Assembly (NCBI GenBank): GCA_902565385.1
Contig: CACFEW010000002.1
Coordinates: 20,240 to 84,239 of the forward strand
Length of the DNA stretch: 64,000 nt
DNA from: an uncultured Pelagibacteraceae bacterium
GTDB lineage: Bacteria; Pseudomonadota; Alphaproteobacteria; Pelagibacterales; Pelagibacteraceae
Direction of reading: 5' to 3'
The notes beneath the pieces are model-generated. The model worked only from the letters and a program-made list of their open reading frames with translations, had not been told where the DNA came from and ran no database searches. This document shows, piece after piece, positions 1 through 64,000 of this stretch (positions are counted from its first letter, which is position 1; every line of letters begins with the position of its first letter). The translations under genes and the position numbers were made by a program.

Positions 1-204
1 TGTTTCTTTTAAATCCAGTGATCTTGCGAACTCTTGATTCATTTTAGTAATAATTGCTAGATCTTCATTGAGTGAAAGATTTTCTTTATTGGGCTCAATT
101 TTTTTGGGTTTAAAAAACATTTTTGTATTTGGAATTCCTCTTTTTTTTTGGTAATTTAAATTGTCATGGAAATCATAATTAATTCTCCCGGACTTTATAT
201 TCAT
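1..204 (-). CDS. Partial hypothetical protein (continues off left edge): MNIKSGRINYDFHDNLNYQKKRGIPNTKMFFKPKKIEPNKENLSLNEDLAIITKMNQEF...
   Basis: Open frame on minus strand from ATG at 204 to window edge, not in the supplied track; frame also stays open upstream of this ATG. Confidence 0.45.
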   Translation of the reverse strand, partial: MNIKSGRINYDFHDNLNYQKKRGIPNTKMFFKPKKIEPNKENLSLNEDLAIITKMNQEFARSLDLKET

Positions 205-282
205 GTTCAGGATGCTGTTATTTTTATTCAATATTGTATTAACGGTATTATTAATATTGCCTCCCAATTTAAAATTTAATTA

Positions 283-1032
283 GTGTTTTTTTTTCTTTTT
301 TTTTTACTCGGTTGTATATGGGGTAGTTTTTCAAATGTTTGTATCCATCGTATTCCAATTGAAAAAAGTGTCATATATAGCCGTTCTTTCTGCCCTAATT
401 GTAAAAAAACAATTAAATGGTTCGATAATATTCCTTTAATCTCCTTTTTAATACTTAAAGCCAAATGTAGAGATTGTCACAATAAAATTAGCTTTGAATA
501 TTTTATTGTAGAACTAATCTCAGCACTTTCATTTACAATTATATATTATTTTTACGGGATAAGCATCACTTCATTATTGTTGGTAATACTTAGTATTTTT
601 TTCATTATAATATTTTTTATAGACCTCCATCATTTTATTATTCCTGATCAGCTTACATACCCTCTGATGGTTATCGGTTTTGCAAAATCTTTTTATCAAA
701 TCGATAATTTTTTTTTATTTCCTAATTACATTAACTCTTTGATTGGTGGAATTTCTGGATATTTTATCATCTGGTTAATTATTTTTTTATATAAGAAAAT
801 AAGAAATAAAGAAGGAATGGGACTAGGTGATGCTAAATTATTAGCAGCGATTGGTTTTTGGTTTGGATGGATTTCGTTACCATTTATTTTATTTTTTTCA
901 TCCTTTATTGCTTTAATGGCAACTTTACCTTCATTAATAAAAAAAAGAAAAAATTTATCTTCTCAAATTCCTTTTGGTCCATTTATTGTCCTCGGTGTAA
1001 TCATGTATATAATCACACGATATCTGATTTAA
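283..1032 (+). CDS. pilD: Prepilin peptidase / leader peptidase (type IV pilin)
   Basis: N-terminal GCIWGSFSNVCIHRIP, two CxxC pairs (CPNC...CRDC), GMGLGDAKLLAAIG aspartyl motif, multi-TM; GTG start. Confidence 0.93.
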   Translation: MFFFLFFLLGCIWGSFSNVCIHRIPIEKSVIYSRSFCPNCKKTIKWFDNIPLISFLILKAKCRDCHNKISFEYFIVELISALSFTIIYYFYGISITSLLLVILSIFFIIIFFIDLHHFIIPDQLTYPLMVIGFAKSFYQIDNFFLFPNYINSLIGGISGYFIIWLIIFLYKKIRNKEGMGLGDAKLLAAIGFWFGWISLPFILFFSSFIALMATLPSLIKKRKNLSSQIPFGPFIVLGVIMYIITRYLI

Positions 1033-1069
1033 GTTGATAAAAAGAGTTGGATTTCAAATATTGTTCCAA

Positions 1070-4000
1070 CTAAAAATTTTCTCTCCAAGATTTTCTATAA
1101 GATCTAAATTGTTTATCACTAGCTAATATTTCAACTAGTGTCTCACTTTGTTCAGAAGGTCCAGCAAGGTTAGCAAATAATCTAGATCCAAATACTACTA
1201 GTTTAGATAAAATACCCGCGCCCACTTCATAACAATTTCCTGCTTGAACTGAACTATCTATATGTAATGAATCTAAATAACCACATTCATCATCATAAGC
1301 ACAAACATAAGCCGTTCCTAAACTACAATTATTAAATTTATCAGGTTCATAAATTGGATAATAAACTTTTCCACGATAAACTGTAGGCGCTGCTGAAGCT
1401 TTTCTAAATAAATTTTCAGTTTCACCAGTAGGTAATCCGTCAGCGTTACCTAAGTGATATCGCCATCCAATTTTTGAAGAAGTAAGACTGCATGTAGGAG
1501 CATTTGTACCAGTTGTATCAATACATAAATCCATGTCCTCAATAGTTGGTACGCCTGCCTCTGCTTCCAATGCTTCCATTGATTTACTTACAAAATCTGC
1601 TTCTCCACTTATTGGTAAAGGGTAAGTTGGGTGAGGTACAAAATATGGAAAATCAAAGTCACGAATACCATAAACTATATTATCCATCAAACTCATTCCA
1701 TCATCAATTTCTGAAATCCTATTGAAATCACCAGTACCACCAAATAACCAAAAGTTTCCGGTGCTAGATCCTATTGCTCCATCCATTTCAAAGAAGCTTA
1801 ATCTTTTATTTGTATCATTTGCTTTTAAATTCATAATAACTTGTTGGTCAAATAATTTTTTGTCTGATGTTAAGTTTATTTTAGTAATTTTGCCTTCCAT
1901 ATCATTGATATAGACCAAACCACCTCTCCATGGTGCATTTCCAACTGCATCAGCAGTTATTACAACAGGCGCAGCAGTTATTGCGTTTTTAACTGGGCTT
2001 GCATTTGTAGGATAAGTACCCGAGAGACCTAGCTTCTTTCCATCTGGATCACTATCTACAATTTTTAATGGACCACCTAAAATTTCAGTTCCATATAATT
2101 TACCAGCCTCGTGCTCTAATGCTGTTCCAATGTCATCAGATTCAGCAGATACGTCTGCACCACCCTCAAGATCTACAAAAAACATAGCTGATCCAGAACA
2201 TTTTGACGAGCTTGGATATCCAGCCCCCATAACAGCTACATATCTATCATTATCGAGGGTTCCTGTCGATTTACCTGTTGAAGGATCAAATTTCGGCACT
2301 CTTAGTATTCTTGGTGTAGACCAGGTCTCTCCAAGTTGGCTATAGTCAAATTTTGCTTCTGAGACACCTGAACCTTCGCAAGAAGACGCAAATCTTATCT
2401 TACTTGATAATTCAGGCCCTGTACCTGCATTAAGAATTTTATCTGAACTAAATGTAATTGTTAATCTTGGATTACCAGAATCCATATTAAACTTCCCAGT
2501 AACAACTCCAGTCGGTCCAAATTGTAGAGTACTATAATCACCAGATGAATTTTCTGAAACAACTAAAGCTCCATCTTTAAGAACACCAGTTGTTGCATCA
2601 TAAGAACCTGCGGGTAGAGTTACATTAGAGAATGTAAATGTTTTTCCTTTATAACATGATTTATCTCCAGCTGTTCTGAAATTTGGATCAAAATCATCGT
2701 CCGACTCACATGCATTAATATTATCTCTGTTCGTAAAATCTGTATCACTATCATTATCATCTGCTGTAGCTTTACTGTGGTTATTAATTGCCTGTTCTGC
2801 TTCTAAGGAGTCCTGTAAACTAAATGCTCCATCTTGATATTCAAATCTATTTAATACACCATTGTGATCTACTCTTATCACTCGATTATTATAAGTATCA
2901 TTATAAATTGTGAACATATGTAAAGGACCAGAGCCTCCTCCAGTGACATTTCCAGTACTTTCATCAATTTTAATCGAACCATCAGCGTTAGTTTCTCCTT
3001 TAACAATAGTTGGATTAGTTACATCAAGAACTGAAAAGCCAGGTCCACCTCTTCCAAAAGGAATCATTAATAACGTTCTCCATGACTTAGTGGTTTCATA
3101 TGCTGTTCCCGTTTCATTTAATCCTTTTATAAATACGTCATGAACAACCGGCGAACCATCAACACCAAATATTGCATTAGACCCACCAGCTTTAATTGTT
3201 TTTTTAAATGCTCCATCCATACTTGTATTTACCAATAAAGGTAGATGAGGAACTACCATAGGAGGAACAAATGCCCACTCCTCTCTACCATTAGAAGCTC
3301 TGAATGCATGAAGCATACCTCCATTAGATCCAGCATAAATTAATCTTGGTCTATTATTTTTATCTCTTTTAAATTGCGCATACCCTTTACTAGATCTCCA
3401 GTATGCTTCTTGATTATTAGACGTAAATAAAGTGTTTGCTCCTGGAGGTCCAACTTCTACTAGTTGTGAATGGTAGATATCTGCAAGTATAGAGCCTCTG
3501 TCTTCAGTAATATTACAACCACCATTGTAATCAAAATAATCTTTTCCTCTTAAAAAATTAATGATACCTTTTTGATCATCGATAGTGCCATCCTGCACCC
3601 CACTTTCATTTTTACATGTAGATGATGTATTATGGTAATCTAAAACTATGTTACCTGTTTCCTCAAATAATGAATTGATTTCTTGATACAATGTTTCATT
3701 CCAATTGTTCCAATTTGAAACATAATTTGCCTCAGGCGACTGATCTACATCTAAAGCTGTCCAAATGTTTCTCGAATTTGATCCAAGATTAACTAATTCA
3801 TCTCCCGCATTCCAATTTTTTCCATTTCTGTCAGAATAAGTAGGACTATCCGCAACGCCCCCTGGATCATCTGGGTCATCAGCTGGTCTTATTGCTTTTC
3901 TAATAAGGTTACCTCGCCATTCCCCATTCGGTTCATAATTGAATTGCGCTTGGTAAATTGCTCCTCCCTCCTGGATTGAAGCAGTAATTGATGGTGCTGA

Positions 4001-6193
4001 GAATGAAAGCCTATCTGCTATTATTTGTCTAATTCTTGTGTCAAGTTCTGCTTTTAATTCAGCTGGGTCGTTTGCTTTTATTGTTGGTACGCACTCTGCT
4101 GATCCATCAACATCGCACGAGCCAGCTTTTGCAAATCTATCAAATACTGGTTTTGCTTTAACGTTGTCGTACGCTCCGCCATACGCCACAAACAATGTTC
4201 TCACAGAATGTTCAGTTCTTAACTCTTTAATGTTTGGTATTGAACGATCCTCGTTGAACATATGTCCATCACTTATAACTATTACATAATGTTGCTGACA
4301 CGGTCGCCGATCATTAATTACTGGGGTTTTTCCATCTAAATTTGTATAGTAACCATAAGCAAGATCTGCAAAAGCATCAGTGTCTGTGGCATAAGCCATT
4401 TCTAAATCAGCAAGGACTTCTGGTATTTCTCTATATCCATTCTTATGTACTGCAACATTAAGACAGGAGTGTTTAGTGCACATACCTGATGTTCCCTCAG
4501 GATGCTCACCTTTCCAGGGAACGCCGGTCTCTTGTGGACCAGCAGTTGGTCCAGTGTCTTCTCTGTAGTAATAACAACTCCCCGATTTTATTTTGGTAAC
4601 TGGATGTTGATTTTTGTGGCAATATCTTTGAGAAGGTCTATCATTCCCGGACATATCACCTTCTCCACCGTTCCAATGTCCAAAACCAAAATTTGCACCT
4701 GCCTGAAGTGAACTATCAGAAATAATTTCGAGAATTGCTTCTTTAGCTCCTTGAAATCGTGTTGTTTTGCCTCCACCATATTGCGCTTGCCAACTTGTAT
4801 CTTTATTTTCAGCAGTGAATTTATCTTCATCAAATAATTGAATAGTTCCATTTCTATTTCCAACTAGTATGGTGGACGAACTTACCCATAAATTTGCAGC
4901 GATTTTGCTACTACTTGTTCTTCCTGGTTCATCAAAGCTTACATCGCTAGCGGCGACAGTGCCAGCTGTACCCTCAGTTTTAATTCCCTTTTTACCAGCT
5001 GTCACTAAAACTTCATATTCAGCATTTGGAATATCTAGTCTTACTTTTTGCAAGGTATGAGTAAATTTATCAGTTATATAAATTATATCGTTATCATCAG
5101 AGGAAGCTCTTATCGAATATATAGTGTTTAACCCCCTGTCTTCAGTTGTAGTTTTATTATTTTCTTTATTTCTCATAACTTCGTTTTCAGGACTTATTGT
5201 GGCAAGTTCTCCTCCCCCCTGTGCAATAGGCACTGGGCACCATAAGTTATTGCCCTGATTTTCACCCTTAAAAGTCCATAAATTACCTTTTCTTGAAAAA
5301 TGAAAGTAATCTCCATTTTTGCTGACAGTCATGTCCAGTGACATATCTTTTTTTGTTGTGTTAAAAAGGTTTCCTGAATTATCTGGACCATCTTCATTAT
5401 TTCGTGGTTCTCCAAAGCCCCTATGAAGATCACAATGAATTTGTGCTCCATTATAGTCTGAACCATTAGCACCTAAATTTTTTACCAACATATAACCGAG
5501 TTGTTGTTTTTTTGATGCAGGTCTATTCTTATAAGCTCTTCCAAATGCAAACAATATATCCTCATCTCCAATCCTTCTAATCTCTAGTGTTTTAAACATA
5601 TCAATATCTGTTTGAAGCACAGCCTTACATGTTCCATCACTATTGATGCCAACTATATGTCCTGTAGCTTGTGATCCAAACCAAACTATATCAGCCGAGG
5701 AAACAGCCCCCGAAGCAGTATTGTTTGACTCTGAATTTATTTTTTTTTTTTGATTATTATTTCCACTATGAGGGAAATTATCGCAAGTATTGTCTTTTCG
5801 TTTGCCATTAAAATTAATGTTACCATTGGCAAATGAGGTATCTTTTTTACTTTCAGCAGTTAAAATTTTGACAGCACCATCTCCTTTCTCACCAACAATT
5901 AAGTTTCCATCAGATAATTCGACTGCCCAATCTACACCCGAAAGTCCTAAATATGTTCCACCTGTTACTGGATTTTTCATACTTAATGAACTATCTAATA
6001 AGAATAATATGTTAGCTGGAACATCCCCCTCACCAGATCCTGGTGGAATAGGTTTTGAATAACTTTGAGGAAATGTAATTAAGATAGCTAAGAAAATAAA
6101 AATATTTATTTTTATAAAATAAAAAATATCTTTAATATTTAATTTTTTAATTTTCATATTCATCAACCAGTAATACGTAAGAGTATTGTTCAC
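1070..6193 (-). CDS. pilY1: PilY1-like type IV pilus tip-associated protein with vWA domain
   Basis: N-terminal DVPANILFLLDSSLSM (MIDAS DxSxS), HYVIVISDGH, C-terminal PilY propeller (RPRLIYAGSNGGMLHAFRASNGREEWAFVPP); within minor pilin operon; likely start is the internal MNMKIKK/MKIKK near 6157-6163. Confidence 0.88.
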   Translation of the reverse strand: MNNTLTYYWLMNMKIKKLNIKDIFYFIKINIFIFLAILITFPQSYSKPIPPGSGEGDVPANILFLLDSSLSMKNPVTGGTYLGLSGVDWAVELSDGNLIVGEKGDGAVKILTAESKKDTSFANGNINFNGKRKDNTCDNFPHSGNNNQKKKINSESNNTASGAVSSADIVWFGSQATGHIVGINSDGTCKAVLQTDIDMFKTLEIRRIGDEDILFAFGRAYKNRPASKKQQLGYMLVKNLGANGSDYNGAQIHCDLHRGFGEPRNNEDGPDNSGNLFNTTKKDMSLDMTVSKNGDYFHFSRKGNLWTFKGENQGNNLWCPVPIAQGGGELATISPENEVMRNKENNKTTTEDRGLNTIYSIRASSDDNDIIYITDKFTHTLQKVRLDIPNAEYEVLVTAGKKGIKTEGTAGTVAASDVSFDEPGRTSSSKIAANLWVSSSTILVGNRNGTIQLFDEDKFTAENKDTSWQAQYGGGKTTRFQGAKEAILEIISDSSLQAGANFGFGHWNGGEGDMSGNDRPSQRYCHKNQHPVTKIKSGSCYYYREDTGPTAGPQETGVPWKGEHPEGTSGMCTKHSCLNVAVHKNGYREIPEVLADLEMAYATDTDAFADLAYGYYTNLDGKTPVINDRRPCQQHYVIVISDGHMFNEDRSIPNIKELRTEHSVRTLFVAYGGAYDNVKAKPVFDRFAKAGSCDVDGSAECVPTIKANDPAELKAELDTRIRQIIADRLSFSAPSITASIQEGGAIYQAQFNYEPNGEWRGNLIRKAIRPADDPDDPGGVADSPTYSDRNGKNWNAGDELVNLGSNSRNIWTALDVDQSPEANYVSNWNNWNETLYQEINSLFEETGNIVLDYHNTSSTCKNESGVQDGTIDDQKGIINFLRGKDYFDYNGGCNITEDRGSILADIYHSQLVEVGPPGANTLFTSNNQEAYWRSSKGYAQFKRDKNNRPRLIYAGSNGGMLHAFRASNGREEWAFVPPMVVPHLPLLVNTSMDGAFKKTIKAGGSNAIFGVDGSPVVHDVFIKGLNETGTAYETTKSWRTLLMIPFGRGGPGFSVLDVTNPTIVKGETNADGSIKIDESTGNVTGGGSGPLHMFTIYNDTYNNRVIRVDHNGVLNRFEYQDGAFSLQDSLEAEQAINNHSKATADDNDSDTDFTNRDNINACESDDDFDPNFRTAGDKSCYKGKTFTFSNVTLPAGSYDATTGVLKDGALVVSENSSGDYSTLQFGPTGVVTGKFNMDSGNPRLTITFSSDKILNAGTGPELSSKIRFASSCEGSGVSEAKFDYSQLGETWSTPRILRVPKFDPSTGKSTGTLDNDRYVAVMGAGYPSSSKCSGSAMFFVDLEGGADVSAESDDIGTALEHEAGKLYGTEILGGPLKIVDSDPDGKKLGLSGTYPTNASPVKNAITAAPVVITADAVGNAPWRGGLVYINDMEGKITKINLTSDKKLFDQQVIMNLKANDTNKRLSFFEMDGAIGSSTGNFWLFGGTGDFNRISEIDDGMSLMDNIVYGIRDFDFPYFVPHPTYPLPISGEADFVSKSMEALEAEAGVPTIEDMDLCIDTTGTNAPTCSLTSSKIGWRYHLGNADGLPTGETENLFRKASAAPTVYRGKVYYPIYEPDKFNNCSLGTAYVCAYDDECGYLDSLHIDSSVQAGNCYEVGAGILSKLVVFGSRLFANLAGPSEQSETLVEILASDKQFRSYRKSWRENF

Positions 6194-6665
6194 TTGTTAC
6201 AGCAATACCCTCTTGTGTGGGTCTATTTTCTCTTTCCCAATAATAATAAAATATTTGTTTAGGTCCAATATTCCATATTTTGTATCCTGGCCATTCTTCA
6301 CTATTGATATTAAAATCACCAAAATTTGCTTTAACAAAATTTCTTAGAAGACCTTGTTTAGACGCTCTGTTATTCCTATTATTTTGAACTACTATTTCAA
6401 CTGCACCAATAATACCATCCATCGTAAGATATGCTTTAACTAATGTTGAATCAAAATCAATATCTTCACAAAAGGCAGTGGTTTGTGATTCAAAAATTGT
6501 TACAGAGTCATTTGGATCAATGTCCTCTTCCTCAAATGAGCTTAGGAACTCTAATGTCGATGCGTTTTCTCCAATTTCAACACCCAATAAATCACAAGCT
6601 TGGATAGATTTAAACGTTACTAAATTAAATAAGATTATGAGAATTAAAATTTTTAATTTTTTCAT
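6147..6665 (-). CDS. Secreted hypothetical protein (signal peptide, two Cys) between pilX and pilY1
   Basis: MKKLKILILIILFNLVTFKSIQACD signal-like N-terminus; co-directional, overlaps pilY1 start. Confidence 0.75.
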   Translation of the reverse strand: MKKLKILILIILFNLVTFKSIQACDLLGVEIGENASTLEFLSSFEEEDIDPNDSVTIFESQTTAFCEDIDFDSTLVKAYLTMDGIIGAVEIVVQNNRNNRASKQGLLRNFVKANFGDFNINSEEWPGYKIWNIGPKQIFYYYWERENRPTQEGIAVTSEQYSYVLLVDEYEN

Positions 6666-6721
6666 TTTTGTTAATAAAATAAGTTTTTTTTAAAAATAAT
6701 TCTACTGTTCATAAATGTCTA

Positions 6722-7408
6722 TTAACCTGGTAATACAATAACACTTTCTAAAGGAATAACGACATCATCAGCTTGAAATATCCCACAAGCATATATTCTA
6801 TATGCAGTTCCCTCTTTTACTATATCGACAGAAGTACTGGCTATACTAGAGCCAGACTCCGTAAAAGGAGCTTTTCCTATATCGACCATAAAATATTCAT
6901 AGGTATAATTTTTTAAAACTTTTTTCTCTCTTTCGATTTCTTTTGCACTTGCCTCACTAGCAGAGAGATTGCTCAATATTGGTTCAATTAAATTATAAAA
7001 ACTTACACCTTTAATATGCTTAACCACTAACATAGTCTCTGAAGGGTTACTTGCATCTGTACCGAACTTTGTAATATTTCTAAAACTTTTATAGCATGGC
7101 GTGGATGTATCAGGCACAGCCGAATTAGTTGGAGGAATACCTTTAGTAGTTGATCTTTCATATGAAACCACTCCCTCTTTCTCAACTTTTACCCAATCTC
7201 CCATAAAATAATTAACCAAGTCTTTTTCAGCCTCAAGCAGTCCAGTCTCAGCAACATAAAATGCTTGTTGATACTCATCGCTACTATTATTTGATTTATG
7301 ATCAGTTGATGAAATAACAACTAGAGAGCCTCCCATCAATGACATAACCATCAATAAAACTAAAGACAATACTAAAGCAAAACCATTTTTTTTTTTTCTT
7401 TTTATCAT
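6722..7408 (-). CDS. pilX: PilX-like minor pilin
   Basis: KKNGFALVLSLVLLMVMSLMGGSLV N-terminus, YQQAFYVAETGLLEAE typical of PilX N domain. Confidence 0.8.
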   Translation of the reverse strand: MIKRKKKNGFALVLSLVLLMVMSLMGGSLVVISSTDHKSNNSSDEYQQAFYVAETGLLEAEKDLVNYFMGDWVKVEKEGVVSYERSTTKGIPPTNSAVPDTSTPCYKSFRNITKFGTDASNPSETMLVVKHIKGVSFYNLIEPILSNLSASEASAKEIEREKKVLKNYTYEYFMVDIGKAPFTESGSSIASTSVDIVKEGTAYRIYACGIFQADDVVIPLESVIVLPG

Positions 7409-8343
7409 TCAATCCCTATATTTCTGACAGTTACACTAGAAACTGTAGAGTCTCTTAAAAATTTGTCTTTATATTGAGCTGCAGCTTTATCTGATCCAAG
7501 ACCCAAAACTAATCTCGGTTTATCATCTGTACCAACTGTTCGATAAAAATTTTTTTTTGATCTAAAGCTTAGTCTTAAGTCAATTCGAGCAATCCTATAA
7601 AGATCAACACTACTAATATTATCTGGACGAGGATATGTTTGCGTTTCAGTATTGAAAAGATGCTTGCCATTTTCATCAAATAACAGAAATTCCATATCAA
7701 CTAAATGTGATCTGACTAATTGGTCTTTGTAACACTCTGCGCAAGTACTGATCCATGCGCCTCTCTCATATTCATCATTTTTTACCCAACTTTCTTTTGC
7801 TTTATATATTCCGTAATATTTATCATTTTCATTTTTTGACATTGGCAATGCATAATATGTTAGTCTATATTTTTTATATTTCTGATCATCTGCTTTAACA
7901 AAATCTCCATATACAATTCGGATTTGATCACAACACTGATCAGGATGATTTTGGTGTCTTGTGGGGGGTTCAGATGTTCCGTCAGCGTTATCTGCTGTAG
8001 AATAACCTAATGTATCTTTAAAAACTATTATGGGATCATGACTATCATCGACTGTTCTGTCACTTTCAGAACCTGATATATGTTCTAGATCATGAAACTG
8101 CTCTATACCTTCATCATTTGCACCGTAATAATATTTAAAACCTGCTAATCTTATGTCTTTAATAATCATACCAACTATATCTCTAGATGATCTACTTACT
8201 TTAGCTTTATCAGTTACCTGATTGTAACTATTGTTTACAACTGAGTAACTTGCAAACATAGCACCCATCATCAATGCTGTTATTGCTACACCGATTAAAA
8301 TTTCTATTAATGTTAAACCTTTTATATTTTTTTTATTCATCAT
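7405..8343 (-). CDS. pilW: PilW-like minor pilin, prepilin N-methylation motif
   Basis: IKGLTLIEILIGVAITALMM; 4-nt overlap with pilX. Confidence 0.8.
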   Translation of the reverse strand: MMNKKNIKGLTLIEILIGVAITALMMGAMFASYSVVNNSYNQVTDKAKVSRSSRDIVGMIIKDIRLAGFKYYYGANDEGIEQFHDLEHISGSESDRTVDDSHDPIIVFKDTLGYSTADNADGTSEPPTRHQNHPDQCCDQIRIVYGDFVKADDQKYKKYRLTYYALPMSKNENDKYYGIYKAKESWVKNDEYERGAWISTCAECYKDQLVRSHLVDMEFLLFDENGKHLFNTETQTYPRPDNISSVDLYRIARIDLRLSFRSKKNFYRTVGTDDKPRLVLGLGSDKAAAQYKDKFLRDSTVSSVTVRNIGIE

Positions 8344-9038
8344 CTTTTAAAGATATAATCTGCTTGAAAATATAAAAATTTCCTCTTTTTTCCTCCACTA
8401 GTATTTATTTGAACTCTACCAATGTATAATTCATCATTAACTGTAGCATTCGGAGGCGCCAAACAACCTGTGCCGGAATCACATATCTTATATACTTTGA
8501 CAGATTTAATATCTTTATTATTTTGGCATTTTAAATATCTATCTTCTCCGATGATTTGATTCCATCGTGATACTTTATTCTCTGGTGAACCTAAATTCAC
8601 ATTTGAATTTAAATAAACACTTTCAATATCAGCTTTTTTTAAAAATTTGCCTTTGTTTGCACTACAAACTGCATTTGCTTGTCCTGCAGTCCATCCTGTG
8701 CTCTCTAACCACTGAGGAAATTTTACTTTACTTGCTCTTGAGCCATCAGGGTTCACTGGCTCACCATATTCATTTATTGCAATTGTATTTCTATCTGGAT
8801 TTGTATTCATCAGTGAGTCTCTAGAACCTAAAATATCTTCAGCAATCATAGTTGTGATATAATTAATTTTAGTTCTTTCAGCAGAAACATTAATAGAATT
8901 AACAGAAAAATTAACCAATTGAAAAACAGCTATAAATCCTATGCCAACGATTGCAGTAGAAATTAATGCCTCTAATAAAGTAAGGCCTTTTTCTTTGTAG
9001 TTTTTAATTATTCTATTTGTTTTATTTATATTTTTCAT
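8340..9038 (-). CDS. pilV: PilV-like minor pilin
   Basis: KEKGLTLLEALISTAIVGIGFIAVFQL; overlaps pilW. Confidence 0.78.
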   Translation of the reverse strand: MKNINKTNRIIKNYKEKGLTLLEALISTAIVGIGFIAVFQLVNFSVNSINVSAERTKINYITTMIAEDILGSRDSLMNTNPDRNTIAINEYGEPVNPDGSRASKVKFPQWLESTGWTAGQANAVCSANKGKFLKKADIESVYLNSNVNLGSPENKVSRWNQIIGEDRYLKCQNNKDIKSVKVYKICDSGTGCLAPPNATVNDELYIGRVQINTSGGKKRKFLYFQADYIFKR

Positions 9039-9058
9039 CTTACATACTAATTCTAAAA

Positions 9059-9844
9059 TTAATTTAATTTCTGCATTTCAACATTACCAAATCTACCCCA
9101 TTTAACTGAATAAAAATTTTTCTGACCTGCCTCAACACTACATGGTGTATCAGTACCATCATTTTGGCACACAAATAATTCTTCAACAATTGTTACATCA
9201 TCATTTGATGGGCAAGGACTGCCACTTTCAGCCTCACACCCCATAAGTTCGCTTTCCTCATCTTTTGATGGATTTAAAAACATCCCACCAACAGCATAGT
9301 ATGACCCATCGTTTGAGAAACAGACTGTGCCCTCTGACAAAGTAGTAACACCTGGAACTCCTAATGAAATTTTATCGTCAATTTCAATACTAGTTACTGT
9401 TAATTTCTTACTTTCTTCATCTGAAGAATTAATTGGATATCCCTGATCATTCCACATTAATTGTCCATCGAATGTTAAGTTGGATTGACACCTTGTTTCA
9501 AAAACATGAAATGGTCTTTTTACATCACCTGTATATTTATTTCTTAAAAGTGTTGTAAAATTTTCAGTTTCCATGCCATATGAAGATAAAAACCATTTTT
9601 GTGAATCTTCACCTATACCTTTATGAACTCTAAAAAGTACAAAAGAGTAATGCCCTCTTTGAACTTGTGAAAAAATACTTTGGATCACTGATCCTGATTC
9701 TACAGCTACAGCTTTTACCATTCTATCACTTCTCCATTTTTGAAAAGGTAAAAATGCTAGTGAACTCACTAATCCTATTATCAATACAACAACAAGTAAT
9801 TCTAATAATGAAAAGCCTTTAATTTTCTTTTGCTGAATTTGCAT
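9059..9844 (-). CDS. fimT: FimT/GspH-like minor pilin
   Basis: IKGFSLLELLVVVLIIGLVSSLAFLPFQKW prepilin motif. Confidence 0.75.
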   Translation of the reverse strand: MQIQQKKIKGFSLLELLVVVLIIGLVSSLAFLPFQKWRSDRMVKAVAVESGSVIQSIFSQVQRGHYSFVLFRVHKGIGEDSQKWFLSSYGMETENFTTLLRNKYTGDVKRPFHVFETRCQSNLTFDGQLMWNDQGYPINSSDEESKKLTVTSIEIDDKISLGVPGVTTLSEGTVCFSNDGSYYAVGGMFLNPSKDEESELMGCEAESGSPCPSNDDVTIVEELFVCQNDGTDTPCSVEAGQKNFYSVKWGRFGNVEMQKLN

Positions 9845-10868
9845 CTATTTTTCCTGCTTGTGCTAGATTTTCTAATGACTTGGACATCGTTATCATTCCA
9901 TCTTTGACTGCAGTCTGCATGATGCTTGGTATTTGGTGTATCTTTGCCTCTCGAATTAAGTTTTGAATTGGAGCATTACATTTCATGACTTCAAAAGCAC
10001 CTACTCGACCTAGTCCGTCCTTTGTTTTAAGTAATCTTTGGGTCACTACCATTTTAAGTGATGTTGATAATTGTGCTCTTATCTGAGCTTGTTGCTCTGG
10101 AGGAAATACGTCAATAATTCTGTTAATTGTATTGGGTGCTCCACTAGTATGAAGTGTTCCAAATACTAAATGTCCAGTTTCTGCAGCAGTTAAAGCTAAG
10201 CTTACGGTTTCTAAATCTCTCATCTCACCTACTAATATAACATCAGGGTCTTCTCTAAGAGCAGCTTTTAATGCACTTGCAAATGTTTGGGTTTGTTTTC
10301 CAACTTCTCTATGCGAGACTATACTTTTTTGGTCAGCATGAATAAATTCTACTGGATCCTCTACAGTAATAATATTAGCAGTTCTTGTTTTATTGATTTC
10401 ATTTACAATTGCAGCCAGGGTAGTTGATTTTCCCGATCCAGTTGGTCCAGTAACTAATACTAATCCTTTATGCATATCAATTATGTCATAAAGAACATCT
10501 GGCAAATCGAATTGGCCCATCTCTGGTATTTTACTTTCTACACGTCTTAATACCGCTGCTGGACCATTCAAAGTTTTATAAAAATTAGCCCTAAATCTTA
10601 ATCCACTTATAGTAACAGCAGAGTCTAATTCGTGAGTGTCTTGAAATTTTTTGGTTTCATGCTCATTGCAATTCGTAGTCATCATGTCGATGAGATCCTG
10701 CGGTTTAACCACAACATCTTTGACCATTACGATTTCTCCAGTTTGTCTATATGCTAATGGTGATCCTGATCTGATATGAAAATCTGAAATTTTTTTATTA
10801 TTTTTTGCTAATTCTTCTAATTTATCAAACATACTATTATTTTTATCTAGAAATTTATTTAAAGACAA
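9819..10868 (-). CDS. pilT: Type IV pilus retraction ATPase PilT
   Basis: Walker A GPTGSGKSTTLAA, ITVEDPVEFIH, ALREDPDVILVGEMRDLETVSLALTAAETGHLVFGTLHT. Confidence 0.95.
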   Translation of the reverse strand: MSLNKFLDKNNSMFDKLEELAKNNKKISDFHIRSGSPLAYRQTGEIVMVKDVVVKPQDLIDMMTTNCNEHETKKFQDTHELDSAVTISGLRFRANFYKTLNGPAAVLRRVESKIPEMGQFDLPDVLYDIIDMHKGLVLVTGPTGSGKSTTLAAIVNEINKTRTANIITVEDPVEFIHADQKSIVSHREVGKQTQTFASALKAALREDPDVILVGEMRDLETVSLALTAAETGHLVFGTLHTSGAPNTINRIIDVFPPEQQAQIRAQLSTSLKMVVTQRLLKTKDGLGRVGAFEVMKCNAPIQNLIREAKIHQIPSIMQTAVKDGMITMSKSLENLAQAGKIDANSAKEN

Positions 10869-10996
10869 GATTATACTTTTTTATAGTTTCCCAAAGAACT
10901 TTATTGCTCAATATGGTTAAAAAAACTGAGAATTTTCAACAAATTTTAGGTGATAAGCATGATGAAAATTTAGAAAAATTTATGTAAAAAACTCGG

Positions 10997-13321
10997 ATGG
11001 CTTATTTAAAAAAAATACTCATTATTTTTTTTCTGTTGTTTTACGCTTCTAGTACATTTGCAGCAATGGTAACTTTTAATCAAAGAACAACTGTCAACAC
11101 TAAAAGCGTTGGTGGTTCGGGAACTGGTTCAGATGATGATGACTATGGACTAGCTGCGGGTATAGAGTTTAATAAAGATGGAACAAAAATGTTTGTAAGT
11201 TATGCTCAGGTAGATGCTATGGAAACAGTTCCAAGACATATAGTTACATTTAATTTATCCACACCATACGACATATCCACAAAAACTTTTGCAGGTGACA
11301 GTGAGAGATGTGTATTTAACTTAGATACAGGAGATCAAGGCCAACAATTATATGACTTAGAAATAACTAGCGATGGAATGAAAATTTTAGTAGTTTCTAG
11401 ACGTAATGTTGCAAATAGAGATTTCGACAAAGCGTATGTGCTGAATTTAACTTCACCTTACGATATATCTTCTTGTACTCGTGCATCAGCAACTAATGAT
11501 CTTGATCATAATGATTTTCAAAACGGTAGTTTAGCTGGAGATAGAACTGATAATAACACCGGTAGATCAAATAATTTGGTTGAAGGTATCGAAATAAATA
11601 ATGATGGTACTAAATTATTTTTAATGTATAGAGATAATAATGGATCTGATGGTGTTGGGGGTAGATTATTAGAATATAATCTCTCAACTCCATATGATTT
11701 ATCAGAGTCGTCTTTATCTCTTGTTACTACAGCTGGAATTCAATTAAGTGAAAATGTCTCAACTGGTGCACATGGACCAACTTCTTTAAGATTTAGACCT
11801 GATGGAAAAAGATTATTTATTGTTAATCATGCTCATGGTGGAACTTCAAGAGTACTCCAAATTTCTTTGACAAATGCCTTTGATACATCATCATTTGTAA
11901 TAGATGGTAGTTTCGATATTGATAATTTATCAGCCTATGGAAACTCACAACCAAGAGGGATTGCATTTAGCTCAAATGGATTAAAAATGTATGTAACTAA
12001 GGATAGAAGCACAAATCCTAATGCTGGTCTTGATCAAGTTATTGAATATGATTTAGTTTGTCCTTTTAATATTATAGCTGGTAAATGTCCTTCAATTACT
12101 GAGAATAATGACAGACATAGTATTGCATTAGCTCAAATAGAAATTGCTAAAAGAACTATCGATCATTCAACTGATACTGCATTGAACCGATTAAAATGGA
12201 TTAGAAGAAATAAAGATAAACAAAATTTAACTAATTTAAATATTAATTTTAAATTTACTGATCAAAGATTAGCCTCTTTAACCGAAGCTGTTAAAACTTC
12301 TGCAGCAAAAAAGAAAAAGAAAGATAAAAAAGAAGATGTATTTTATTGGAGCGAGGGCAGTGTAGCAATTGGCAGAATTGGTGATACCAGTACTTCTTCT
12401 ACCAAAAAAATTGACACGGACGCAATTACAATTGGTGCAGATAAATTTACTGATGGAAATGGAATTAAAGGATGGGCATTTAGAATTGGTAGAAATAATG
12501 TTGATGTTGGAACTGCTGGAAGTAATTTAGATACCGATACTTATAACATTACCTTTTATTCAACTTCACCAATTGAAAATGATACTAAGTTCTTAGATAG
12601 TGTAATTGGTCTTGGTAAATTAAATTTTGATTTATTAACTGTGCTTGATGGAAAAAAATTAACAGCTGAAAGAGATGGTCGTCAGATATATGGAACGATT
12701 AGAATAAAGGATGAGATAAAAAAAGATAAACTTACTTTAATCCCTTCAGGTAGATTTGATATCGGTCATACTTACTTAAAGTCTTATAAAGAAAGTGGAT
12801 TAGGTGGTATTGATGTTGAAGGACAAAATATTACTTCTAAAAAAATTCGAGCTGGTCTTGCAGCTGTTGAGGATCTATCCAATGATAAATACGATATAAA
12901 AAGACATGGTAAAATCGAATACATTGCAGATATCGATCGGTCTTCTGATTTTAAATATACCTACGTCGGTGATAGCAGTGTAAATTTTAATGACACTTTG
13001 GACACAGGAGCTTTACATAACATTAGTGGTGAAATTGGTATTGATATTGTTTTACCTGACAGATTTAGTATTTTTTTAATCTATGAACGTAATCAAGCAT
13101 TAGGCTCAGGTCATACAGATAAATTGCATATTGCATTGGGTTATTTACCTAATAAGGAAACTAATTTTGCTTTTTCAATAGATGGATCTGATAATTTTAA
13201 ATCTAATTATGTTCTAAGCAAAAATATTAATGATTATAATATTGATTTAAAATTGACTAACGATTTAATGCGTCCCAAAGAATACGATGAAGTACTCTTT
13301 AATTTAAGGCGTAAGTTTTGA
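10997..13321 (+). CDS. Repeat (propeller-like) passenger fused to predicted outer-membrane beta-barrel (autotransporter-like)
   Basis: Signal peptide; five repeats around [SL]STPYD[IL]S (YNLSTPYDL etc.); Lys-rich linker; barrel-like C-terminus ending LRRKF. Confidence 0.65.
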   Translation: MAYLKKILIIFFLLFYASSTFAAMVTFNQRTTVNTKSVGGSGTGSDDDDYGLAAGIEFNKDGTKMFVSYAQVDAMETVPRHIVTFNLSTPYDISTKTFAGDSERCVFNLDTGDQGQQLYDLEITSDGMKILVVSRRNVANRDFDKAYVLNLTSPYDISSCTRASATNDLDHNDFQNGSLAGDRTDNNTGRSNNLVEGIEINNDGTKLFLMYRDNNGSDGVGGRLLEYNLSTPYDLSESSLSLVTTAGIQLSENVSTGAHGPTSLRFRPDGKRLFIVNHAHGGTSRVLQISLTNAFDTSSFVIDGSFDIDNLSAYGNSQPRGIAFSSNGLKMYVTKDRSTNPNAGLDQVIEYDLVCPFNIIAGKCPSITENNDRHSIALAQIEIAKRTIDHSTDTALNRLKWIRRNKDKQNLTNLNINFKFTDQRLASLTEAVKTSAAKKKKKDKKEDVFYWSEGSVAIGRIGDTSTSSTKKIDTDAITIGADKFTDGNGIKGWAFRIGRNNVDVGTAGSNLDTDTYNITFYSTSPIENDTKFLDSVIGLGKLNFDLLTVLDGKKLTAERDGRQIYGTIRIKDEIKKDKLTLIPSGRFDIGHTYLKSYKESGLGGIDVEGQNITSKKIRAGLAAVEDLSNDKYDIKRHGKIEYIADIDRSSDFKYTYVGDSSVNFNDTLDTGALHNISGEIGIDIVLPDRFSIFLIYERNQALGSGHTDKLHIALGYLPNKETNFAFSIDGSDNFKSNYVLSKNINDYNIDLKLTNDLMRPKEYDEVLFNLRRKF

Positions 13322-13357
13322 TTTAGAAAAAAATAATATATTACCCAAACAGCTTAA

Positions 13358-15136
13358 TTAAAATATCGATTTGTAATATAATTTAGCTTGAGCACCATAG
13401 GTTTCTTGACTTGAATAAAGACCATCTAAATTAATAGAAAATAAACTATTCTCTAGAGGTTGGAACTCATAATCTAAACCTACAGTAAGGATTATTTCTC
13501 TTGATAAATCATCATCTGGTTTATAGTTAGCTGAAACATTATTAACTTTAAACTCTTGAGTTTTTTCTAAGACTACTTGTCTATAATCAGCAAGCCAATT
13601 TAAATATAATTTTGATTTATCGTCAGTTAAAATCAGATATTCATCGTTTAATGCTACTGATGCGTTTATAAAATCCTTTTTTTCCCATTTGTAATATTTG
13701 CTTTCTTCGTGATTAGGGGTGAGACTGTAACCTAAAGAATAACTAAAGTCAGGTATCACATCATTTAAAAACTTAGCTCCTAAAAGAGCATCATAATTAA
13801 AATAATCATCTTCTATATCTAAAAATCCGCTAGTAGTTGTATTTGTAAGAATTCTTCTCGTACTTTTATTCAATGTTACACCCAAAAGAAAGAAGGTTTC
13901 AACATTGGAATTAAATTTAGTTTGTTTTTCATCTGAAAGAAAACCACCTGAGATACTAACACGATCTATATTATGATCTTTAGAAAATTCTTGCCTTCCA
14001 GTTTCAATCAAAAATATTTGATTTGAGTTTTCTCCAGGTTGAATAATATTTGCTCCAGCTTTCAAATTATTATGTTCTAACCTTAATGATTTCTTTTCTC
14101 CTTGTCTTCGCTCAAAAGATGAGAATACCTCTGACCAACTATCATTTTGATTTAAATATTGTTCACTTCTTTTAAATTTGATAATTGACTTTCTTAAATT
14201 AATCGATTTTTGTCCAAGTATTTCATCTAAAATTTCATTTCCTCCTTGTCCTACAGAACCAGCAGAACCTTTAACAATGACGTTTCCATCAAGATCTTCT
14301 AAGTCAAAAGTACCCTCTGTTTCATAATAATATGATTGTCCTGCACCATGTTGAATTCTTAATTTATTTCCTGTCCCATCAGAGTCGATTAAACCGATTA
14401 CTTTACCACCATCTTTTAGAGTAACAGTGTTATTATTACCAACAATATAAATAGATTTAGATGAGGGACTGTTTCTGTTTTCAATTGTCCCTGAGTTGGT
14501 TAATGTAGAACTAGTATCGATTGCTATTGTTGGAGTATCTTGAGTATTATAAATATTTCCTGTGCTGGAATTTGTGATAGTTGCATCTTCCGCAAGTTCA
14601 CCGCCAGACTGATAGATATAAATTGCTCTTTGAGAAGAACTTCCCTCTGCTTTAATTGTACCATGATTTGTAATTGTCAGTCCTGTTGCAGCCTCTGTGG
14701 CTGTAGATTGTTGAACAATTGTATTACTAGTACCACTTATCGTAGCTCCCTTATTATTTGTAATCGTTGGATTTTGTGTATCTCGTAAATTAACAGCCTT
14801 AGAACCATTTCCTATAAGAGATCCAGAGTTCGTCAATGTAAAGCCAGATGTTTCTCTAACATAAATTACATTTGCTTTACCTTCAATGGTTGCGTTTTCT
14901 TCAATAACCACTGTAGCATTATCAATTTCTGGATTATAACCTTTAACAATTCTGTCTAATGCAGCGTTTTGGAGAGCAAATCCAGATTTGATAGTTAAAG
15001 TTGAGCTAGCTTGTAAGGTTTGTTGTGTAGTAGTATCCTCTGCTATATTAACATCAGCACTATTTGCATTTTTTATTAAAAAAACAAAAATTAGTAAAAA
15101 AAAAATATTTGATAAGTGCTTTAAATTTTTACACAT
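13358..15136 (-). CDS. Autotransporter-like surface protein with beta-helix passenger
   Basis: Signal peptide; repeated TLTNSGTI / LTITNHGTIKA / FTLTNSGSLIG units; C-terminal beta barrel ending KLYYKSIF. Confidence 0.8.
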   Translation of the reverse strand: MCKNLKHLSNIFFLLIFVFLIKNANSADVNIAEDTTTQQTLQASSTLTIKSGFALQNAALDRIVKGYNPEIDNATVVIEENATIEGKANVIYVRETSGFTLTNSGSLIGNGSKAVNLRDTQNPTITNNKGATISGTSNTIVQQSTATEAATGLTITNHGTIKAEGSSSQRAIYIYQSGGELAEDATITNSSTGNIYNTQDTPTIAIDTSSTLTNSGTIENRNSPSSKSIYIVGNNNTVTLKDGGKVIGLIDSDGTGNKLRIQHGAGQSYYYETEGTFDLEDLDGNVIVKGSAGSVGQGGNEILDEILGQKSINLRKSIIKFKRSEQYLNQNDSWSEVFSSFERRQGEKKSLRLEHNNLKAGANIIQPGENSNQIFLIETGRQEFSKDHNIDRVSISGGFLSDEKQTKFNSNVETFFLLGVTLNKSTRRILTNTTTSGFLDIEDDYFNYDALLGAKFLNDVIPDFSYSLGYSLTPNHEESKYYKWEKKDFINASVALNDEYLILTDDKSKLYLNWLADYRQVVLEKTQEFKVNNVSANYKPDDDLSREIILTVGLDYEFQPLENSLFSINLDGLYSSQETYGAQAKLYYKSIF

Positions 15137-15292
15137 AGAAGCGATTTATAGTAAATTTAGCCTTAATTTTCATCTTTTAAGTTTAATTGAAAAGGCTCTA
15201 ATTTGTAAGTTTTATCTATTAAATTGTTAAATATTCAATTACTCCAAGTTATTCGATTATACTCACAAACATTTTGATCTTTTTCCTGTAAA

Positions 15293-17397
<2,105 letters not shown>

Positions 17398-17398
17398 A

Positions 17399-18730
17399 TT
17401 ATCTAATTTTTCTCAAAATAATATTAACACATTTATTAAGAAGTCTTTTATTTTCACTTTCTCCCATAATTCTTATTTTTGACTCTGTTCCCGATTTTCG
17501 TACAAGAATTCTACCATTACCTTTTATTAATTTTGAAGCTAGCTTAATAGATTTCTTAATTTCAGGTTTATTGATAATATTTTTATTTTTTACCTCAATA
17601 TTTTTAAGTAATTGTGGGGTTTTCTTAAATTTTTCAAAAAATTCACTGGCTCTTTTTCCCTTTCTAAGAGCAAATAAAGCCTCCAAGGCTACAAGCAAAC
17701 CATCTCCTGTGGTTGCAAATTTACCTAGAATAATATGTCCTGATTGTTCTCCACCTAAATTAAAATTATTTTTTTTCATTAACTCTTTTACATATCTGTC
17801 CCCAACATTAGCACGTATAAATTTTATTCCTTTTTTTTTGAAATACTTTTCAAGGCCGTAATTGGACATTAATGTTCCGACTACCCCACCTCTTAACATT
17901 TTTTTATTTTTCCACCTTGATGCTAATGCAGCAATAATTTGGTCACCATCTATAATGTTACTTTTTTCATCACACATAATTATTCTATCTGCATCACCAT
18001 CTAATGAAATGCCTATATGAGCCTTATATTTTTTGACTGCAGATTTTATCTTTTCAGGAAATGTAGAGCCACAATTTTTGTTAATATTTAATCCGTTAGG
18101 ATTAACTCCTATTGCAATCACCTTAGCTCCCAAAGATTTTAATAATTCAGGTCCAGCTTTGTACCCCGCTCCATTTGCACAATCAATTACAATTCTAAGT
18201 CCTCTTAAATTAAATTCTTTAGTAAAATTTTTTTTTAATATCTTGATGTAATCATCTGTTCCTGTCTCTAATCTTTTTACTCTACCTAGTTTCTCAGGTT
18301 TCGAGAGATTCTTAACAATCTTTTTGTCTATTAAACTCTCAATTTTTTTTTCTATTTTATCTGACAGTTTCATGCCATCGGGTCCAAATAGTTTTAATCC
18401 ATTATCATTATGAGGATTATGTGAAGCTGTAATCATAATTCCCATATTAGCCTTCATAGCTTTTGTGAGCATTGCTAAACCATTTGTAGGTAAAGGTCCT
18501 AAAGTGTATACATGCATTCCTGCTGATGCCAATCCCGATACAAGAGCTGGTTCTAAAGTGTATCCAGATAATCTAGTATCTTTTGCTATTATTGCAGTTT
18601 GTTTTCTTTTTTTTTGAGATTTAAAATATGTTCCACTTGCTAAGCCAAATTTAAAAAACATATCTCCATTTATATTTTCACTATTGATAGCCCCCCTAAT
18701 ACCGTCAGTGCCAAAATATTTTTTTGTCAT
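17399..18730 (-). CDS. glmM: Phosphoglucosamine mutase
   Basis: YFGTDGIRG, MITASHNPHNDNGLKLFGPDG, SLDGDADR, GGEQSGH. Confidence 0.97.
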   Translation of the reverse strand: MTKKYFGTDGIRGAINSENINGDMFFKFGLASGTYFKSQKKRKQTAIIAKDTRLSGYTLEPALVSGLASAGMHVYTLGPLPTNGLAMLTKAMKANMGIMITASHNPHNDNGLKLFGPDGMKLSDKIEKKIESLIDKKIVKNLSKPEKLGRVKRLETGTDDYIKILKKNFTKEFNLRGLRIVIDCANGAGYKAGPELLKSLGAKVIAIGVNPNGLNINKNCGSTFPEKIKSAVKKYKAHIGISLDGDADRIIMCDEKSNIIDGDQIIAALASRWKNKKMLRGGVVGTLMSNYGLEKYFKKKGIKFIRANVGDRYVKELMKKNNFNLGGEQSGHIILGKFATTGDGLLVALEALFALRKGKRASEFFEKFKKTPQLLKNIEVKNKNIINKPEIKKSIKLASKLIKGNGRILVRKSGTESKIRIMGESENKRLLNKCVNIILRKIR

Positions 18731-19785
18731 TAATTATTTATAATATTCTTAAAGATCTTTAATCCCTGTATTGTTTCATTAACATCATGAATTCTTAAAA
18801 TTTGAACCCCTTGCATCATGAGATATATTGATGATGCTATTGTTCCCCCGTTTCTGAATTTACTATCATTTTTTCCAGATAACTCCTTAATAAATCTTTT
18901 TCTTGAATTGCCCACAAGTATAGGAAAACCAAGAGAATGGAAAATAGAAATATTGCGTATCAAATTCATATTATGTTTCAAATTTTTTCCAAAACCTATA
19001 CCAGGATCTAGAATAATTTTATTGTGTTTAATACCCTTCGATCTTAGAAGTTTTATTTTTTTTTCAAAAAAATCGTATATGTCTAGTAACACATTTTTAT
19101 ATCTAGGGTTTTTTTGCATGTTTTCAGGAGTTCCTTGTGAATGCTGAATTACAAATGGTACTTTATATTTCTTTAATGTATCTAAAGTTTGAGTGTCAAA
19201 TTCTAATCCTGAGACATCATTAATTAATTTAACTCCTAAATCTATTCCTTTAATCATAATTCTAGACTTTCTGGTATCTAAAGAAATCGGTATTTTTTTT
19301 TTTATTAACGATTTTAAAATTTTCTCAATTCTTTGCCATTCTAAATTTTCTTTAATTACTTTTGATCCTGGGCGTGTCGACTCACCACCAATATCAATCA
19401 AATTTGCACCGCAGTTGAATAAACTAATCGCATGATTAATTCCTTTTTTTTTTGAATTAAATTTCCCACCATCTGAGAAGCTATCAGGTGTCAAGTTTAA
19501 GACACCCATAATATTAGGTATTTTACGAAAATCTAAATTTGAAAAATTTTTTTTTTTTGATTTAATTTTTTTTAAATCGGAGTTAATTTTTCTTTTAATT
19601 AATTTAGGCAAATATTTTATTTGATTAACAAATATCTTTTTTTTTGAGTTTCTTGTTATTATCTCTATTTGATCAAATGAAATTTCTTTGATCCCGTTAA
19701 GTGGTATAGTTTCATTTTTATTAACTAATTTTTTTGAGTTATTTCCATAGTAGAGATTACACAATCTTGTGTAATATCTAGACAT
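18730..19785 (-). CDS. folP: Dihydropteroate synthase
   Basis: NIMGVLNLTPDSFSDGGKF, LIDIGGESTRPGS, ILDPGIGFGK. Confidence 0.96.
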   Translation of the reverse strand: MSRYYTRLCNLYYGNNSKKLVNKNETIPLNGIKEISFDQIEIITRNSKKKIFVNQIKYLPKLIKRKINSDLKKIKSKKKNFSNLDFRKIPNIMGVLNLTPDSFSDGGKFNSKKKGINHAISLFNCGANLIDIGGESTRPGSKVIKENLEWQRIEKILKSLIKKKIPISLDTRKSRIMIKGIDLGVKLINDVSGLEFDTQTLDTLKKYKVPFVIQHSQGTPENMQKNPRYKNVLLDIYDFFEKKIKLLRSKGIKHNKIILDPGIGFGKNLKHNMNLIRNISIFHSLGFPILVGNSRKRFIKELSGKNDSKFRNGGTIASSIYLMMQGVQILRIHDVNETIQGLKIFKNIINN

Positions 19786-19790
19786 TAAGA

Positions 19791-21692
19791 TTAATGAACA
19801 ATTTTAGGTTTAAGTCCCATTGCACCTAAAGCAGAGCTTTTATCATCATCAACTTTTAGATCTTGTTTATCAGCAGGGTATATATTTTTAGTAATTATAT
19901 TTTCGATTTCTTCACCTGTTAATGTTTCATATGTCATAAGAGCTTTTGCAATTTTATGTAAATCATCAATTTTTTCTGTTAATATTTCTTTAGCTTTATT
20001 ATAGCCCTCATCAACTAATTTTCTGATTTCTTTATCTATCTTTTGAGCTACCTCCTCAGAAACTGATTGTGTTTGAGTTACAGATCTTCCCAAGAAAACT
20101 TCTTCTTGATTTTCACCATACTCAACTGGACCCATTTCTTCACTCATACCATATTTTGTAACCATGGCTCTTGCAAGTTGAGTTGCTTGATTTATATCTG
20201 AACCACTTCCTCCACCTGCGCCCGTTGAAATATTATCTTTTCCAAAAATTACTTCCTCTGCCACTCTTCCTCCAAAACAGACTGCTAATCTTGCTTTCAA
20301 GTATTTGATTGAATGACCATGTTTGTCTCTTTCAGGTAAATTCATTACCATTCCTAAAGCTCGACCTCTAGGTATAATTGTTGCTTTATGTATTGGATCG
20401 TAACTAGGCATATTAAAAGAAACTAAAGCATGTCCGCCTTCATGATATGCTGTTAATTTCTTCTCATCTTCAGTCATAACCATTGATCGTCTTTCAGCTC
20501 CCATCATTACTTTATCTTTTGCTTCTTCAAATTCGTTTAAAGTAACAATTCTTTTATTTTTTCTAGCTGCTAATAATGCAGACTCATTTACTAAATTAGC
20601 AAGATCAGCACCCGAAAATCCAGGAGTTCCTCTTGCTATAGTTCTTAAATTTACATCGGGAGCCATCTTGATTTTTTTAACATGAACTTTAAGGATTTTT
20701 TCTCTTCCGATTATATCTGGATTAGAAACTACAACTTGTCTATCAAATCTACCAGGTCTTAATAATGCAGGATCAAGAACATCTGGCCTGTTGGTTGCTG
20801 CAATTATAATGACACCTTCATTAGTGTCAAAACCATCCATCTCAACAAGAAGCTGATTAAGGGTTTGTTCTCTTTCATCGTTACCTCCGCCTAGACCTGC
20901 GCCTCGACTTCTTCCAACAGCGTCAATTTCATCAATAAAAATTATACAAGGCGAATTTTTTTTTCCTTGCTCGAACATGTCTCTCACTCTTGATGCTCCC
21001 ACACCAACGAACATTTCTACGAAATCTGATCCAGATATAGTAAAGAAAGGAACACCTGCTTCACCAGCAATTGCCCTAGCTAATAAAGTTTTACCTGTAC
21101 CTGGCGGACCGACAAGAAGCGCACCTCTAGGTATTTTTCCACCTAACCTACTAAATTTTTTTGGATCTTTTAAAAACTCAACAATTTCTTCAACTTCTTC
21201 TTTTGCTTCTTCTACTCCTGCAACATCATTAAAGGTTACTTTACCTTTCATTTCATTCATCATTTTTGCTTTAGATCTTCCAAAGCCCATCGCTCCACCT
21301 TTACCGCCTTGCATTTGTCTCATAAAGAAAATCCAAACTGCTATTAACAATAACATTGGAAACCATGAAAGTAGGACACCAAATAATGAAGGCATCTTTT
21401 CCTCTATAGGTGCCGCTGATATACTTACACCCTTCTCAGAAAGTTTTTCTATCAAATTAGGATCATTCGGTGAATAAGTTTTAAAGCTTTTACCATTAGC
21501 ATACACACCATTTATATTGTTTCCTTGAATCTCAACTTTTAATACCTCTCCTTGTTCTACAGAATCCAAAAATTCTGAGAAAATTACCTCATTAGAACTT
21601 CTAATATTTGATTGAGGATTCTTAAACATATTGTAAAGACCAATCGTTAAAAAAACGATTATTGCCCACATTGCTAAGTTTTTCAGATTCAT
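19791..21692 (-). CDS. ftsH: ATP-dependent zinc metalloprotease FtsH
   Basis: [25 protein letters not shown]-region, HEGGHA zinc motif. Confidence 0.98.
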
Positions 21693-21734
21693 GCTTATAA
21701 GATAAGAATTATTATTGATTTAACAAGTCTATTT

Positions 21735-22820
21735 TTAGCCTTCTTTTGTCAAAATCACAGTATGATTTACCATCTTAATGACGCATCCTCCTAATGTTTC
21801 TTTTCTTAGGTTCCGCTCTTTAATTTTATTCAAAATATTCTCTATTTTTTTACCTCTCACAAAATTAGGCTTTTTTCCAACTAAATGAATTAAATCAGAG
21901 AAAGATCTAAAAATAATCTCGTGTGAATTGTCAAAAAAATTTTCTTTTAATATAAGTTGATTTTTTTCATAGTTAAAAATTGAGTTCACTCTCTTATTCT
22001 TTTCAACATAAAACTTTATTGATTGGTCCGACTTTTTTAAATTTTCTATTGTTAATTGAAATTTTTTCTTGTCAAGGCCGAAACTCGCAAATTCCTTAAT
22101 AAAGTTTCTTATTTTAATTCTATTGAATTTAATATCATCATTGGTTGGATCATCTACATAAAAATTAAATATAAATTTTGATAAAAATATTAGATCTTTT
22201 TTGTCAAATTTTATCAAAGGTCTAATTAAGTTTATATTTTTAATTTTAGTGTTTATTCCAAGTGATACAAGTCCTTTTAGACCACTCCCTCTAGCCATTC
22301 TTAGAAAAAAGTTTTCAATTAAATCATCCGTGTGATGACCTAAAATTAGGTTACTAATTTTAAGTTTTTTACATTTAGAAAATAAAAGCTCATATCTTTT
22401 ACTCCTGGCTAAGGATTGAATATTGCTCGTAGGTTTTTTTCCCCTCCAATTAAGAACTTGAGAATTGATTTTTATAGATTTAAGAATACTTCTTACTTTT
22501 TGAGCTTCGTAAGTAGACTCTTTTCTAAGCTTATGATCTACAATAAAATACCTTGGATTTAAGTTTTTTTTTAAAGAGTATACTTTTGTTAAAAAAGCTA
22601 AAGCTAAACTATCTGCCCCCCCAGATACCGCAACTATGAAATTACTATCTATTTTGAATGATTTTTCAAATTTATTAAAAATTTTATTTACTCTTTGATT
22701 TAAAAGTCTGGGTTTATAAATGTTAGGAATTTTTTTTCTTACACTCAAATTTTTGAGACTCATACTTTGCTTTTTGAATAACAGACTGATTTGCATCTGG
22801 GTATTGTTTTTCAACACCAC
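21735..22820 (-). CDS. tilS: tRNA(Ile)-lysidine synthase
   Basis: VAVSGGADSLALAFL, NLILGHHTDDLIENFFLRMARGSGLKGL; true start probably inside the ORF (MSLKN, ~22763). Confidence 0.92.
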   Translation of the reverse strand: MVLKNNTQMQISLLFKKQSMSLKNLSVRKKIPNIYKPRLLNQRVNKIFNKFEKSFKIDSNFIVAVSGGADSLALAFLTKVYSLKKNLNPRYFIVDHKLRKESTYEAQKVRSILKSIKINSQVLNWRGKKPTSNIQSLARSKRYELLFSKCKKLKISNLILGHHTDDLIENFFLRMARGSGLKGLVSLGINTKIKNINLIRPLIKFDKKDLIFLSKFIFNFYVDDPTNDDIKFNRIKIRNFIKEFASFGLDKKKFQLTIENLKKSDQSIKFYVEKNKRVNSIFNYEKNQLILKENFFDNSHEIIFRSFSDLIHLVGKKPNFVRGKKIENILNKIKERNLRKETLGGCVIKMVNHTVILTKEG

Positions 22821-23715
22821 TTATCATCTTACAGCCTTGATCTTTTTCTCCAATCTGTATCATTGATACACCCAGCTTTAATAAATTAATAGGGGCTTTT
22901 TCTCCTTTTGGATATTTTTGATAGCCTTCTAAATAGGCTGAAGCAGCGTCGGTATATAGTTGTCTTATTCTAAATGTTTCAGCATACCAATATTGTGCGT
23001 TACCTGCCAATTTATGATCAGGATTTGAAATTACAAATTCTCTGAATGCTCTTTCAGCAGTAGGGTAATCTCCAACTTTTAAAAAACTTGTTGCAAATTC
23101 ATATTGCTCAGGCGCCGAGACATTTGGTAGAATTTTTTCTTCTGCTTGAAATGTCTCAGTAACGATTGTGGCAGTCGTATCAACTGATTGTATTTTTTGA
23201 GTCGTATCACTTGTAGAATTATCTTTATAAGATATTGACCCTAAGTCTTGTGGTTGAGATGAGCCTGGTAAAATTTCAGTATCTGATTCAGAGCTTTTTT
23301 TTGAACTTAAATTTATAGTCTCACCATTTGATAGAGCAGTTTCTAAATCTTGAAATCTTAATTGATTATCTGATTGAACTTTTGAAAGTCTATTTGATAA
23401 CTTGTCTAATTTAAAATTTATTTCTTCAAATTTATTTGTGAGTTCTTGAAATTGGTTTTCAATTTCGGATAATTTTAATAAGTGTCTGGTAAGCACATCC
23501 TCAGAGTTGCTATCTATACTTGATGAAGTTGAGTTTGTATTGTTGAATTCACTTGAATTTGAATAAACAGCTTTTTCTAAAGTTTTTAAATCATTTTTAA
23601 TTATCTCAAGTGTTTCATAAATATTATGATTATCAGCAAGAGAGGAATAGCAAACTAAAAAATTTAATAACAAAAAAAGTTTGTATTTAAATAATACTTT
23701 TAAGTATTTCATCAT
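22723..23715 (-). CDS. cpoB: Tol-Pal associated TPR/coiled-coil protein CpoB (YbgF)
   Basis: Signal peptide, coiled coil, then YEFATSFLKVGDYPTAERAFREFVISNPDHKLAGNAQYWYAETFRIR TPR; downstream of pal. Confidence 0.9.
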   Translation of the reverse strand: MMKYLKVLFKYKLFLLLNFLVCYSSLADNHNIYETLEIIKNDLKTLEKAVYSNSSEFNNTNSTSSSIDSNSEDVLTRHLLKLSEIENQFQELTNKFEEINFKLDKLSNRLSKVQSDNQLRFQDLETALSNGETINLSSKKSSESDTEILPGSSQPQDLGSISYKDNSTSDTTQKIQSVDTTATIVTETFQAEEKILPNVSAPEQYEFATSFLKVGDYPTAERAFREFVISNPDHKLAGNAQYWYAETFRIRQLYTDAASAYLEGYQKYPKGEKAPINLLKLGVSMIQIGEKDQGCKMISGVEKQYPDANQSVIQKAKYESQKFECKKKNS

Positions 23716-23740
23716 GTTAGGTTATGTCTAAAATAATGGC

Positions 23741-23780
23741 AAAAAAAAGACCCCTTAAATTGTTAAAATTTAAGAGGTCT
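23741..23780 (-). terminator. Rho-independent terminator downstream of pal
   Basis: Minus strand GACCTCTTAAATT-TTAAC-AATTTAAGGGGTC-TTTTTTTT; 13-bp stem with one U.G pair that would be a mismatch on the plus strand. Confidence 0.85.
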
Positions 23781-23799
23781 TAAATATTAAATTAAGTAT

Positions 23800-24279
23800 T
23801 TAATTTGCTTTTACAGTTACAGATCTTCTATTTTTTGACCAAGCTAATGGGTTAGAACCAGAGTCAACTGGTCTTTCTTTACCATAACTTAAAACTGAAA
23901 TTCTGTCAGAAGATATTCCGTAAGTCATTAAATAATCTTTCGCTGCATTAGCTCTTCTTTCGCCTAATGCTAAATTATATTCTCTTGTTCCTCTTTCGTC
24001 AGCATGTCCTTCTAAAACAATCGTAATTTTAGAATTTTTCCTTAACCATGCAGCTTGCTTCCTAAGAGTTTCTCTAGAAGCTGTAGTTAAGACTGACTCA
24101 TTAGTTGCAAAAAATACTCTATCAGGAACACCTGAAGCTAAGTACTCAACTGTATCTGTTCCAGTGTAAACATCACCTTGCATTTGCCCTGTAGATTTTT
24201 TTGATGTAGCACATGCAGAAAGTGCTAAACATGCAACCACTATTAAAAATCCATTTTTTAGAATTTTGCTTAATTTCAT
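23800..24279 (-). CDS. pal: Peptidoglycan-associated lipoprotein Pal
   Basis: Lipobox LSAC; OmpA-like VLEGHADERGTREYNLALGERRANAAKDYL. Confidence 0.97.
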   Translation of the reverse strand: MKLSKILKNGFLIVVACLALSACATSKKSTGQMQGDVYTGTDTVEYLASGVPDRVFFATNESVLTTASRETLRKQAAWLRKNSKITIVLEGHADERGTREYNLALGERRANAAKDYLMTYGISSDRISVLSYGKERPVDSGSNPLAWSKNRRSVTVKAN

Positions 24280-24365
24280 TATTACTCCTTGATCAATATT
24301 TCTTTAGTCTTAGTTTTTCACAACTAATTAGATCTTTCAAGGCTAAAAATCAAGCGAATTAATTA

Positions 24366-25721
24366 TTAATTACTTAATAAAGATGACCATGATGGGTCTG
24401 ATCCATCAGTTGGAGTAGGAACTTGTCTCTCATTATAGCCTGTTAAATCTATAGACCATAATTTTGCAGAAAAACCCTTTCCTTTAGAATCTGTTTTTGT
24501 CTCCCTATAAAAAATCAGAACTCTCCCATTGGGTGACCAGGATGGAGCTTCTTGATAAAAATTTTCAGTTAATAATCTTTCACCACTTCCATCAGTTCTC
24601 ATTACACCAATATAAAATTTTCCTTTATGTAATTTTGTAAATGCAATTAGATCACCTCTTGGGGACCAAACTGGAGTACCATAAATTCCTTTGCCGAAAG
24701 ATATTCTTTTAACATTACTTCCATCACTCTTCATAACGTAAATTTGTTGATAACCACTTCTGTCGGAGTTGAAAGAAATAAATTTTCCATCTGGAGAGTA
24801 AGAAGGTGATGTATCTATAGATGGATGATTTGTGATTTTTTCTACAATTCTATTTTCTAAATCCATTGTATAAATTTCAGAATTACCATCTTTAGCAAAA
24901 CTCATAATTATTTTTTTTCCATCTGGAGAAAATCTTGGTGCAAAAGTCATACCAGGAAAATCTCCTACAACTTCTTGAGTTCCTGTTTCAATATCTAATA
25001 AATAAACTCTTGGTAAATTTCTAAAGTATGAAAGATAAGTCACCATTTGACTTGTTGGATTAAATCTTGGAGTTAAAACAAGTTCATTTCCTAATGTCAA
25101 AAATTTATTATTAGCACCATCTTGATCCATGATAGCTAATTTTTTTACCCTTTGAGTTTTAGGTCCTTCTTCTGCAACATAAATTATTCTAGTGTCAAAA
25201 TAACCTCTTTCACCAGTTAATCTCTCATATACTTTATCTGTTATTATATGACCAACTCGTCTCCAATTATTTGGAACAGTTGTAAAAGCTAACGCCATCA
25301 TTTCTTTACCTGCAAGCACATCCCACAATCTAAATTCTACTCTTAGTTTTTCATCCACATAACTAACTTTTCCAGTGATTAAAGCCTGAGCTTTAATTAA
25401 GTTCCAATCTTCAAATCTTGGTTTTAAATTTGCAATATCTGGTTCTTGCAAAAAAGCATCTTTATCCAATGGATTAAATAATCCTGATACCTTTAAATTT
25501 TTTTCTACAATTGAAGATATTTCAGAACCGATATTTTTCTTTTTCAGAATATTCTGAAAGTTTTTTCTTGATTCTTCGTCAATAGATAGTGGAGAAACTG
25601 CAATAGGTAATGGGTTTAGATTACCCCTTGTTATATCAACCTCAATTAAACCAAATGACTTAACAGGTATTAAGAATATGATTAAAATAATTAAAATATT
25701 TTTCATTTTTTTATAAATCAT
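24366..25721 (-). CDS. tolB: Tol-Pal system protein TolB
   Basis: WD-like TolB propeller: [52 protein letters not shown]. Confidence 0.97.
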
Positions 25722-25722
25722 A

Positions 25723-26532
25723 TTAACCTTCTAGCATTTCTCTTGCATCAAAATTTAATTGTAATTCTTTCCATCTTTCATAACCAGTGCTAGGAACTCT
25801 TAAAGGCTGACACAATTTAATAGCTCTTAAAGCACTTTCTGCTAATACTTTATAAAATCCTTGCCCTGGCTTATTCATTCTAGCATGATCTAAAATTTCT
25901 GACTTAATTACTGACCCATCTGGTTTTAATTCAAGTTTTATTCTTACTAGTAAATTTTCATTATATGGTAGTCCAAGTGGAATACTCCAACAACCAAAAA
26001 TTTGTGCTTTTAATGCATCTTCCTCACTTAATGATAGCCCTGTATTCTCAAAATTTTTATTTTGGTCTTGGCTTAAATCTGGATTTTTCTTTAAAGTCTC
26101 TGCTTTGCTCTCTTTAGATTTATCAATCAAAGCAGCAATATTATTTGGATCAAACAGTTCCTCTTTTTCAAATTCTGATACTTGTTTTACCTCATTATCA
26201 ATTTTTTCTGGATTTTGTTTATCTTCTTTAATTTTTTCAACTTTCTTTACTTTGTCCTCTGGCATTGGAACCGCATCCGGCTTGATTTTCTTAACTTTTT
26301 TAGGTGGAGCTTGTTCTGATACTAATTTTTTTTCTTTTTCTTTTACTTTTTCAATTATTTTTTTTGCTTTGGGAGCAAATGGGATATTTGTTTTTTCAGT
26401 TATTTGAATTAATTCTACTGAAACGATTGGAGGAAGATCAATTGGTTTTTTTGCTAAAAAAGGTAGACTCATTGCCGTTAAAAAAATAACAAATAGATGT
26501 AAAACAGATGAAATTACAATACTCCTATTCAC
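25723..26532 (-). CDS. tolA: TolA-like protein (TM, charged linker, C-terminal TonB/TolA-like domain)
   Basis: N-terminal TM, Lys/Glu/Pro-rich linker, position between tolR and tolB. Confidence 0.82.
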
Positions 26533-26539
26533 AAAAAAA

Positions 26540-26956
26540 TTACCTTTCTTTGTATGGTTCTGAAATTAAAGCTACTTTTGTAAATCCTGAACCTGAAAGT
26601 AACCCCATAATTTCAAGGACTCTACCGTAATTAATTGTTTTATCCCCTCTTACATAAATTCTTGTATCAGTCCGATTTTTTGAGACTGCTAATACTTTTG
26701 CAATGATTTTTTCATATTCAACTTTTGACTCTTGTATAAAAATTTCACCTTTTGAATTTATTGTCAACGTTAGAGGTTCTTGTTCCTCCGGAAGCGAGTC
26801 TGCTGAACTTTCTGGTAAATCAACCTGAACTCCTACTGTTAATAAAGGTGCAGTTACCATAAAAATAATTAGTAAAACTAACATTACATCTACAAATGGT
26901 GTCACATTTATTTCACTCATTGGTTCTTTTGATGAGCGATTAAACTTGAATGCCAT
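26540..26956 (-). CDS. tolR: Biopolymer transport protein TolR
   Basis: MSEINVTPFVDVMLVLLIIFMVTAPLL. Confidence 0.96.
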   Translation of the reverse strand: MAFKFNRSSKEPMSEINVTPFVDVMLVLLIIFMVTAPLLTVGVQVDLPESSADSLPEEQEPLTLTINSKGEIFIQESKVEYEKIIAKVLAVSKNRTDTRIYVRGDKTINYGRVLEIMGLLSGSGFTKVALISEPYKER

Positions 26957-26957
26957 T

Positions 26958-27632
26958 CTAGATAATAGTTAAAAATCTTTTAGAAAAGTTTTCTAACTTT
27001 TGTGAATACTTCAGAGAGTCATTATTAAATTTATTGTATGCGATTACCGCAGGAATAGCTGCTAATAAACCTAATGCAGTAGCAAAAAGAGCTTCTGCGA
27101 TCCCAGGTGCTACAATTGCTAAACTTGTATTCCTTGAAATTGCAATAGATTGAAAAGAATTCATTATACCCCAAACAGTCCCAAATAATCCTATAAAGGG
27201 TGCTGTTGATCCAACAGTTGCTAAAAAGGTAAATCCCTTTGTAATTTTAGACATTTGTTTTTCTATCCCAGTTTCCAACATTGAAGTCATTCTAGCATTC
27301 AAATCTGTTTTTGATCTTCTTTTAAGAAGATTTTGCATAGCGTCTTTAAAAATAAGTGCCATTGGGTCATTTATATTTCCCGGAAGATTATTGTAAAAAG
27401 ACTCTGCAGATTTTGAATTCCAAAACTTAGTTTCGAATTCTTCTGAACTTTGATTGATTTTTTTAAATAATTTAAATTTTTCAAAGATTACCGCCCATGA
27501 ATAAACTGAACAGGCAATTAGAATAATAATGACTGATTTTACAATTATATCAGCTCTTATAAATAAGTTCATAAGAGAAAAATCAGCACTCGATGCAAGT
27601 CCGACTGCTTGAGATGAAATATCAGCTTCCAT
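26958..27632 (-). CDS. tolQ: Tol-Pal proton channel TolQ
   Basis: FLATVGSTAPFIGLFGTVWGIMNSF, IAEALFATALGLLAAIPAVIAYN. Confidence 0.96.
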   Translation of the reverse strand: MEADISSQAVGLASSADFSLMNLFIRADIIVKSVIIILIACSVYSWAVIFEKFKLFKKINQSSEEFETKFWNSKSAESFYNNLPGNINDPMALIFKDAMQNLLKRRSKTDLNARMTSMLETGIEKQMSKITKGFTFLATVGSTAPFIGLFGTVWGIMNSFQSIAISRNTSLAIVAPGIAEALFATALGLLAAIPAVIAYNKFNNDSLKYSQKLENFSKRFLTII

Positions 27633-27684
27633 AAGGTCTTCTCACACTTAAATGTGTCATGAATTTGACTTTAAAAGTCTAGGA

Positions 27685-28176
27685 TTAATCATCTTTTTGG
27701 TGAGTTTCATGGTAAAAACTCGCAATTAGAATAGCATCAGCTTTGTTAGAGTCTTTTTTTTTTGAAAGTTGTGTTGAGAAATAAGGAAATATTTCGATTG
27801 CTCTTGTTCTACTAGCATCTTTTTGAGAATTAATTAAATTAAAATATTTTTTCCATTTAGCTGGACGAACAAAAAACATTGGTAATTGCATCGCAGAACA
27901 TATCCCTTTTAAAATCCCAAAAGACTGACCAAAATTAAACATACTAGTTACGCCTTGTCCTGGCATTGCAGAAACTTGTTCTATCACAACTCTAATTTCA
28001 TCCTCATTTTTATTAATTCTTTTTAAAAATTCGTTATAAATTTGGGCACCGTTAACTTGTTTTTTATTTTTTTTACCCTCTGTCATGACTGGCATTTCAA
28101 TTACTTCAAGAATTCTTCCATCTTTAAAAAAACAAATTGAGCCAGAAATACCCGGATCTATACCAATTATAAGCAT
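27685..28176 (-). CDS. ruvC: RuvC-like Holliday junction resolvase, phage-type subfamily
   Basis: GIDPGISGSICFF, VVIEQVSAMPGQGVTSMFNFGQSFGILKG, KKDSNKADAILIA (RNase H-fold acidic residues). Confidence 0.8.
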   Translation of the reverse strand: MLIIGIDPGISGSICFFKDGRILEVIEMPVMTEGKKNKKQVNGAQIYNEFLKRINKNEDEIRVVIEQVSAMPGQGVTSMFNFGQSFGILKGICSAMQLPMFFVRPAKWKKYFNLINSQKDASRTRAIEIFPYFSTQLSKKKDSNKADAILIASFYHETHQKDD

Positions 28177-28185
28177 ATTTTATAT

Positions 28186-28908
28186 TTAATTTAAAAATTT
28201 AACATTTGAATAAATATTTTGTACATCATCATCCTCCTCTAATGTCTCAAAAAAATTAATCAATTCCCCTTTTTTTTCGTCTGAAATTTCAACTGCATTT
28301 AAAGGTACCCACTCTATACCTGTCGAAATAAAATTACTTATTTTTTTCTCTAACTCTTTTTTAACAATATAAATATCATTTATTGAACATTGTATCTCAT
28401 GAAATTCATTATCTGACTTGCACTCATTTGCGCCAGCATCAACAGCAAGTTCTAATATATCCTCATCTGAAATTTCATTTTTGTCGATTTTAATTACACC
28501 CAACTGATCAAAATTATGTGATGCTGAGCCTTGAGTCCCGAGGCTTCCCCCTGATTTTTGAAAAATAGTTCTTATATTTGAAGCAGTTCTATTTTTATTA
28601 TCGGTCAGAGTTTCAACTATGACAGCAACTTTTTCAGGTCCAAAGCCTTCATATCTTAAGTTTTCAAAATTTGACTGATTAGATATTGAGGACTTATCAA
28701 TGGCTCTTGCTATGTTATCTTTGGGCATATTTGCTGACCTTGCAGCTTGCACAGCAGAACGTAACCTTGGATTCATCGCTGGATCTTTATCTCCAAGCTT
28801 GGCCGCAACAGTAATCTCTTTGGATAGCTTTGAAAAAATTTTTGATCTTTCTTTATCGGCTTTACCTTTTTTATGTTTTATACCTGCCCAATGAGAATGT
28901 CCTGCCAT
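28186..28908 (-). CDS. yebC: YebC/PmpR family protein
   Basis: MAGHSHWAGIKHKKGKADKERSKIFSKLSKEI. Confidence 0.97.
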   Translation of the reverse strand: MAGHSHWAGIKHKKGKADKERSKIFSKLSKEITVAAKLGDKDPAMNPRLRSAVQAARSANMPKDNIARAIDKSSISNQSNFENLRYEGFGPEKVAVIVETLTDNKNRTASNIRTIFQKSGGSLGTQGSASHNFDQLGVIKIDKNEISDEDILELAVDAGANECKSDNEFHEIQCSINDIYIVKKELEKKISNFISTGIEWVPLNAVEISDEKKGELINFFETLEEDDDVQNIYSNVKFLN

Positions 28909-28915
28909 AAAAAAA

Positions 28916-29719
28916 TTAAGTATTTTTTAAAAGACCTCCGAATATATAACTTTCTACACTATCTGCTAAGCCTGTTTCTAAATTACAATTTACTATTACT
29001 CCACTTAAAGAAGCTTCTCCCTCAGCTGGAAAATGTTTAATAGAATCTTTTTTCAAAAATCTATTTAGAGAATTATCTTTATTCATACCTATAACTGAGT
29101 CATAATCTCCACACATACCTGCATCTGTTTGATAAGCAGTACCATTTTTTAAAACTCTTGCATCATTAGTAGGAATATGTGTGTGAGTTCCAATAACAAG
29201 TGTTGCTTTTCCGTCAAAATAATGGCCAATAGCATTTTTTTCACTTGTTATTTCTCCATGAAAATCAACGATTAGAAAATCATAATCTTTTTTCAAATCA
29301 TATTTTTCTAAAAATTCTTTTGATATTTTAAAAACATCATCACACTTCTTCATAAAAATATTTCCCATTAAATTTAAGACTCCTACCTTATAATTTTTTT
29401 TTGATTTATAAATCTCAAATCCTCTACCAGGGGCGGGTTCAAATAAATTTTTGGGTCTTAATAATCTATTCTCCTTATCAATAAAATTCATTATATCTTT
29501 TTGATCCCAAACATGGTTTCCAGTTGTAATAACATCAACTCCATTTTCAAAGAAATCTTTGCAAATCTCTTTTGTCAAACCAACGCCTGTATCATCAGCA
29601 TTTTCAGCATTTATAATTACAAAATCGATATTATTTTTTTTAATCTGTCCTGATAAATCTTTAGTTATCTTTCTACATCCTGATAATCCAACAACATCAC
29701 CTAAAAATAAAATTTTCAT
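28916..29719 (-). CDS. ymdB: YmdB-family metallophosphoesterase
   Basis: MKILFLGDVVGLSGC, NAENADDTGVGLT, TTGNHVWDQKD, GTHTHIPTND. Confidence 0.9.
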   Translation of the reverse strand: MKILFLGDVVGLSGCRKITKDLSGQIKKNNIDFVIINAENADDTGVGLTKEICKDFFENGVDVITTGNHVWDQKDIMNFIDKENRLLRPKNLFEPAPGRGFEIYKSKKNYKVGVLNLMGNIFMKKCDDVFKISKEFLEKYDLKKDYDFLIVDFHGEITSEKNAIGHYFDGKATLVIGTHTHIPTNDARVLKNGTAYQTDAGMCGDYDSVIGMNKDNSLNRFLKKDSIKHFPAEGEASLSGVIVNCNLETGLADSVESYIFGGLLKNT

Positions 29720-29725
29720 AAAAAA

Positions 29726-30259
29726 TTATTTGTTTGTTATAATAAAATCTAAACTAATATCATATTTATTAGTTGGTATTTTTTTTACTTTTTGAAAAGA
29801 GTAAGCAAATCCAATAGTAAAAACTTTCTTTTTTTTTTTGATTTTATTTATATACCTGTCGTAAAACCCCCCACCGTAACCAATCCTGTTGAGATTTTTA
29901 TCGAACGCCACAAGGGGCACTAACAATACATCTGGATGTTTTACCATTTTTGAAATTGGTTCTGGTATTCCAAATTTATTTATAGCTAAAGGATCATTTA
30001 TTGACCATTGATAGAAGTTCATTTGTGAATTTTTCTTTATTTTTGGTAATGTTATAATAAATTTTTTCTTTTCAAATTTTTCTAAGATTTGTAAAATATC
30101 TACTTCATAATTGTATGGGTAATAGCCACCAATTATTTTACCTGAGATCTTTTTTCTTTTTAAAATATTCAAAATTAAATCAAAATCAAAAATAAATTTT
30201 TTAATTTTTTTTTGTTTTCTTATCCTAAGAATTTTTTTTCTAATTTGAGATTTATTCAC
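29726..30259 (-). CDS. 5-formyltetrahydrofolate cyclo-ligase
   Basis: DVLLVPLVAFDKNLNRIGYGGGFYDRYI; adjacent to zapA. Confidence 0.92.
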   Translation of the reverse strand: MNKSQIRKKILRIRKQKKIKKFIFDFDLILNILKRKKISGKIIGGYYPYNYEVDILQILEKFEKKKFIITLPKIKKNSQMNFYQWSINDPLAINKFGIPEPISKMVKHPDVLLVPLVAFDKNLNRIGYGGGFYDRYINKIKKKKKVFTIGFAYSFQKVKKIPTNKYDISLDFIITNK

Positions 30260-30268
30260 GAAATTTTA

Positions 30269-30712
30269 TTAAGATGTTTTATCTATATTTGCTTTTTCAA
30301 CAAAATTTGAAATCTCATCAGCAGCTGAATCGATTAACTTTTCATAATGTTTCTGGTTTTGTTCAATTTCATCTTTTAATTCTAAGTGATTTTTACTCAA
30401 ATTTTTTATTTCTTCCTCTTTTCTGTCTTTGTATTCGTAAACTAATGATTTTAACTCTTTAAATTTATTTGAAAGTTCTCTTAATTCTATCTTTTTCTGC
30501 TCAACTTTTTTTTTGGTTTCGTAGTATTCATCCATTACTTTTACAGCAGTAATCAATAAAAGTTTATTTTCACCAATATTTCCTAAATCATTTTTTAAAT
30601 CGTTAAACTTTTGATTGATTTGTATTAATAATTCTTCAAGCTGTTCCTCTTGTCCATCGTCACATGATAATAAAAACTCTTTGCCATTAAATTTTATAGT
30701 TACGTTTGCCAT
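30269..30712 (-). CDS. zapA: Cell division protein ZapA-like
   Basis: MANVTIKFNGKEFLLSCDDGQEEQLEELLIQINQKF; next to fthC. Confidence 0.85.
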   Translation of the reverse strand: MANVTIKFNGKEFLLSCDDGQEEQLEELLIQINQKFNDLKNDLGNIGENKLLLITAVKVMDEYYETKKKVEQKKIELRELSNKFKELKSLVYEYKDRKEEEIKNLSKNHLELKDEIEQNQKHYEKLIDSAADEISNFVEKANIDKTS

Positions 30713-31023
30713 TTATCGATTTCATCCATTAAAGTATTAGTTTCTTGATTTAATTCATCTATTTTCTCTGAAAATTCTAATCTTTTTTTTTCCTCAATTT
30801 TTTCTCTATTTTGCAATTCTTCCAATTTTCTAGATAAATTATCATGCTCATCCACTAAAGTTTTGTATTTTTCCTCTATTTCAGATTTTTCAATTTCTAA
30901 TTGATTTTTTTGTTCTCCAAGAATTTCGATATTTTTTTTTGTATCTGGATTTTCTAAGTTTAAATTTTTTAGTTTCGTTAATGCTAAATTTAGCTTTTTT
31001 TCTTTTTCAAGAATAGAATTCAT
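30700..31023 (-). CDS. Coiled-coil protein upstream of zapA
   Basis: Heptad-rich Glu/Lys/Leu sequence; overlaps zapA start. Confidence 0.75.
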   Translation of the reverse strand: MNSILEKEKKLNLALTKLKNLNLENPDTKKNIEILGEQKNQLEIEKSEIEEKYKTLVDEHDNLSRKLEELQNREKIEEKKRLEFSEKIDELNQETNTLMDEIDKWQT

Positions 31024-31076
31024 ATATATATGTTTATATTATTAAATAGAATCTTCTAAGTCTAGACAGGATAAAT

Positions 31077-33008
31077 TTGACTAAATTTTATAAAGAATTA
31101 GCTAATTGTATTAGATTTCTCTCAATTGATGCTGTTCAAAAAGCGAACTCAGGTCACCCTGGAATGCCGATGGGAATGGCAGATGTTGCTACAGTACTTT
31201 TTAAAGATTTTTTAAAATTTAATCCAAAAGATCCTAGCTGGATTAATAGAGATAGATTTGTTCTTTCTGCTGGGCATGGATCAATGTTACTTTACTCTCT
31301 TCTTTATTTAACTGGTTACAAAAGTGTTTCTTTAAATGATATTAAAAATTTTAGACAATTAGAATCCATATGCGCTGGACATCCTGAATATCACCCAAAT
31401 ACTGGTATTGAAACAACTACAGGTCCATTGGGACAAGGAATTTCAAATGCAGTTGGGTTTGCAATATCAGAAGAAATTTTAAAAAAACAATTAGGGAAAA
31501 AAAAGATCAATCATAAAACTTATGTTCTCGCTGGAGACGGATGCTTAATGGAAGGTATTAGTCACGAGTCACTGAGCTTAGCTGGACATCTAAAATTAAA
31601 GAATCTTATTTTATTATTTGATAATAATTCTATATCAATCGATGGTCCTACTAACTTAGCTGTTTCAGATGATCACGAAAAAAGATTTAAGAGCTACGGG
31701 TGGGACTTCTTAAAAATTAATGGTCATGATTTCAAAGAAATATCTAAAGCTTTAAAAAAAGCACAGAAATCAAAAAAACCTATTGCCATTTCATGTAAAA
31801 CTACAATCGGTTATGGATCTCCAAACAAAGGTGGTAGGGCTTCATCTCATGGAAGTCCATTGGGTGAAGAGGAAATAAAACTTGTAAGAAAAAAACTAAA
31901 ATGGAAATATGAGCCTTTCAAGATTCCAGCTGAGTTGTTAAGTGAATGGAGAAAAATAGGGAAAAAAACCTCACAAAAATCTCGGAAAAATAAAATAAAT
32001 TTTTCAAATTTTAAAAGTTTTAATTCATTTAAAAAATCAATTGAAAAAGAAAAAATTAAATATTTTAAAAATCTCCAACCTATTGCTACAAGAAAATCAT
32101 CTGAAATATTTTTAAACGTTATAGCAAAGTTTCCTTACTTAATTGGTGGCTCAGCTGATTTAGCTGGATCAAATAATACTAAAACCAAAGATCATAAAAT
32201 AATCAAACCAGATAATTTTGCGGGAAATTATATTCATTATGGAGTTAGAGAGCACGCAATGTGTGGAATTATGAATGGTATAGCCTTACATAGTGGCCTA
32301 ATTCCTTATGGTGGAACGTTTCTAATATTTAGTGACTATTGTAAACCATCTATCAGATTAGCTGCAATGATGAAACAAAGAGTCATTTATGTATTTACGC
32401 ATGATTCTATTGGCTTAGGAGAGGATGGCCCAACTCATCAGCCAATTGAACAATTAACAAGTTTAAGATCTATTCCAAATTTAAACGTTTTTAGACCCTC
32501 GGATACCATTGAAACTTTTGAGTGTTGGCAATTAGCTCTTGAAAGTAAAAATACTCCAAGTGTAATTTCACTAACCAGACAAGGTGTCAATCCTATTAGA
32601 CTTGAAAATTCTCTTGAAAATAAATCGTCTTTGGGTGCTTATGAAGTTTTGAGAACTGGTGATAATATAAGTGTAACAATTTTAGCAACTGGGTCTGAAA
32701 CAAGTTTAGCAAATGATGTGGGTCATAAATTAGCCACAGATGGTATTTATTCCAAAATTATATCAATGCCTTGTCAAAAAATTTTTGATCATCAAAAAAA
32801 AGAATACAAAAAAAAAATATTAGGTGAAACTGAACTAGTTGTATCAATAGAAGCCTCTGAAACAAATTATTGGAAAAAATATACTGGTGCAAATGGTTTA
32901 AATTTTGGAATTAACGACTTTGGAAAAAGTGCACCTTATAAAAAAATTTATGACCACTTTGAGTTAAATACTGAAAGTATTGTAAAAAAAATTAAAGAAA
33001 AATTATGA
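31077..33008 (+). CDS. tkt: Transketolase (TTG start)
   Basis: [34 protein letters not shown]. Confidence 0.97.
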
Positions 33009-34003
33009 AAATTAAAATTGGTATCAATGGAATGGGAAGAATAGGGAGAATGATTCTTCGCTCTATTTATGAAGGGAACAAAAAAATAGAGATTATGCAT
33101 ATTAATAATAGAACAAATTCTGAGACTTGCTCAACTCTTTTAAAATATGACTCAATCCATGGAAAATTTAAGGCTGATATAAGCTATAATGAAAATAATC
33201 TTATTGTGAATAAAAACAATATTTCTTTTGGTCAAGAAACTGATTTAAATAAAATTGATTGGAAGAAATATGGTGTTGATTATGTTTTTGAATGTACTGG
33301 AAAATTTAATTCTAAAGATAAATTGCAACCACATCTTATTAATGGGGCAAAAAAAGTAATTGTTTCAGCTCCGTGTAAAAATGCAGATAAAACTATTGTC
33401 TTTGGAGTAAATGAATCTGACCTACATAAAAAAGATGAAATTATTTCTGCCGCTTCTTGCACAACAAATTGTCTGGCACCAGTAGCTCATGTTTTAAATG
33501 AAAATTTTGGAATTGAGAAAGCTTTTATGACAACCATACATGCATTTACAAGTGATCAAAGAATTTTAGATAATTCACATAAAGATCCTAGGAGAGCTAG
33601 ATCTGCTAGTCAATCAATCGTCCCCACTTCGACTGGTGCATCTAAAGCCATAGGTGAAATAATTCCGTCTCTTAAAGGTAAACTAGAGGGTGTCGCAATG
33701 AGAGTACCAACCCCGAATGTTTCATTAATTGAACTTGTCTTTTGTACAAAAAAAGATGTGAGCATAGAAAAAATTAATTCAGCATTTGAGGATTTTAATA
33801 AAAAAAGTAAAGTTATTGAAGTCACCAAAGAAAAACTTGTTTCTATTGATTTTAATCATAATCCTGCCTCATCAATTATTGACGCAAGTTTAACAAATGT
33901 GGTTGGTAAAAATATGGGAAAAATTTCAGCATGGTATGATAATGAATGGGGTTTTTCAAATAGGATGTGTGATATAGCTGAATACCTTCATAAGATCTCT
34001 TAA
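33005..34003 (+). CDS. gap: Glyceraldehyde-3-phosphate dehydrogenase
   Basis: [39 protein letters not shown]. Confidence 0.98.
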
Positions 34004-35181
34004 TGAATAGTATAAAAGATCAGAAAAATCTTAATAAAAAAAAAGTTTTGTTAAGATTAGATTTAAATGTTCCATTAAGAAATGGGTCAATTACTGACGA
34101 AACAAGAATAAATAAGATTATTCCAATCATAGATTTTCTAATAAAAGAGCAATCAAAGATCATAATAATTTCTCACGTAGGACGACCAAAAGGTAAGGTA
34201 ATTACAGATCTTTCATTAAAACCAATTTGTGAAAATATTGAAGAAAAAATAAATAGAAAAATTAGATTAGAAAAAGAAGATATTTTTAAATTAAAAAAAG
34301 AGGATTTATTTAAAGATCCAAACGATCAGATAGTTTTTTTAGAGAATATTAGGTTTTACAAAGAGGAAGAAAAAAATGACACTAAGTTTGCACAACATTT
34401 AGCTAAGCTCGCTGATTTATATGTAAACGATGCTTTTTCTTGCTCTCATAGAGCGCACGCTTCTGTGAGTAAAATTGCTGAATTTCTTCCCTCTTTTGCT
34501 GGATTACAGTTTGAAACAGAAATTAGTGCCTTAAAAAAAGTTACAACAGAGATCAAAAAACCGATCACCTGTATAATTGGGGGATCAAAAATTTCGACAA
34601 AAATTGGAATAATCAAAAATTTAATATCTAAATTTGATAATATTATCATTGTTGGTGGAATGGCTAATAATATTATTAAATATAAAGGGAATCAAATAGG
34701 TAAATCAATTAAAGAGGAAAATTGTGATCTAATGATCAAAGAGATTTTTGAAACTTTAAAAAGTCATTCATGTAAAATTATTTTACCAGAGGACGTTTTG
34801 ATTGGAAAAAATTTAGATGATGAACCTCAAATTAAAGAATTAGATAATATCAAAGATGATGATATCATTTTGGATATTGGTCCAAAGACATTAGATAAGA
34901 TAAAAAATATAATTGAAAATAGTGAAACAGTTCTTTGGAATGGACCAGCAGGTTATTTTGAAAATCCAAATTTTGCTAATGGTAGTTACAATATTGCAAA
35001 AGCTATAACAAAAAAAAATAAAAATAACTCAATTTACTCAGTTGTAGGAGGTGGAGATACGATAGCTCTAATCAATAAAATTAAATTAATAGAAAATTTT
35101 AATTTTGTTTCAACTGCCGGTGGAGCATTTTTAGAATATCTTGAAGGAAAAGAGTTACCTGGTATAAAAGCTTTAAATTAA
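34003..35181 (+). CDS. pgk: Phosphoglycerate kinase
   Basis: LLRLDLNVPLRNG, ISHVGRPKG, VGGGDTIALI. Confidence 0.98.
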   Translation: MNSIKDQKNLNKKKVLLRLDLNVPLRNGSITDETRINKIIPIIDFLIKEQSKIIIISHVGRPKGKVITDLSLKPICENIEEKINRKIRLEKEDIFKLKKEDLFKDPNDQIVFLENIRFYKEEEKNDTKFAQHLAKLADLYVNDAFSCSHRAHASVSKIAEFLPSFAGLQFETEISALKKVTTEIKKPITCIIGGSKISTKIGIIKNLISKFDNIIIVGGMANNIIKYKGNQIGKSIKEENCDLMIKEIFETLKSHSCKIILPEDVLIGKNLDDEPQIKELDNIKDDDIILDIGPKTLDKIKNIIENSETVLWNGPAGYFENPNFANGSYNIAKAITKKNKNNSIYSVVGGGDTIALINKIKLIENFNFVSTAGGAFLEYLEGKELPGIKALN

Positions 35182-35182
35182 T

Positions 35183-36190
35183 ATGTCTGAATTAAATAAC
35201 ATAGCGCTAAAAATACTTAATAATGGAAAAGGTATTCTTGCGGCTGACGAGAGTACTGCAACAATGACTAAAAGATTGGAGTCGGTTAAAATTCAATCAA
35301 CAGCTGAAAACCGTTTATTATTTAGAGAAACATTGTTTAGTGCGTCTGGTATGACTGAATACATTGGAGGAGTAATTTTATACGATGAAACAATTAAACA
35401 AATAACATCGAAAAAAAACAAAATCCCAGAATTGATTTCAGAAATGGGTAGCGCCCCAGGTATAAAAGTTGATACCGGAGCAAAAGTTTTAGCTGGTTCA
35501 CCAAATGAAAAAATTACTGAAGGTTTAGATGGATTAAGGGAAAGATTAAAAGAATATTATAAATTAGGAGCAAAGTTTACAAAATGGAGAGGTGTGTACA
35601 ACATTTCAAAAGAGTACCCAAGTAAACTCTCAATACAATCTAATGCACATGCCTTAGCTAGATACTCTGCATTAGTTCAAGAATGTAATATGGTTCCAAT
35701 TGTTGAACCTGAAGTATTAATGGAGGGCAGACATTCAGCAGATGAATGTTTAATCAAAACATCTGAAGTAATAAAAAAATGTTTTGAGGAACTAATCTTG
35801 CATAAAGTTGATTTAAAAGGAATCATACTAAAGCCAAATATGATTTTAGCTGGTGATGGATGTAAGGATAAAATATCAAACGAAGAGGTGGCAAAGTTAA
35901 CACTTAAATGTTTAAAAGACTCTGTTCCATCGGAGGTACCAGGTATAGCATTTTTATCTGGTGGTCAATCAGAAATAGAAGCAACAGAAAATTTAAATTT
36001 GATCAACAAATATAATGATACCAACTTTATAATGAGTTACTCTTATGGACGAGCTCTTCAACAAAGCGCATTAAAATTTTGGTCCCAAGACACAAATAAT
36101 ATTGAGGGAACTCAAAAAATTTTTAACCAAAGAGCAAAAATGAATACATTAGCTGCTCAGGGTAAATGGTCTAAAGAACTTGAGAATTAA
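35183..36190 (+). CDS. fba: Class I fructose-bisphosphate aldolase
   Basis: GKGILAADESTATMTKRL, KGIILKPNMILAG, IAFLSGGQSEIEAT. Confidence 0.96.
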   Translation: MSELNNIALKILNNGKGILAADESTATMTKRLESVKIQSTAENRLLFRETLFSASGMTEYIGGVILYDETIKQITSKKNKIPELISEMGSAPGIKVDTGAKVLAGSPNEKITEGLDGLRERLKEYYKLGAKFTKWRGVYNISKEYPSKLSIQSNAHALARYSALVQECNMVPIVEPEVLMEGRHSADECLIKTSEVIKKCFEELILHKVDLKGIILKPNMILAGDGCKDKISNEEVAKLTLKCLKDSVPSEVPGIAFLSGGQSEIEATENLNLINKYNDTNFIMSYSYGRALQQSALKFWSQDTNNIEGTQKIFNQRAKMNTLAAQGKWSKELEN

Positions 36191-36794
36191 TAAAAAAAAA
36201 TTTATTTATCTCATTTCACCAACTAAAATTAGCAAATCTTTCTATACGGACTTAAACAAAATTCTTAAACAAAAAAAAGTAAGTTTCTTTCAATTGAGGC
36301 TTAAAAAAGGAAGTTTAAAAAAAAAATTAATTATTGGTAAAAAAATCAAGAGAATTTGTGAAAAATTTAAAGTCAAATTTCTTATTAATGACGACGTTAT
36401 ACTTGCCAAGAAATTAAATGCCGACGGTTGCCATTTGGGTCAAAAGGATATGAATATTACTAAAGCAAGAAAGTTAATTGGTGATAAGATAATTGGAATT
36501 ACATGTCATAACTCTATAAAATTGACAAAAGTTGCTGTGAAAAATAGATCTGATTATATAGCTCTTGGGGCCTTTCATCATTCAAAAACAAAAAAAACAA
36601 AATTTAAAGCTCATTCTGATTTAATAAGAAAAGTGAAAAAAATCACAAAAATTCCAGTTGTTGCTATTGGAGGTATTAATTCTGATAATTATAAAAAACT
36701 TTTATTGAATAAAGCAAACTTTTTAGCTATCTCAGGTTACATTTGGAATAATAAAAATTTAAAACCATTAGAAGCAATTAAGAAATTAAAATGA
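36180..36794 (+). CDS. thiE: Thiamine phosphate synthase / TenI-like
   Basis: FLINDDVILAKKLNADGCHLGQKDM, PVVAIGGINSDNYKKLL; TTG start overlapping fba. Confidence 0.8.
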   Translation: MRINKKKFIYLISPTKISKSFYTDLNKILKQKKVSFFQLRLKKGSLKKKLIIGKKIKRICEKFKVKFLINDDVILAKKLNADGCHLGQKDMNITKARKLIGDKIIGITCHNSIKLTKVAVKNRSDYIALGAFHHSKTKKTKFKAHSDLIRKVKKITKIPVVAIGGINSDNYKKLLLNKANFLAISGYIWNNKNLKPLEAIKKLK

Positions 36795-37351
36795 AAATAA
36801 ATGCTGGAGAAATTAGAGTTGGTATGCTTTTAGAATATAAAAACGACTTATGGCAAGTGCTAAAAACACAACATGTAAAACCTGGTAAAGGTGGAGCGTT
36901 TGCACAAGTCGAAATGAAAAGCCTAAACAAAAATACAAAATTGAATGAAAGATTTAGGTCAAGTGAAACAGTGGAAAAGGCATCTTTAGAGGAAACGGCT
37001 CATAATTATTTATACGAAGATGAAAATAGTTATTTTTTTATGGAGCCAAAATCTTTTGAGCAAATAGAAATTAAAAAAAATATAGTTGGAGAAAAAGGAA
37101 AGTTATTAACTGAAAACTTAGAAGTATCTGTAAATTTCTATAATAACAAGCCTATTTCTATAGATTTACCAAATCAAGTAAGTTGTAAAATTGAGACAAC
37201 TGATGCTGCATTAAAAGGTCAGACAGTTTCTTCATCATACAAACCTGCGATATTAAATAACGGACTTAGTATCCAGGTACCTCCTTTTATTGAGGCTGGA
37301 GATGAAATTATCTTAGACACTCGCAATTTAGAGTATATTAAGAAAATTTAA
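36791..37351 (+). CDS. efp: Elongation factor P
   Basis: HVKPGKGGAFAQVEMKSL. Confidence 0.97.
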   Translation: MKINAGEIRVGMLLEYKNDLWQVLKTQHVKPGKGGAFAQVEMKSLNKNTKLNERFRSSETVEKASLEETAHNYLYEDENSYFFMEPKSFEQIEIKKNIVGEKGKLLTENLEVSVNFYNNKPISIDLPNQVSCKIETTDAALKGQTVSSSYKPAILNNGLSIQVPPFIEAGDEIILDTRNLEYIKKI

Positions 37352-37355
37352 TAAC

Positions 37356-38096
37356 ATGAACTCTATTTCTGCAAATCTAAACGTTATGATAAAAGCTAGT
37401 GAAAAAGCTTCAAAAATTTTAATAAGAGATTTTGGAGAAATAGAAAAATTACAAGTGTCCAAAAAAAGTCAAAGAGATTTTGTTACAAATTCAGATCTTA
37501 AAGTAGAAAAAATAATTATTGATGAGTTAGAAAAAGCAAGACCAAATTTTTCTTTTATAAGTGAGGAAAGAGGCTTAAAAAGAAATAAAGATATTGAGCA
37601 TACTTGGGTTATTGATCCTATTGATGGAACAAATAATTTCTTACATGGAGTTCCGCATTTTGCAATTTCTATTGCTTTGATCTCGTTTAATGAGATAGTT
37701 TCAGGGCTAATTTTCGATCCAATTAAAGATGAAATTTTTTTTGCTGAAAAGGATAAGGGAGCTTTTTTAAATAATCATAGAATTAAAGTTTCAAAAAAAA
37801 AAGATATTGATGAATGTTTATTTGCAATAGGTGAAAACTTAAAAATTGAACATGATTTCTTAAGTAGAAAATCTGGTTGTGCAGCGCTTGATCTTGCTTA
37901 TGTTGCCGCTGGTAGATATGACGGTTATTTTCAAAAAAAACTGAATTTATGGGATATTGCATCAGGAATATTATTGGTCCAGGAGGCAGGGGGAATAATT
38001 AGTGATATTAATATAAATAATTTTAAAAACTTGAACATTATAGCTTCTAATTCAAATATAAACCGGGATTTTAAAAAAAAATTGCCCAAGTTTTAA
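37356..38096 (+). CDS. suhB: Inositol monophosphatase family protein (SuhB-like)
   Basis: [44 protein letters not shown]. Confidence 0.93.
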
Positions 38097-38131
38097 TTGT
38101 TTTAGAAAAATCATTTGTTATAAGTCTCCCT

Positions 38132-38359
38132 ATGAAAAAAAATATTCATCCAAATTATCATAAAATTAAAGTCGAAATGACTGATGGTACATCTTTTGAG
38201 ACTAAATCCACTTGGGGATCTGATGGGGATGTTCTTAAACTAGAAATTGATCCAAAATCACATTCAGCGTGGACAGGTGGAAAACAAAAATTAATGGATA
38301 AAGGAAGAATTAGTAAATTTAATAAAAAATTTCAAAATTTCAAATCAGAAAAAAAATAA
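38132..38359 (+). CDS. rpmE: 50S ribosomal protein L31
   Basis: [29 protein letters not shown]...[20 protein letters not shown]. Confidence 0.96.
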
Positions 38360-38935
38360 ATGTCAAATGCACCTTTAATGCCAATGGCAACGGCTGTATG
38401 GCTAGTAGAAAATACAACATTAACATTTAAACAAATTGCAAACTTTTGCAATCTACACGAGGTTGAGGTTCAAGGAATTGCAGATGGAGAAGTTGCAAAG
38501 GGAATTAAAGCTTACAACCCAATTATGTCAGGACAACTATCCAGAGAAGAAATCGAACTTTCATCAAAGGATAAGGATAGACCTCTTCAAATTAAAAATC
38601 TTGATATTGAAATATCCAATGAAGAGAAAAAAATAAAAAAATATATTCCTCTATCTAAGAGACAAGACAAACCAGACTCGGCTCTATGGTTGATAAAGCA
38701 ACACAATATACTTAAAGACTCTCAAGTCGCAAAACTTGTTGGTATCACCAAAAACTCTGTTACTTCAATAAGAAATAAGAGTTATTGGAATTACAATAAT
38801 TTAAACCCTAAAGATCCAATTGCTTTAAACTTATTTACTCAAAAAGATCTTTTAGATGCAATTGCAAAAGCTGAGCGAAGAATAAAAAGGGAGAAAAAAG
38901 AAAAAGAAAAAAATAATATTATAAATAAAAACTAA
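38360..38935 (+). CDS. DUF1013 family protein (alphaproteobacterial, predicted HTH)
   Basis: PLMPMATAVWLVENTTLTFKQIANFCNLHEVEVQGIADGEVAKGIKAYNPI; second HTH-like repeat DSALWLIKQHNILKDSQVAKLVGI. Confidence 0.85.
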   Translation: MSNAPLMPMATAVWLVENTTLTFKQIANFCNLHEVEVQGIADGEVAKGIKAYNPIMSGQLSREEIELSSKDKDRPLQIKNLDIEISNEEKKIKKYIPLSKRQDKPDSALWLIKQHNILKDSQVAKLVGITKNSVTSIRNKSYWNYNNLNPKDPIALNLFTQKDLLDAIAKAERRIKREKKEKEKNNIINKN

Positions 38936-38991
38936 TACCATGAATAATTTTAATAGACATAAAATTACAAAGATGATATCAAATCGTTTTT

Positions 38992-39198
38992 TTGGAGGTA
39001 TTTATTAAAATTGAAGTTAAAGATAATAATGTAGAGCAAGCTCTAAGAGTTTTAAAAAGAAAACTCCAAAGAGATGGTTTTTTTAAAATAATTAAATTAA
39101 AAAACACTTATGAAAAACCGTCTGAAAAAAAGAAGAGAATACTGCAAGAAAATATAAAAAGAGTAAAAAAATTAAACAAACTCAAGAATAGAATTTAA
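38992..39198 (+). CDS. rpsU: 30S ribosomal protein S21
   Basis: VKDNNVEQALRVLKRKLQRDGFFKIIKLKNTYEKPSEKKKR; start codon uncertain (TTG 38992 or ATT 39004). Confidence 0.93.
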   Translation: MEVFIKIEVKDNNVEQALRVLKRKLQRDGFFKIIKLKNTYEKPSEKKKRILQENIKRVKKLNKLKNRI

Positions 39199-39204
39199 AT
39201 TTAT

Positions 39205-39281
<77 letters not shown>

Positions 39282-39282
39282 A

Positions 39283-39981
39283 TTAAATCTTAAATTTAGA
39301 TTTCTTGCTATCAATTAAAAAAGCTTTAACTGTTTCTAATGTTAGTTGATTAAAAGATTTTCCAAACTTCTGAATTTTCTCAATAATCTTCGGTGGTATA
39401 GTGATGATATGACAACCTAATTGTTTTGCTTGAACATAATTGTATGGCTCTCTGACGCTTGCCCATAATATTTCAACATTTTTATAACTTTTTGCTAATT
39501 TAATACTTTTAATAAATTCTGGAACAGGATCTTTTCCTGTATCACCTGCTCTTCCAGCAAAAATAGATATTATAACTTTTGATTTTTTATTTATAACTTT
39601 TAAAATTTTTTTAGTTTGATTGGATGTGTAAACTGCCGTTATATTGAGTTTAATATTTTGACTATTTAATTCTTTGATTGTTTTTCCGGTAAATCTATTT
39701 TTTGAGTTTACTACTGGAACTTTTACATAAACATTTTTTCCCCATTCATTAATCTTTTTTCCCTGTTTTACCATTGACTTGTGATCATCAGCAAAAACCT
39801 CAAGGGAAATTGGTTTTTTATTGCAGACCTTTAGTAATTGTTTTGAATATAATTGATAATTTTTAGCGCCTGCTTTTCTCATAAGGCTAGGGTTCGTTGT
39901 AAAGCCTTTTACAATACTCTTTTTATTAAATTTTTTTATAATTTGTAGATCTGCAATATCACAAAAAATTTTAATACCCAT
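39283..39981 (-). CDS. Transaldolase / fructose-6-phosphate aldolase-like
   Basis: MGIKIFCDIADLQIIKKFNKKSIVKGFTTNPSLMRKAG, ISIFAGRAGDTGKDP. Confidence 0.88.
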   Translation of the reverse strand: MGIKIFCDIADLQIIKKFNKKSIVKGFTTNPSLMRKAGAKNYQLYSKQLLKVCNKKPISLEVFADDHKSMVKQGKKINEWGKNVYVKVPVVNSKNRFTGKTIKELNSQNIKLNITAVYTSNQTKKILKVINKKSKVIISIFAGRAGDTGKDPVPEFIKSIKLAKSYKNVEILWASVREPYNYVQAKQLGCHIITIPPKIIEKIQKFGKSFNQLTLETVKAFLIDSKKSKFKI

Positions 39982-39987
39982 TATATT

Positions 39988-41385
39988 CTATAAATTTTTA
40001 GTAATATCCTCTGTCATTTTTTTTGCATCGGCAAACAACATCAATGTATTTTCTTTATAAAATAGGTCGTTATCTATCCCCGCATATCCAGGTGATAAAC
40101 TTCTTTTTACAAATAAAACTGATTTGCATTTTTCTACGTCAAGAACAGGCATTCCGTAAATTGGGCTTTGAGGATCAGTTTTAGCGACTGGATTCGTTAC
40201 ATCATTTGCTCCAATTACAAATGCTACATCTGCATTCGCAAAATCATTATTTATTTCCTCTAATTCAAAAACTTCATCATATGGAACATTTGCTTCAGCC
40301 AATAAAACATTCATGTGTCCTGGCATTCTCCCTGCAACAGGATGTATTGCATATGAAACTTTAATATCATTTTTTTTTAAAGTATCTACCATTTCTCTGA
40401 GGGCATGTTGGGCTTGAGCAACTGCCATCCCATAACCTGGAACAATTATAACTGATGAAGCATTTTTCATTAAAAAAGCTGCATCATCTGCATTACCGCT
40501 TTTTACGGGTCTTTGCTCTTTTTTAGAAGCACTTGATGTTTCATCTGTAGCTCCAAATCCACCTAAAATAACATTAAAGAATGAACGATTCATGCCTTTA
40601 CACATTATGTAGGATAAGATTGCACCAGATGATCCAACCAATGCTCCAGTAATAATCAATGCAGTATTCTCTAAAGTAAATCCGATTCCTGCAGCTGCCC
40701 AACCTGAATAAGAATTTAACATAGAAATTACTACTGGCATATCTGCTCCTCCAATTGGAATAATCAGAAGAAAGCCTATAAGAAAAGATACTGCTAACAA
40801 CATCCAAAATAAATTTGATGATTGTGTTGAGCATAAATAATAAATTAAAACTACTATTGAAATTAATATGATTGCATTTAACGGATGTTGACCTTTAAAT
40901 GTAATTGGTGATCCAGACATAATCCCTTGAAGTTTTAAAAAAGCTATTATTGAGCCAGAAAATGTGATTGCACCAACAGCAGCACCTATGGACATTTCAA
41001 TTAAACTTCCAAGCTTAATATTTCCCTGTGTTCCAAGATTAAATGCTTCAGGATTTAAAAAGGCAGAAATTGCAACAAAAACAGCCGCTAGTCCAACTAA
41101 GCTGTGGAATCCTGCAACTAACTCAGGCATAGCGGTCATTGGAATTTTGTACGCTATAAATGCACCAATAGAACCACCTATTAAGATAAATAATAAAACA
41201 TAAATTAACCCAGTAGAAAAATTGCCAACTGATAAAAAAGTTACAGTTACAGCAATAATCATACCTAGAATTCCAAAAAAATTTCCTTGTCTAGATGTTT
41301 CCGGTGATGATAGACCTCTTAATGCAAGTATAAATAATACACCAGAAACTAGATAAAAAATTGCAGACAAATTTGAAGAAATCAT
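39988..41385 (-). CDS. pntB: NAD(P) transhydrogenase subunit beta
   Basis: MPELVAGFHSLVGLAAV, IVPGYGMAVAQAQHALREMVD, HPVAGRMPGHMNVLLAEANVPYDEVFELEEIN. Confidence 0.97.
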   Translation of the reverse strand: MISSNLSAIFYLVSGVLFILALRGLSSPETSRQGNFFGILGMIIAVTVTFLSVGNFSTGLIYVLLFILIGGSIGAFIAYKIPMTAMPELVAGFHSLVGLAAVFVAISAFLNPEAFNLGTQGNIKLGSLIEMSIGAAVGAITFSGSIIAFLKLQGIMSGSPITFKGQHPLNAIILISIVVLIYYLCSTQSSNLFWMLLAVSFLIGFLLIIPIGGADMPVVISMLNSYSGWAAAGIGFTLENTALIITGALVGSSGAILSYIMCKGMNRSFFNVILGGFGATDETSSASKKEQRPVKSGNADDAAFLMKNASSVIIVPGYGMAVAQAQHALREMVDTLKKNDIKVSYAIHPVAGRMPGHMNVLLAEANVPYDEVFELEEINNDFANADVAFVIGANDVTNPVAKTDPQSPIYGMPVLDVEKCKSVLFVKRSLSPGYAGIDNDLFYKENTLMLFADAKKMTEDITKNL

Positions 41386-41693
41386 TTTTTATCCTTTTTC
41401 TTTTTTTTATACATTGCCAACATTCTTTGAGTTACAAGAAAACCACCAAAGATGTTAATTGCTGCTAGTGCTATGGCAATAAATCCAAAAAGACTCGAGA
41501 TATTAAACACACTTTCAGAATTTCCAGATAACCCTGCTATAATTGCACCAACAATAATTACAGATGAAATCGCGTTGGTTACTGACATCAATGGAGTATG
41601 TAATGATGGGGTTACACTCCATACAACATAATAGCCAACAAATATTGATAGTATAAAAATGCTAAATCTAAATATTAAGGGATCTATTTCCAT
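41382..41693 (-). CDS. NAD(P) transhydrogenase subunit alpha, membrane part
   Basis: VVWSVTPSLHTPLMSVTNAISSVIIVGAI. Confidence 0.95.
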   Translation of the reverse strand: MEIDPLIFRFSIFILSIFVGYYVVWSVTPSLHTPLMSVTNAISSVIIVGAIIAGLSGNSESVFNISSLFGFIAIALAAINIFGGFLVTQRMLAMYKKKKKDKK

Positions 41694-41694
41694 T

Positions 41695-42783
41695 TTATTT
41701 CATTAATGTTTTTGAAATTATTTCATCATCTAAATTTATATTTATTTTTTTTTTCTCTTTGTCGAACAAATTATCAACAAAATTGAATATATTTTTTGCA
41801 TATAAATTAGATGCAGAAACAGGTAACTTATTTAATATATTTCTTTCACCCATGATTTTAACTCCATTTCTATCAATTACTTTATCTACTTCTGTATATG
41901 CTGTATTTCCCCCTTGAACAGCAGCTAAATCATAAACTACTGAGCCAGGCTGCATATTGTTTATCATATTTTCTTTAATTATTAATGGGGCTTTTTTTCC
42001 AGGAATTAACGCTGTACAAATTACAATATCAATTTTTTTAAGAGTTTCTGCCAATAATTCTTCCTGTTTTTTTTTAAATTCATCAGATGCCTCTTTAGCG
42101 TATCCACCTTCTGTCTCAAGATTTTCTGAACCTTCAACTGTTAAAAATTTTCCACCTAAACTTTCAACTTGTTCTTTTGAAGCTGTTCTTACATCTGTGG
42201 CGAAAACTATTGCACCCATTCTTTTCGCTGTAGCAATAGCTTGCAGTCCAGCAACACCGGCTCCAACAACTAAAACTTTAGCAGCCGGAATAGTGCCTGC
42301 TGCCGTCATCATCATAGGCACTGCTTTTTCAAAGTTAGCAAATGACTCAATTACAGCTTTATAACCTGCAAGATTTGCTTGGGAGGATAAAATATCCATG
42401 GATTGTGCCCTGGTAATTCTTGGAAGCATTTCTAACGAAAATACATTTGCTTTTTTTTTTACTAAATCATCAATTTTATTTTTATTTTCATATGGATTAA
42501 AGACACCTATTAAATTTTGATCTTTTTTAATTAAAGAATTTTTATCATCAGTCAAAATTCCTAATTGTAAAATTATATCTGAGCTAGTTAAAATTTCATT
42601 TTCATCGTTAGAAATTTTAGCGCCAAGATCTAAATAGTCTTTATCATTTATTCCAAGATGTGAACCATAACCTTTGCTTAGAAAAACTTCAAAACCCAGA
42701 GAAGTGTATTTTTTAATTATCTCTGGCGTTATAGCTATTCTTTTTTCCAAATTTTGATTTTCTAAAATAGACCCTACTCTCAT
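41695..42783 (-). CDS. pntA: NAD(P) transhydrogenase subunit alpha, soluble part
   Basis: MRVGSILENQNLEKRIAITPEIIKKYTSLGFEV, VLVVGAGVAGLQAIATAKRMGA. Confidence 0.96.
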   Translation of the reverse strand: MRVGSILENQNLEKRIAITPEIIKKYTSLGFEVFLSKGYGSHLGINDKDYLDLGAKISNDENEILTSSDIILQLGILTDDKNSLIKKDQNLIGVFNPYENKNKIDDLVKKKANVFSLEMLPRITRAQSMDILSSQANLAGYKAVIESFANFEKAVPMMMTAAGTIPAAKVLVVGAGVAGLQAIATAKRMGAIVFATDVRTASKEQVESLGGKFLTVEGSENLETEGGYAKEASDEFKKKQEELLAETLKKIDIVICTALIPGKKAPLIIKENMINNMQPGSVVYDLAAVQGGNTAYTEVDKVIDRNGVKIMGERNILNKLPVSASNLYAKNIFNFVDNLFDKEKKKININLDDEIISKTLMK

Positions 42784-42792
42784 AATAGAAGC

Positions 42793-42903
42793 CTACAATA
42801 AGAAAATTGCCATTAAAACTAAAACTACCACTACAGCGACAGTTCCCCACAGAACAAACTTTGTAAAATTATTCCATGTTCTCTTATGGTTTTCGTTATC
42901 CAT
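42793..42903 (-). CDS. aa3-type cytochrome c oxidase subunit IV-like mini-protein (36 aa)
   Basis: MDNENHKRTWNNFTKFVLWGTVAVVVVLVLMAIFLL; not in supplied ORF track; hydrophilic HxxTWxxFTKF then one TM. Confidence 0.7.
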   Translation of the reverse strand: MDNENHKRTWNNFTKFVLWGTVAVVVVLVLMAIFLL

Positions 42904-42909
42904 AAAAAA

Positions 42910-43035
42910 TTATTTTTGTCTGGCTTTAAATTTTGGGTTAGTCTTATTAATTATGTAGACTCTACCTCTTCTTTTTACCATTTTAGAATTAAGGTCTCTT
43001 TTCTTTAAAGATTTTAATGAGCTTTTTATTTTCAT
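42910..43035 (-). CDS. rpmJ: 50S ribosomal protein L36
   Basis: [41 protein letters not shown]; not in supplied ORF track. Confidence 0.95.
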
Positions 43036-43049
43036 AACTTGCTGTTAAT

Positions 43050-43165
43050 GCTGGCAACGACCTACTCTTCCATGCCTTAAGACAAAGTACCATCGGCGCT
43101 GAAAGGCTTGACTTCCGAGTTCGGAATGGGATCGGGTATAACACTTTCGCAATAATTGCCAGCAC
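43050..43165 (-). rRNA. rrf: 5S ribosomal RNA
   Basis: Minus strand GTGCTGGCAATTATTGCGAAAGTGTTATACCCGATCCCATTCCGAACTCGGAAGTCAAGC...GGAAGAGTAGGTCGTTGCCAGCA; 5'/3' terminal stem TGCTGGCAA/TTGCCAGCA. Confidence 0.96.
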
Positions 43166-43303
43166 GTTTTTATATAATAATATCGATGTTTGTAAATATT
43201 AATTTTTAAGTAATAATGCACTAAATACTAATAAGATAGACAACTTTCTAATAAATATTAATAATTTGGTTTTAGAAATTGATGAATAATTTTGATATAA
43301 AAA

Positions 43304-44701
43304 ATGGAATATTATCTTAAATCTAGCAAACAGTATTATGAAAAAAATAGCGACTCAAGATTGAAATTTATAGAAAAAAAGAAATTTTTATTTCTGGAAA
43401 TTTCAAAATTCATAAATAATTGTATCAACAATTCTAAAGAAATTTTTTTATTTTGTGCAGGAAATTCTATAATATCTCAAAATATTAAATCAGAAAAAAT
43501 TAATATAAAAGAAATAAATAAAGATTATGAAAAAAATTATGATGAGAGTGTCATTTACAAAAATGACTTTGAAAAGAAAGATATTGAGAATTGTGATCAT
43601 TTAATCATAGCTGACTTGGAACATCAAAATAATCCTACTTTAAATTTGTTGAGACTTTCAAATTTAATCAATGATGATGCGCGAATCATAATCCTGTCTA
43701 AAAATTTTTTTTGGATGTTTATTATAAAAATACTTAAATTTTTTTTTAATTTTTCACCGAAGCAAAATAACTTTCTACCATCCTCTTACCTTGCAAACTT
43801 GTATTCTAGTTGTAACTTGGAAATTGTTAGATCTGAAAAAATTATTGCTTTACCAATTAAGATTCCTTTTATTACAAGCCTTTTCAATAAAATTTTTAGG
43901 TTACCAGTTTTAAATTGGTTTTGCATTTTGAATATTACTATTTTGAAAAAAATTAATACTCTTTCGAATAATCAAAATAAAAAAATTTCATTTATTGTTC
44001 CATGTAAAAATGAGGAAAAAAATATTCCTCTTTTTAAAAATCAGATAAATAATTTAAATGAAAATTTTGAATTTTTATTTGGAGATGACAATTCATCTGA
44101 TCAAACAAGAAAAGAGATTGATAAAATCAAAAAAGAAATTAAAAATAAAGAAATTAAATTTTATGAAGGACCAGGCATATGTAAAGCTCAAAATGTTTAT
44201 AAAGGAATTGAGTTCGCAAATGGAGAAATAATAGTAATTTACGATGCTGACCTTACAGTGAGTTTTGAAGATATTAATTTTGCAATAAGTATACTTAATA
44301 ATTCTAACGCAGATTTTATTAACTGTACAAGAATGATTTATCCACAGCAAGAAGGTGCTATGAAGAAATTCAATTTTTTAGGAAATAGTTTTTTTGCTTT
44401 TTTATTTAGTGTTTTATTCAAAAAAAAAATTACTGATACTTTATGTGGAACAAAAATTTTTTATAAGAAAGATTGGTATAAAATTAAAAAAGACATATCT
44501 AATTGGGGTGCTAAAGACTTATGGGGAGATTTTGACTTATTAATAAGTGCTTACAAAAATAACCTTAAAATTCTGGAGGTTCCAGTCACTTATTTTGAGA
44601 GAGCAGAAGGAGAAACTAAAATGACAAATGTTATTGCTAATGCAATGAGAATGTTTTGGATTGTAATTTATTCTTTTTATAAGTTAAGATTAAAAGACTA
44701 A
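43304..44701 (+). CDS. Two-domain protein: N-terminal SAM-methyltransferase-like region + C-terminal GT2 (DPM1-like) glycosyltransferase
   Basis: ISFIVPCKNEEKNIPLFKNQI, FGDDNSSDQT, VIYDADLTVSFEDI; ~230 aa N-terminal extension. Confidence 0.75.
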   Translation: MEYYLKSSKQYYEKNSDSRLKFIEKKKFLFLEISKFINNCINNSKEIFLFCAGNSIISQNIKSEKINIKEINKDYEKNYDESVIYKNDFEKKDIENCDHLIIADLEHQNNPTLNLLRLSNLINDDARIIILSKNFFWMFIIKILKFFFNFSPKQNNFLPSSYLANLYSSCNLEIVRSEKIIALPIKIPFITSLFNKIFRLPVLNWFCILNITILKKINTLSNNQNKKISFIVPCKNEEKNIPLFKNQINNLNENFEFLFGDDNSSDQTRKEIDKIKKEIKNKEIKFYEGPGICKAQNVYKGIEFANGEIIVIYDADLTVSFEDINFAISILNNSNADFINCTRMIYPQQEGAMKKFNFLGNSFFAFLFSVLFKKKITDTLCGTKIFYKKDWYKIKKDISNWGAKDLWGDFDLLISAYKNNLKILEVPVTYFERAEGETKMTNVIANAMRMFWIVIYSFYKLRLKD

Positions 44702-45678
44702 TTTCTCCTCAAAATTATATAAGAGATCAAATAAATAAATACATTTATTGTAATTAATATTATTAAATAACCGTGATTATTATAGAATTTTGATCCTATT
44801 ATGAAAATGTTTAAATTATAAAAATTTATAATTAAAGCTGTAATAATATTTGACAATAATTTCTTATCAATTTTTTTATTGAGCTTTTTGAATACCAATT
44901 GATGCAAATGCTCATTATCAGGTAACATTGGAGATTTATTTTTCAATTTCTTACGTATAATCGAAAAAAGTATCTCCATCGCTGGGTACCATAAAAGTAA
45001 AATAATAAAATAAGGTGATATTATATTGTTTGTTACGTGAAGTTTAATCAATAAATATGCAAACAAAAATCCTAAAAGGTATGATCCATTATCACCTAAA
45101 TATAATTTATTGAATAAATTTAAAATCAATAAAGTTAAAAGGATATAAATTAAAATTACACTATCAAACGTAAGATCAAATTTAAGAAAATGAAGTGAGC
45201 AAATTATCAAAAAATAATAACCCAATGATAAAGTATTTAAACCATCAATAAAATTTGATCCGTTTATCACTATCAAAATACAGAACGTTACAAATAAAAT
45301 ATTAAGAGTCTTATTTGATATAATTTTATCAAGTATATCTATTCTAGTATTTGTAATCTCTAATTCTCCAATTATAGCTAAAGAAAAGCAGATTATTATT
45401 TGAAATAAAAATCTTTTATTGGCAGATATTATTTTTTTAAGATCTGAGAGGAGACCTAAAACAAAAATACTAAAAAAACAAAAATAAATTAGTTCGTTAT
45501 CATTGAAAAAAAAATAGATATTAAAAACTAATAAAATTACACCTCCTGTTAAAGGGACGCTTTTTCTAGATGAAAATTTCTGATGCAAATCACCAGTGAA
45601 ACTTGGTAATAACTTCATTCTAAGAAATAACTCATTAATCAAGGTAGATATTAAAAAAATTATAACGAACTTTTCCAT
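44698..45678 (-). CDS. MraY/WecA-like undecaprenyl-phosphate glycosyl-1-phosphate transferase
   Basis: SVPLTGGVILL, NGSNFIDGLNTLSLG, YLGDNGSYLLGFLFA, PDNEHLHQLVFKK, multi-TM. Confidence 0.9.
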   Translation of the reverse strand: MEKFVIIFLISTLINELFLRMKLLPSFTGDLHQKFSSRKSVPLTGGVILLVFNIYFFFNDNELIYFCFFSIFVLGLLSDLKKIISANKRFLFQIIICFSLAIIGELEITNTRIDILDKIISNKTLNILFVTFCILIVINGSNFIDGLNTLSLGYYFLIICSLHFLKFDLTFDSVILIYILLTLLILNLFNKLYLGDNGSYLLGFLFAYLLIKLHVTNNIISPYFIILLLWYPAMEILFSIIRKKLKNKSPMLPDNEHLHQLVFKKLNKKIDKKLLSNIITALIINFYNLNIFIIGSKFYNNHGYLIILITINVFIYLISYIILRRN

Positions 45679-46424
45679 TATAAATTTTTTAAAAGATAAT
45701 TTTTAGACAATATAAACAAGCATATTAATGATTTGATTACGCCGTAATTCATATAATTTCTATAAACCTTATATCCATCAAAAATCTTTTGTAAAAAGTT
45801 CGAGGATAACGATCCTTTAGTTTTATACCAATAAGTTAAACATCTATTAAACGAAAAAATTTTATTACCAAGTTGTAAATGCTTTAACCAAAAAACAAAG
45901 TCTTCTTTAGTTTTTAATGATGGGAATTTCACTTTTTTTAAAATTTTTTTACTAATTATAGCTGTAGAAAGTCCAATATCACAAGAATTTATTAAATCAT
46001 TTACAGAATCAAAATTTCTAGCTTTTCTAATTTGTGAATTTAAAAGACCATTGTTTATAATTTTGTAATCAGTATGTGAAATCAAAATTTTTTTTTTAAT
46101 CATAAAATTTACTTGAGACTCTATTTTTTTTTTATGCCAAACATCATCAGCATCAACAAAAGCTATATATTCACCTTTACAAATTTTCATACCTTTATTT
46201 CTTGATTTTCCGACTCCTATATTTTTTAAATTGACCACAAATTTTACTCTTTTTTCTTTTAAGGTAATTGATTGAAGATACTTTAAATCTTTTTTATCTT
46301 TATCATCATAAATTATTATTATCTCTAAGTTCTTATAACTTTGATTAACAACAGAATTTAAAGTAGCTTTGATATATTGTTTTTTTTTATAATATGGAAT
46401 AATTACACTAATCAGTTTATTCAT
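45678..46424 (-). CDS. GT2 family glycosyltransferase
   Basis: ISVIIPYYKKKQYIKATLNSVVNQSYKNLEIIII, YIAFVDADDVW. Confidence 0.92.
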   Translation of the reverse strand: MNKLISVIIPYYKKKQYIKATLNSVVNQSYKNLEIIIIYDDKDKKDLKYLQSITLKEKRVKFVVNLKNIGVGKSRNKGMKICKGEYIAFVDADDVWHKKKIESQVNFMIKKKILISHTDYKIINNGLLNSQIRKARNFDSVNDLINSCDIGLSTAIISKKILKKVKFPSLKTKEDFVFWLKHLQLGNKIFSFNRCLTYWYKTKGSLSSNFLQKIFDGYKVYRNYMNYGVIKSLICLFILSKNYLLKNL

Positions 46425-46475
46425 ATAAAAATTAGAAATTTATAAAAAATATTAGATTACTATAACTTACTTTAA

Positions 46476-47579
46476 ATGACACATAAAAAATTAATCGTTT
46501 TTATGCCTTCAATAGAAATGGGTGGGGTCGAAAAAAACTTATTTATTATTTCAAATTATCTAAGCTTAAAATTTAAAGAAACTACACTTATTACTTCATC
46601 ATCAAACACAAAAAAATTTGGAAAAAAGGTTAAAATTGTAAGTTTTGATTTACTCAGTAATATTTTTAAATTTAGAAGTTTAAAGATTTTGATAAGCTGT
46701 ATTTTACTAATTAAAGAAATCATTAAGAATAAATTTCAGGATGTTACTATCCTAAGTTTCCAGGCAAATATATATTCGATTTTAATTGCTAAAATTTTTA
46801 AAAAAAAGATAATTGTTAGATTAAATTCTTCGCCTACAGGTTGGTTAAAAAATTCATTAAAAAGAAAGATATTTACAAAGATTTATTCTTTATCAAATTT
46901 AATTATTGTAAATAGTCGAGAATTCAGAAATGAAATTAAAAAAAAATTATATTTAAAATCAATATGTATTTATAATCCATTAGATAAAGAAAAAATAGTA
47001 AAAAAAGCAAAAATAAATTTTAAAAAAAATCCTTATAAGATCAAAAATTCATTAAAACTAATTAGTGTTGGTAGATTAGTTGATCAAAAAGATCATTTAA
47101 CATTATTTAGATCAATTAATAATATCAAAAATAAAATCAAAGTTGAATTAATTTTAATAGGCCAAGGAAAAAATGAAATTCTCTTAAATAATTATATCAA
47201 GATTAATAAACTTGAAAAAAATATAAAAATTTTAGGTTATAAAAAAAATCCCTATCCATTTATTAAATATTCTAATGTTCTAGTGTTAACATCAAAATAC
47301 GAGGGGTTACCAAATGTCTTATTAGAAGCAATTGCATTAAAAAGGTTTGTAATTTCGAGCGATTGTCCAACTGGACCAAAAGAAATTCTGGATAATGGAA
47401 AAGGTGGAATGTTATTTAGAACTGGAAATTATAAAGACTTATCTAAAAAGATTATTCTATACAAGAACCAAACCAAGGTAATTAAAAGAAAAATTAATCA
47501 CGCTTATTCATTATTAAAAAAATATGACTCAGAAAAAAACTTAAATTTATATTATAAAAATCTTATTAAATTAAATTAA
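46476..47579 (+). CDS. GT4 family glycosyltransferase
   Basis: ISVGRLVDQKDHLTLFRSI, VLTSKYEGLPNVLLEAIALKRFVISSDCPTGPKEIL. Confidence 0.93.
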   Translation: MTHKKLIVFMPSIEMGGVEKNLFIISNYLSLKFKETTLITSSSNTKKFGKKVKIVSFDLLSNIFKFRSLKILISCILLIKEIIKNKFQDVTILSFQANIYSILIAKIFKKKIIVRLNSSPTGWLKNSLKRKIFTKIYSLSNLIIVNSREFRNEIKKKLYLKSICIYNPLDKEKIVKKAKINFKKNPYKIKNSLKLISVGRLVDQKDHLTLFRSINNIKNKIKVELILIGQGKNEILLNNYIKINKLEKNIKILGYKKNPYPFIKYSNVLVLTSKYEGLPNVLLEAIALKRFVISSDCPTGPKEILDNGKGGMLFRTGNYKDLSKKIILYKNQTKVIKRKINHAYSLLKKYDSEKNLNLYYKNLIKLN

Positions 47580-47662
47580 AATTTCTGATAATTTTTTAAC
47601 TTTACTCTTATCTTTTTTATATAAACAAAACTTTTAAGATGAAATAACCAAATAACGATTTT

Positions 47663-49330
47663 TTATCTTTCAAAAAAAATATAATTATTAATTACCCTGA
47701 TTTTTCTAGGAGTATTTGAGCAAGGTGTAGGGGTTGCCCAGCAATACCCATTGGTTGTATACATGTAAGTTTCATTTTCAAAACTAAAACTTTCATATTT
47801 TTTATCAATTACAGTATAAAATGGAAAATTATCAAATTTATATTGATCGTTTCGATTAAATTCTAATTCTAATCTTAAAACATTTTTTGTATTAAAAATG
47901 ATTATTATAAGAATAATAAAAAAGTTAGTTATTTTATTAATATTAACTTTAGTGTTTTTAATAGAATAAAAAAACAAAAATATCGATGTTAAAAAAATCG
48001 TCACAGGTAAATACCCTCCATATCTTAAAGATGGATGTTTAAAAAACCAGATTAATAGTGCTAAAGAGCCTATAAAAATCAATATTTTTCTAACTTTGAC
48101 TAAATCATCCTTTAAATTAAGTTTTTTGTTAAAACTGAAAAATATAATTAAATTAATCAAAATAACTATAAAAAAGAAATCTGATACTTTGCCTACGAAA
48201 TAATTTTTGTACCAGTTGGTGACCCAGTTTAAACCTTTGATGTACTCATTCAAATTTTCGACTTGAAAGTTTGGGCTAGCTCCAGCTTTTGCCCACGATT
48301 CAAGCCAAATATCATTTCTAATAACTTCCTGTGAGTCTAAGGACCAAAAAAACTTATCTCCTATACAAGTAATTTCGACTGGATATATTACACAACCAGT
48401 ATTTATAAAATTATGAATAATAAATAAACTAATAAAAAATAAATAACAAATAATTGCATTTAAATTGAGATTCTTATTCTTTAATGGGTTTAACTTTAAT
48501 TGATAGAAAACAAAAGGTATCAATAAAAAATAAATTAAAAAATAAACCTTAAATGATAAAACTATAAATAGTAAAAAAATATTAAAATATAAATTTACAA
48601 TTTTTTTATCAATTATTAAAATATTTATGAAATTTATAATTATAACAAGCAAAATAATTTGACCAGCAATATCTGTTCCATATTCTGAAAGTCTGGTGAA
48701 TTTAGTATTTATTATTGTTAAAAATATTAATGATAATAAAAAAATTATATTCTTCTTTTTTAGATTTTTTATAAGATTATCTAATAATATATAATTTACA
48801 AAAATTAGTATTAAGTAGTTGGGTAAATTAAATAAAAAGTACTTTAACCAAGGTAAAAATTTTAATGAATTTAAAAAAAGTAAAGCTGAATGATGTCTGT
48901 AACCATAATTTAGAAGGCCCATACCAAATGAAACTTTGTTTTCAGATAAATTTAAGGCGAAAGGTAAATGATAATAAGGAAAGTCGTCATGATTTTTGGA
49001 AATTATGAAGAATAAAAAAGTGAAAATCGTAATTAAAAATAATAACCTCAAATTTTGATAATCAATTTTTTTTTTATCAAAAAAAAATAAGAATAAACCT
49101 ATAGTTAAAATCAATACATTATGTAACGAATTGTGTGGTATAAAAAAACTAGTAAAATATGATAGCACTATAAGAAAAAAAATTCCTAATAAGCCTAATT
49201 GACCATAATTAACAATAGATTCACCTTTAAATATTAAATTATTAAAAAATTTTCCGTAACCAATATAAGAAAGCCCAAATAATAAAATTAATAAAAAAAT
49301 TGATATTATTTCAAAAAAATGAATTATCAT
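47663..49330 (-). CDS. Polytopic membrane protein (GT-C-like or LIC_10190-like)
   Basis: Many TM segments; motifs DDFPYYHLPFALNLSENK; in polysaccharide island. Confidence 0.6.
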   Translation of the reverse strand: MIIHFFEIISIFLLILLFGLSYIGYGKFFNNLIFKGESIVNYGQLGLLGIFFLIVLSYFTSFFIPHNSLHNVLILTIGLFLFFFDKKKIDYQNLRLLFLITIFTFLFFIISKNHDDFPYYHLPFALNLSENKVSFGMGLLNYGYRHHSALLFLNSLKFLPWLKYFLFNLPNYLILIFVNYILLDNLIKNLKKKNIIFLLSLIFLTIINTKFTRLSEYGTDIAGQIILLVIIINFINILIIDKKIVNLYFNIFLLFIVLSFKVYFLIYFLLIPFVFYQLKLNPLKNKNLNLNAIICYLFFISLFIIHNFINTGCVIYPVEITCIGDKFFWSLDSQEVIRNDIWLESWAKAGASPNFQVENLNEYIKGLNWVTNWYKNYFVGKVSDFFFIVILINLIIFFSFNKKLNLKDDLVKVRKILIFIGSLALLIWFFKHPSLRYGGYLPVTIFLTSIFLFFYSIKNTKVNINKITNFFIILIIIIFNTKNVLRLELEFNRNDQYKFDNFPFYTVIDKKYESFSFENETYMYTTNGYCWATPTPCSNTPRKIRVINNYIFFER

Positions 49331-50628
49331 ATGGCTTTAATATACTAATGAATTTTATTATCAAAGATATAAATCAACTAAATAAAATTACTATAACAGA
49401 TAGAATTACACTGTTGATTTACTCTTTTATTCCGATCTTTCTTATAATTGGTACTGGTGTAAGTGAATTAGCTATTATAATTTTAAGTTTAAAATTTACT
49501 ATAGACTTTCTATTTCTAAAAAAAATAAAATTTCATAATAAAGAACTTATTTATTTTTTATTATTGATCTATTTATCATTAATTATTAATTCGTATTTTT
49601 CTGTAAATTCTGAAAATTCTTTTTTAAGAAATATTTTTTTTTTTAAATATATAATTTTTATAATAGGTACTATAGATTTTTTTTCAAAAAGAGAGTTAGC
49701 TTTTACTTTGGTTATAAAAATTTGGACAATAATCTTAATTGTATTTTCAATTGATCTTTTTATTCAATTCTTCACACAAAAAAATATGATTGGTATTGAG
49801 TCACCGTTAAAATACCATCGCCTATCAGGCTTTATGGGTGATGAATTGAAAGCGGGAGCGTTGATTTTATCATTTTGTTTTATCATCTCAGGTTATTTTA
49901 TAAATCATAATCAATATAAACTGAGTGGTTTAATTTTGCTTTTTCTTTTTTTAATGACAATTTTTATTACAGGAGATAGATCAAATTTTTTTAAATCAAT
50001 ATTGATAGTCTCTTTTTTAATATTTTTTATAGATAAAAAACATATAAAGCAAATAATAGGATTATTTTTAATTTCCATAAGTCTTATCATAATAATTATT
50101 TCGACTCATCATGTATTTAAAGAAAGATTTCAAAATAAAATATTTAATGAATTAAAACAGAACGAATTTAATATTAACAAGTTTATTAAACAAACTGAAT
50201 ATGGAAAAATTTATAATTCTGCTTATGAGTTATTTCTAGAAAAAAAAGTATTTGGAGTTGGAAATAAAAATTATAGAATTTTATGTGAAAAAGATTATAA
50301 AAATAAATATTCATTTAAAAAAGAGATTAAAAATTCAAGATGTAATACTCACCCACACCAAATTTACTATGAAATTTTATCAGAACATGGAATATTTGGC
50401 TTAACAATTCTGATTATTTGTTTACTAGGTTTTATTTATACAAATTTTGTATTTGTTTTTAAAAAAAGAAATTTTTTATCAATTTCACTTTTTTTTTCAA
50501 TTCTAATAGTCTTTATACCTTTATTACCTGGAGGTAGTTTCTTTACAAGTTTCAATGCAACAATGTTTTGGCTTAATGTTAGTTTTTATTATTCATACAA
50601 AAATTTATGTATCAAAAGAAAATATTAA
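49300..50628 (+). CDS. O-antigen ligase / Wzy-like polymerase family protein
   Basis: Multi-TM; GVGNKNYRILC...CNTHPHQIYYEILSEHGIFGLTILI (Wzy_C loop); likely start ATG ~49348. Confidence 0.85.
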   Translation: MILFQKNELSYGFNILMNFIIKDINQLNKITITDRITLLIYSFIPIFLIIGTGVSELAIIILSLKFTIDFLFLKKIKFHNKELIYFLLLIYLSLIINSYFSVNSENSFLRNIFFFKYIIFIIGTIDFFSKRELAFTLVIKIWTIILIVFSIDLFIQFFTQKNMIGIESPLKYHRLSGFMGDELKAGALILSFCFIISGYFINHNQYKLSGLILLFLFLMTIFITGDRSNFFKSILIVSFLIFFIDKKHIKQIIGLFLISISLIIIIISTHHVFKERFQNKIFNELKQNEFNINKFIKQTEYGKIYNSAYELFLEKKVFGVGNKNYRILCEKDYKNKYSFKKEIKNSRCNTHPHQIYYEILSEHGIFGLTILIICLLGFIYTNFVFVFKKRNFLSISLFFSILIVFIPLLPGGSFFTSFNATMFWLNVSFYYSYKNLCIKRKY

Positions 50629-51400
50629 TTATTTTCGTAATATAATAGTCTAAAGTTCTAATTTTTTTTTTATTCACATTTTCATAATAATCAAAACCTT
50701 CAAGTCTTCTTTTTAACCAATTAGAATTAAACAATGAAAAATTTTTATTACTTTCATTGTCATCATGTTGAAAATAATAGGTTAATTCATTGTTTAGAAA
50801 AAATGTGTTTTTTCTAAATTGGTCTGATAAGGCTGCAATTCTAAAGTCTAGAGTTGTTAAAGGAAATTTCTTTTTAAAAAGTTTACCAATATTTTTTTGA
50901 ATAGTTTTTCTTTTTACTGAGATACAACTTTGAGGGGGAAATAAAGGCCATTTATTTTCCCTAAAGCTGTAATTTTTTAAATTCCTACTAATTATACCTT
51001 TAAGATTTATTATTTTAGGTCGATCAAATACAAAATCCAAATTTTTATATCTTGAAAAATAATAATCAATTTTTGATAGTTTATTTTTTTTTAAATAATC
51101 ATCTGAGTCAAGAAAACATATAATTTCACCTCTTGATTTAATGAAACCATGATAATAACTATTAAGCTGATAATATGTATTAAATTTTGAAATATTCTTT
51201 TTTTTTTTTGTTTTAATCAGTTTTAATTTTTTTTTAAATTCTTTAACTATTGCTAGAGAGCTATCTGTTGAATTATCATCAATGAAAATTATTTCAAAAG
51301 GACTTTTCGTATTTTGTGATAGACATGAATTAATACATCTCCTCAAATATTTTTCACCATTATAATTAGCAATTAATATTGAAATTTTTATTTTTTTCAT
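50612..51400 (-). CDS. GT2 family glycosyltransferase
   Basis: ISILIANYNGEKYLRRCINSCLSQ, IIFIDDNSTDSSL, IICFLDSDDYL. Confidence 0.92.
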   Translation of the reverse strand: MKKIKISILIANYNGEKYLRRCINSCLSQNTKSPFEIIFIDDNSTDSSLAIVKEFKKKLKLIKTKKKKNISKFNTYYQLNSYYHGFIKSRGEIICFLDSDDYLKKNKLSKIDYYFSRYKNLDFVFDRPKIINLKGIISRNLKNYSFRENKWPLFPPQSCISVKRKTIQKNIGKLFKKKFPLTTLDFRIAALSDQFRKNTFFLNNELTYYFQHDDNESNKNFSLFNSNWLKRRLEGFDYYENVNKKKIRTLDYYITKIINIFF

Positions 51401-51425
51401 TTAACTTCTTTTAACTTACACTAAC

Positions 51426-52550
51426 ATGTATTCCAAAAAAAAAGTTAGATTATTTATTTTCCAACCTTACCCAAAATTTGGAGGAGCTGATAGATCTATA
51501 ATTAAATTAATCAATGGATTAAATTTTGATGATATTACACTTATTAGTTTATCAAAATGTTATTATAGTCGATATTTAAATAAAAAGATTCAATACAAAA
51601 TTTTGAAAAGTAGTAGAACTCTTTATTGCATTTTCGAATTAAGAAAATTTATCCAAGAAAGAATTTCTGAAAAAAATTCTAAAAAAAACATAATTATTTC
51701 TAATCAAAATTTTGCAAATATTGTAACAATTATTTCACTTAAAAAGATAACAGAGATAAAAAAGATACTTATAGAAAGAAATCATCTAGATGAATTAAGA
51801 TTTTATAAAAATATTAAAGATTATATTAAAAAAAAGATTATGTTGATTTTGATCAAGATTTATTACTCAAAAAGTGATGCCGTTGTAGGCATTAGTAGAA
51901 AATTAAGTATAGATCTAGAAAATTTCATTAATTCAAAAGTTACAACTATATATAATCCATCCCTTGAGGATAAAATTATAAGAAATAATAAAGAAAAAAA
52001 ATTAAAGATAAAAAAAAATAAAAAGATAATTTTAAATGTTGGTTTTTTTGAAAAGCAAAAAGATCAAATCACTATTTTAAAATCAATTAGTATTTTAAAA
52101 AATCATTATAAAAATTTTTTACTAGTTCTCATTGGTCGGGGCTCTGAATACAAAAATTTAAAAAGATTTATTAGGGAAAATAATCTAAACAAATTTGTAA
52201 AAATTTATAAAAACATAGAAAATCCAAAATTATTTTATAAAAAAGCCGATTTATTTATATTAAGTTCAATCTATGAAGGCCTGGGAAATGTCTTGGTTGA
52301 AGCTCTAAAAAACAATTGTCCAGTTATTACATCAAGCTGTAATTCTGGACCAATGGAAATCATTGGAAATGGTAAATATGGTGATTTTTTTTTACCACGG
52401 GATCATAAAACGTTAACAAAAAAAATTTTAAACCATTTTCATAATCCAGAACGATTAAAGAAAAAGTTAAAAATACCATCAAATCATTTAGAAAAATTTT
52501 CACTAAAAAAAAATATAGATAATTTCAGTGAGTTATTTAGAAAAGTATAA
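51426..52550 (+). CDS. GT4 family glycosyltransferase
   Basis: PKFGGADRSIIKLI, LNVGFFEKQKDQITILKSI, ILSSIYEGLGNVLVEALKNNCPVITSSCNSGPMEI. Confidence 0.93.
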   Translation: MYSKKKVRLFIFQPYPKFGGADRSIIKLINGLNFDDITLISLSKCYYSRYLNKKIQYKILKSSRTLYCIFELRKFIQERISEKNSKKNIIISNQNFANIVTIISLKKITEIKKILIERNHLDELRFYKNIKDYIKKKIMLILIKIYYSKSDAVVGISRKLSIDLENFINSKVTTIYNPSLEDKIIRNNKEKKLKIKKNKKIILNVGFFEKQKDQITILKSISILKNHYKNFLLVLIGRGSEYKNLKRFIRENNLNKFVKIYKNIENPKLFYKKADLFILSSIYEGLGNVLVEALKNNCPVITSSCNSGPMEIIGNGKYGDFFLPRDHKTLTKKILNHFHNPERLKKKLKIPSNHLEKFSLKKNIDNFSELFRKV

Positions 52551-52552
52551 TC

Positions 52553-53659
52553 TTAATTTATTATCTCTTGAATTTTTTTTAAAAAATAATCTTTTCCTTT
52601 TGAAGAATGACAATCTTTTAAAATGTCTCTAGAGTTGTTAACTAATTTTTTTCTTAAATTAATATCATTTATTAATGTTTCTAAGTTATGGTTTAAATTT
52701 TTAAAATCTAAATCATAGGATAAATAAGTTTCACCATCATGATAAATGTTTGGCCACGTCTCAATATTAGACATGTCAGCTGTCATAAATGCTGCTCCAC
52801 ATAGAGTTGCTTCAAATTCTCTATAACATACCTCTCCCCAGCCGTATGCTCCTACAGATACTTTGGAATTCCTCAAAACTTGATAATATTTTTTTTTATT
52901 AAATCTGCCATCAATAATTTTATTATTACTTCTAAAGTCTTTTAAGAGTTCCTTAAGTTTTATTCTTTGATAACCTACAGAAATTCTATAAAAATTAGTA
53001 TTCATCAAAGAAAAAAAATCATTTTTATTCTTATCATCATTCCAACTTTGATAAAAAGGTAATTTCATTTTGAAATTTTTTTGATTTAAATATTTAAATT
53101 TTATTAGTTCAGAAAAGTAATCTAATTTTGTAAAATTTATATAATCAAAGAAAAATGCAACGCCCAAATTCCATCCTAATATCAATTTTGAAAGATGTGA
53201 ACTATCAAGTAGTTCTTGATCATACTCCTCAGAGTCTTTTAAATCGTATTTTTTAATGTAATGATCGGTATAAAATCTACCTCCCCTTAGCATTTTAAAA
53301 TATGTTTTTTTATCTTTATAAAATTGTTTTTTTATATATTTTTTTACAAATGGAAGAACTTCAAATTGAGTTGTACCAGCACTATCTCTCATATCAAACC
53401 AATACAAATTTTTATTTTTCAAAAATAATTTTTTTAATATATTTGTATTTACTCGATTATTAATTTTTTGGAATGATCTTGAATTTAAGAACAAGTGATC
53501 AGCGTTAAAAAATTTTTCATTCATGGATGAAAAAAAATTTACCTCAATATTATGATCTGATAATTCCTCCTGAAAAATAAAGAACCAATTCCAAAAACCA
53601 TAATATAAACCTAATTTTCTAGCTTCTTCATTTATCAAAATGTTTATTTTTTGTTTCAT
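52553..53659 (-). CDS. Glycosyltransferase-like protein (GT-B group 1-like C-terminus)
   Basis: VSVGAYGWGEVCYREFEATLCGAAFMTADMSNIETWPNIYHDGETYLSYD. Confidence 0.65.
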   Translation of the reverse strand: MKQKINILINEEARKLGLYYGFWNWFFIFQEELSDHNIEVNFFSSMNEKFFNADHLFLNSRSFQKINNRVNTNILKKLFLKNKNLYWFDMRDSAGTTQFEVLPFVKKYIKKQFYKDKKTYFKMLRGGRFYTDHYIKKYDLKDSEEYDQELLDSSHLSKLILGWNLGVAFFFDYINFTKLDYFSELIKFKYLNQKNFKMKLPFYQSWNDDKNKNDFFSLMNTNFYRISVGYQRIKLKELLKDFRSNNKIIDGRFNKKKYYQVLRNSKVSVGAYGWGEVCYREFEATLCGAAFMTADMSNIETWPNIYHDGETYLSYDLDFKNLNHNLETLINDINLRKKLVNNSRDILKDCHSSKGKDYFLKKIQEIIN

Positions 53660-53700
53660 AATGAATATTTTTACATATAAATTATTTATTCATATATTAA

Positions 53701-54360
53701 ATGATTAGTAAAATAATAAATTTTTCGATTTATATTTTGAGATATTTCTCAATAATCAATTCAAATTATGAAGTCTCAAGCTCTATCAATTTTGGTTCAA
53801 AAATTTCAAATGATTATTTCAAAAGAATATTAAAAATTTCTAAATTTTATTTTGAGTATGGATCAGGGAGTAGCACTCTTCTTGCAAAGAAGTTAAATAA
53901 AAAGTTTATTTCTGTAGAGACCGATAAAAGTTTTTACTCCTTTTTGAAAAATAAAGGAATTAATCAGATTATCTATTCTGACATTGGACCGACAAAATAT
54001 TATTCAATACCAATACTACCAACATTTATTATAAAAAAAAAAGTAAAAGAATATGCCTATCAAATAAGTTCTATGAGTAACAATTTTAAATTTTTTCCTG
54101 ATTTAATATTAATTGACGGAAGATTTAGAGTTTATGTTGCAATACAAGTTATAATTTTTTGTATTAAAAATATTAAATATAATAAAACTGTAATTATTAT
54201 CGATGATTTTAAATTTAGAAAAGAATATTACATACTAAAAAAATTAATTAAGATTAAGTTAGTCGGTAGATTTGGTGTAATTGAAATTACAAAAAAAGAC
54301 AGAATTAACCTAAATGAAGCAAAAAAACTATCTAAGAAATTTATTTTGTATCATCTTTGA
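53701..54360 (+). CDS. SAM-dependent methyltransferase-like protein
   Basis: YFEYGSGSSTLLAKKLNKKFISVETDKSFY, PDLILIDGRFRVYVA. Confidence 0.55.
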   Translation: MISKIINFSIYILRYFSIINSNYEVSSSINFGSKISNDYFKRILKISKFYFEYGSGSSTLLAKKLNKKFISVETDKSFYSFLKNKGINQIIYSDIGPTKYYSIPILPTFIIKKKVKEYAYQISSMSNNFKFFPDLILIDGRFRVYVAIQVIIFCIKNIKYNKTVIIIDDFKFRKEYYILKKLIKIKLVGRFGVIEITKKDRINLNEAKKLSKKFILYHL

Positions 54361-54368
54361 GAGGTTTT

Positions 54369-55931
54369 TTAATTAATTTTTTCTAAACAATTTTTTGGTA
54401 TCATTAATCCTTTTCTTTTCTGTTGATAAGAATAAGGAAATTCAATGTAGTCAAAATTTTTAGAATCTATTTTTTTGCTCAAGAGACCCTTATCTTTCAG
54501 ATTAAAGAAAATAATACCATTTTCTAATTTACTTATATCATCTATTAATAAATTTATGTTTTTGTTAAAATGATTAGATAATAGACGATAAAATTTTTTA
54601 TCTTCATACCAAAATAAATATTGATTTGAATTTATGTACTGATTTGCGATCATGTAAATAAAAGCGTCTTCTGTATAGTTCATAAAATTTGTCACTTTTG
54701 GACAATTCAAAGAAATTAAATAACTATTTCTATCAATTTCATTTATCACATCCCAAGTTTCTTTTCTCCATTTTTGACTTTTAAAAAAGACTAAATTTTT
54801 AGAACTATAATTATTAGTAATATCCTCAAATAAAGGAAAAAATCTATTATTCTCTTGTTTTATAGGCACAAAAGAACTTGAAACCAAAATAACTAAAATT
54901 AATGTCAACAAATAATTTTTATATTTTGAATAATTCTTTTCAATAAAATAAAACATAACCAAAACACCTATTATAGGTCCTGTTGAAAATCTAAAAATAT
55001 TTAACTTGTGTAAAGTTGAGGCGTATGAAAATAAACAAACTAAAGATAAAATAAACAAACACATATTTATATTATTTTTTTTAAAATTTTTTTTTTCAAA
55101 GAAAATGAACCGAATAAAAAAATAAGAATTTACTAATAAAATTATCAAGAATAAAAGATAATATGGTTCAGAAAAAAAGTTAAAAATACTTTTTGTTAGA
55201 AAATTCTCTAAATACCTATAAATTAGTTCAAAGAAGGTTAGATCGTAAATAATTAAAAAAACTTCATTTAACCAAAAAGTTTTAATCCAATAAGGATGTA
55301 AGTTATTATTTAAAAGGTATAAATGAAATATTACCTGTGGTAATAAAAAACCTAATAATAAGAGATATTTTTTTTTTGAATTTCTTTGAAAAAAAAAAAT
55401 TGTAATAATAAGTAATATTCCAAGGTAAATAAAATTTTCATAAACCAAGCATGAGAGTGAAAGCAATGTTCCTGTAAAAAATAAACTAAATCTTTTATTT
55501 TCAATTAAAAAGAAAATACTTAATACAATTAAAAAATAAAATTGATAGTTGTACCAAGGATGATTAGCAAAGGGGTGAGCTAAAAATAAAAGAATTGGTA
55601 AGAAATATACAGTTTTAATTTTTAATTTATTATATCCTAAATGACACAAAAAAAAATTTCCAAGTGCGAAAAATAAAGACGATAAATACATCGTTGAGAT
55701 TAAATCATTATTGAATATCTCTAAAACTAAGGAATTAGAAATTGTGTAGAAAAAACCATAATGAATAAAAATTTCTTTATAAGGTTTTAAATCTGAAAAA
55801 AGGTCTATTGAACTTTGAGACAATCCCCAGTGAAAAGGATCATATACAAATTGTGATTGATATACAGACCCTAAAAAACTTAAAAAAAAAAATAGTAAAT
55901 TAAGTAAAAAAAAATTATTTTTTAAAATCAT
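54369..55931 (-). CDS. Polytopic membrane protein (GT-C glycosyltransferase-like)
   Basis: Multi-TM, N-terminal periplasmic loop then many TMs, soluble C-terminus. Confidence 0.55.
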   Translation of the reverse strand: MILKNNFFLLNLLFFFLSFLGSVYQSQFVYDPFHWGLSQSSIDLFSDLKPYKEIFIHYGFFYTISNSLVLEIFNNDLISTMYLSSLFFALGNFFLCHLGYNKLKIKTVYFLPILLFLAHPFANHPWYNYQFYFLIVLSIFFLIENKRFSLFFTGTLLSLSCLVYENFIYLGILLIITIFFFQRNSKKKYLLLLGFLLPQVIFHLYLLNNNLHPYWIKTFWLNEVFLIIYDLTFFELIYRYLENFLTKSIFNFFSEPYYLLFLIILLVNSYFFIRFIFFEKKNFKKNNINMCLFILSLVCLFSYASTLHKLNIFRFSTGPIIGVLVMFYFIEKNYSKYKNYLLTLILVILVSSSFVPIKQENNRFFPLFEDITNNYSSKNLVFFKSQKWRKETWDVINEIDRNSYLISLNCPKVTNFMNYTEDAFIYMIANQYINSNQYLFWYEDKKFYRLLSNHFNKNINLLIDDISKLENGIIFFNLKDKGLLSKKIDSKNFDYIEFPYSYQQKRKGLMIPKNCLEKIN

Positions 55932-55944
55932 TTTTTCTATAAAT

Positions 55945-56241
55945 CTATTTTTCTAATTTATCAATCACAGGTTTAAATTTTTGGTTAATTCTTTTTAAAA
56001 GATTTGAATAATACTCAATTTGTTCTTCACTAAGTTCTCCTTCACTCAATTTTTCTAAATAACTCTCAACTTTTAAAATCACATAATTTTCAAACTTTTG
56101 AGATTGCAAAATACTTAAAATTTTATTCTGAAAAAATGAAAAAACAAAATTTATTGTGAAAAGCATCAAAAATATAAAAATCAATGCAAAGTATACGTAT
56201 TTAACTCTATCAGATTTAAATTTTTTTAATTTTTTTTTCAT
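55945..56241 (-). CDS. Small single-TM protein
   Basis: Basic N-terminus, TM, C-terminal amphipathic helix LEKLSEGELSEEQIEYYSNLLKRIN. Confidence 0.6.
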   Translation of the reverse strand: MKKKLKKFKSDRVKYVYFALIFIFLMLFTINFVFSFFQNKILSILQSQKFENYVILKVESYLEKLSEGELSEEQIEYYSNLLKRINQKFKPVIDKLEK

Positions 56242-56299
56242 AAATTACTCTAAAATATGTACTTTAAATGAATATAATAGTAAATAAAGTATAATTTAA

Positions 56300-56470
56300 A
56301 TGCACAATCAATTATTAAATTCTACTAGAAGAAAATTCAATAAATTTTTGATCTTAAATCTTACTTCTTTATTTACTTTAAATTTCTTTTTACTAAGGAA
56401 AGATTTTCCTAACTCTTACCCAAATAAAAATCAAAAATTAAAATGGATATTGAGTAAGAACGATTTATGA
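56300..56470 (+). CDS. 56-aa twin-arginine signal mini-protein, putative small/Tat partner subunit of GMC oxidoreductase
   Basis: MHNQLLNSTRRKFNKFLILNLTSLFTLNFFLLRKDFPNSYPNKNQKLKWILSKNDL; RR motif + hydrophobic stretch; ATGA overlap with downstream GMC ORF; below length cut-off of the track. Confidence 0.75.
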   Translation: MHNQLLNSTRRKFNKFLILNLTSLFTLNFFLLRKDFPNSYPNKNQKLKWILSKNDL

Positions 56471-57894
56471 TTTTAAAAGATAATGAAATTTTAAAAAAAA
56501 ATTTTCAAATAGTCATTTGTGGAAGTGGGCCTGCTGGCATATCGCTAGCCTTAGAACTTGAGAAAAAAAAGATTGAGTGTTTAATTGTTGAAGCAGGTGA
56601 TGAGTTTTATTCTGAAAAGGCTCAAAGTAGATATGTGGGTGAAGTTTCTGGAAATTTCCCGGAAGATCTGTCTGTTCTAAGGTTAAGTCAATTTGGTGGA
56701 ACAACTGGTCATTGGGGTGGTACTTGTAGAACCTTGGATAATTACGATTTTCAAAATTGGCCAATAAAAAAGACAGAAATCGATCCATTTTTGGATCAAA
56801 GTTGTAAAATACTGAATATAACAAAAAGTTTTAGAGAAAAAAATATCAACAAAAATCTAAAAATTATTGAGTTCCAAGAGTCTGAAGTGAGATTTTATGA
56901 AAAATACTTTGAACATATTAAAAGATCAAAATTTATAAACCTTTGTTTAAACTGTATTATTTTTAATATTAAAATGTCAGGAGATACAGTTACAGAAATA
57001 TTTCTAAAATCAACAAAAGATATTTCGATCAAAGCAAAATTTTTAGTTTTAGCTTGTGGAGGAATTGAAAACTCAAGGTTGCTATTATGGTTTAGAGAAA
57101 ATAATAAAGAAATTTCAAAAAATCTTCCAATTGGAAATTATTGGATGGAGCACCCTTTTAAAAAAATTGGAACAGGTGTAGGAAATTTTAATTTGATAAG
57201 AAAAAATTTCAAAAATAATTTTGAAAAATTTGAGAATTTTAGAAATTGGGGTAATTTTACTGTATCAATTTCTCCAACCAAAAAACTAATTGATGAAAAA
57301 AATATTCTTAATTCAGGTGTTTTTTTAACCTTACACGATAGGGATAATGACAATTTAAAAAATAATATAAAAGATTTACTTTGTTTTGCTCCAAATCTTT
57401 CTAATAAAATTATAAAATTATTTAATAAAAATTTACTCTGTGGAATAACTATTAGCTCATCTTGGGAGCAAGATGCTATTTTTAGTAATAAAATTTCTTT
57501 ATCATCATCTAAAGATTTTGTAGGTATTCCTCATTCTAAATTAAAATATGAAATTTCAAAAAATACTTTAAGATCAGCTGAAGAAATGGTTAACCAGATA
57601 GGAATATATTTTATTAATAATGACCTAGGAAGAATTGCAAAAGATCAATTAATTTATAATAAAGAAAGTTTTGTTTCTGAAGCTGGGTATCATCATATTG
57701 GAGGTACACGTATGGGTGACAACAAGAATATTTCCGTCGTAGATAAAAATTTGAAAGTACATGAAACTAATAATTTGTATGTTTGTGGAAGTTCGACTTT
57801 TGTTTCTGGTGGACACGCTAATCCCACATTAAGTATTATTCAATTTTCTCTTAGATTAGCAAAACATTTGATAGAAAGAATTAACTATCTATAA
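56467..57894 (+). CDS. GMC family FAD-dependent oxidoreductase
   Basis: FQIVICGSGPAGISLALELEKKKIECLIVEAGDE, GGTTGHWGGTCR, ACGGIENSRLLLW, GYHHIGGTRMG, LYVCGSSTFVSGGHANPTLSI. Confidence 0.93.
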   Translation: MILKDNEILKKNFQIVICGSGPAGISLALELEKKKIECLIVEAGDEFYSEKAQSRYVGEVSGNFPEDLSVLRLSQFGGTTGHWGGTCRTLDNYDFQNWPIKKTEIDPFLDQSCKILNITKSFREKNINKNLKIIEFQESEVRFYEKYFEHIKRSKFINLCLNCIIFNIKMSGDTVTEIFLKSTKDISIKAKFLVLACGGIENSRLLLWFRENNKEISKNLPIGNYWMEHPFKKIGTGVGNFNLIRKNFKNNFEKFENFRNWGNFTVSISPTKKLIDEKNILNSGVFLTLHDRDNDNLKNNIKDLLCFAPNLSNKIIKLFNKNLLCGITISSSWEQDAIFSNKISLSSSKDFVGIPHSKLKYEISKNTLRSAEEMVNQIGIYFINNDLGRIAKDQLIYNKESFVSEAGYHHIGGTRMGDNKNISVVDKNLKVHETNNLYVCGSSTFVSGGHANPTLSIIQFSLRLAKHLIERINYL

Positions 57895-58603
57895 TTTTTT
57901 TTTTCTCTTTCCAAATTTTAAAAAGTCCAATTAAAGACAATAAAATTTCTGAAATGGTAACATTGCTAGTTCCTCTTACTCTATTAACAAAGATAGTATC
58001 TATTTCATCAATCTTATATTTATTATAATAAAGTTGTATCAATATTTCCGAAAGCACAATGTAACCATCACCTATTTTACCACAATTTTGCATAACAAAT
58101 TTAGCAGCTTGACTCGAATATATTCTGTAACCATTTGTGTAATCTGTTATAGGAACTTTTAAAACTAATTTTGAGAGTCTATTAGATAAAAATGATAAAA
58201 TTTTTCTTTTTAATGGCCAATTAATTATTTTACTATTTTTTTTATATCTACTTGAAATTAATAAATCCAATTTATTTTCACTAAAAAAAGAAAGATTTTT
58301 TTTTAACTCATTTGGATTATGAGACATATCTGCATCCATTTCTATGAAAAGATCAATGTTATCAAAAGCACTCAGTGCATATTTAATGCCATACAAAACT
58401 GCTGACCCTCTTCCTAATTTTTTTCCTCTAAATAAATAAATAATTTTATCTTTCTGTTTTTTGATGTTATTTTCAAAATTTTTATCAGAGTCATCAACAA
58501 TTATTATTATTAAATCTTTAAAATCATTTTTATAAATTTCATTTAATAAGATATTTATATTTTCATACTCATTTAATACAGGAACAATAATACATTTAGA
58601 CAT
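57881..58603 (-). CDS. GT2 polyprenol-phosphate mannosyltransferase-like (DPM1-like)
   Basis: CIIVPVLNEYENINILLNEI, LFIEMDADMSHNP, RGSAVLYGIKYAL. Confidence 0.88.
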   Translation of the reverse strand: MSKCIIVPVLNEYENINILLNEIYKNDFKDLIIIIVDDSDKNFENNIKKQKDKIIYLFRGKKLGRGSAVLYGIKYALSAFDNIDLFIEMDADMSHNPNELKKNLSFFSENKLDLLISSRYKKNSKIINWPLKRKILSFLSNRLSKLVLKVPITDYTNGYRIYSSQAAKFVMQNCGKIGDGYIVLSEILIQLYYNKYKIDEIDTIFVNRVRGTSNVTISEILLSLIGLFKIWKEKKKIIDS

Positions 58604-58608
58604 GGTGG

Positions 58609-59784
58609 TTATACTAATTTTACTTTGGCAATTTTCTTAAATTCTTTAGAAATTAATTTTGTGTCATTTACCGTTTGATTAGCATGATTTGGAAGGTAAA
58701 TACCAAACTTGTGAACTAAGTCTGAATTTGGTAATTCTAATTTTTTTTTGTATTTTTTTTTCCAAAATATTTGTTTCGCGATATTACCTGAAATTATAGG
58801 TCGACATTCGATTTTTTTTTTCAAAAAATGCTCATAAACTTTATCTCTATTTCTTGTCAAAGTAGCATAACCAAAACTTGAAAGAGGTTTTGTTTTACAT
58901 CTTACAGTGAAATATTCATTGAGTTCATTTTTATAAACTTTAAAATTTCTATTACGTATTTTACAAATTTTTTTAATTTTTTTTATTTGAGATAATCCAA
59001 GAAAAGAATTTATTTCGGTAGATCTAATATTAAATCCTGAATAATAAAAACTAAACTTCGATTGAAACTCTGAAATTTTGTTTTTCTTCAATATCTTTCT
59101 TTTTTCAGACTCTTGAAGTTCTCTTAACCAACCATGAGATCTAACACTTGCCATAATTTTTGCGAAATTTTTATCATTAGTGCAGGCCATCCCCCCTTCT
59201 ATTGTTGAAATATGATGACCATAATAAAATGAGAATGAGGAAGCTAACCCAAAAGTTCCTAGATATTTCGAATTATATTTTGATGCTAAAGATTCACATG
59301 TATCCTCAACAAGTCTTACTTTATATTTTTTGCAAATTTTTAAAATTTTATCCATATCATTTGAATGTCCAAGGACATGGACTAAAACAATTAATGATGG
59401 TCTATACTTTTTGCATAAATGTTCTAAATGATTAATGTCTAGTCCCAAATTTTCAAGACTACAATCACAAAGTTTTACATCATAACCTAATTGTATAAAT
59501 GGGCTGACTGTTGTAGACCAAGAAAGTGCCGGAGCAATAACCACTTTATTATTTAAATAATCAGACTCTAGCAAAGATTGAGCAATAAGTAGATTAGCAG
59601 ATGACCCACTATTGACAAAAATAGAATTTTTAATTTTGAGAAAATTTGAAAATTTTTTTTGAAAATTTTTAGTCTTACTGCCTAATGTTAACTTATCATT
59701 TTTTAAAATCCATTTACTTAATTTGAATATTTCTGATTTTTCAATCGTATCTTCAGCTAATTTATGCTTAAATTTTATTGGCAT
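58609..59784 (-). CDS. DegT/DnrJ/EryC1 fold PLP enzyme, ColD/RfbH-like sugar 3-dehydratase (active-site Lys replaced by His)
   Basis: FVNSGSSANLL, EDTCESLASKYNSKYLGTFG, FSFYYGHHISTIEGGMA (H190 at the Lys position). Confidence 0.82.
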   Translation of the reverse strand: MPIKFKHKLAEDTIEKSEIFKLSKWILKNDKLTLGSKTKNFQKKFSNFLKIKNSIFVNSGSSANLLIAQSLLESDYLNNKVVIAPALSWSTTVSPFIQLGYDVKLCDCSLENLGLDINHLEHLCKKYRPSLIVLVHVLGHSNDMDKILKICKKYKVRLVEDTCESLASKYNSKYLGTFGLASSFSFYYGHHISTIEGGMACTNDKNFAKIMASVRSHGWLRELQESEKRKILKKNKISEFQSKFSFYYSGFNIRSTEINSFLGLSQIKKIKKICKIRNRNFKVYKNELNEYFTVRCKTKPLSSFGYATLTRNRDKVYEHFLKKKIECRPIISGNIAKQIFWKKKYKKKLELPNSDLVHKFGIYLPNHANQTVNDTKLISKEFKKIAKVKLV

Positions 59785-60556
59785 TAATTTTTCTACTCAA
59801 CTTATTATTATTAGACACTAAAGAATTAATTCTGTCATTTGAAATAATCTTAATCCTTGAATTAATTTCTTTTTTTATAAATTTTTTTATACTCATACTT
59901 TTTCCTGATCCAACGTTATAAACTCCTGTTATTTTTTTTTTATATACCTTATAAATAATATTAACTACTTTTTCAGCCTCTAGAAAATCTCTAAACGAAT
60001 TAGCATTTTCTACAAAAATTTCATTTTTTTTATTAGATTTAATTTTTTCTTTTATTGATGGATAAAGAAAGGGTTTTTTTTGATCCTTATGGTAAATGCT
60101 AAAAATTCTAGCAATAAAATAAGAAAAATTAGATCTCACGTTTGAAATTATTTTTTTTTCTGCAAGAAGTTTAGTTTTACCATAAAAACTAATTGGTTTT
60201 TTTTTAAAATTTTCTTTAATTGGTATCTTGGAAAAATCATAAACATGTGAGGTGCTTGGGAAAAAAAACCACATTTTCTTTTTATTTTTATTAATTTCTC
60301 TTATCAAATTTTCAGTACCTAAAACATTTACATTTTTTGCTTTTTTTTTATTGGACTCTGCTTTTTTGGTTGATGATATGGCTGCAAAGTGAAAGATGTA
60401 TTCTAAATTTTTATTTGAACTTATCCATCTTGCAACTTTTTTTCTTTTCGAAATATCATCTTTAAATTCTGAAAATTTTAAAGATTTTTTTTTCAGTTTT
60501 TTTTTGAATAAAAGACCTAAAAGACCTGTTCCACCTGTAATTCCTATTTTTATCAA
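59768..60556 (-). CDS. NAD-dependent epimerase/dehydratase or sugar-nucleotide reductase
   Basis: IGITGGTGLLGLLFKKKL, FHFAAISSTKKAE, YGKTKLLAEK. Confidence 0.82.
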   Translation of the reverse strand: MIKIGITGGTGLLGLLFKKKLKKKSLKFSEFKDDISKRKKVARWISSNKNLEYIFHFAAISSTKKAESNKKKAKNVNVLGTENLIREINKNKKKMWFFFPSTSHVYDFSKIPIKENFKKKPISFYGKTKLLAEKKIISNVRSNFSYFIARIFSIYHKDQKKPFLYPSIKEKIKSNKKNEIFVENANSFRDFLEAEKVVNIIYKVYKKKITGVYNVGSGKSMSIKKFIKKEINSRIKIISNDRINSLVSNNNKLSRKINANKI

Positions 60557-60600
60557 TTTATTTATATTTTATTTTTTAAAAGTTTATTATAAATATCCTG

Positions 60601-61623
60601 ATGAAAAAAAAAATAGCAATAATATTTGGTGTAACTGGTCAAGACGGTTATTATTTAACTAAATTACTTATTAAAAAAAATTATATCATCCATGGCATCA
60701 AAAGAAGATCTTCTTCAGTTCCAACTAAGAGGATTGACAAATTTCTAAATCAAAAAAATTTCCATGTCCACTATGGAGATTTAACCGATACTGCATCAAT
60801 TCATAACTTAATTAAAATTATCAAACCAGACGAAATATATAATCTAGCAGCTCAGTCACATGTTGGAGTTTCATTTTATACTCCTTTATATACTGCTAAT
60901 GTAAATGCAATTGGTGTATTGGCTATTCTTGATGCAATCAGAAATAGTGAAAAAGATATAAGATTTTACCAAGCAGGTACATCAGAAATGTTTGGCAAGA
61001 CCAAAGATAAGTTACAAAATGAAAAAACAAAATTTAATCCACAAAGCCCTTATGGTACAGCAAAACTTTTTGCACATCATATTACTCAAAACTATAGAGA
61101 TGCATATAATATTTTTGCATGTAATGGGATCTTGTTTAATCATGAGAGTCCTTTAAGAGGTGAAAACTTTGTTACAAAGAAAATAATTTCAACATTAACA
61201 AAAATAAAATACGGATTTGAAAAAAAACTTACACTTGGAAATTTATACTCTAAAAGAGATTGGGGTCATGCAGAAGATTATGTTGATGCAATCCATAAGA
61301 TATTACAACAAAGAAAACCAGATGATTACGTTATCGCAACAGGTAAACAATATAGTATTAAACAATTTGTAAATTTGACTGCATCAAGTCTTAATCTAAA
61401 ATTAAGATGGATAGGTAAAGGACTAAACGAAAAAGCTTTATCATCTTCTAAAAAAATTATTATTGATGTTAATAAAAAATATTTTAGACCGTTGGAAGTT
61501 GATCATTTAAAAGGTAGTTATTCTAAAGCAAAAAAAATATTAAGATGGAAACCAAAAAAAAATGTTAAAGAACTAATAGATCAGATGATAGCTGAGGAGA
61601 AAAAACAATTAAATATTCTTTAA
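60601..61623 (+). CDS. gmd: GDP-mannose 4,6-dehydratase
   Basis: IIFGVTGQDGYYLTKLLIKKNYIIHGIKRRSSS, YNLAAQSHVGVSFYTP, YQAGTSEMFG, LFNHESPLRGENFVTKKI. Confidence 0.95.
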   Translation: MKKKIAIIFGVTGQDGYYLTKLLIKKNYIIHGIKRRSSSVPTKRIDKFLNQKNFHVHYGDLTDTASIHNLIKIIKPDEIYNLAAQSHVGVSFYTPLYTANVNAIGVLAILDAIRNSEKDIRFYQAGTSEMFGKTKDKLQNEKTKFNPQSPYGTAKLFAHHITQNYRDAYNIFACNGILFNHESPLRGENFVTKKIISTLTKIKYGFEKKLTLGNLYSKRDWGHAEDYVDAIHKILQQRKPDDYVIATGKQYSIKQFVNLTASSLNLKLRWIGKGLNEKALSSSKKIIIDVNKKYFRPLEVDHLKGSYSKAKKILRWKPKKNVKELIDQMIAEEKKQLNIL

Positions 61624-62723
61624 ATTTTATAACTAAATTCTATAAATTTTTTTGCCCTATTATTCCATGAATATTTCTTCGCAGTATTTACAGCCTCTAT
61701 TCTTATTTTTCTATATTTTTTGGGATTTTGAAAAATTTTATTTATAATCTTTGCCCAAGAAACCATTTTTTTATTATCAACTAAAAACGAATTTAAATTA
61801 TTCTTTAGCACGTGACTGTAAGGTTTTAATTTTGATGCAACAATTAGGTTTCCTGCAGAGAGATAGTCAAACATTTTAAGCGGAGAAATATATCGTGAAA
61901 TTTCAAGATTATTTGATCTTCCGCCAATTTTATCTCCGTAGGGCATTAAAGCAATTAAATATCTGGACAATATCTTTGGTACATGTCTGTAATTTATTCT
62001 ATTTTTTATCTTAATATTTTTATTTAAATTTTTTTTTTGATTAACTTTTAAAACTGATGCGTCACCATAAAGATGAAAGTTAACCTTGGGTAATATTTTT
62101 GAAATTCTTAAAATCGTTTCAAAACCTTTGCCTTTATAAAAACTGCCAACATAGACACATGTATTTTTTATATATTTACTATTTTTTTTTCGATTTTTAA
62201 AATCTGATGCGTCATCTAAGATAATATATTTATGTTTTGCAATATTTAAGTCTAAAACTAAATTTTTGTTAATTAATATAAATGAAATATTTTTTTTAAA
62301 CTTGGATAACATTAATAATTTAAATAAAAATTTTGATAAACCTGTCAAATCATGATGGATCTCTAGAACATTCTTTATACTTAAAAATGCAAGTAAAATT
62401 GAACTTAATATACTTCTGCTAATTACTAAATCTTTTGATAATTTATTGATTTTTAAATAATTTATTATTTTAGTTAAGAAAATTAATTTTTTTACTTTAG
62501 AGGTTATTTTCTCTCTAGTAATACTTCTAAATATGATTTTTTTTTTTCTGATATTATATTGATAAAATATTTTTTTTGAATTTATCTCATTTTTTGGTAA
62601 CAAGAAAATTATTCTTCTAAACTCACTTAATGCTTCACAAAACTTTAAAGAATTTATAATATTTGCTGAAAAACTTGGAAGTGACGTCTCAGTAATATAA
62701 AAAATTCGTTGTCGATTCATCAA
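61620..62723 (-). CDS. GT4-like glycosyltransferase
   Basis: TCVYVGSFYKGKGFETILRISKILPKVNFHLYG, ISPLKMFDYLSAGNLIVASKLKPYSHVLKN. Confidence 0.85.
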   Translation of the reverse strand: MMNRQRIFYITETSLPSFSANIINSLKFCEALSEFRRIIFLLPKNEINSKKIFYQYNIRKKKIIFRSITREKITSKVKKLIFLTKIINYLKINKLSKDLVISRSILSSILLAFLSIKNVLEIHHDLTGLSKFLFKLLMLSKFKKNISFILINKNLVLDLNIAKHKYIILDDASDFKNRKKNSKYIKNTCVYVGSFYKGKGFETILRISKILPKVNFHLYGDASVLKVNQKKNLNKNIKIKNRINYRHVPKILSRYLIALMPYGDKIGGRSNNLEISRYISPLKMFDYLSAGNLIVASKLKPYSHVLKNNLNSFLVDNKKMVSWAKIINKIFQNPKKYRKIRIEAVNTAKKYSWNNRAKKFIEFSYKI

Positions 62724-63685
62724 ATTAAATGTGCGAATTTTTTATACCATTTATATGTTTTGATTAATGCATCATCAAATTTTGTAAATTTAAATAATTT
62801 TGAAAAACTCAGTATTTTTTTATTTGAGCCATGAGTTTTGTAAGAATCTAATTTATTTTTTTTTACATTTAATAAATTTTTATTTTTTATAATCTTATTT
62901 AATTTTTCATAAACCTTAGAGACTTTTATGGGTCTATTAGAACAAACATTATATATTTCGTGTTTTTCAAAAATTTTCTTTTTTGAAAATATTAAAGGAT
63001 GAATCAATTTTATAACATCATGAATGTAAGTAAAATCTCTAACATAATTACCTTTATTATAATAAATGAATTTTTTTTTTTTGTGGGCTGTTTCTAAATA
63101 TTTTAAAATAAACATATCAGGTCTTCCCCACTCTCCATATACTGTAAAAAATCTTAAACCTATTACTTTTAATTTATAAAACTTAAAAAAAATTTCTGCA
63201 AAAATTTCGTTTCCTAATTTTGTTGCTGAATAAATATTTTTTGGATTTAATTCATTTATTTCTTTCGTTGGAAATTTTTTTGCATCACCATAAACTGAAC
63301 TAGAGGATGCATAAATTAGCTTAACATCAAATTTTCTACAATAATCAAGAATATTGAAAAAACCTAATTGATTTGAATAAACATATTCTTCTGGATTTGA
63401 AAGTGAGTATCTTACACCAGCTTGAGCAGCCAAATTAATAACTAAATCTAATTTTATTTTTTTTAAATAATTGTTAATCTTGGATTTGTTTGAAATATCC
63501 AGCTTTTTAAATTTAAAATTTTTATATTTCTTTAATATATTGGTTCTTTTTTTCTTTAACTTTTGTGAATAGTACGAGTTTAAGGAGTCAATACCATATA
63601 TCTTATGTTTATTACTTAATTCAAGTATATATTTCGATAGACTAAATCCTATAAAACCGGAAACACCTGTTACTAAAATATTCAT
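62720..63685 (-). CDS. NAD-dependent epimerase, UDP-glucuronate 4-epimerase-like
   Basis: ILVTGVSGFIGFSLSKYIL, LAAQAGVRYSLSNPEEYVYSNQLGFFNIL, YSATKLGNE, GLRFFTVYGEWGRPDM. Confidence 0.88.
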   Translation of the reverse strand: MNILVTGVSGFIGFSLSKYILELSNKHKIYGIDSLNSYYSQKLKKKRTNILKKYKNFKFKKLDISNKSKINNYLKKIKLDLVINLAAQAGVRYSLSNPEEYVYSNQLGFFNILDYCRKFDVKLIYASSSSVYGDAKKFPTKEINELNPKNIYSATKLGNEIFAEIFFKFYKLKVIGLRFFTVYGEWGRPDMFILKYLETAHKKKKFIYYNKGNYVRDFTYIHDVIKLIHPLIFSKKKIFEKHEIYNVCSNRPIKVSKVYEKLNKIIKNKNLLNVKKNKLDSYKTHGSNKKILSFSKLFKFTKFDDALIKTYKWYKKFAHLI

Positions 63686-63767
63686 ATTTATTTTTACTAT
63701 TTATATTTTTCTACATTATTTATTAATAAAAAAAAATTATTTTGCTATTTATTTGACAACTTATAGA

Positions 63768-63773
63768 TATAAT
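63768..63773 (+). promoter_or_regulatory. Candidate -10 box TATAAT, 10 nt before ATG of the final SDR
   Basis: Exact TATAAT in a 98-bp divergent intergenic region. Confidence 0.4.
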
Positions 63774-63783
63774 ATTTACATTT

Positions 63784-64000
63784 ATGAACTCATTATTTAA
63801 CGTAAAAAATTTAAATTTTGTTATAACTGGTGGCTTGGGTCAAATTGGGCTAAAACTTTCTGAATACTTAGAAAAAAACGGCTCAAATATTGTAATAATT
63901 GATATTTTTGAGGAAAAAAAAATCAAAAATTTAAAAAAAAATTATTCTTTTTTAAATTCAAAAAATATCAGAATTTTAAATATTGATATTTCAAAAAAAA
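63784..64000 (+). CDS. Partial short-chain dehydrogenase/reductase (runs off right edge)
   Basis: MNSLFNVKNLNFVITGGLGQIGLKLSEYLEKNGSNIVIIDIFEE... Rossmann GGxGxxG; absent from track because it is truncated. Confidence 0.8.
   Translation, partial: MNSLFNVKNLNFVITGGLGQIGLKLSEYLEKNGSNIVIIDIFEEKKIKNLKKNYSFLNSKNIRILNIDISKK

Follow-up and report, generated by a model that had tools for sequence, protein, structure and literature searches.

An NHL-type beta-propeller predicted within the vWA domain of a PilY1 protein from SAR11 bacteria

Few cells in the ocean are as abundant as SAR11 bacteria, which are usually regarded as free-floating. A stretch of 64,000 nucleotides from an uncultured member of the Pelagibacteraceae, hereafter called the window, carries a gene for a PilY1-like protein in which a preliminary description had recognised a second, propeller-like segment nested inside the vWA domain. 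The locus raises the question of whether one domain of this protein is truly built within another, and what such an arrangement might do for the pilus. A search of open-access papers returned no literature on SAR11 PilY1.

The pilY1 coding sequence lies on the minus strand at positions 1073-6163, starting with an ATG at 6163 and ending with a stop codon at 1070-1072, and encodes a protein of 1697 amino acids; a GTG at 6193 represents a possible longer start. The peptides quoted in the preliminary description were all found in this open reading frame, and the protein proved 100% identical to that of the single-cell genome AG-426-D09 (SAR11, Pelagibacteraceae).

Membership of the PilY1 family is defined by the C-terminal PilY1 beta-propeller (PMC13190605), and the corresponding region of the window protein was located at 1073-3496 on the minus strand. 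The Pfam family PF05567 was missed when the whole protein was scanned at once, while the C-terminal part scanned separately returned a match with an E-value of 4e-9, above the curated cut-off. The same family was recognised in all 22 PilY1 homologs scanned, and the C-terminal family profile found the solved propeller of Pseudomonas aeruginosa PilY1 (PDB 3hx6) with an E-value of 6.6e-30. The P. aeruginosa C-terminal propeller bears an EF-hand-like calcium loop, which is not used to define the family. Of five classical PilY1s covered by a simple motif scan, some but not all showed this loop, and the scan found no calcium-loop pattern of the classical type at the aligned place in SAR11 C-terminal propellers (alignment A8). 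Judged from its sequence, the product is a genuine PilY1 of the SAR11 type IVa pilus.

The genes surrounding pilY1 belong to a pilus cluster that is retained in relatives. Upstream and on the same minus strand, a gene for a small secreted-looking protein of 172 amino acids (6147-6665), whose end overlaps the pilY1 start, is followed by a minor pilin set (6722-9844) and by a PilT/PilU family retraction ATPase (9819-10868; TIGR01420, 4e-124). The minor pilins, scanned with Pfam (PilX_N, N_methyl) and NCBIfam (type_IV_pilV, gspH), resemble PilX (6722-7408), PilW (7405-8343), PilV (8340-9038) and FimU/GspH (9059-9844). The prepilin peptidase PilD (283-1032, plus strand; Pfam A24_N_bact and Peptidase_A24) is encoded on the opposite side. 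The 172-amino-acid protein has a hydrophobic start and no family match, and shares 72% amino acid identity with its counterpart in genome AG-447-P22 (locus L034), versus about 98% for the minor pilins; its divergence accompanies that of pilY1, and it is a possible candidate for a tip partner or a chaperone.

Other features were also observed in the window. An autotransporter of 774 amino acids (PF03797; 10997-13321, plus strand), whose passenger resembles another beta-propeller, directly adjoins the pilus cluster. A secreted-looking beta-repeat protein of 592 amino acids without family match follows at 13358-15136 on the minus strand, and a homolog of it is placed between pilY1 and pilD in locus L032. 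Positions 44001-64000 show a GC content of 0.21-0.25, versus about 0.30 before, with a glycosyltransferase-like open reading frame at the start of the region, which is probably a hypervariable surface-polysaccharide region.

The vWA domain was then examined for its MIDAS elements, all encoded on the minus strand. Strand 1 (NILFLLDSSLSM; 5978-6013) carries the DxSxS motif as DSSLS (5981-5995; D57, S59 and S61), is conserved in homologs and was modelled by AF2 as a strand at 7-14 with high pLDDT. Helix 1 (TTRFQGAKEAILEIISDSSL; residues 467-486, 4706-4765), modelled as a helix at 426-439, marks the point at which the vWA domain resumes; this segment, TTRFQGAKEAILEI, is separated from strand 1 by about 403 residues. 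The rest of the domain (4007-4705) displays an alpha/beta pattern in the AF2 model and includes the remaining MIDAS residues T593 (ATDTDAF) and D632 (VIVISDG) at 4265-4390. Among readable homologs, the first three MIDAS residues (D57, S59, S61) were kept in 28 of 28 and the other two in 29 of 29, so that by its residues the MIDAS of the window protein appears intact and forms a putative metal site. Pfam VWA_2 was recognised in all 13 near relatives of alignment A5.

The intervening segment spans residues 63-465 (4769-5977), in good agreement with the insert of about 400 residues previously placed at 4750-5990. The proposed split of the vWA domain between strand 1 and helix 1 was upheld by the homologs, by the AF2 model and by a relative with an empty site. 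In this relative, L118, strand 1 and helix 1 are joined by three residues (DVSGSM-RGS-RLKTMQNAVNRIV, also given as DVSGSM-RGS-RLKTMQNAV), leaving the vWA domain uninterrupted, and the helix 1 counterpart of near relatives aligns with its helix 1. Pfam VWA matches L118 from model position 1, while in two insert-bearing relatives scanned alongside, and likewise in L111, the match begins at position 16-17, beyond the insert. L118 comes from a genome of the same family with SAR11-like GC; it is a single insert-less case in a fragmentary assembly (160 contigs, 5% contamination). The AF2 model of the vWA domain plus insert, in which strands and helices alternate as in a Rossmann-like fold, returned a pLDDT of 83.6 and a pTM of 0.74. 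All SAR11 PilY1s spanning the junction except L118 have an insert of about 260-460 amino acids there, and the nesting is therefore not due to chance. We consider the nested-propeller architecture of the vWA domain, taken alone, as very nearly certain.

Assignment of the insert to a propeller family required an indirect route. The sequence of the window insert showed no significant Pfam match, and when the window protein alone or a profile of the whole family was searched against Pfam, NCBIfam and the PDB, weak NHL matches were the most that emerged. The divergence of the window copy puts it beyond the reach of Pfam, and its NHL identity was therefore read through shorter, cleaner relatives. 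Pfam NHL was recognised in 12 of the 13 members of alignment A5, with a best E-value of 3e-21; 12 of the 13 are insert-bearing, and these clean relatives all have the match. The insert profile of these relatives matched the solved NHL propellers of Pizza, Thin and TRIM71 with E-values of 1e-34 to 1e-37, and window-type inserts were linked to the clean NHL inserts by hhalign with a probability of 99.3% over 258 columns. Of the "NHL/WD-like" blades suggested earlier, the NHL type was thus retained, the window copy itself being assigned by profile-profile homology.

Structural modelling gave a consistent picture. The insert alone was predicted by AF2 with a pLDDT of 87.5 and a pTM of 0.90, and the structures retrieved by Foldseek were propellers, with NHL domains ranking near the top (TRIM71 NHL, TM-score 0.62 normalised to target length). 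Six strand groups were counted from the sequence and DSSP, and the propeller probably has six blades. Their approximate limits on the minus strand, drawn from the AF2 strands and the alignment to NHL relatives, are 5810-5935 for blade 1 (beginning VDWAVELSDGNLIVGEKGDGAVKIL), 5612-5701 for blade 2 (SADIVWFGSQATGHIVGINSDGTC), 5426-5593 for blade 3 (KTLEIRRIGDEDILFAFGRAY...LGYMLVKNL), 5231-5341 for blade 4 (LDMTVSKNGDYFHFSRKGNLWTF), 4994-5128 for blade 5 (TIYSIRASSDDNDIIYITDKFTHTLQKVRLD) and 4772-4900 for blade 6 (ANLWVSSSTILVGNRNGTIQLFDEDKF...TSWQAQY). The insert is thus predicted to be a closed, separately folding NHL-type beta-propeller. Modelling and profile comparison of the inserts, checks of the kind proposed in the preliminary description, both agreed with a propeller nested in a vWA domain.

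The distribution of this arrangement was investigated among SAR11 and beyond. In 30 further SAR11 homologs the insert at the junction measured 287-463 residues, and 17 more loci were also insert-bearing; twelve of these were measured and have 266-306 residues separating the MIDAS from helix 1. Counting the window and some near-duplicates, the insert is kept in 48 of the 49 loci spanning the junction, across two families of the order. Of 197 Pelagibacteraceae genomes, 42 contain a PilY1 of the window type (29 of the 77 good ones), and at the level of the order a profile joining vWA and propeller matched 45 out of 147, again in two families. Applied to 385 genomes from the class and 399 from the phylum, the same profile gave no full match outside the Pelagibacterales, these wider searches being samples of a few hundred genomes each. 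Outside the order, the cleaner NHL-insert profile retrieved proteins with NHL alone and PilY1s that were unrelated or lacked the insert; across the wider searches NHL and vWA matches fell in separate proteins, in PilY1s free of NHL or in tandem (L206), none of them nested among the matches listed, and Pfam NHL was found in 0 of 37 other PilY1 N-termini. L037/L188, from family f24 of the same class, has the same vWA family on a contig that stops before the junction. The nested propeller, then, occurs across the Pelagibacterales and in no sampled genome outside. One genome (G043) contains three pilY1 genes within about 35 kb (L029, L121 and L155), with the MIDAS variants DKSGSM, DRTYSM and DKSQSM and with different inserts.

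Sequence comparison revealed that the insert is the least constant part of the protein. Mean pairwise identity is 25% for the insert, 48% for the vWA core and 43% for the C-terminal region, the last value being calculated from a separate alignment. In every close pair compared, apart from the near-identical L022/L025, identity was lowest in the insert; the insert is 58% identical in L115/L154, where the vWA reaches 94%, and 82% identical in L021/L022, where the vWA reaches 98%. In the window and L034, the minor pilin, PilT and PilD genes share 98-99.6% DNA identity, while the value is 85% for the 172-amino-acid gene, 75% for the insert, 86% for the vWA and 91% for the C-terminal region. Correspondingly, dS amounts to 0.51 in the insert, 0.37 in the vWA and 0.24 in the C-terminal region; in the minor pilin and PilT genes it stays at 0.006-0.077. 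Because dS is high in the insert and the neighbours are near-identical, we conclude that tip alleles are exchanged, and the divergence valley looks as though a divergent allele had been brought in, with the propeller at the centre of the replaced stretch. The elevated dS shows exchange of divergent alleles and leaves the selecting agent unspecified. The dN/dS of the insert, about 0.5 and higher than elsewhere in PilY1, is compatible with relaxed constraint and equally with diversifying selection. As the fastest-changing part of the tip, the propeller is suggested by this pattern either to recognise or to hide from what the pilus touches.

On these grounds we slightly favour a mechanism in which the conserved vWA scaffold would carry the propeller on its MIDAS loop as a recognition head that can be exchanged. 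Known PilY1s occupy the pilus tip (PMC11046646; PMC8806160) and by analogy the SAR11 protein would do the same, its C-terminal propeller tying it to the minor pilins. The vWA domain, with its intact putative metal site, would serve as the scaffold, and the nested propeller might stand beside or over the MIDAS at the far end of the pilus, a predicted placement relative to the metal site based on the topology and on the overall pTM of 0.74. From the evolutionary pattern we infer that the propeller may bind a ligand. Contact with the propeller, or a pull on it, could then be passed on to the vWA where the chain crosses twice between the two domains, next to the metal site, presumably occupied by a metal, and this coupling of force would link a bound ligand to pilus retraction.

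Other explanations were weighed against the same data. The propeller might instead cap or gate the MIDAS until a ligand or force moves it aside, the metal site of the vWA being the real adhesive surface. Gating is conceivable because the metal site adjoins the points at which the chain passes into and out of the propeller, and each end of the insert is joined a few residues away from DxSxS or helix 1; the MIDAS residues are all conserved and therefore the site is probably used, and in integrins vWA and propeller are allosterically coupled. Nevertheless, the insert-less L118 has the same MIDAS, and thus a gate is not essential for the fold; we regard gating as unlikely, and ligand or calcium gating as suggested in the preliminary description is so far unsupported. 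We judge just as unlikely that variation of the insert stems from its exposure as a target for grazers, competitors or phages that bind the pilus, with recognition by enemies rather than choice of ligand driving the change. The sharp divergence valley at the tip gene, its high dS beside near-identical neighbours and the same trend in other close pairs would all suit such pressure, but the pattern fits ligand-driven diversification equally and no pilus-dependent SAR11 phage was identified in this analysis.

A purely structural role of the propeller, as a spacer or stabiliser free to drift and devoid of a specific ligand, seems quite improbable: the low identity of the insert and its dN/dS above the rest of the protein would suit this explanation, but its retention in nearly all loci spanning the junction, in two families of the order, argues against it, and drift within a lineage would not leave the window and L034 with such divergent alleles (dS 0.51) next to genes that are nearly identical. 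Finally, an artefact, whether a frameshift, a chimeric contig or a DSSLSM strand that is not vWA strand 1, might be feared in a window genome that is 67% complete and split into 50 contigs. We consider its likelihood negligible, since the same open frame recurs in many genomes, L118 joins strand 1 and helix 1 directly and the AF2 model is confident.

Under the favoured reading, an exchangeable recognition head, a swappable propeller as the recognition part of the pilus tip would offer a concrete handle on whether SAR11 cells touch anything and what they touch. The natural pair of proteins with and without the propeller provides a way to study inserts in the MIDAS loop in PilY1 adhesion and force sensing, and the role of these inserts is a question common to all PilY1 proteins.

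Comparison with known systems places the SAR11 protein among PilY1s with an occupied junction. Classical PilY1s, from P. aeruginosa and other beta- and gammaproteobacteria (PF05567), share with it the C-terminal propeller, the N-terminal vWA with DxSxS...T...D and the minor pilin neighbours, and their vWA parts are related to those of SAR11 (hhalign 98.9%). In those with a recognisable DxSxS and helix 1 (NFANWYSFYRNR), 129-298 residues lie between the two, and an insertion site unique to SAR11 was consequently rejected. Profile comparison revealed no similarity between their own insert (YYNP.VTY.P...) and the NHL propeller of SAR11, the hhalign probability being 0.1%, and the idea that the two are the same propeller was left unsupported. 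The novelty originally suggested must be divided: a propeller nested in a PilY1 vWA is absent from the papers searched, but the insertion site is ordinary for PilY1 and the junction is filled there by unrelated inserts of 129-298 residues.

Propellers of the same repeat type and probable blade number occur in TRIM71, Thin and Pizza6, which are eukaryotic or designed and are not set within a vWA domain. NHL and vWA also meet in one secreted-looking bacterial protein of family f188 (L206:367-2634), which differs in holding NHL and then an unbroken vWA in tandem (Pfam from position 1) and is not a PilY1; many genomes of that family have open reading frames of about 1700 amino acids with NHL-like matches. 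The integrin alpha subunits with an I domain likewise combine a nested vWA and beta-propeller, with ligand binding at the MIDAS and allosteric coupling between the two (PMC12422189); the nesting there is reversed, with the vWA inside the propeller, and we claim no homology with SAR11 PilY1. By analogy, the SAR11 protein might be a mirror image of this layout, in which a replaceable, ligand-reading propeller would allosterically control the MIDAS and inform the retracting pilus of its catch, a proposal that we hold to be doubtful.

Parallels are also found in other pili. CpaL of the Caulobacter Tad pilus is a pilus protein, predicted at the tip, whose vWA is split by a beta-rich domain; it differs from SAR11 PilY1 in its pilin-like N-terminus, its double beta-barrel insert and its Tad system (PMC12607857). 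ComC, the PilY1 of Acinetobacter baumannii, is like SAR11 PilY1 a tip adhesin with lineage-specific insertions in the vWA scaffold, one of which has a functional role, and its gene cassette is replaced between strains; residues 166-256 of ComC form its insert, a finger built of antiparallel strands, whereas that of SAR11 is a propeller (PMC10374093). Since classical PilY1s, ComC and CpaL all carry inserts, the insertion hot spot is a property of PilY1, and the SAR11 variant is a propeller cargo carried at this hot spot.
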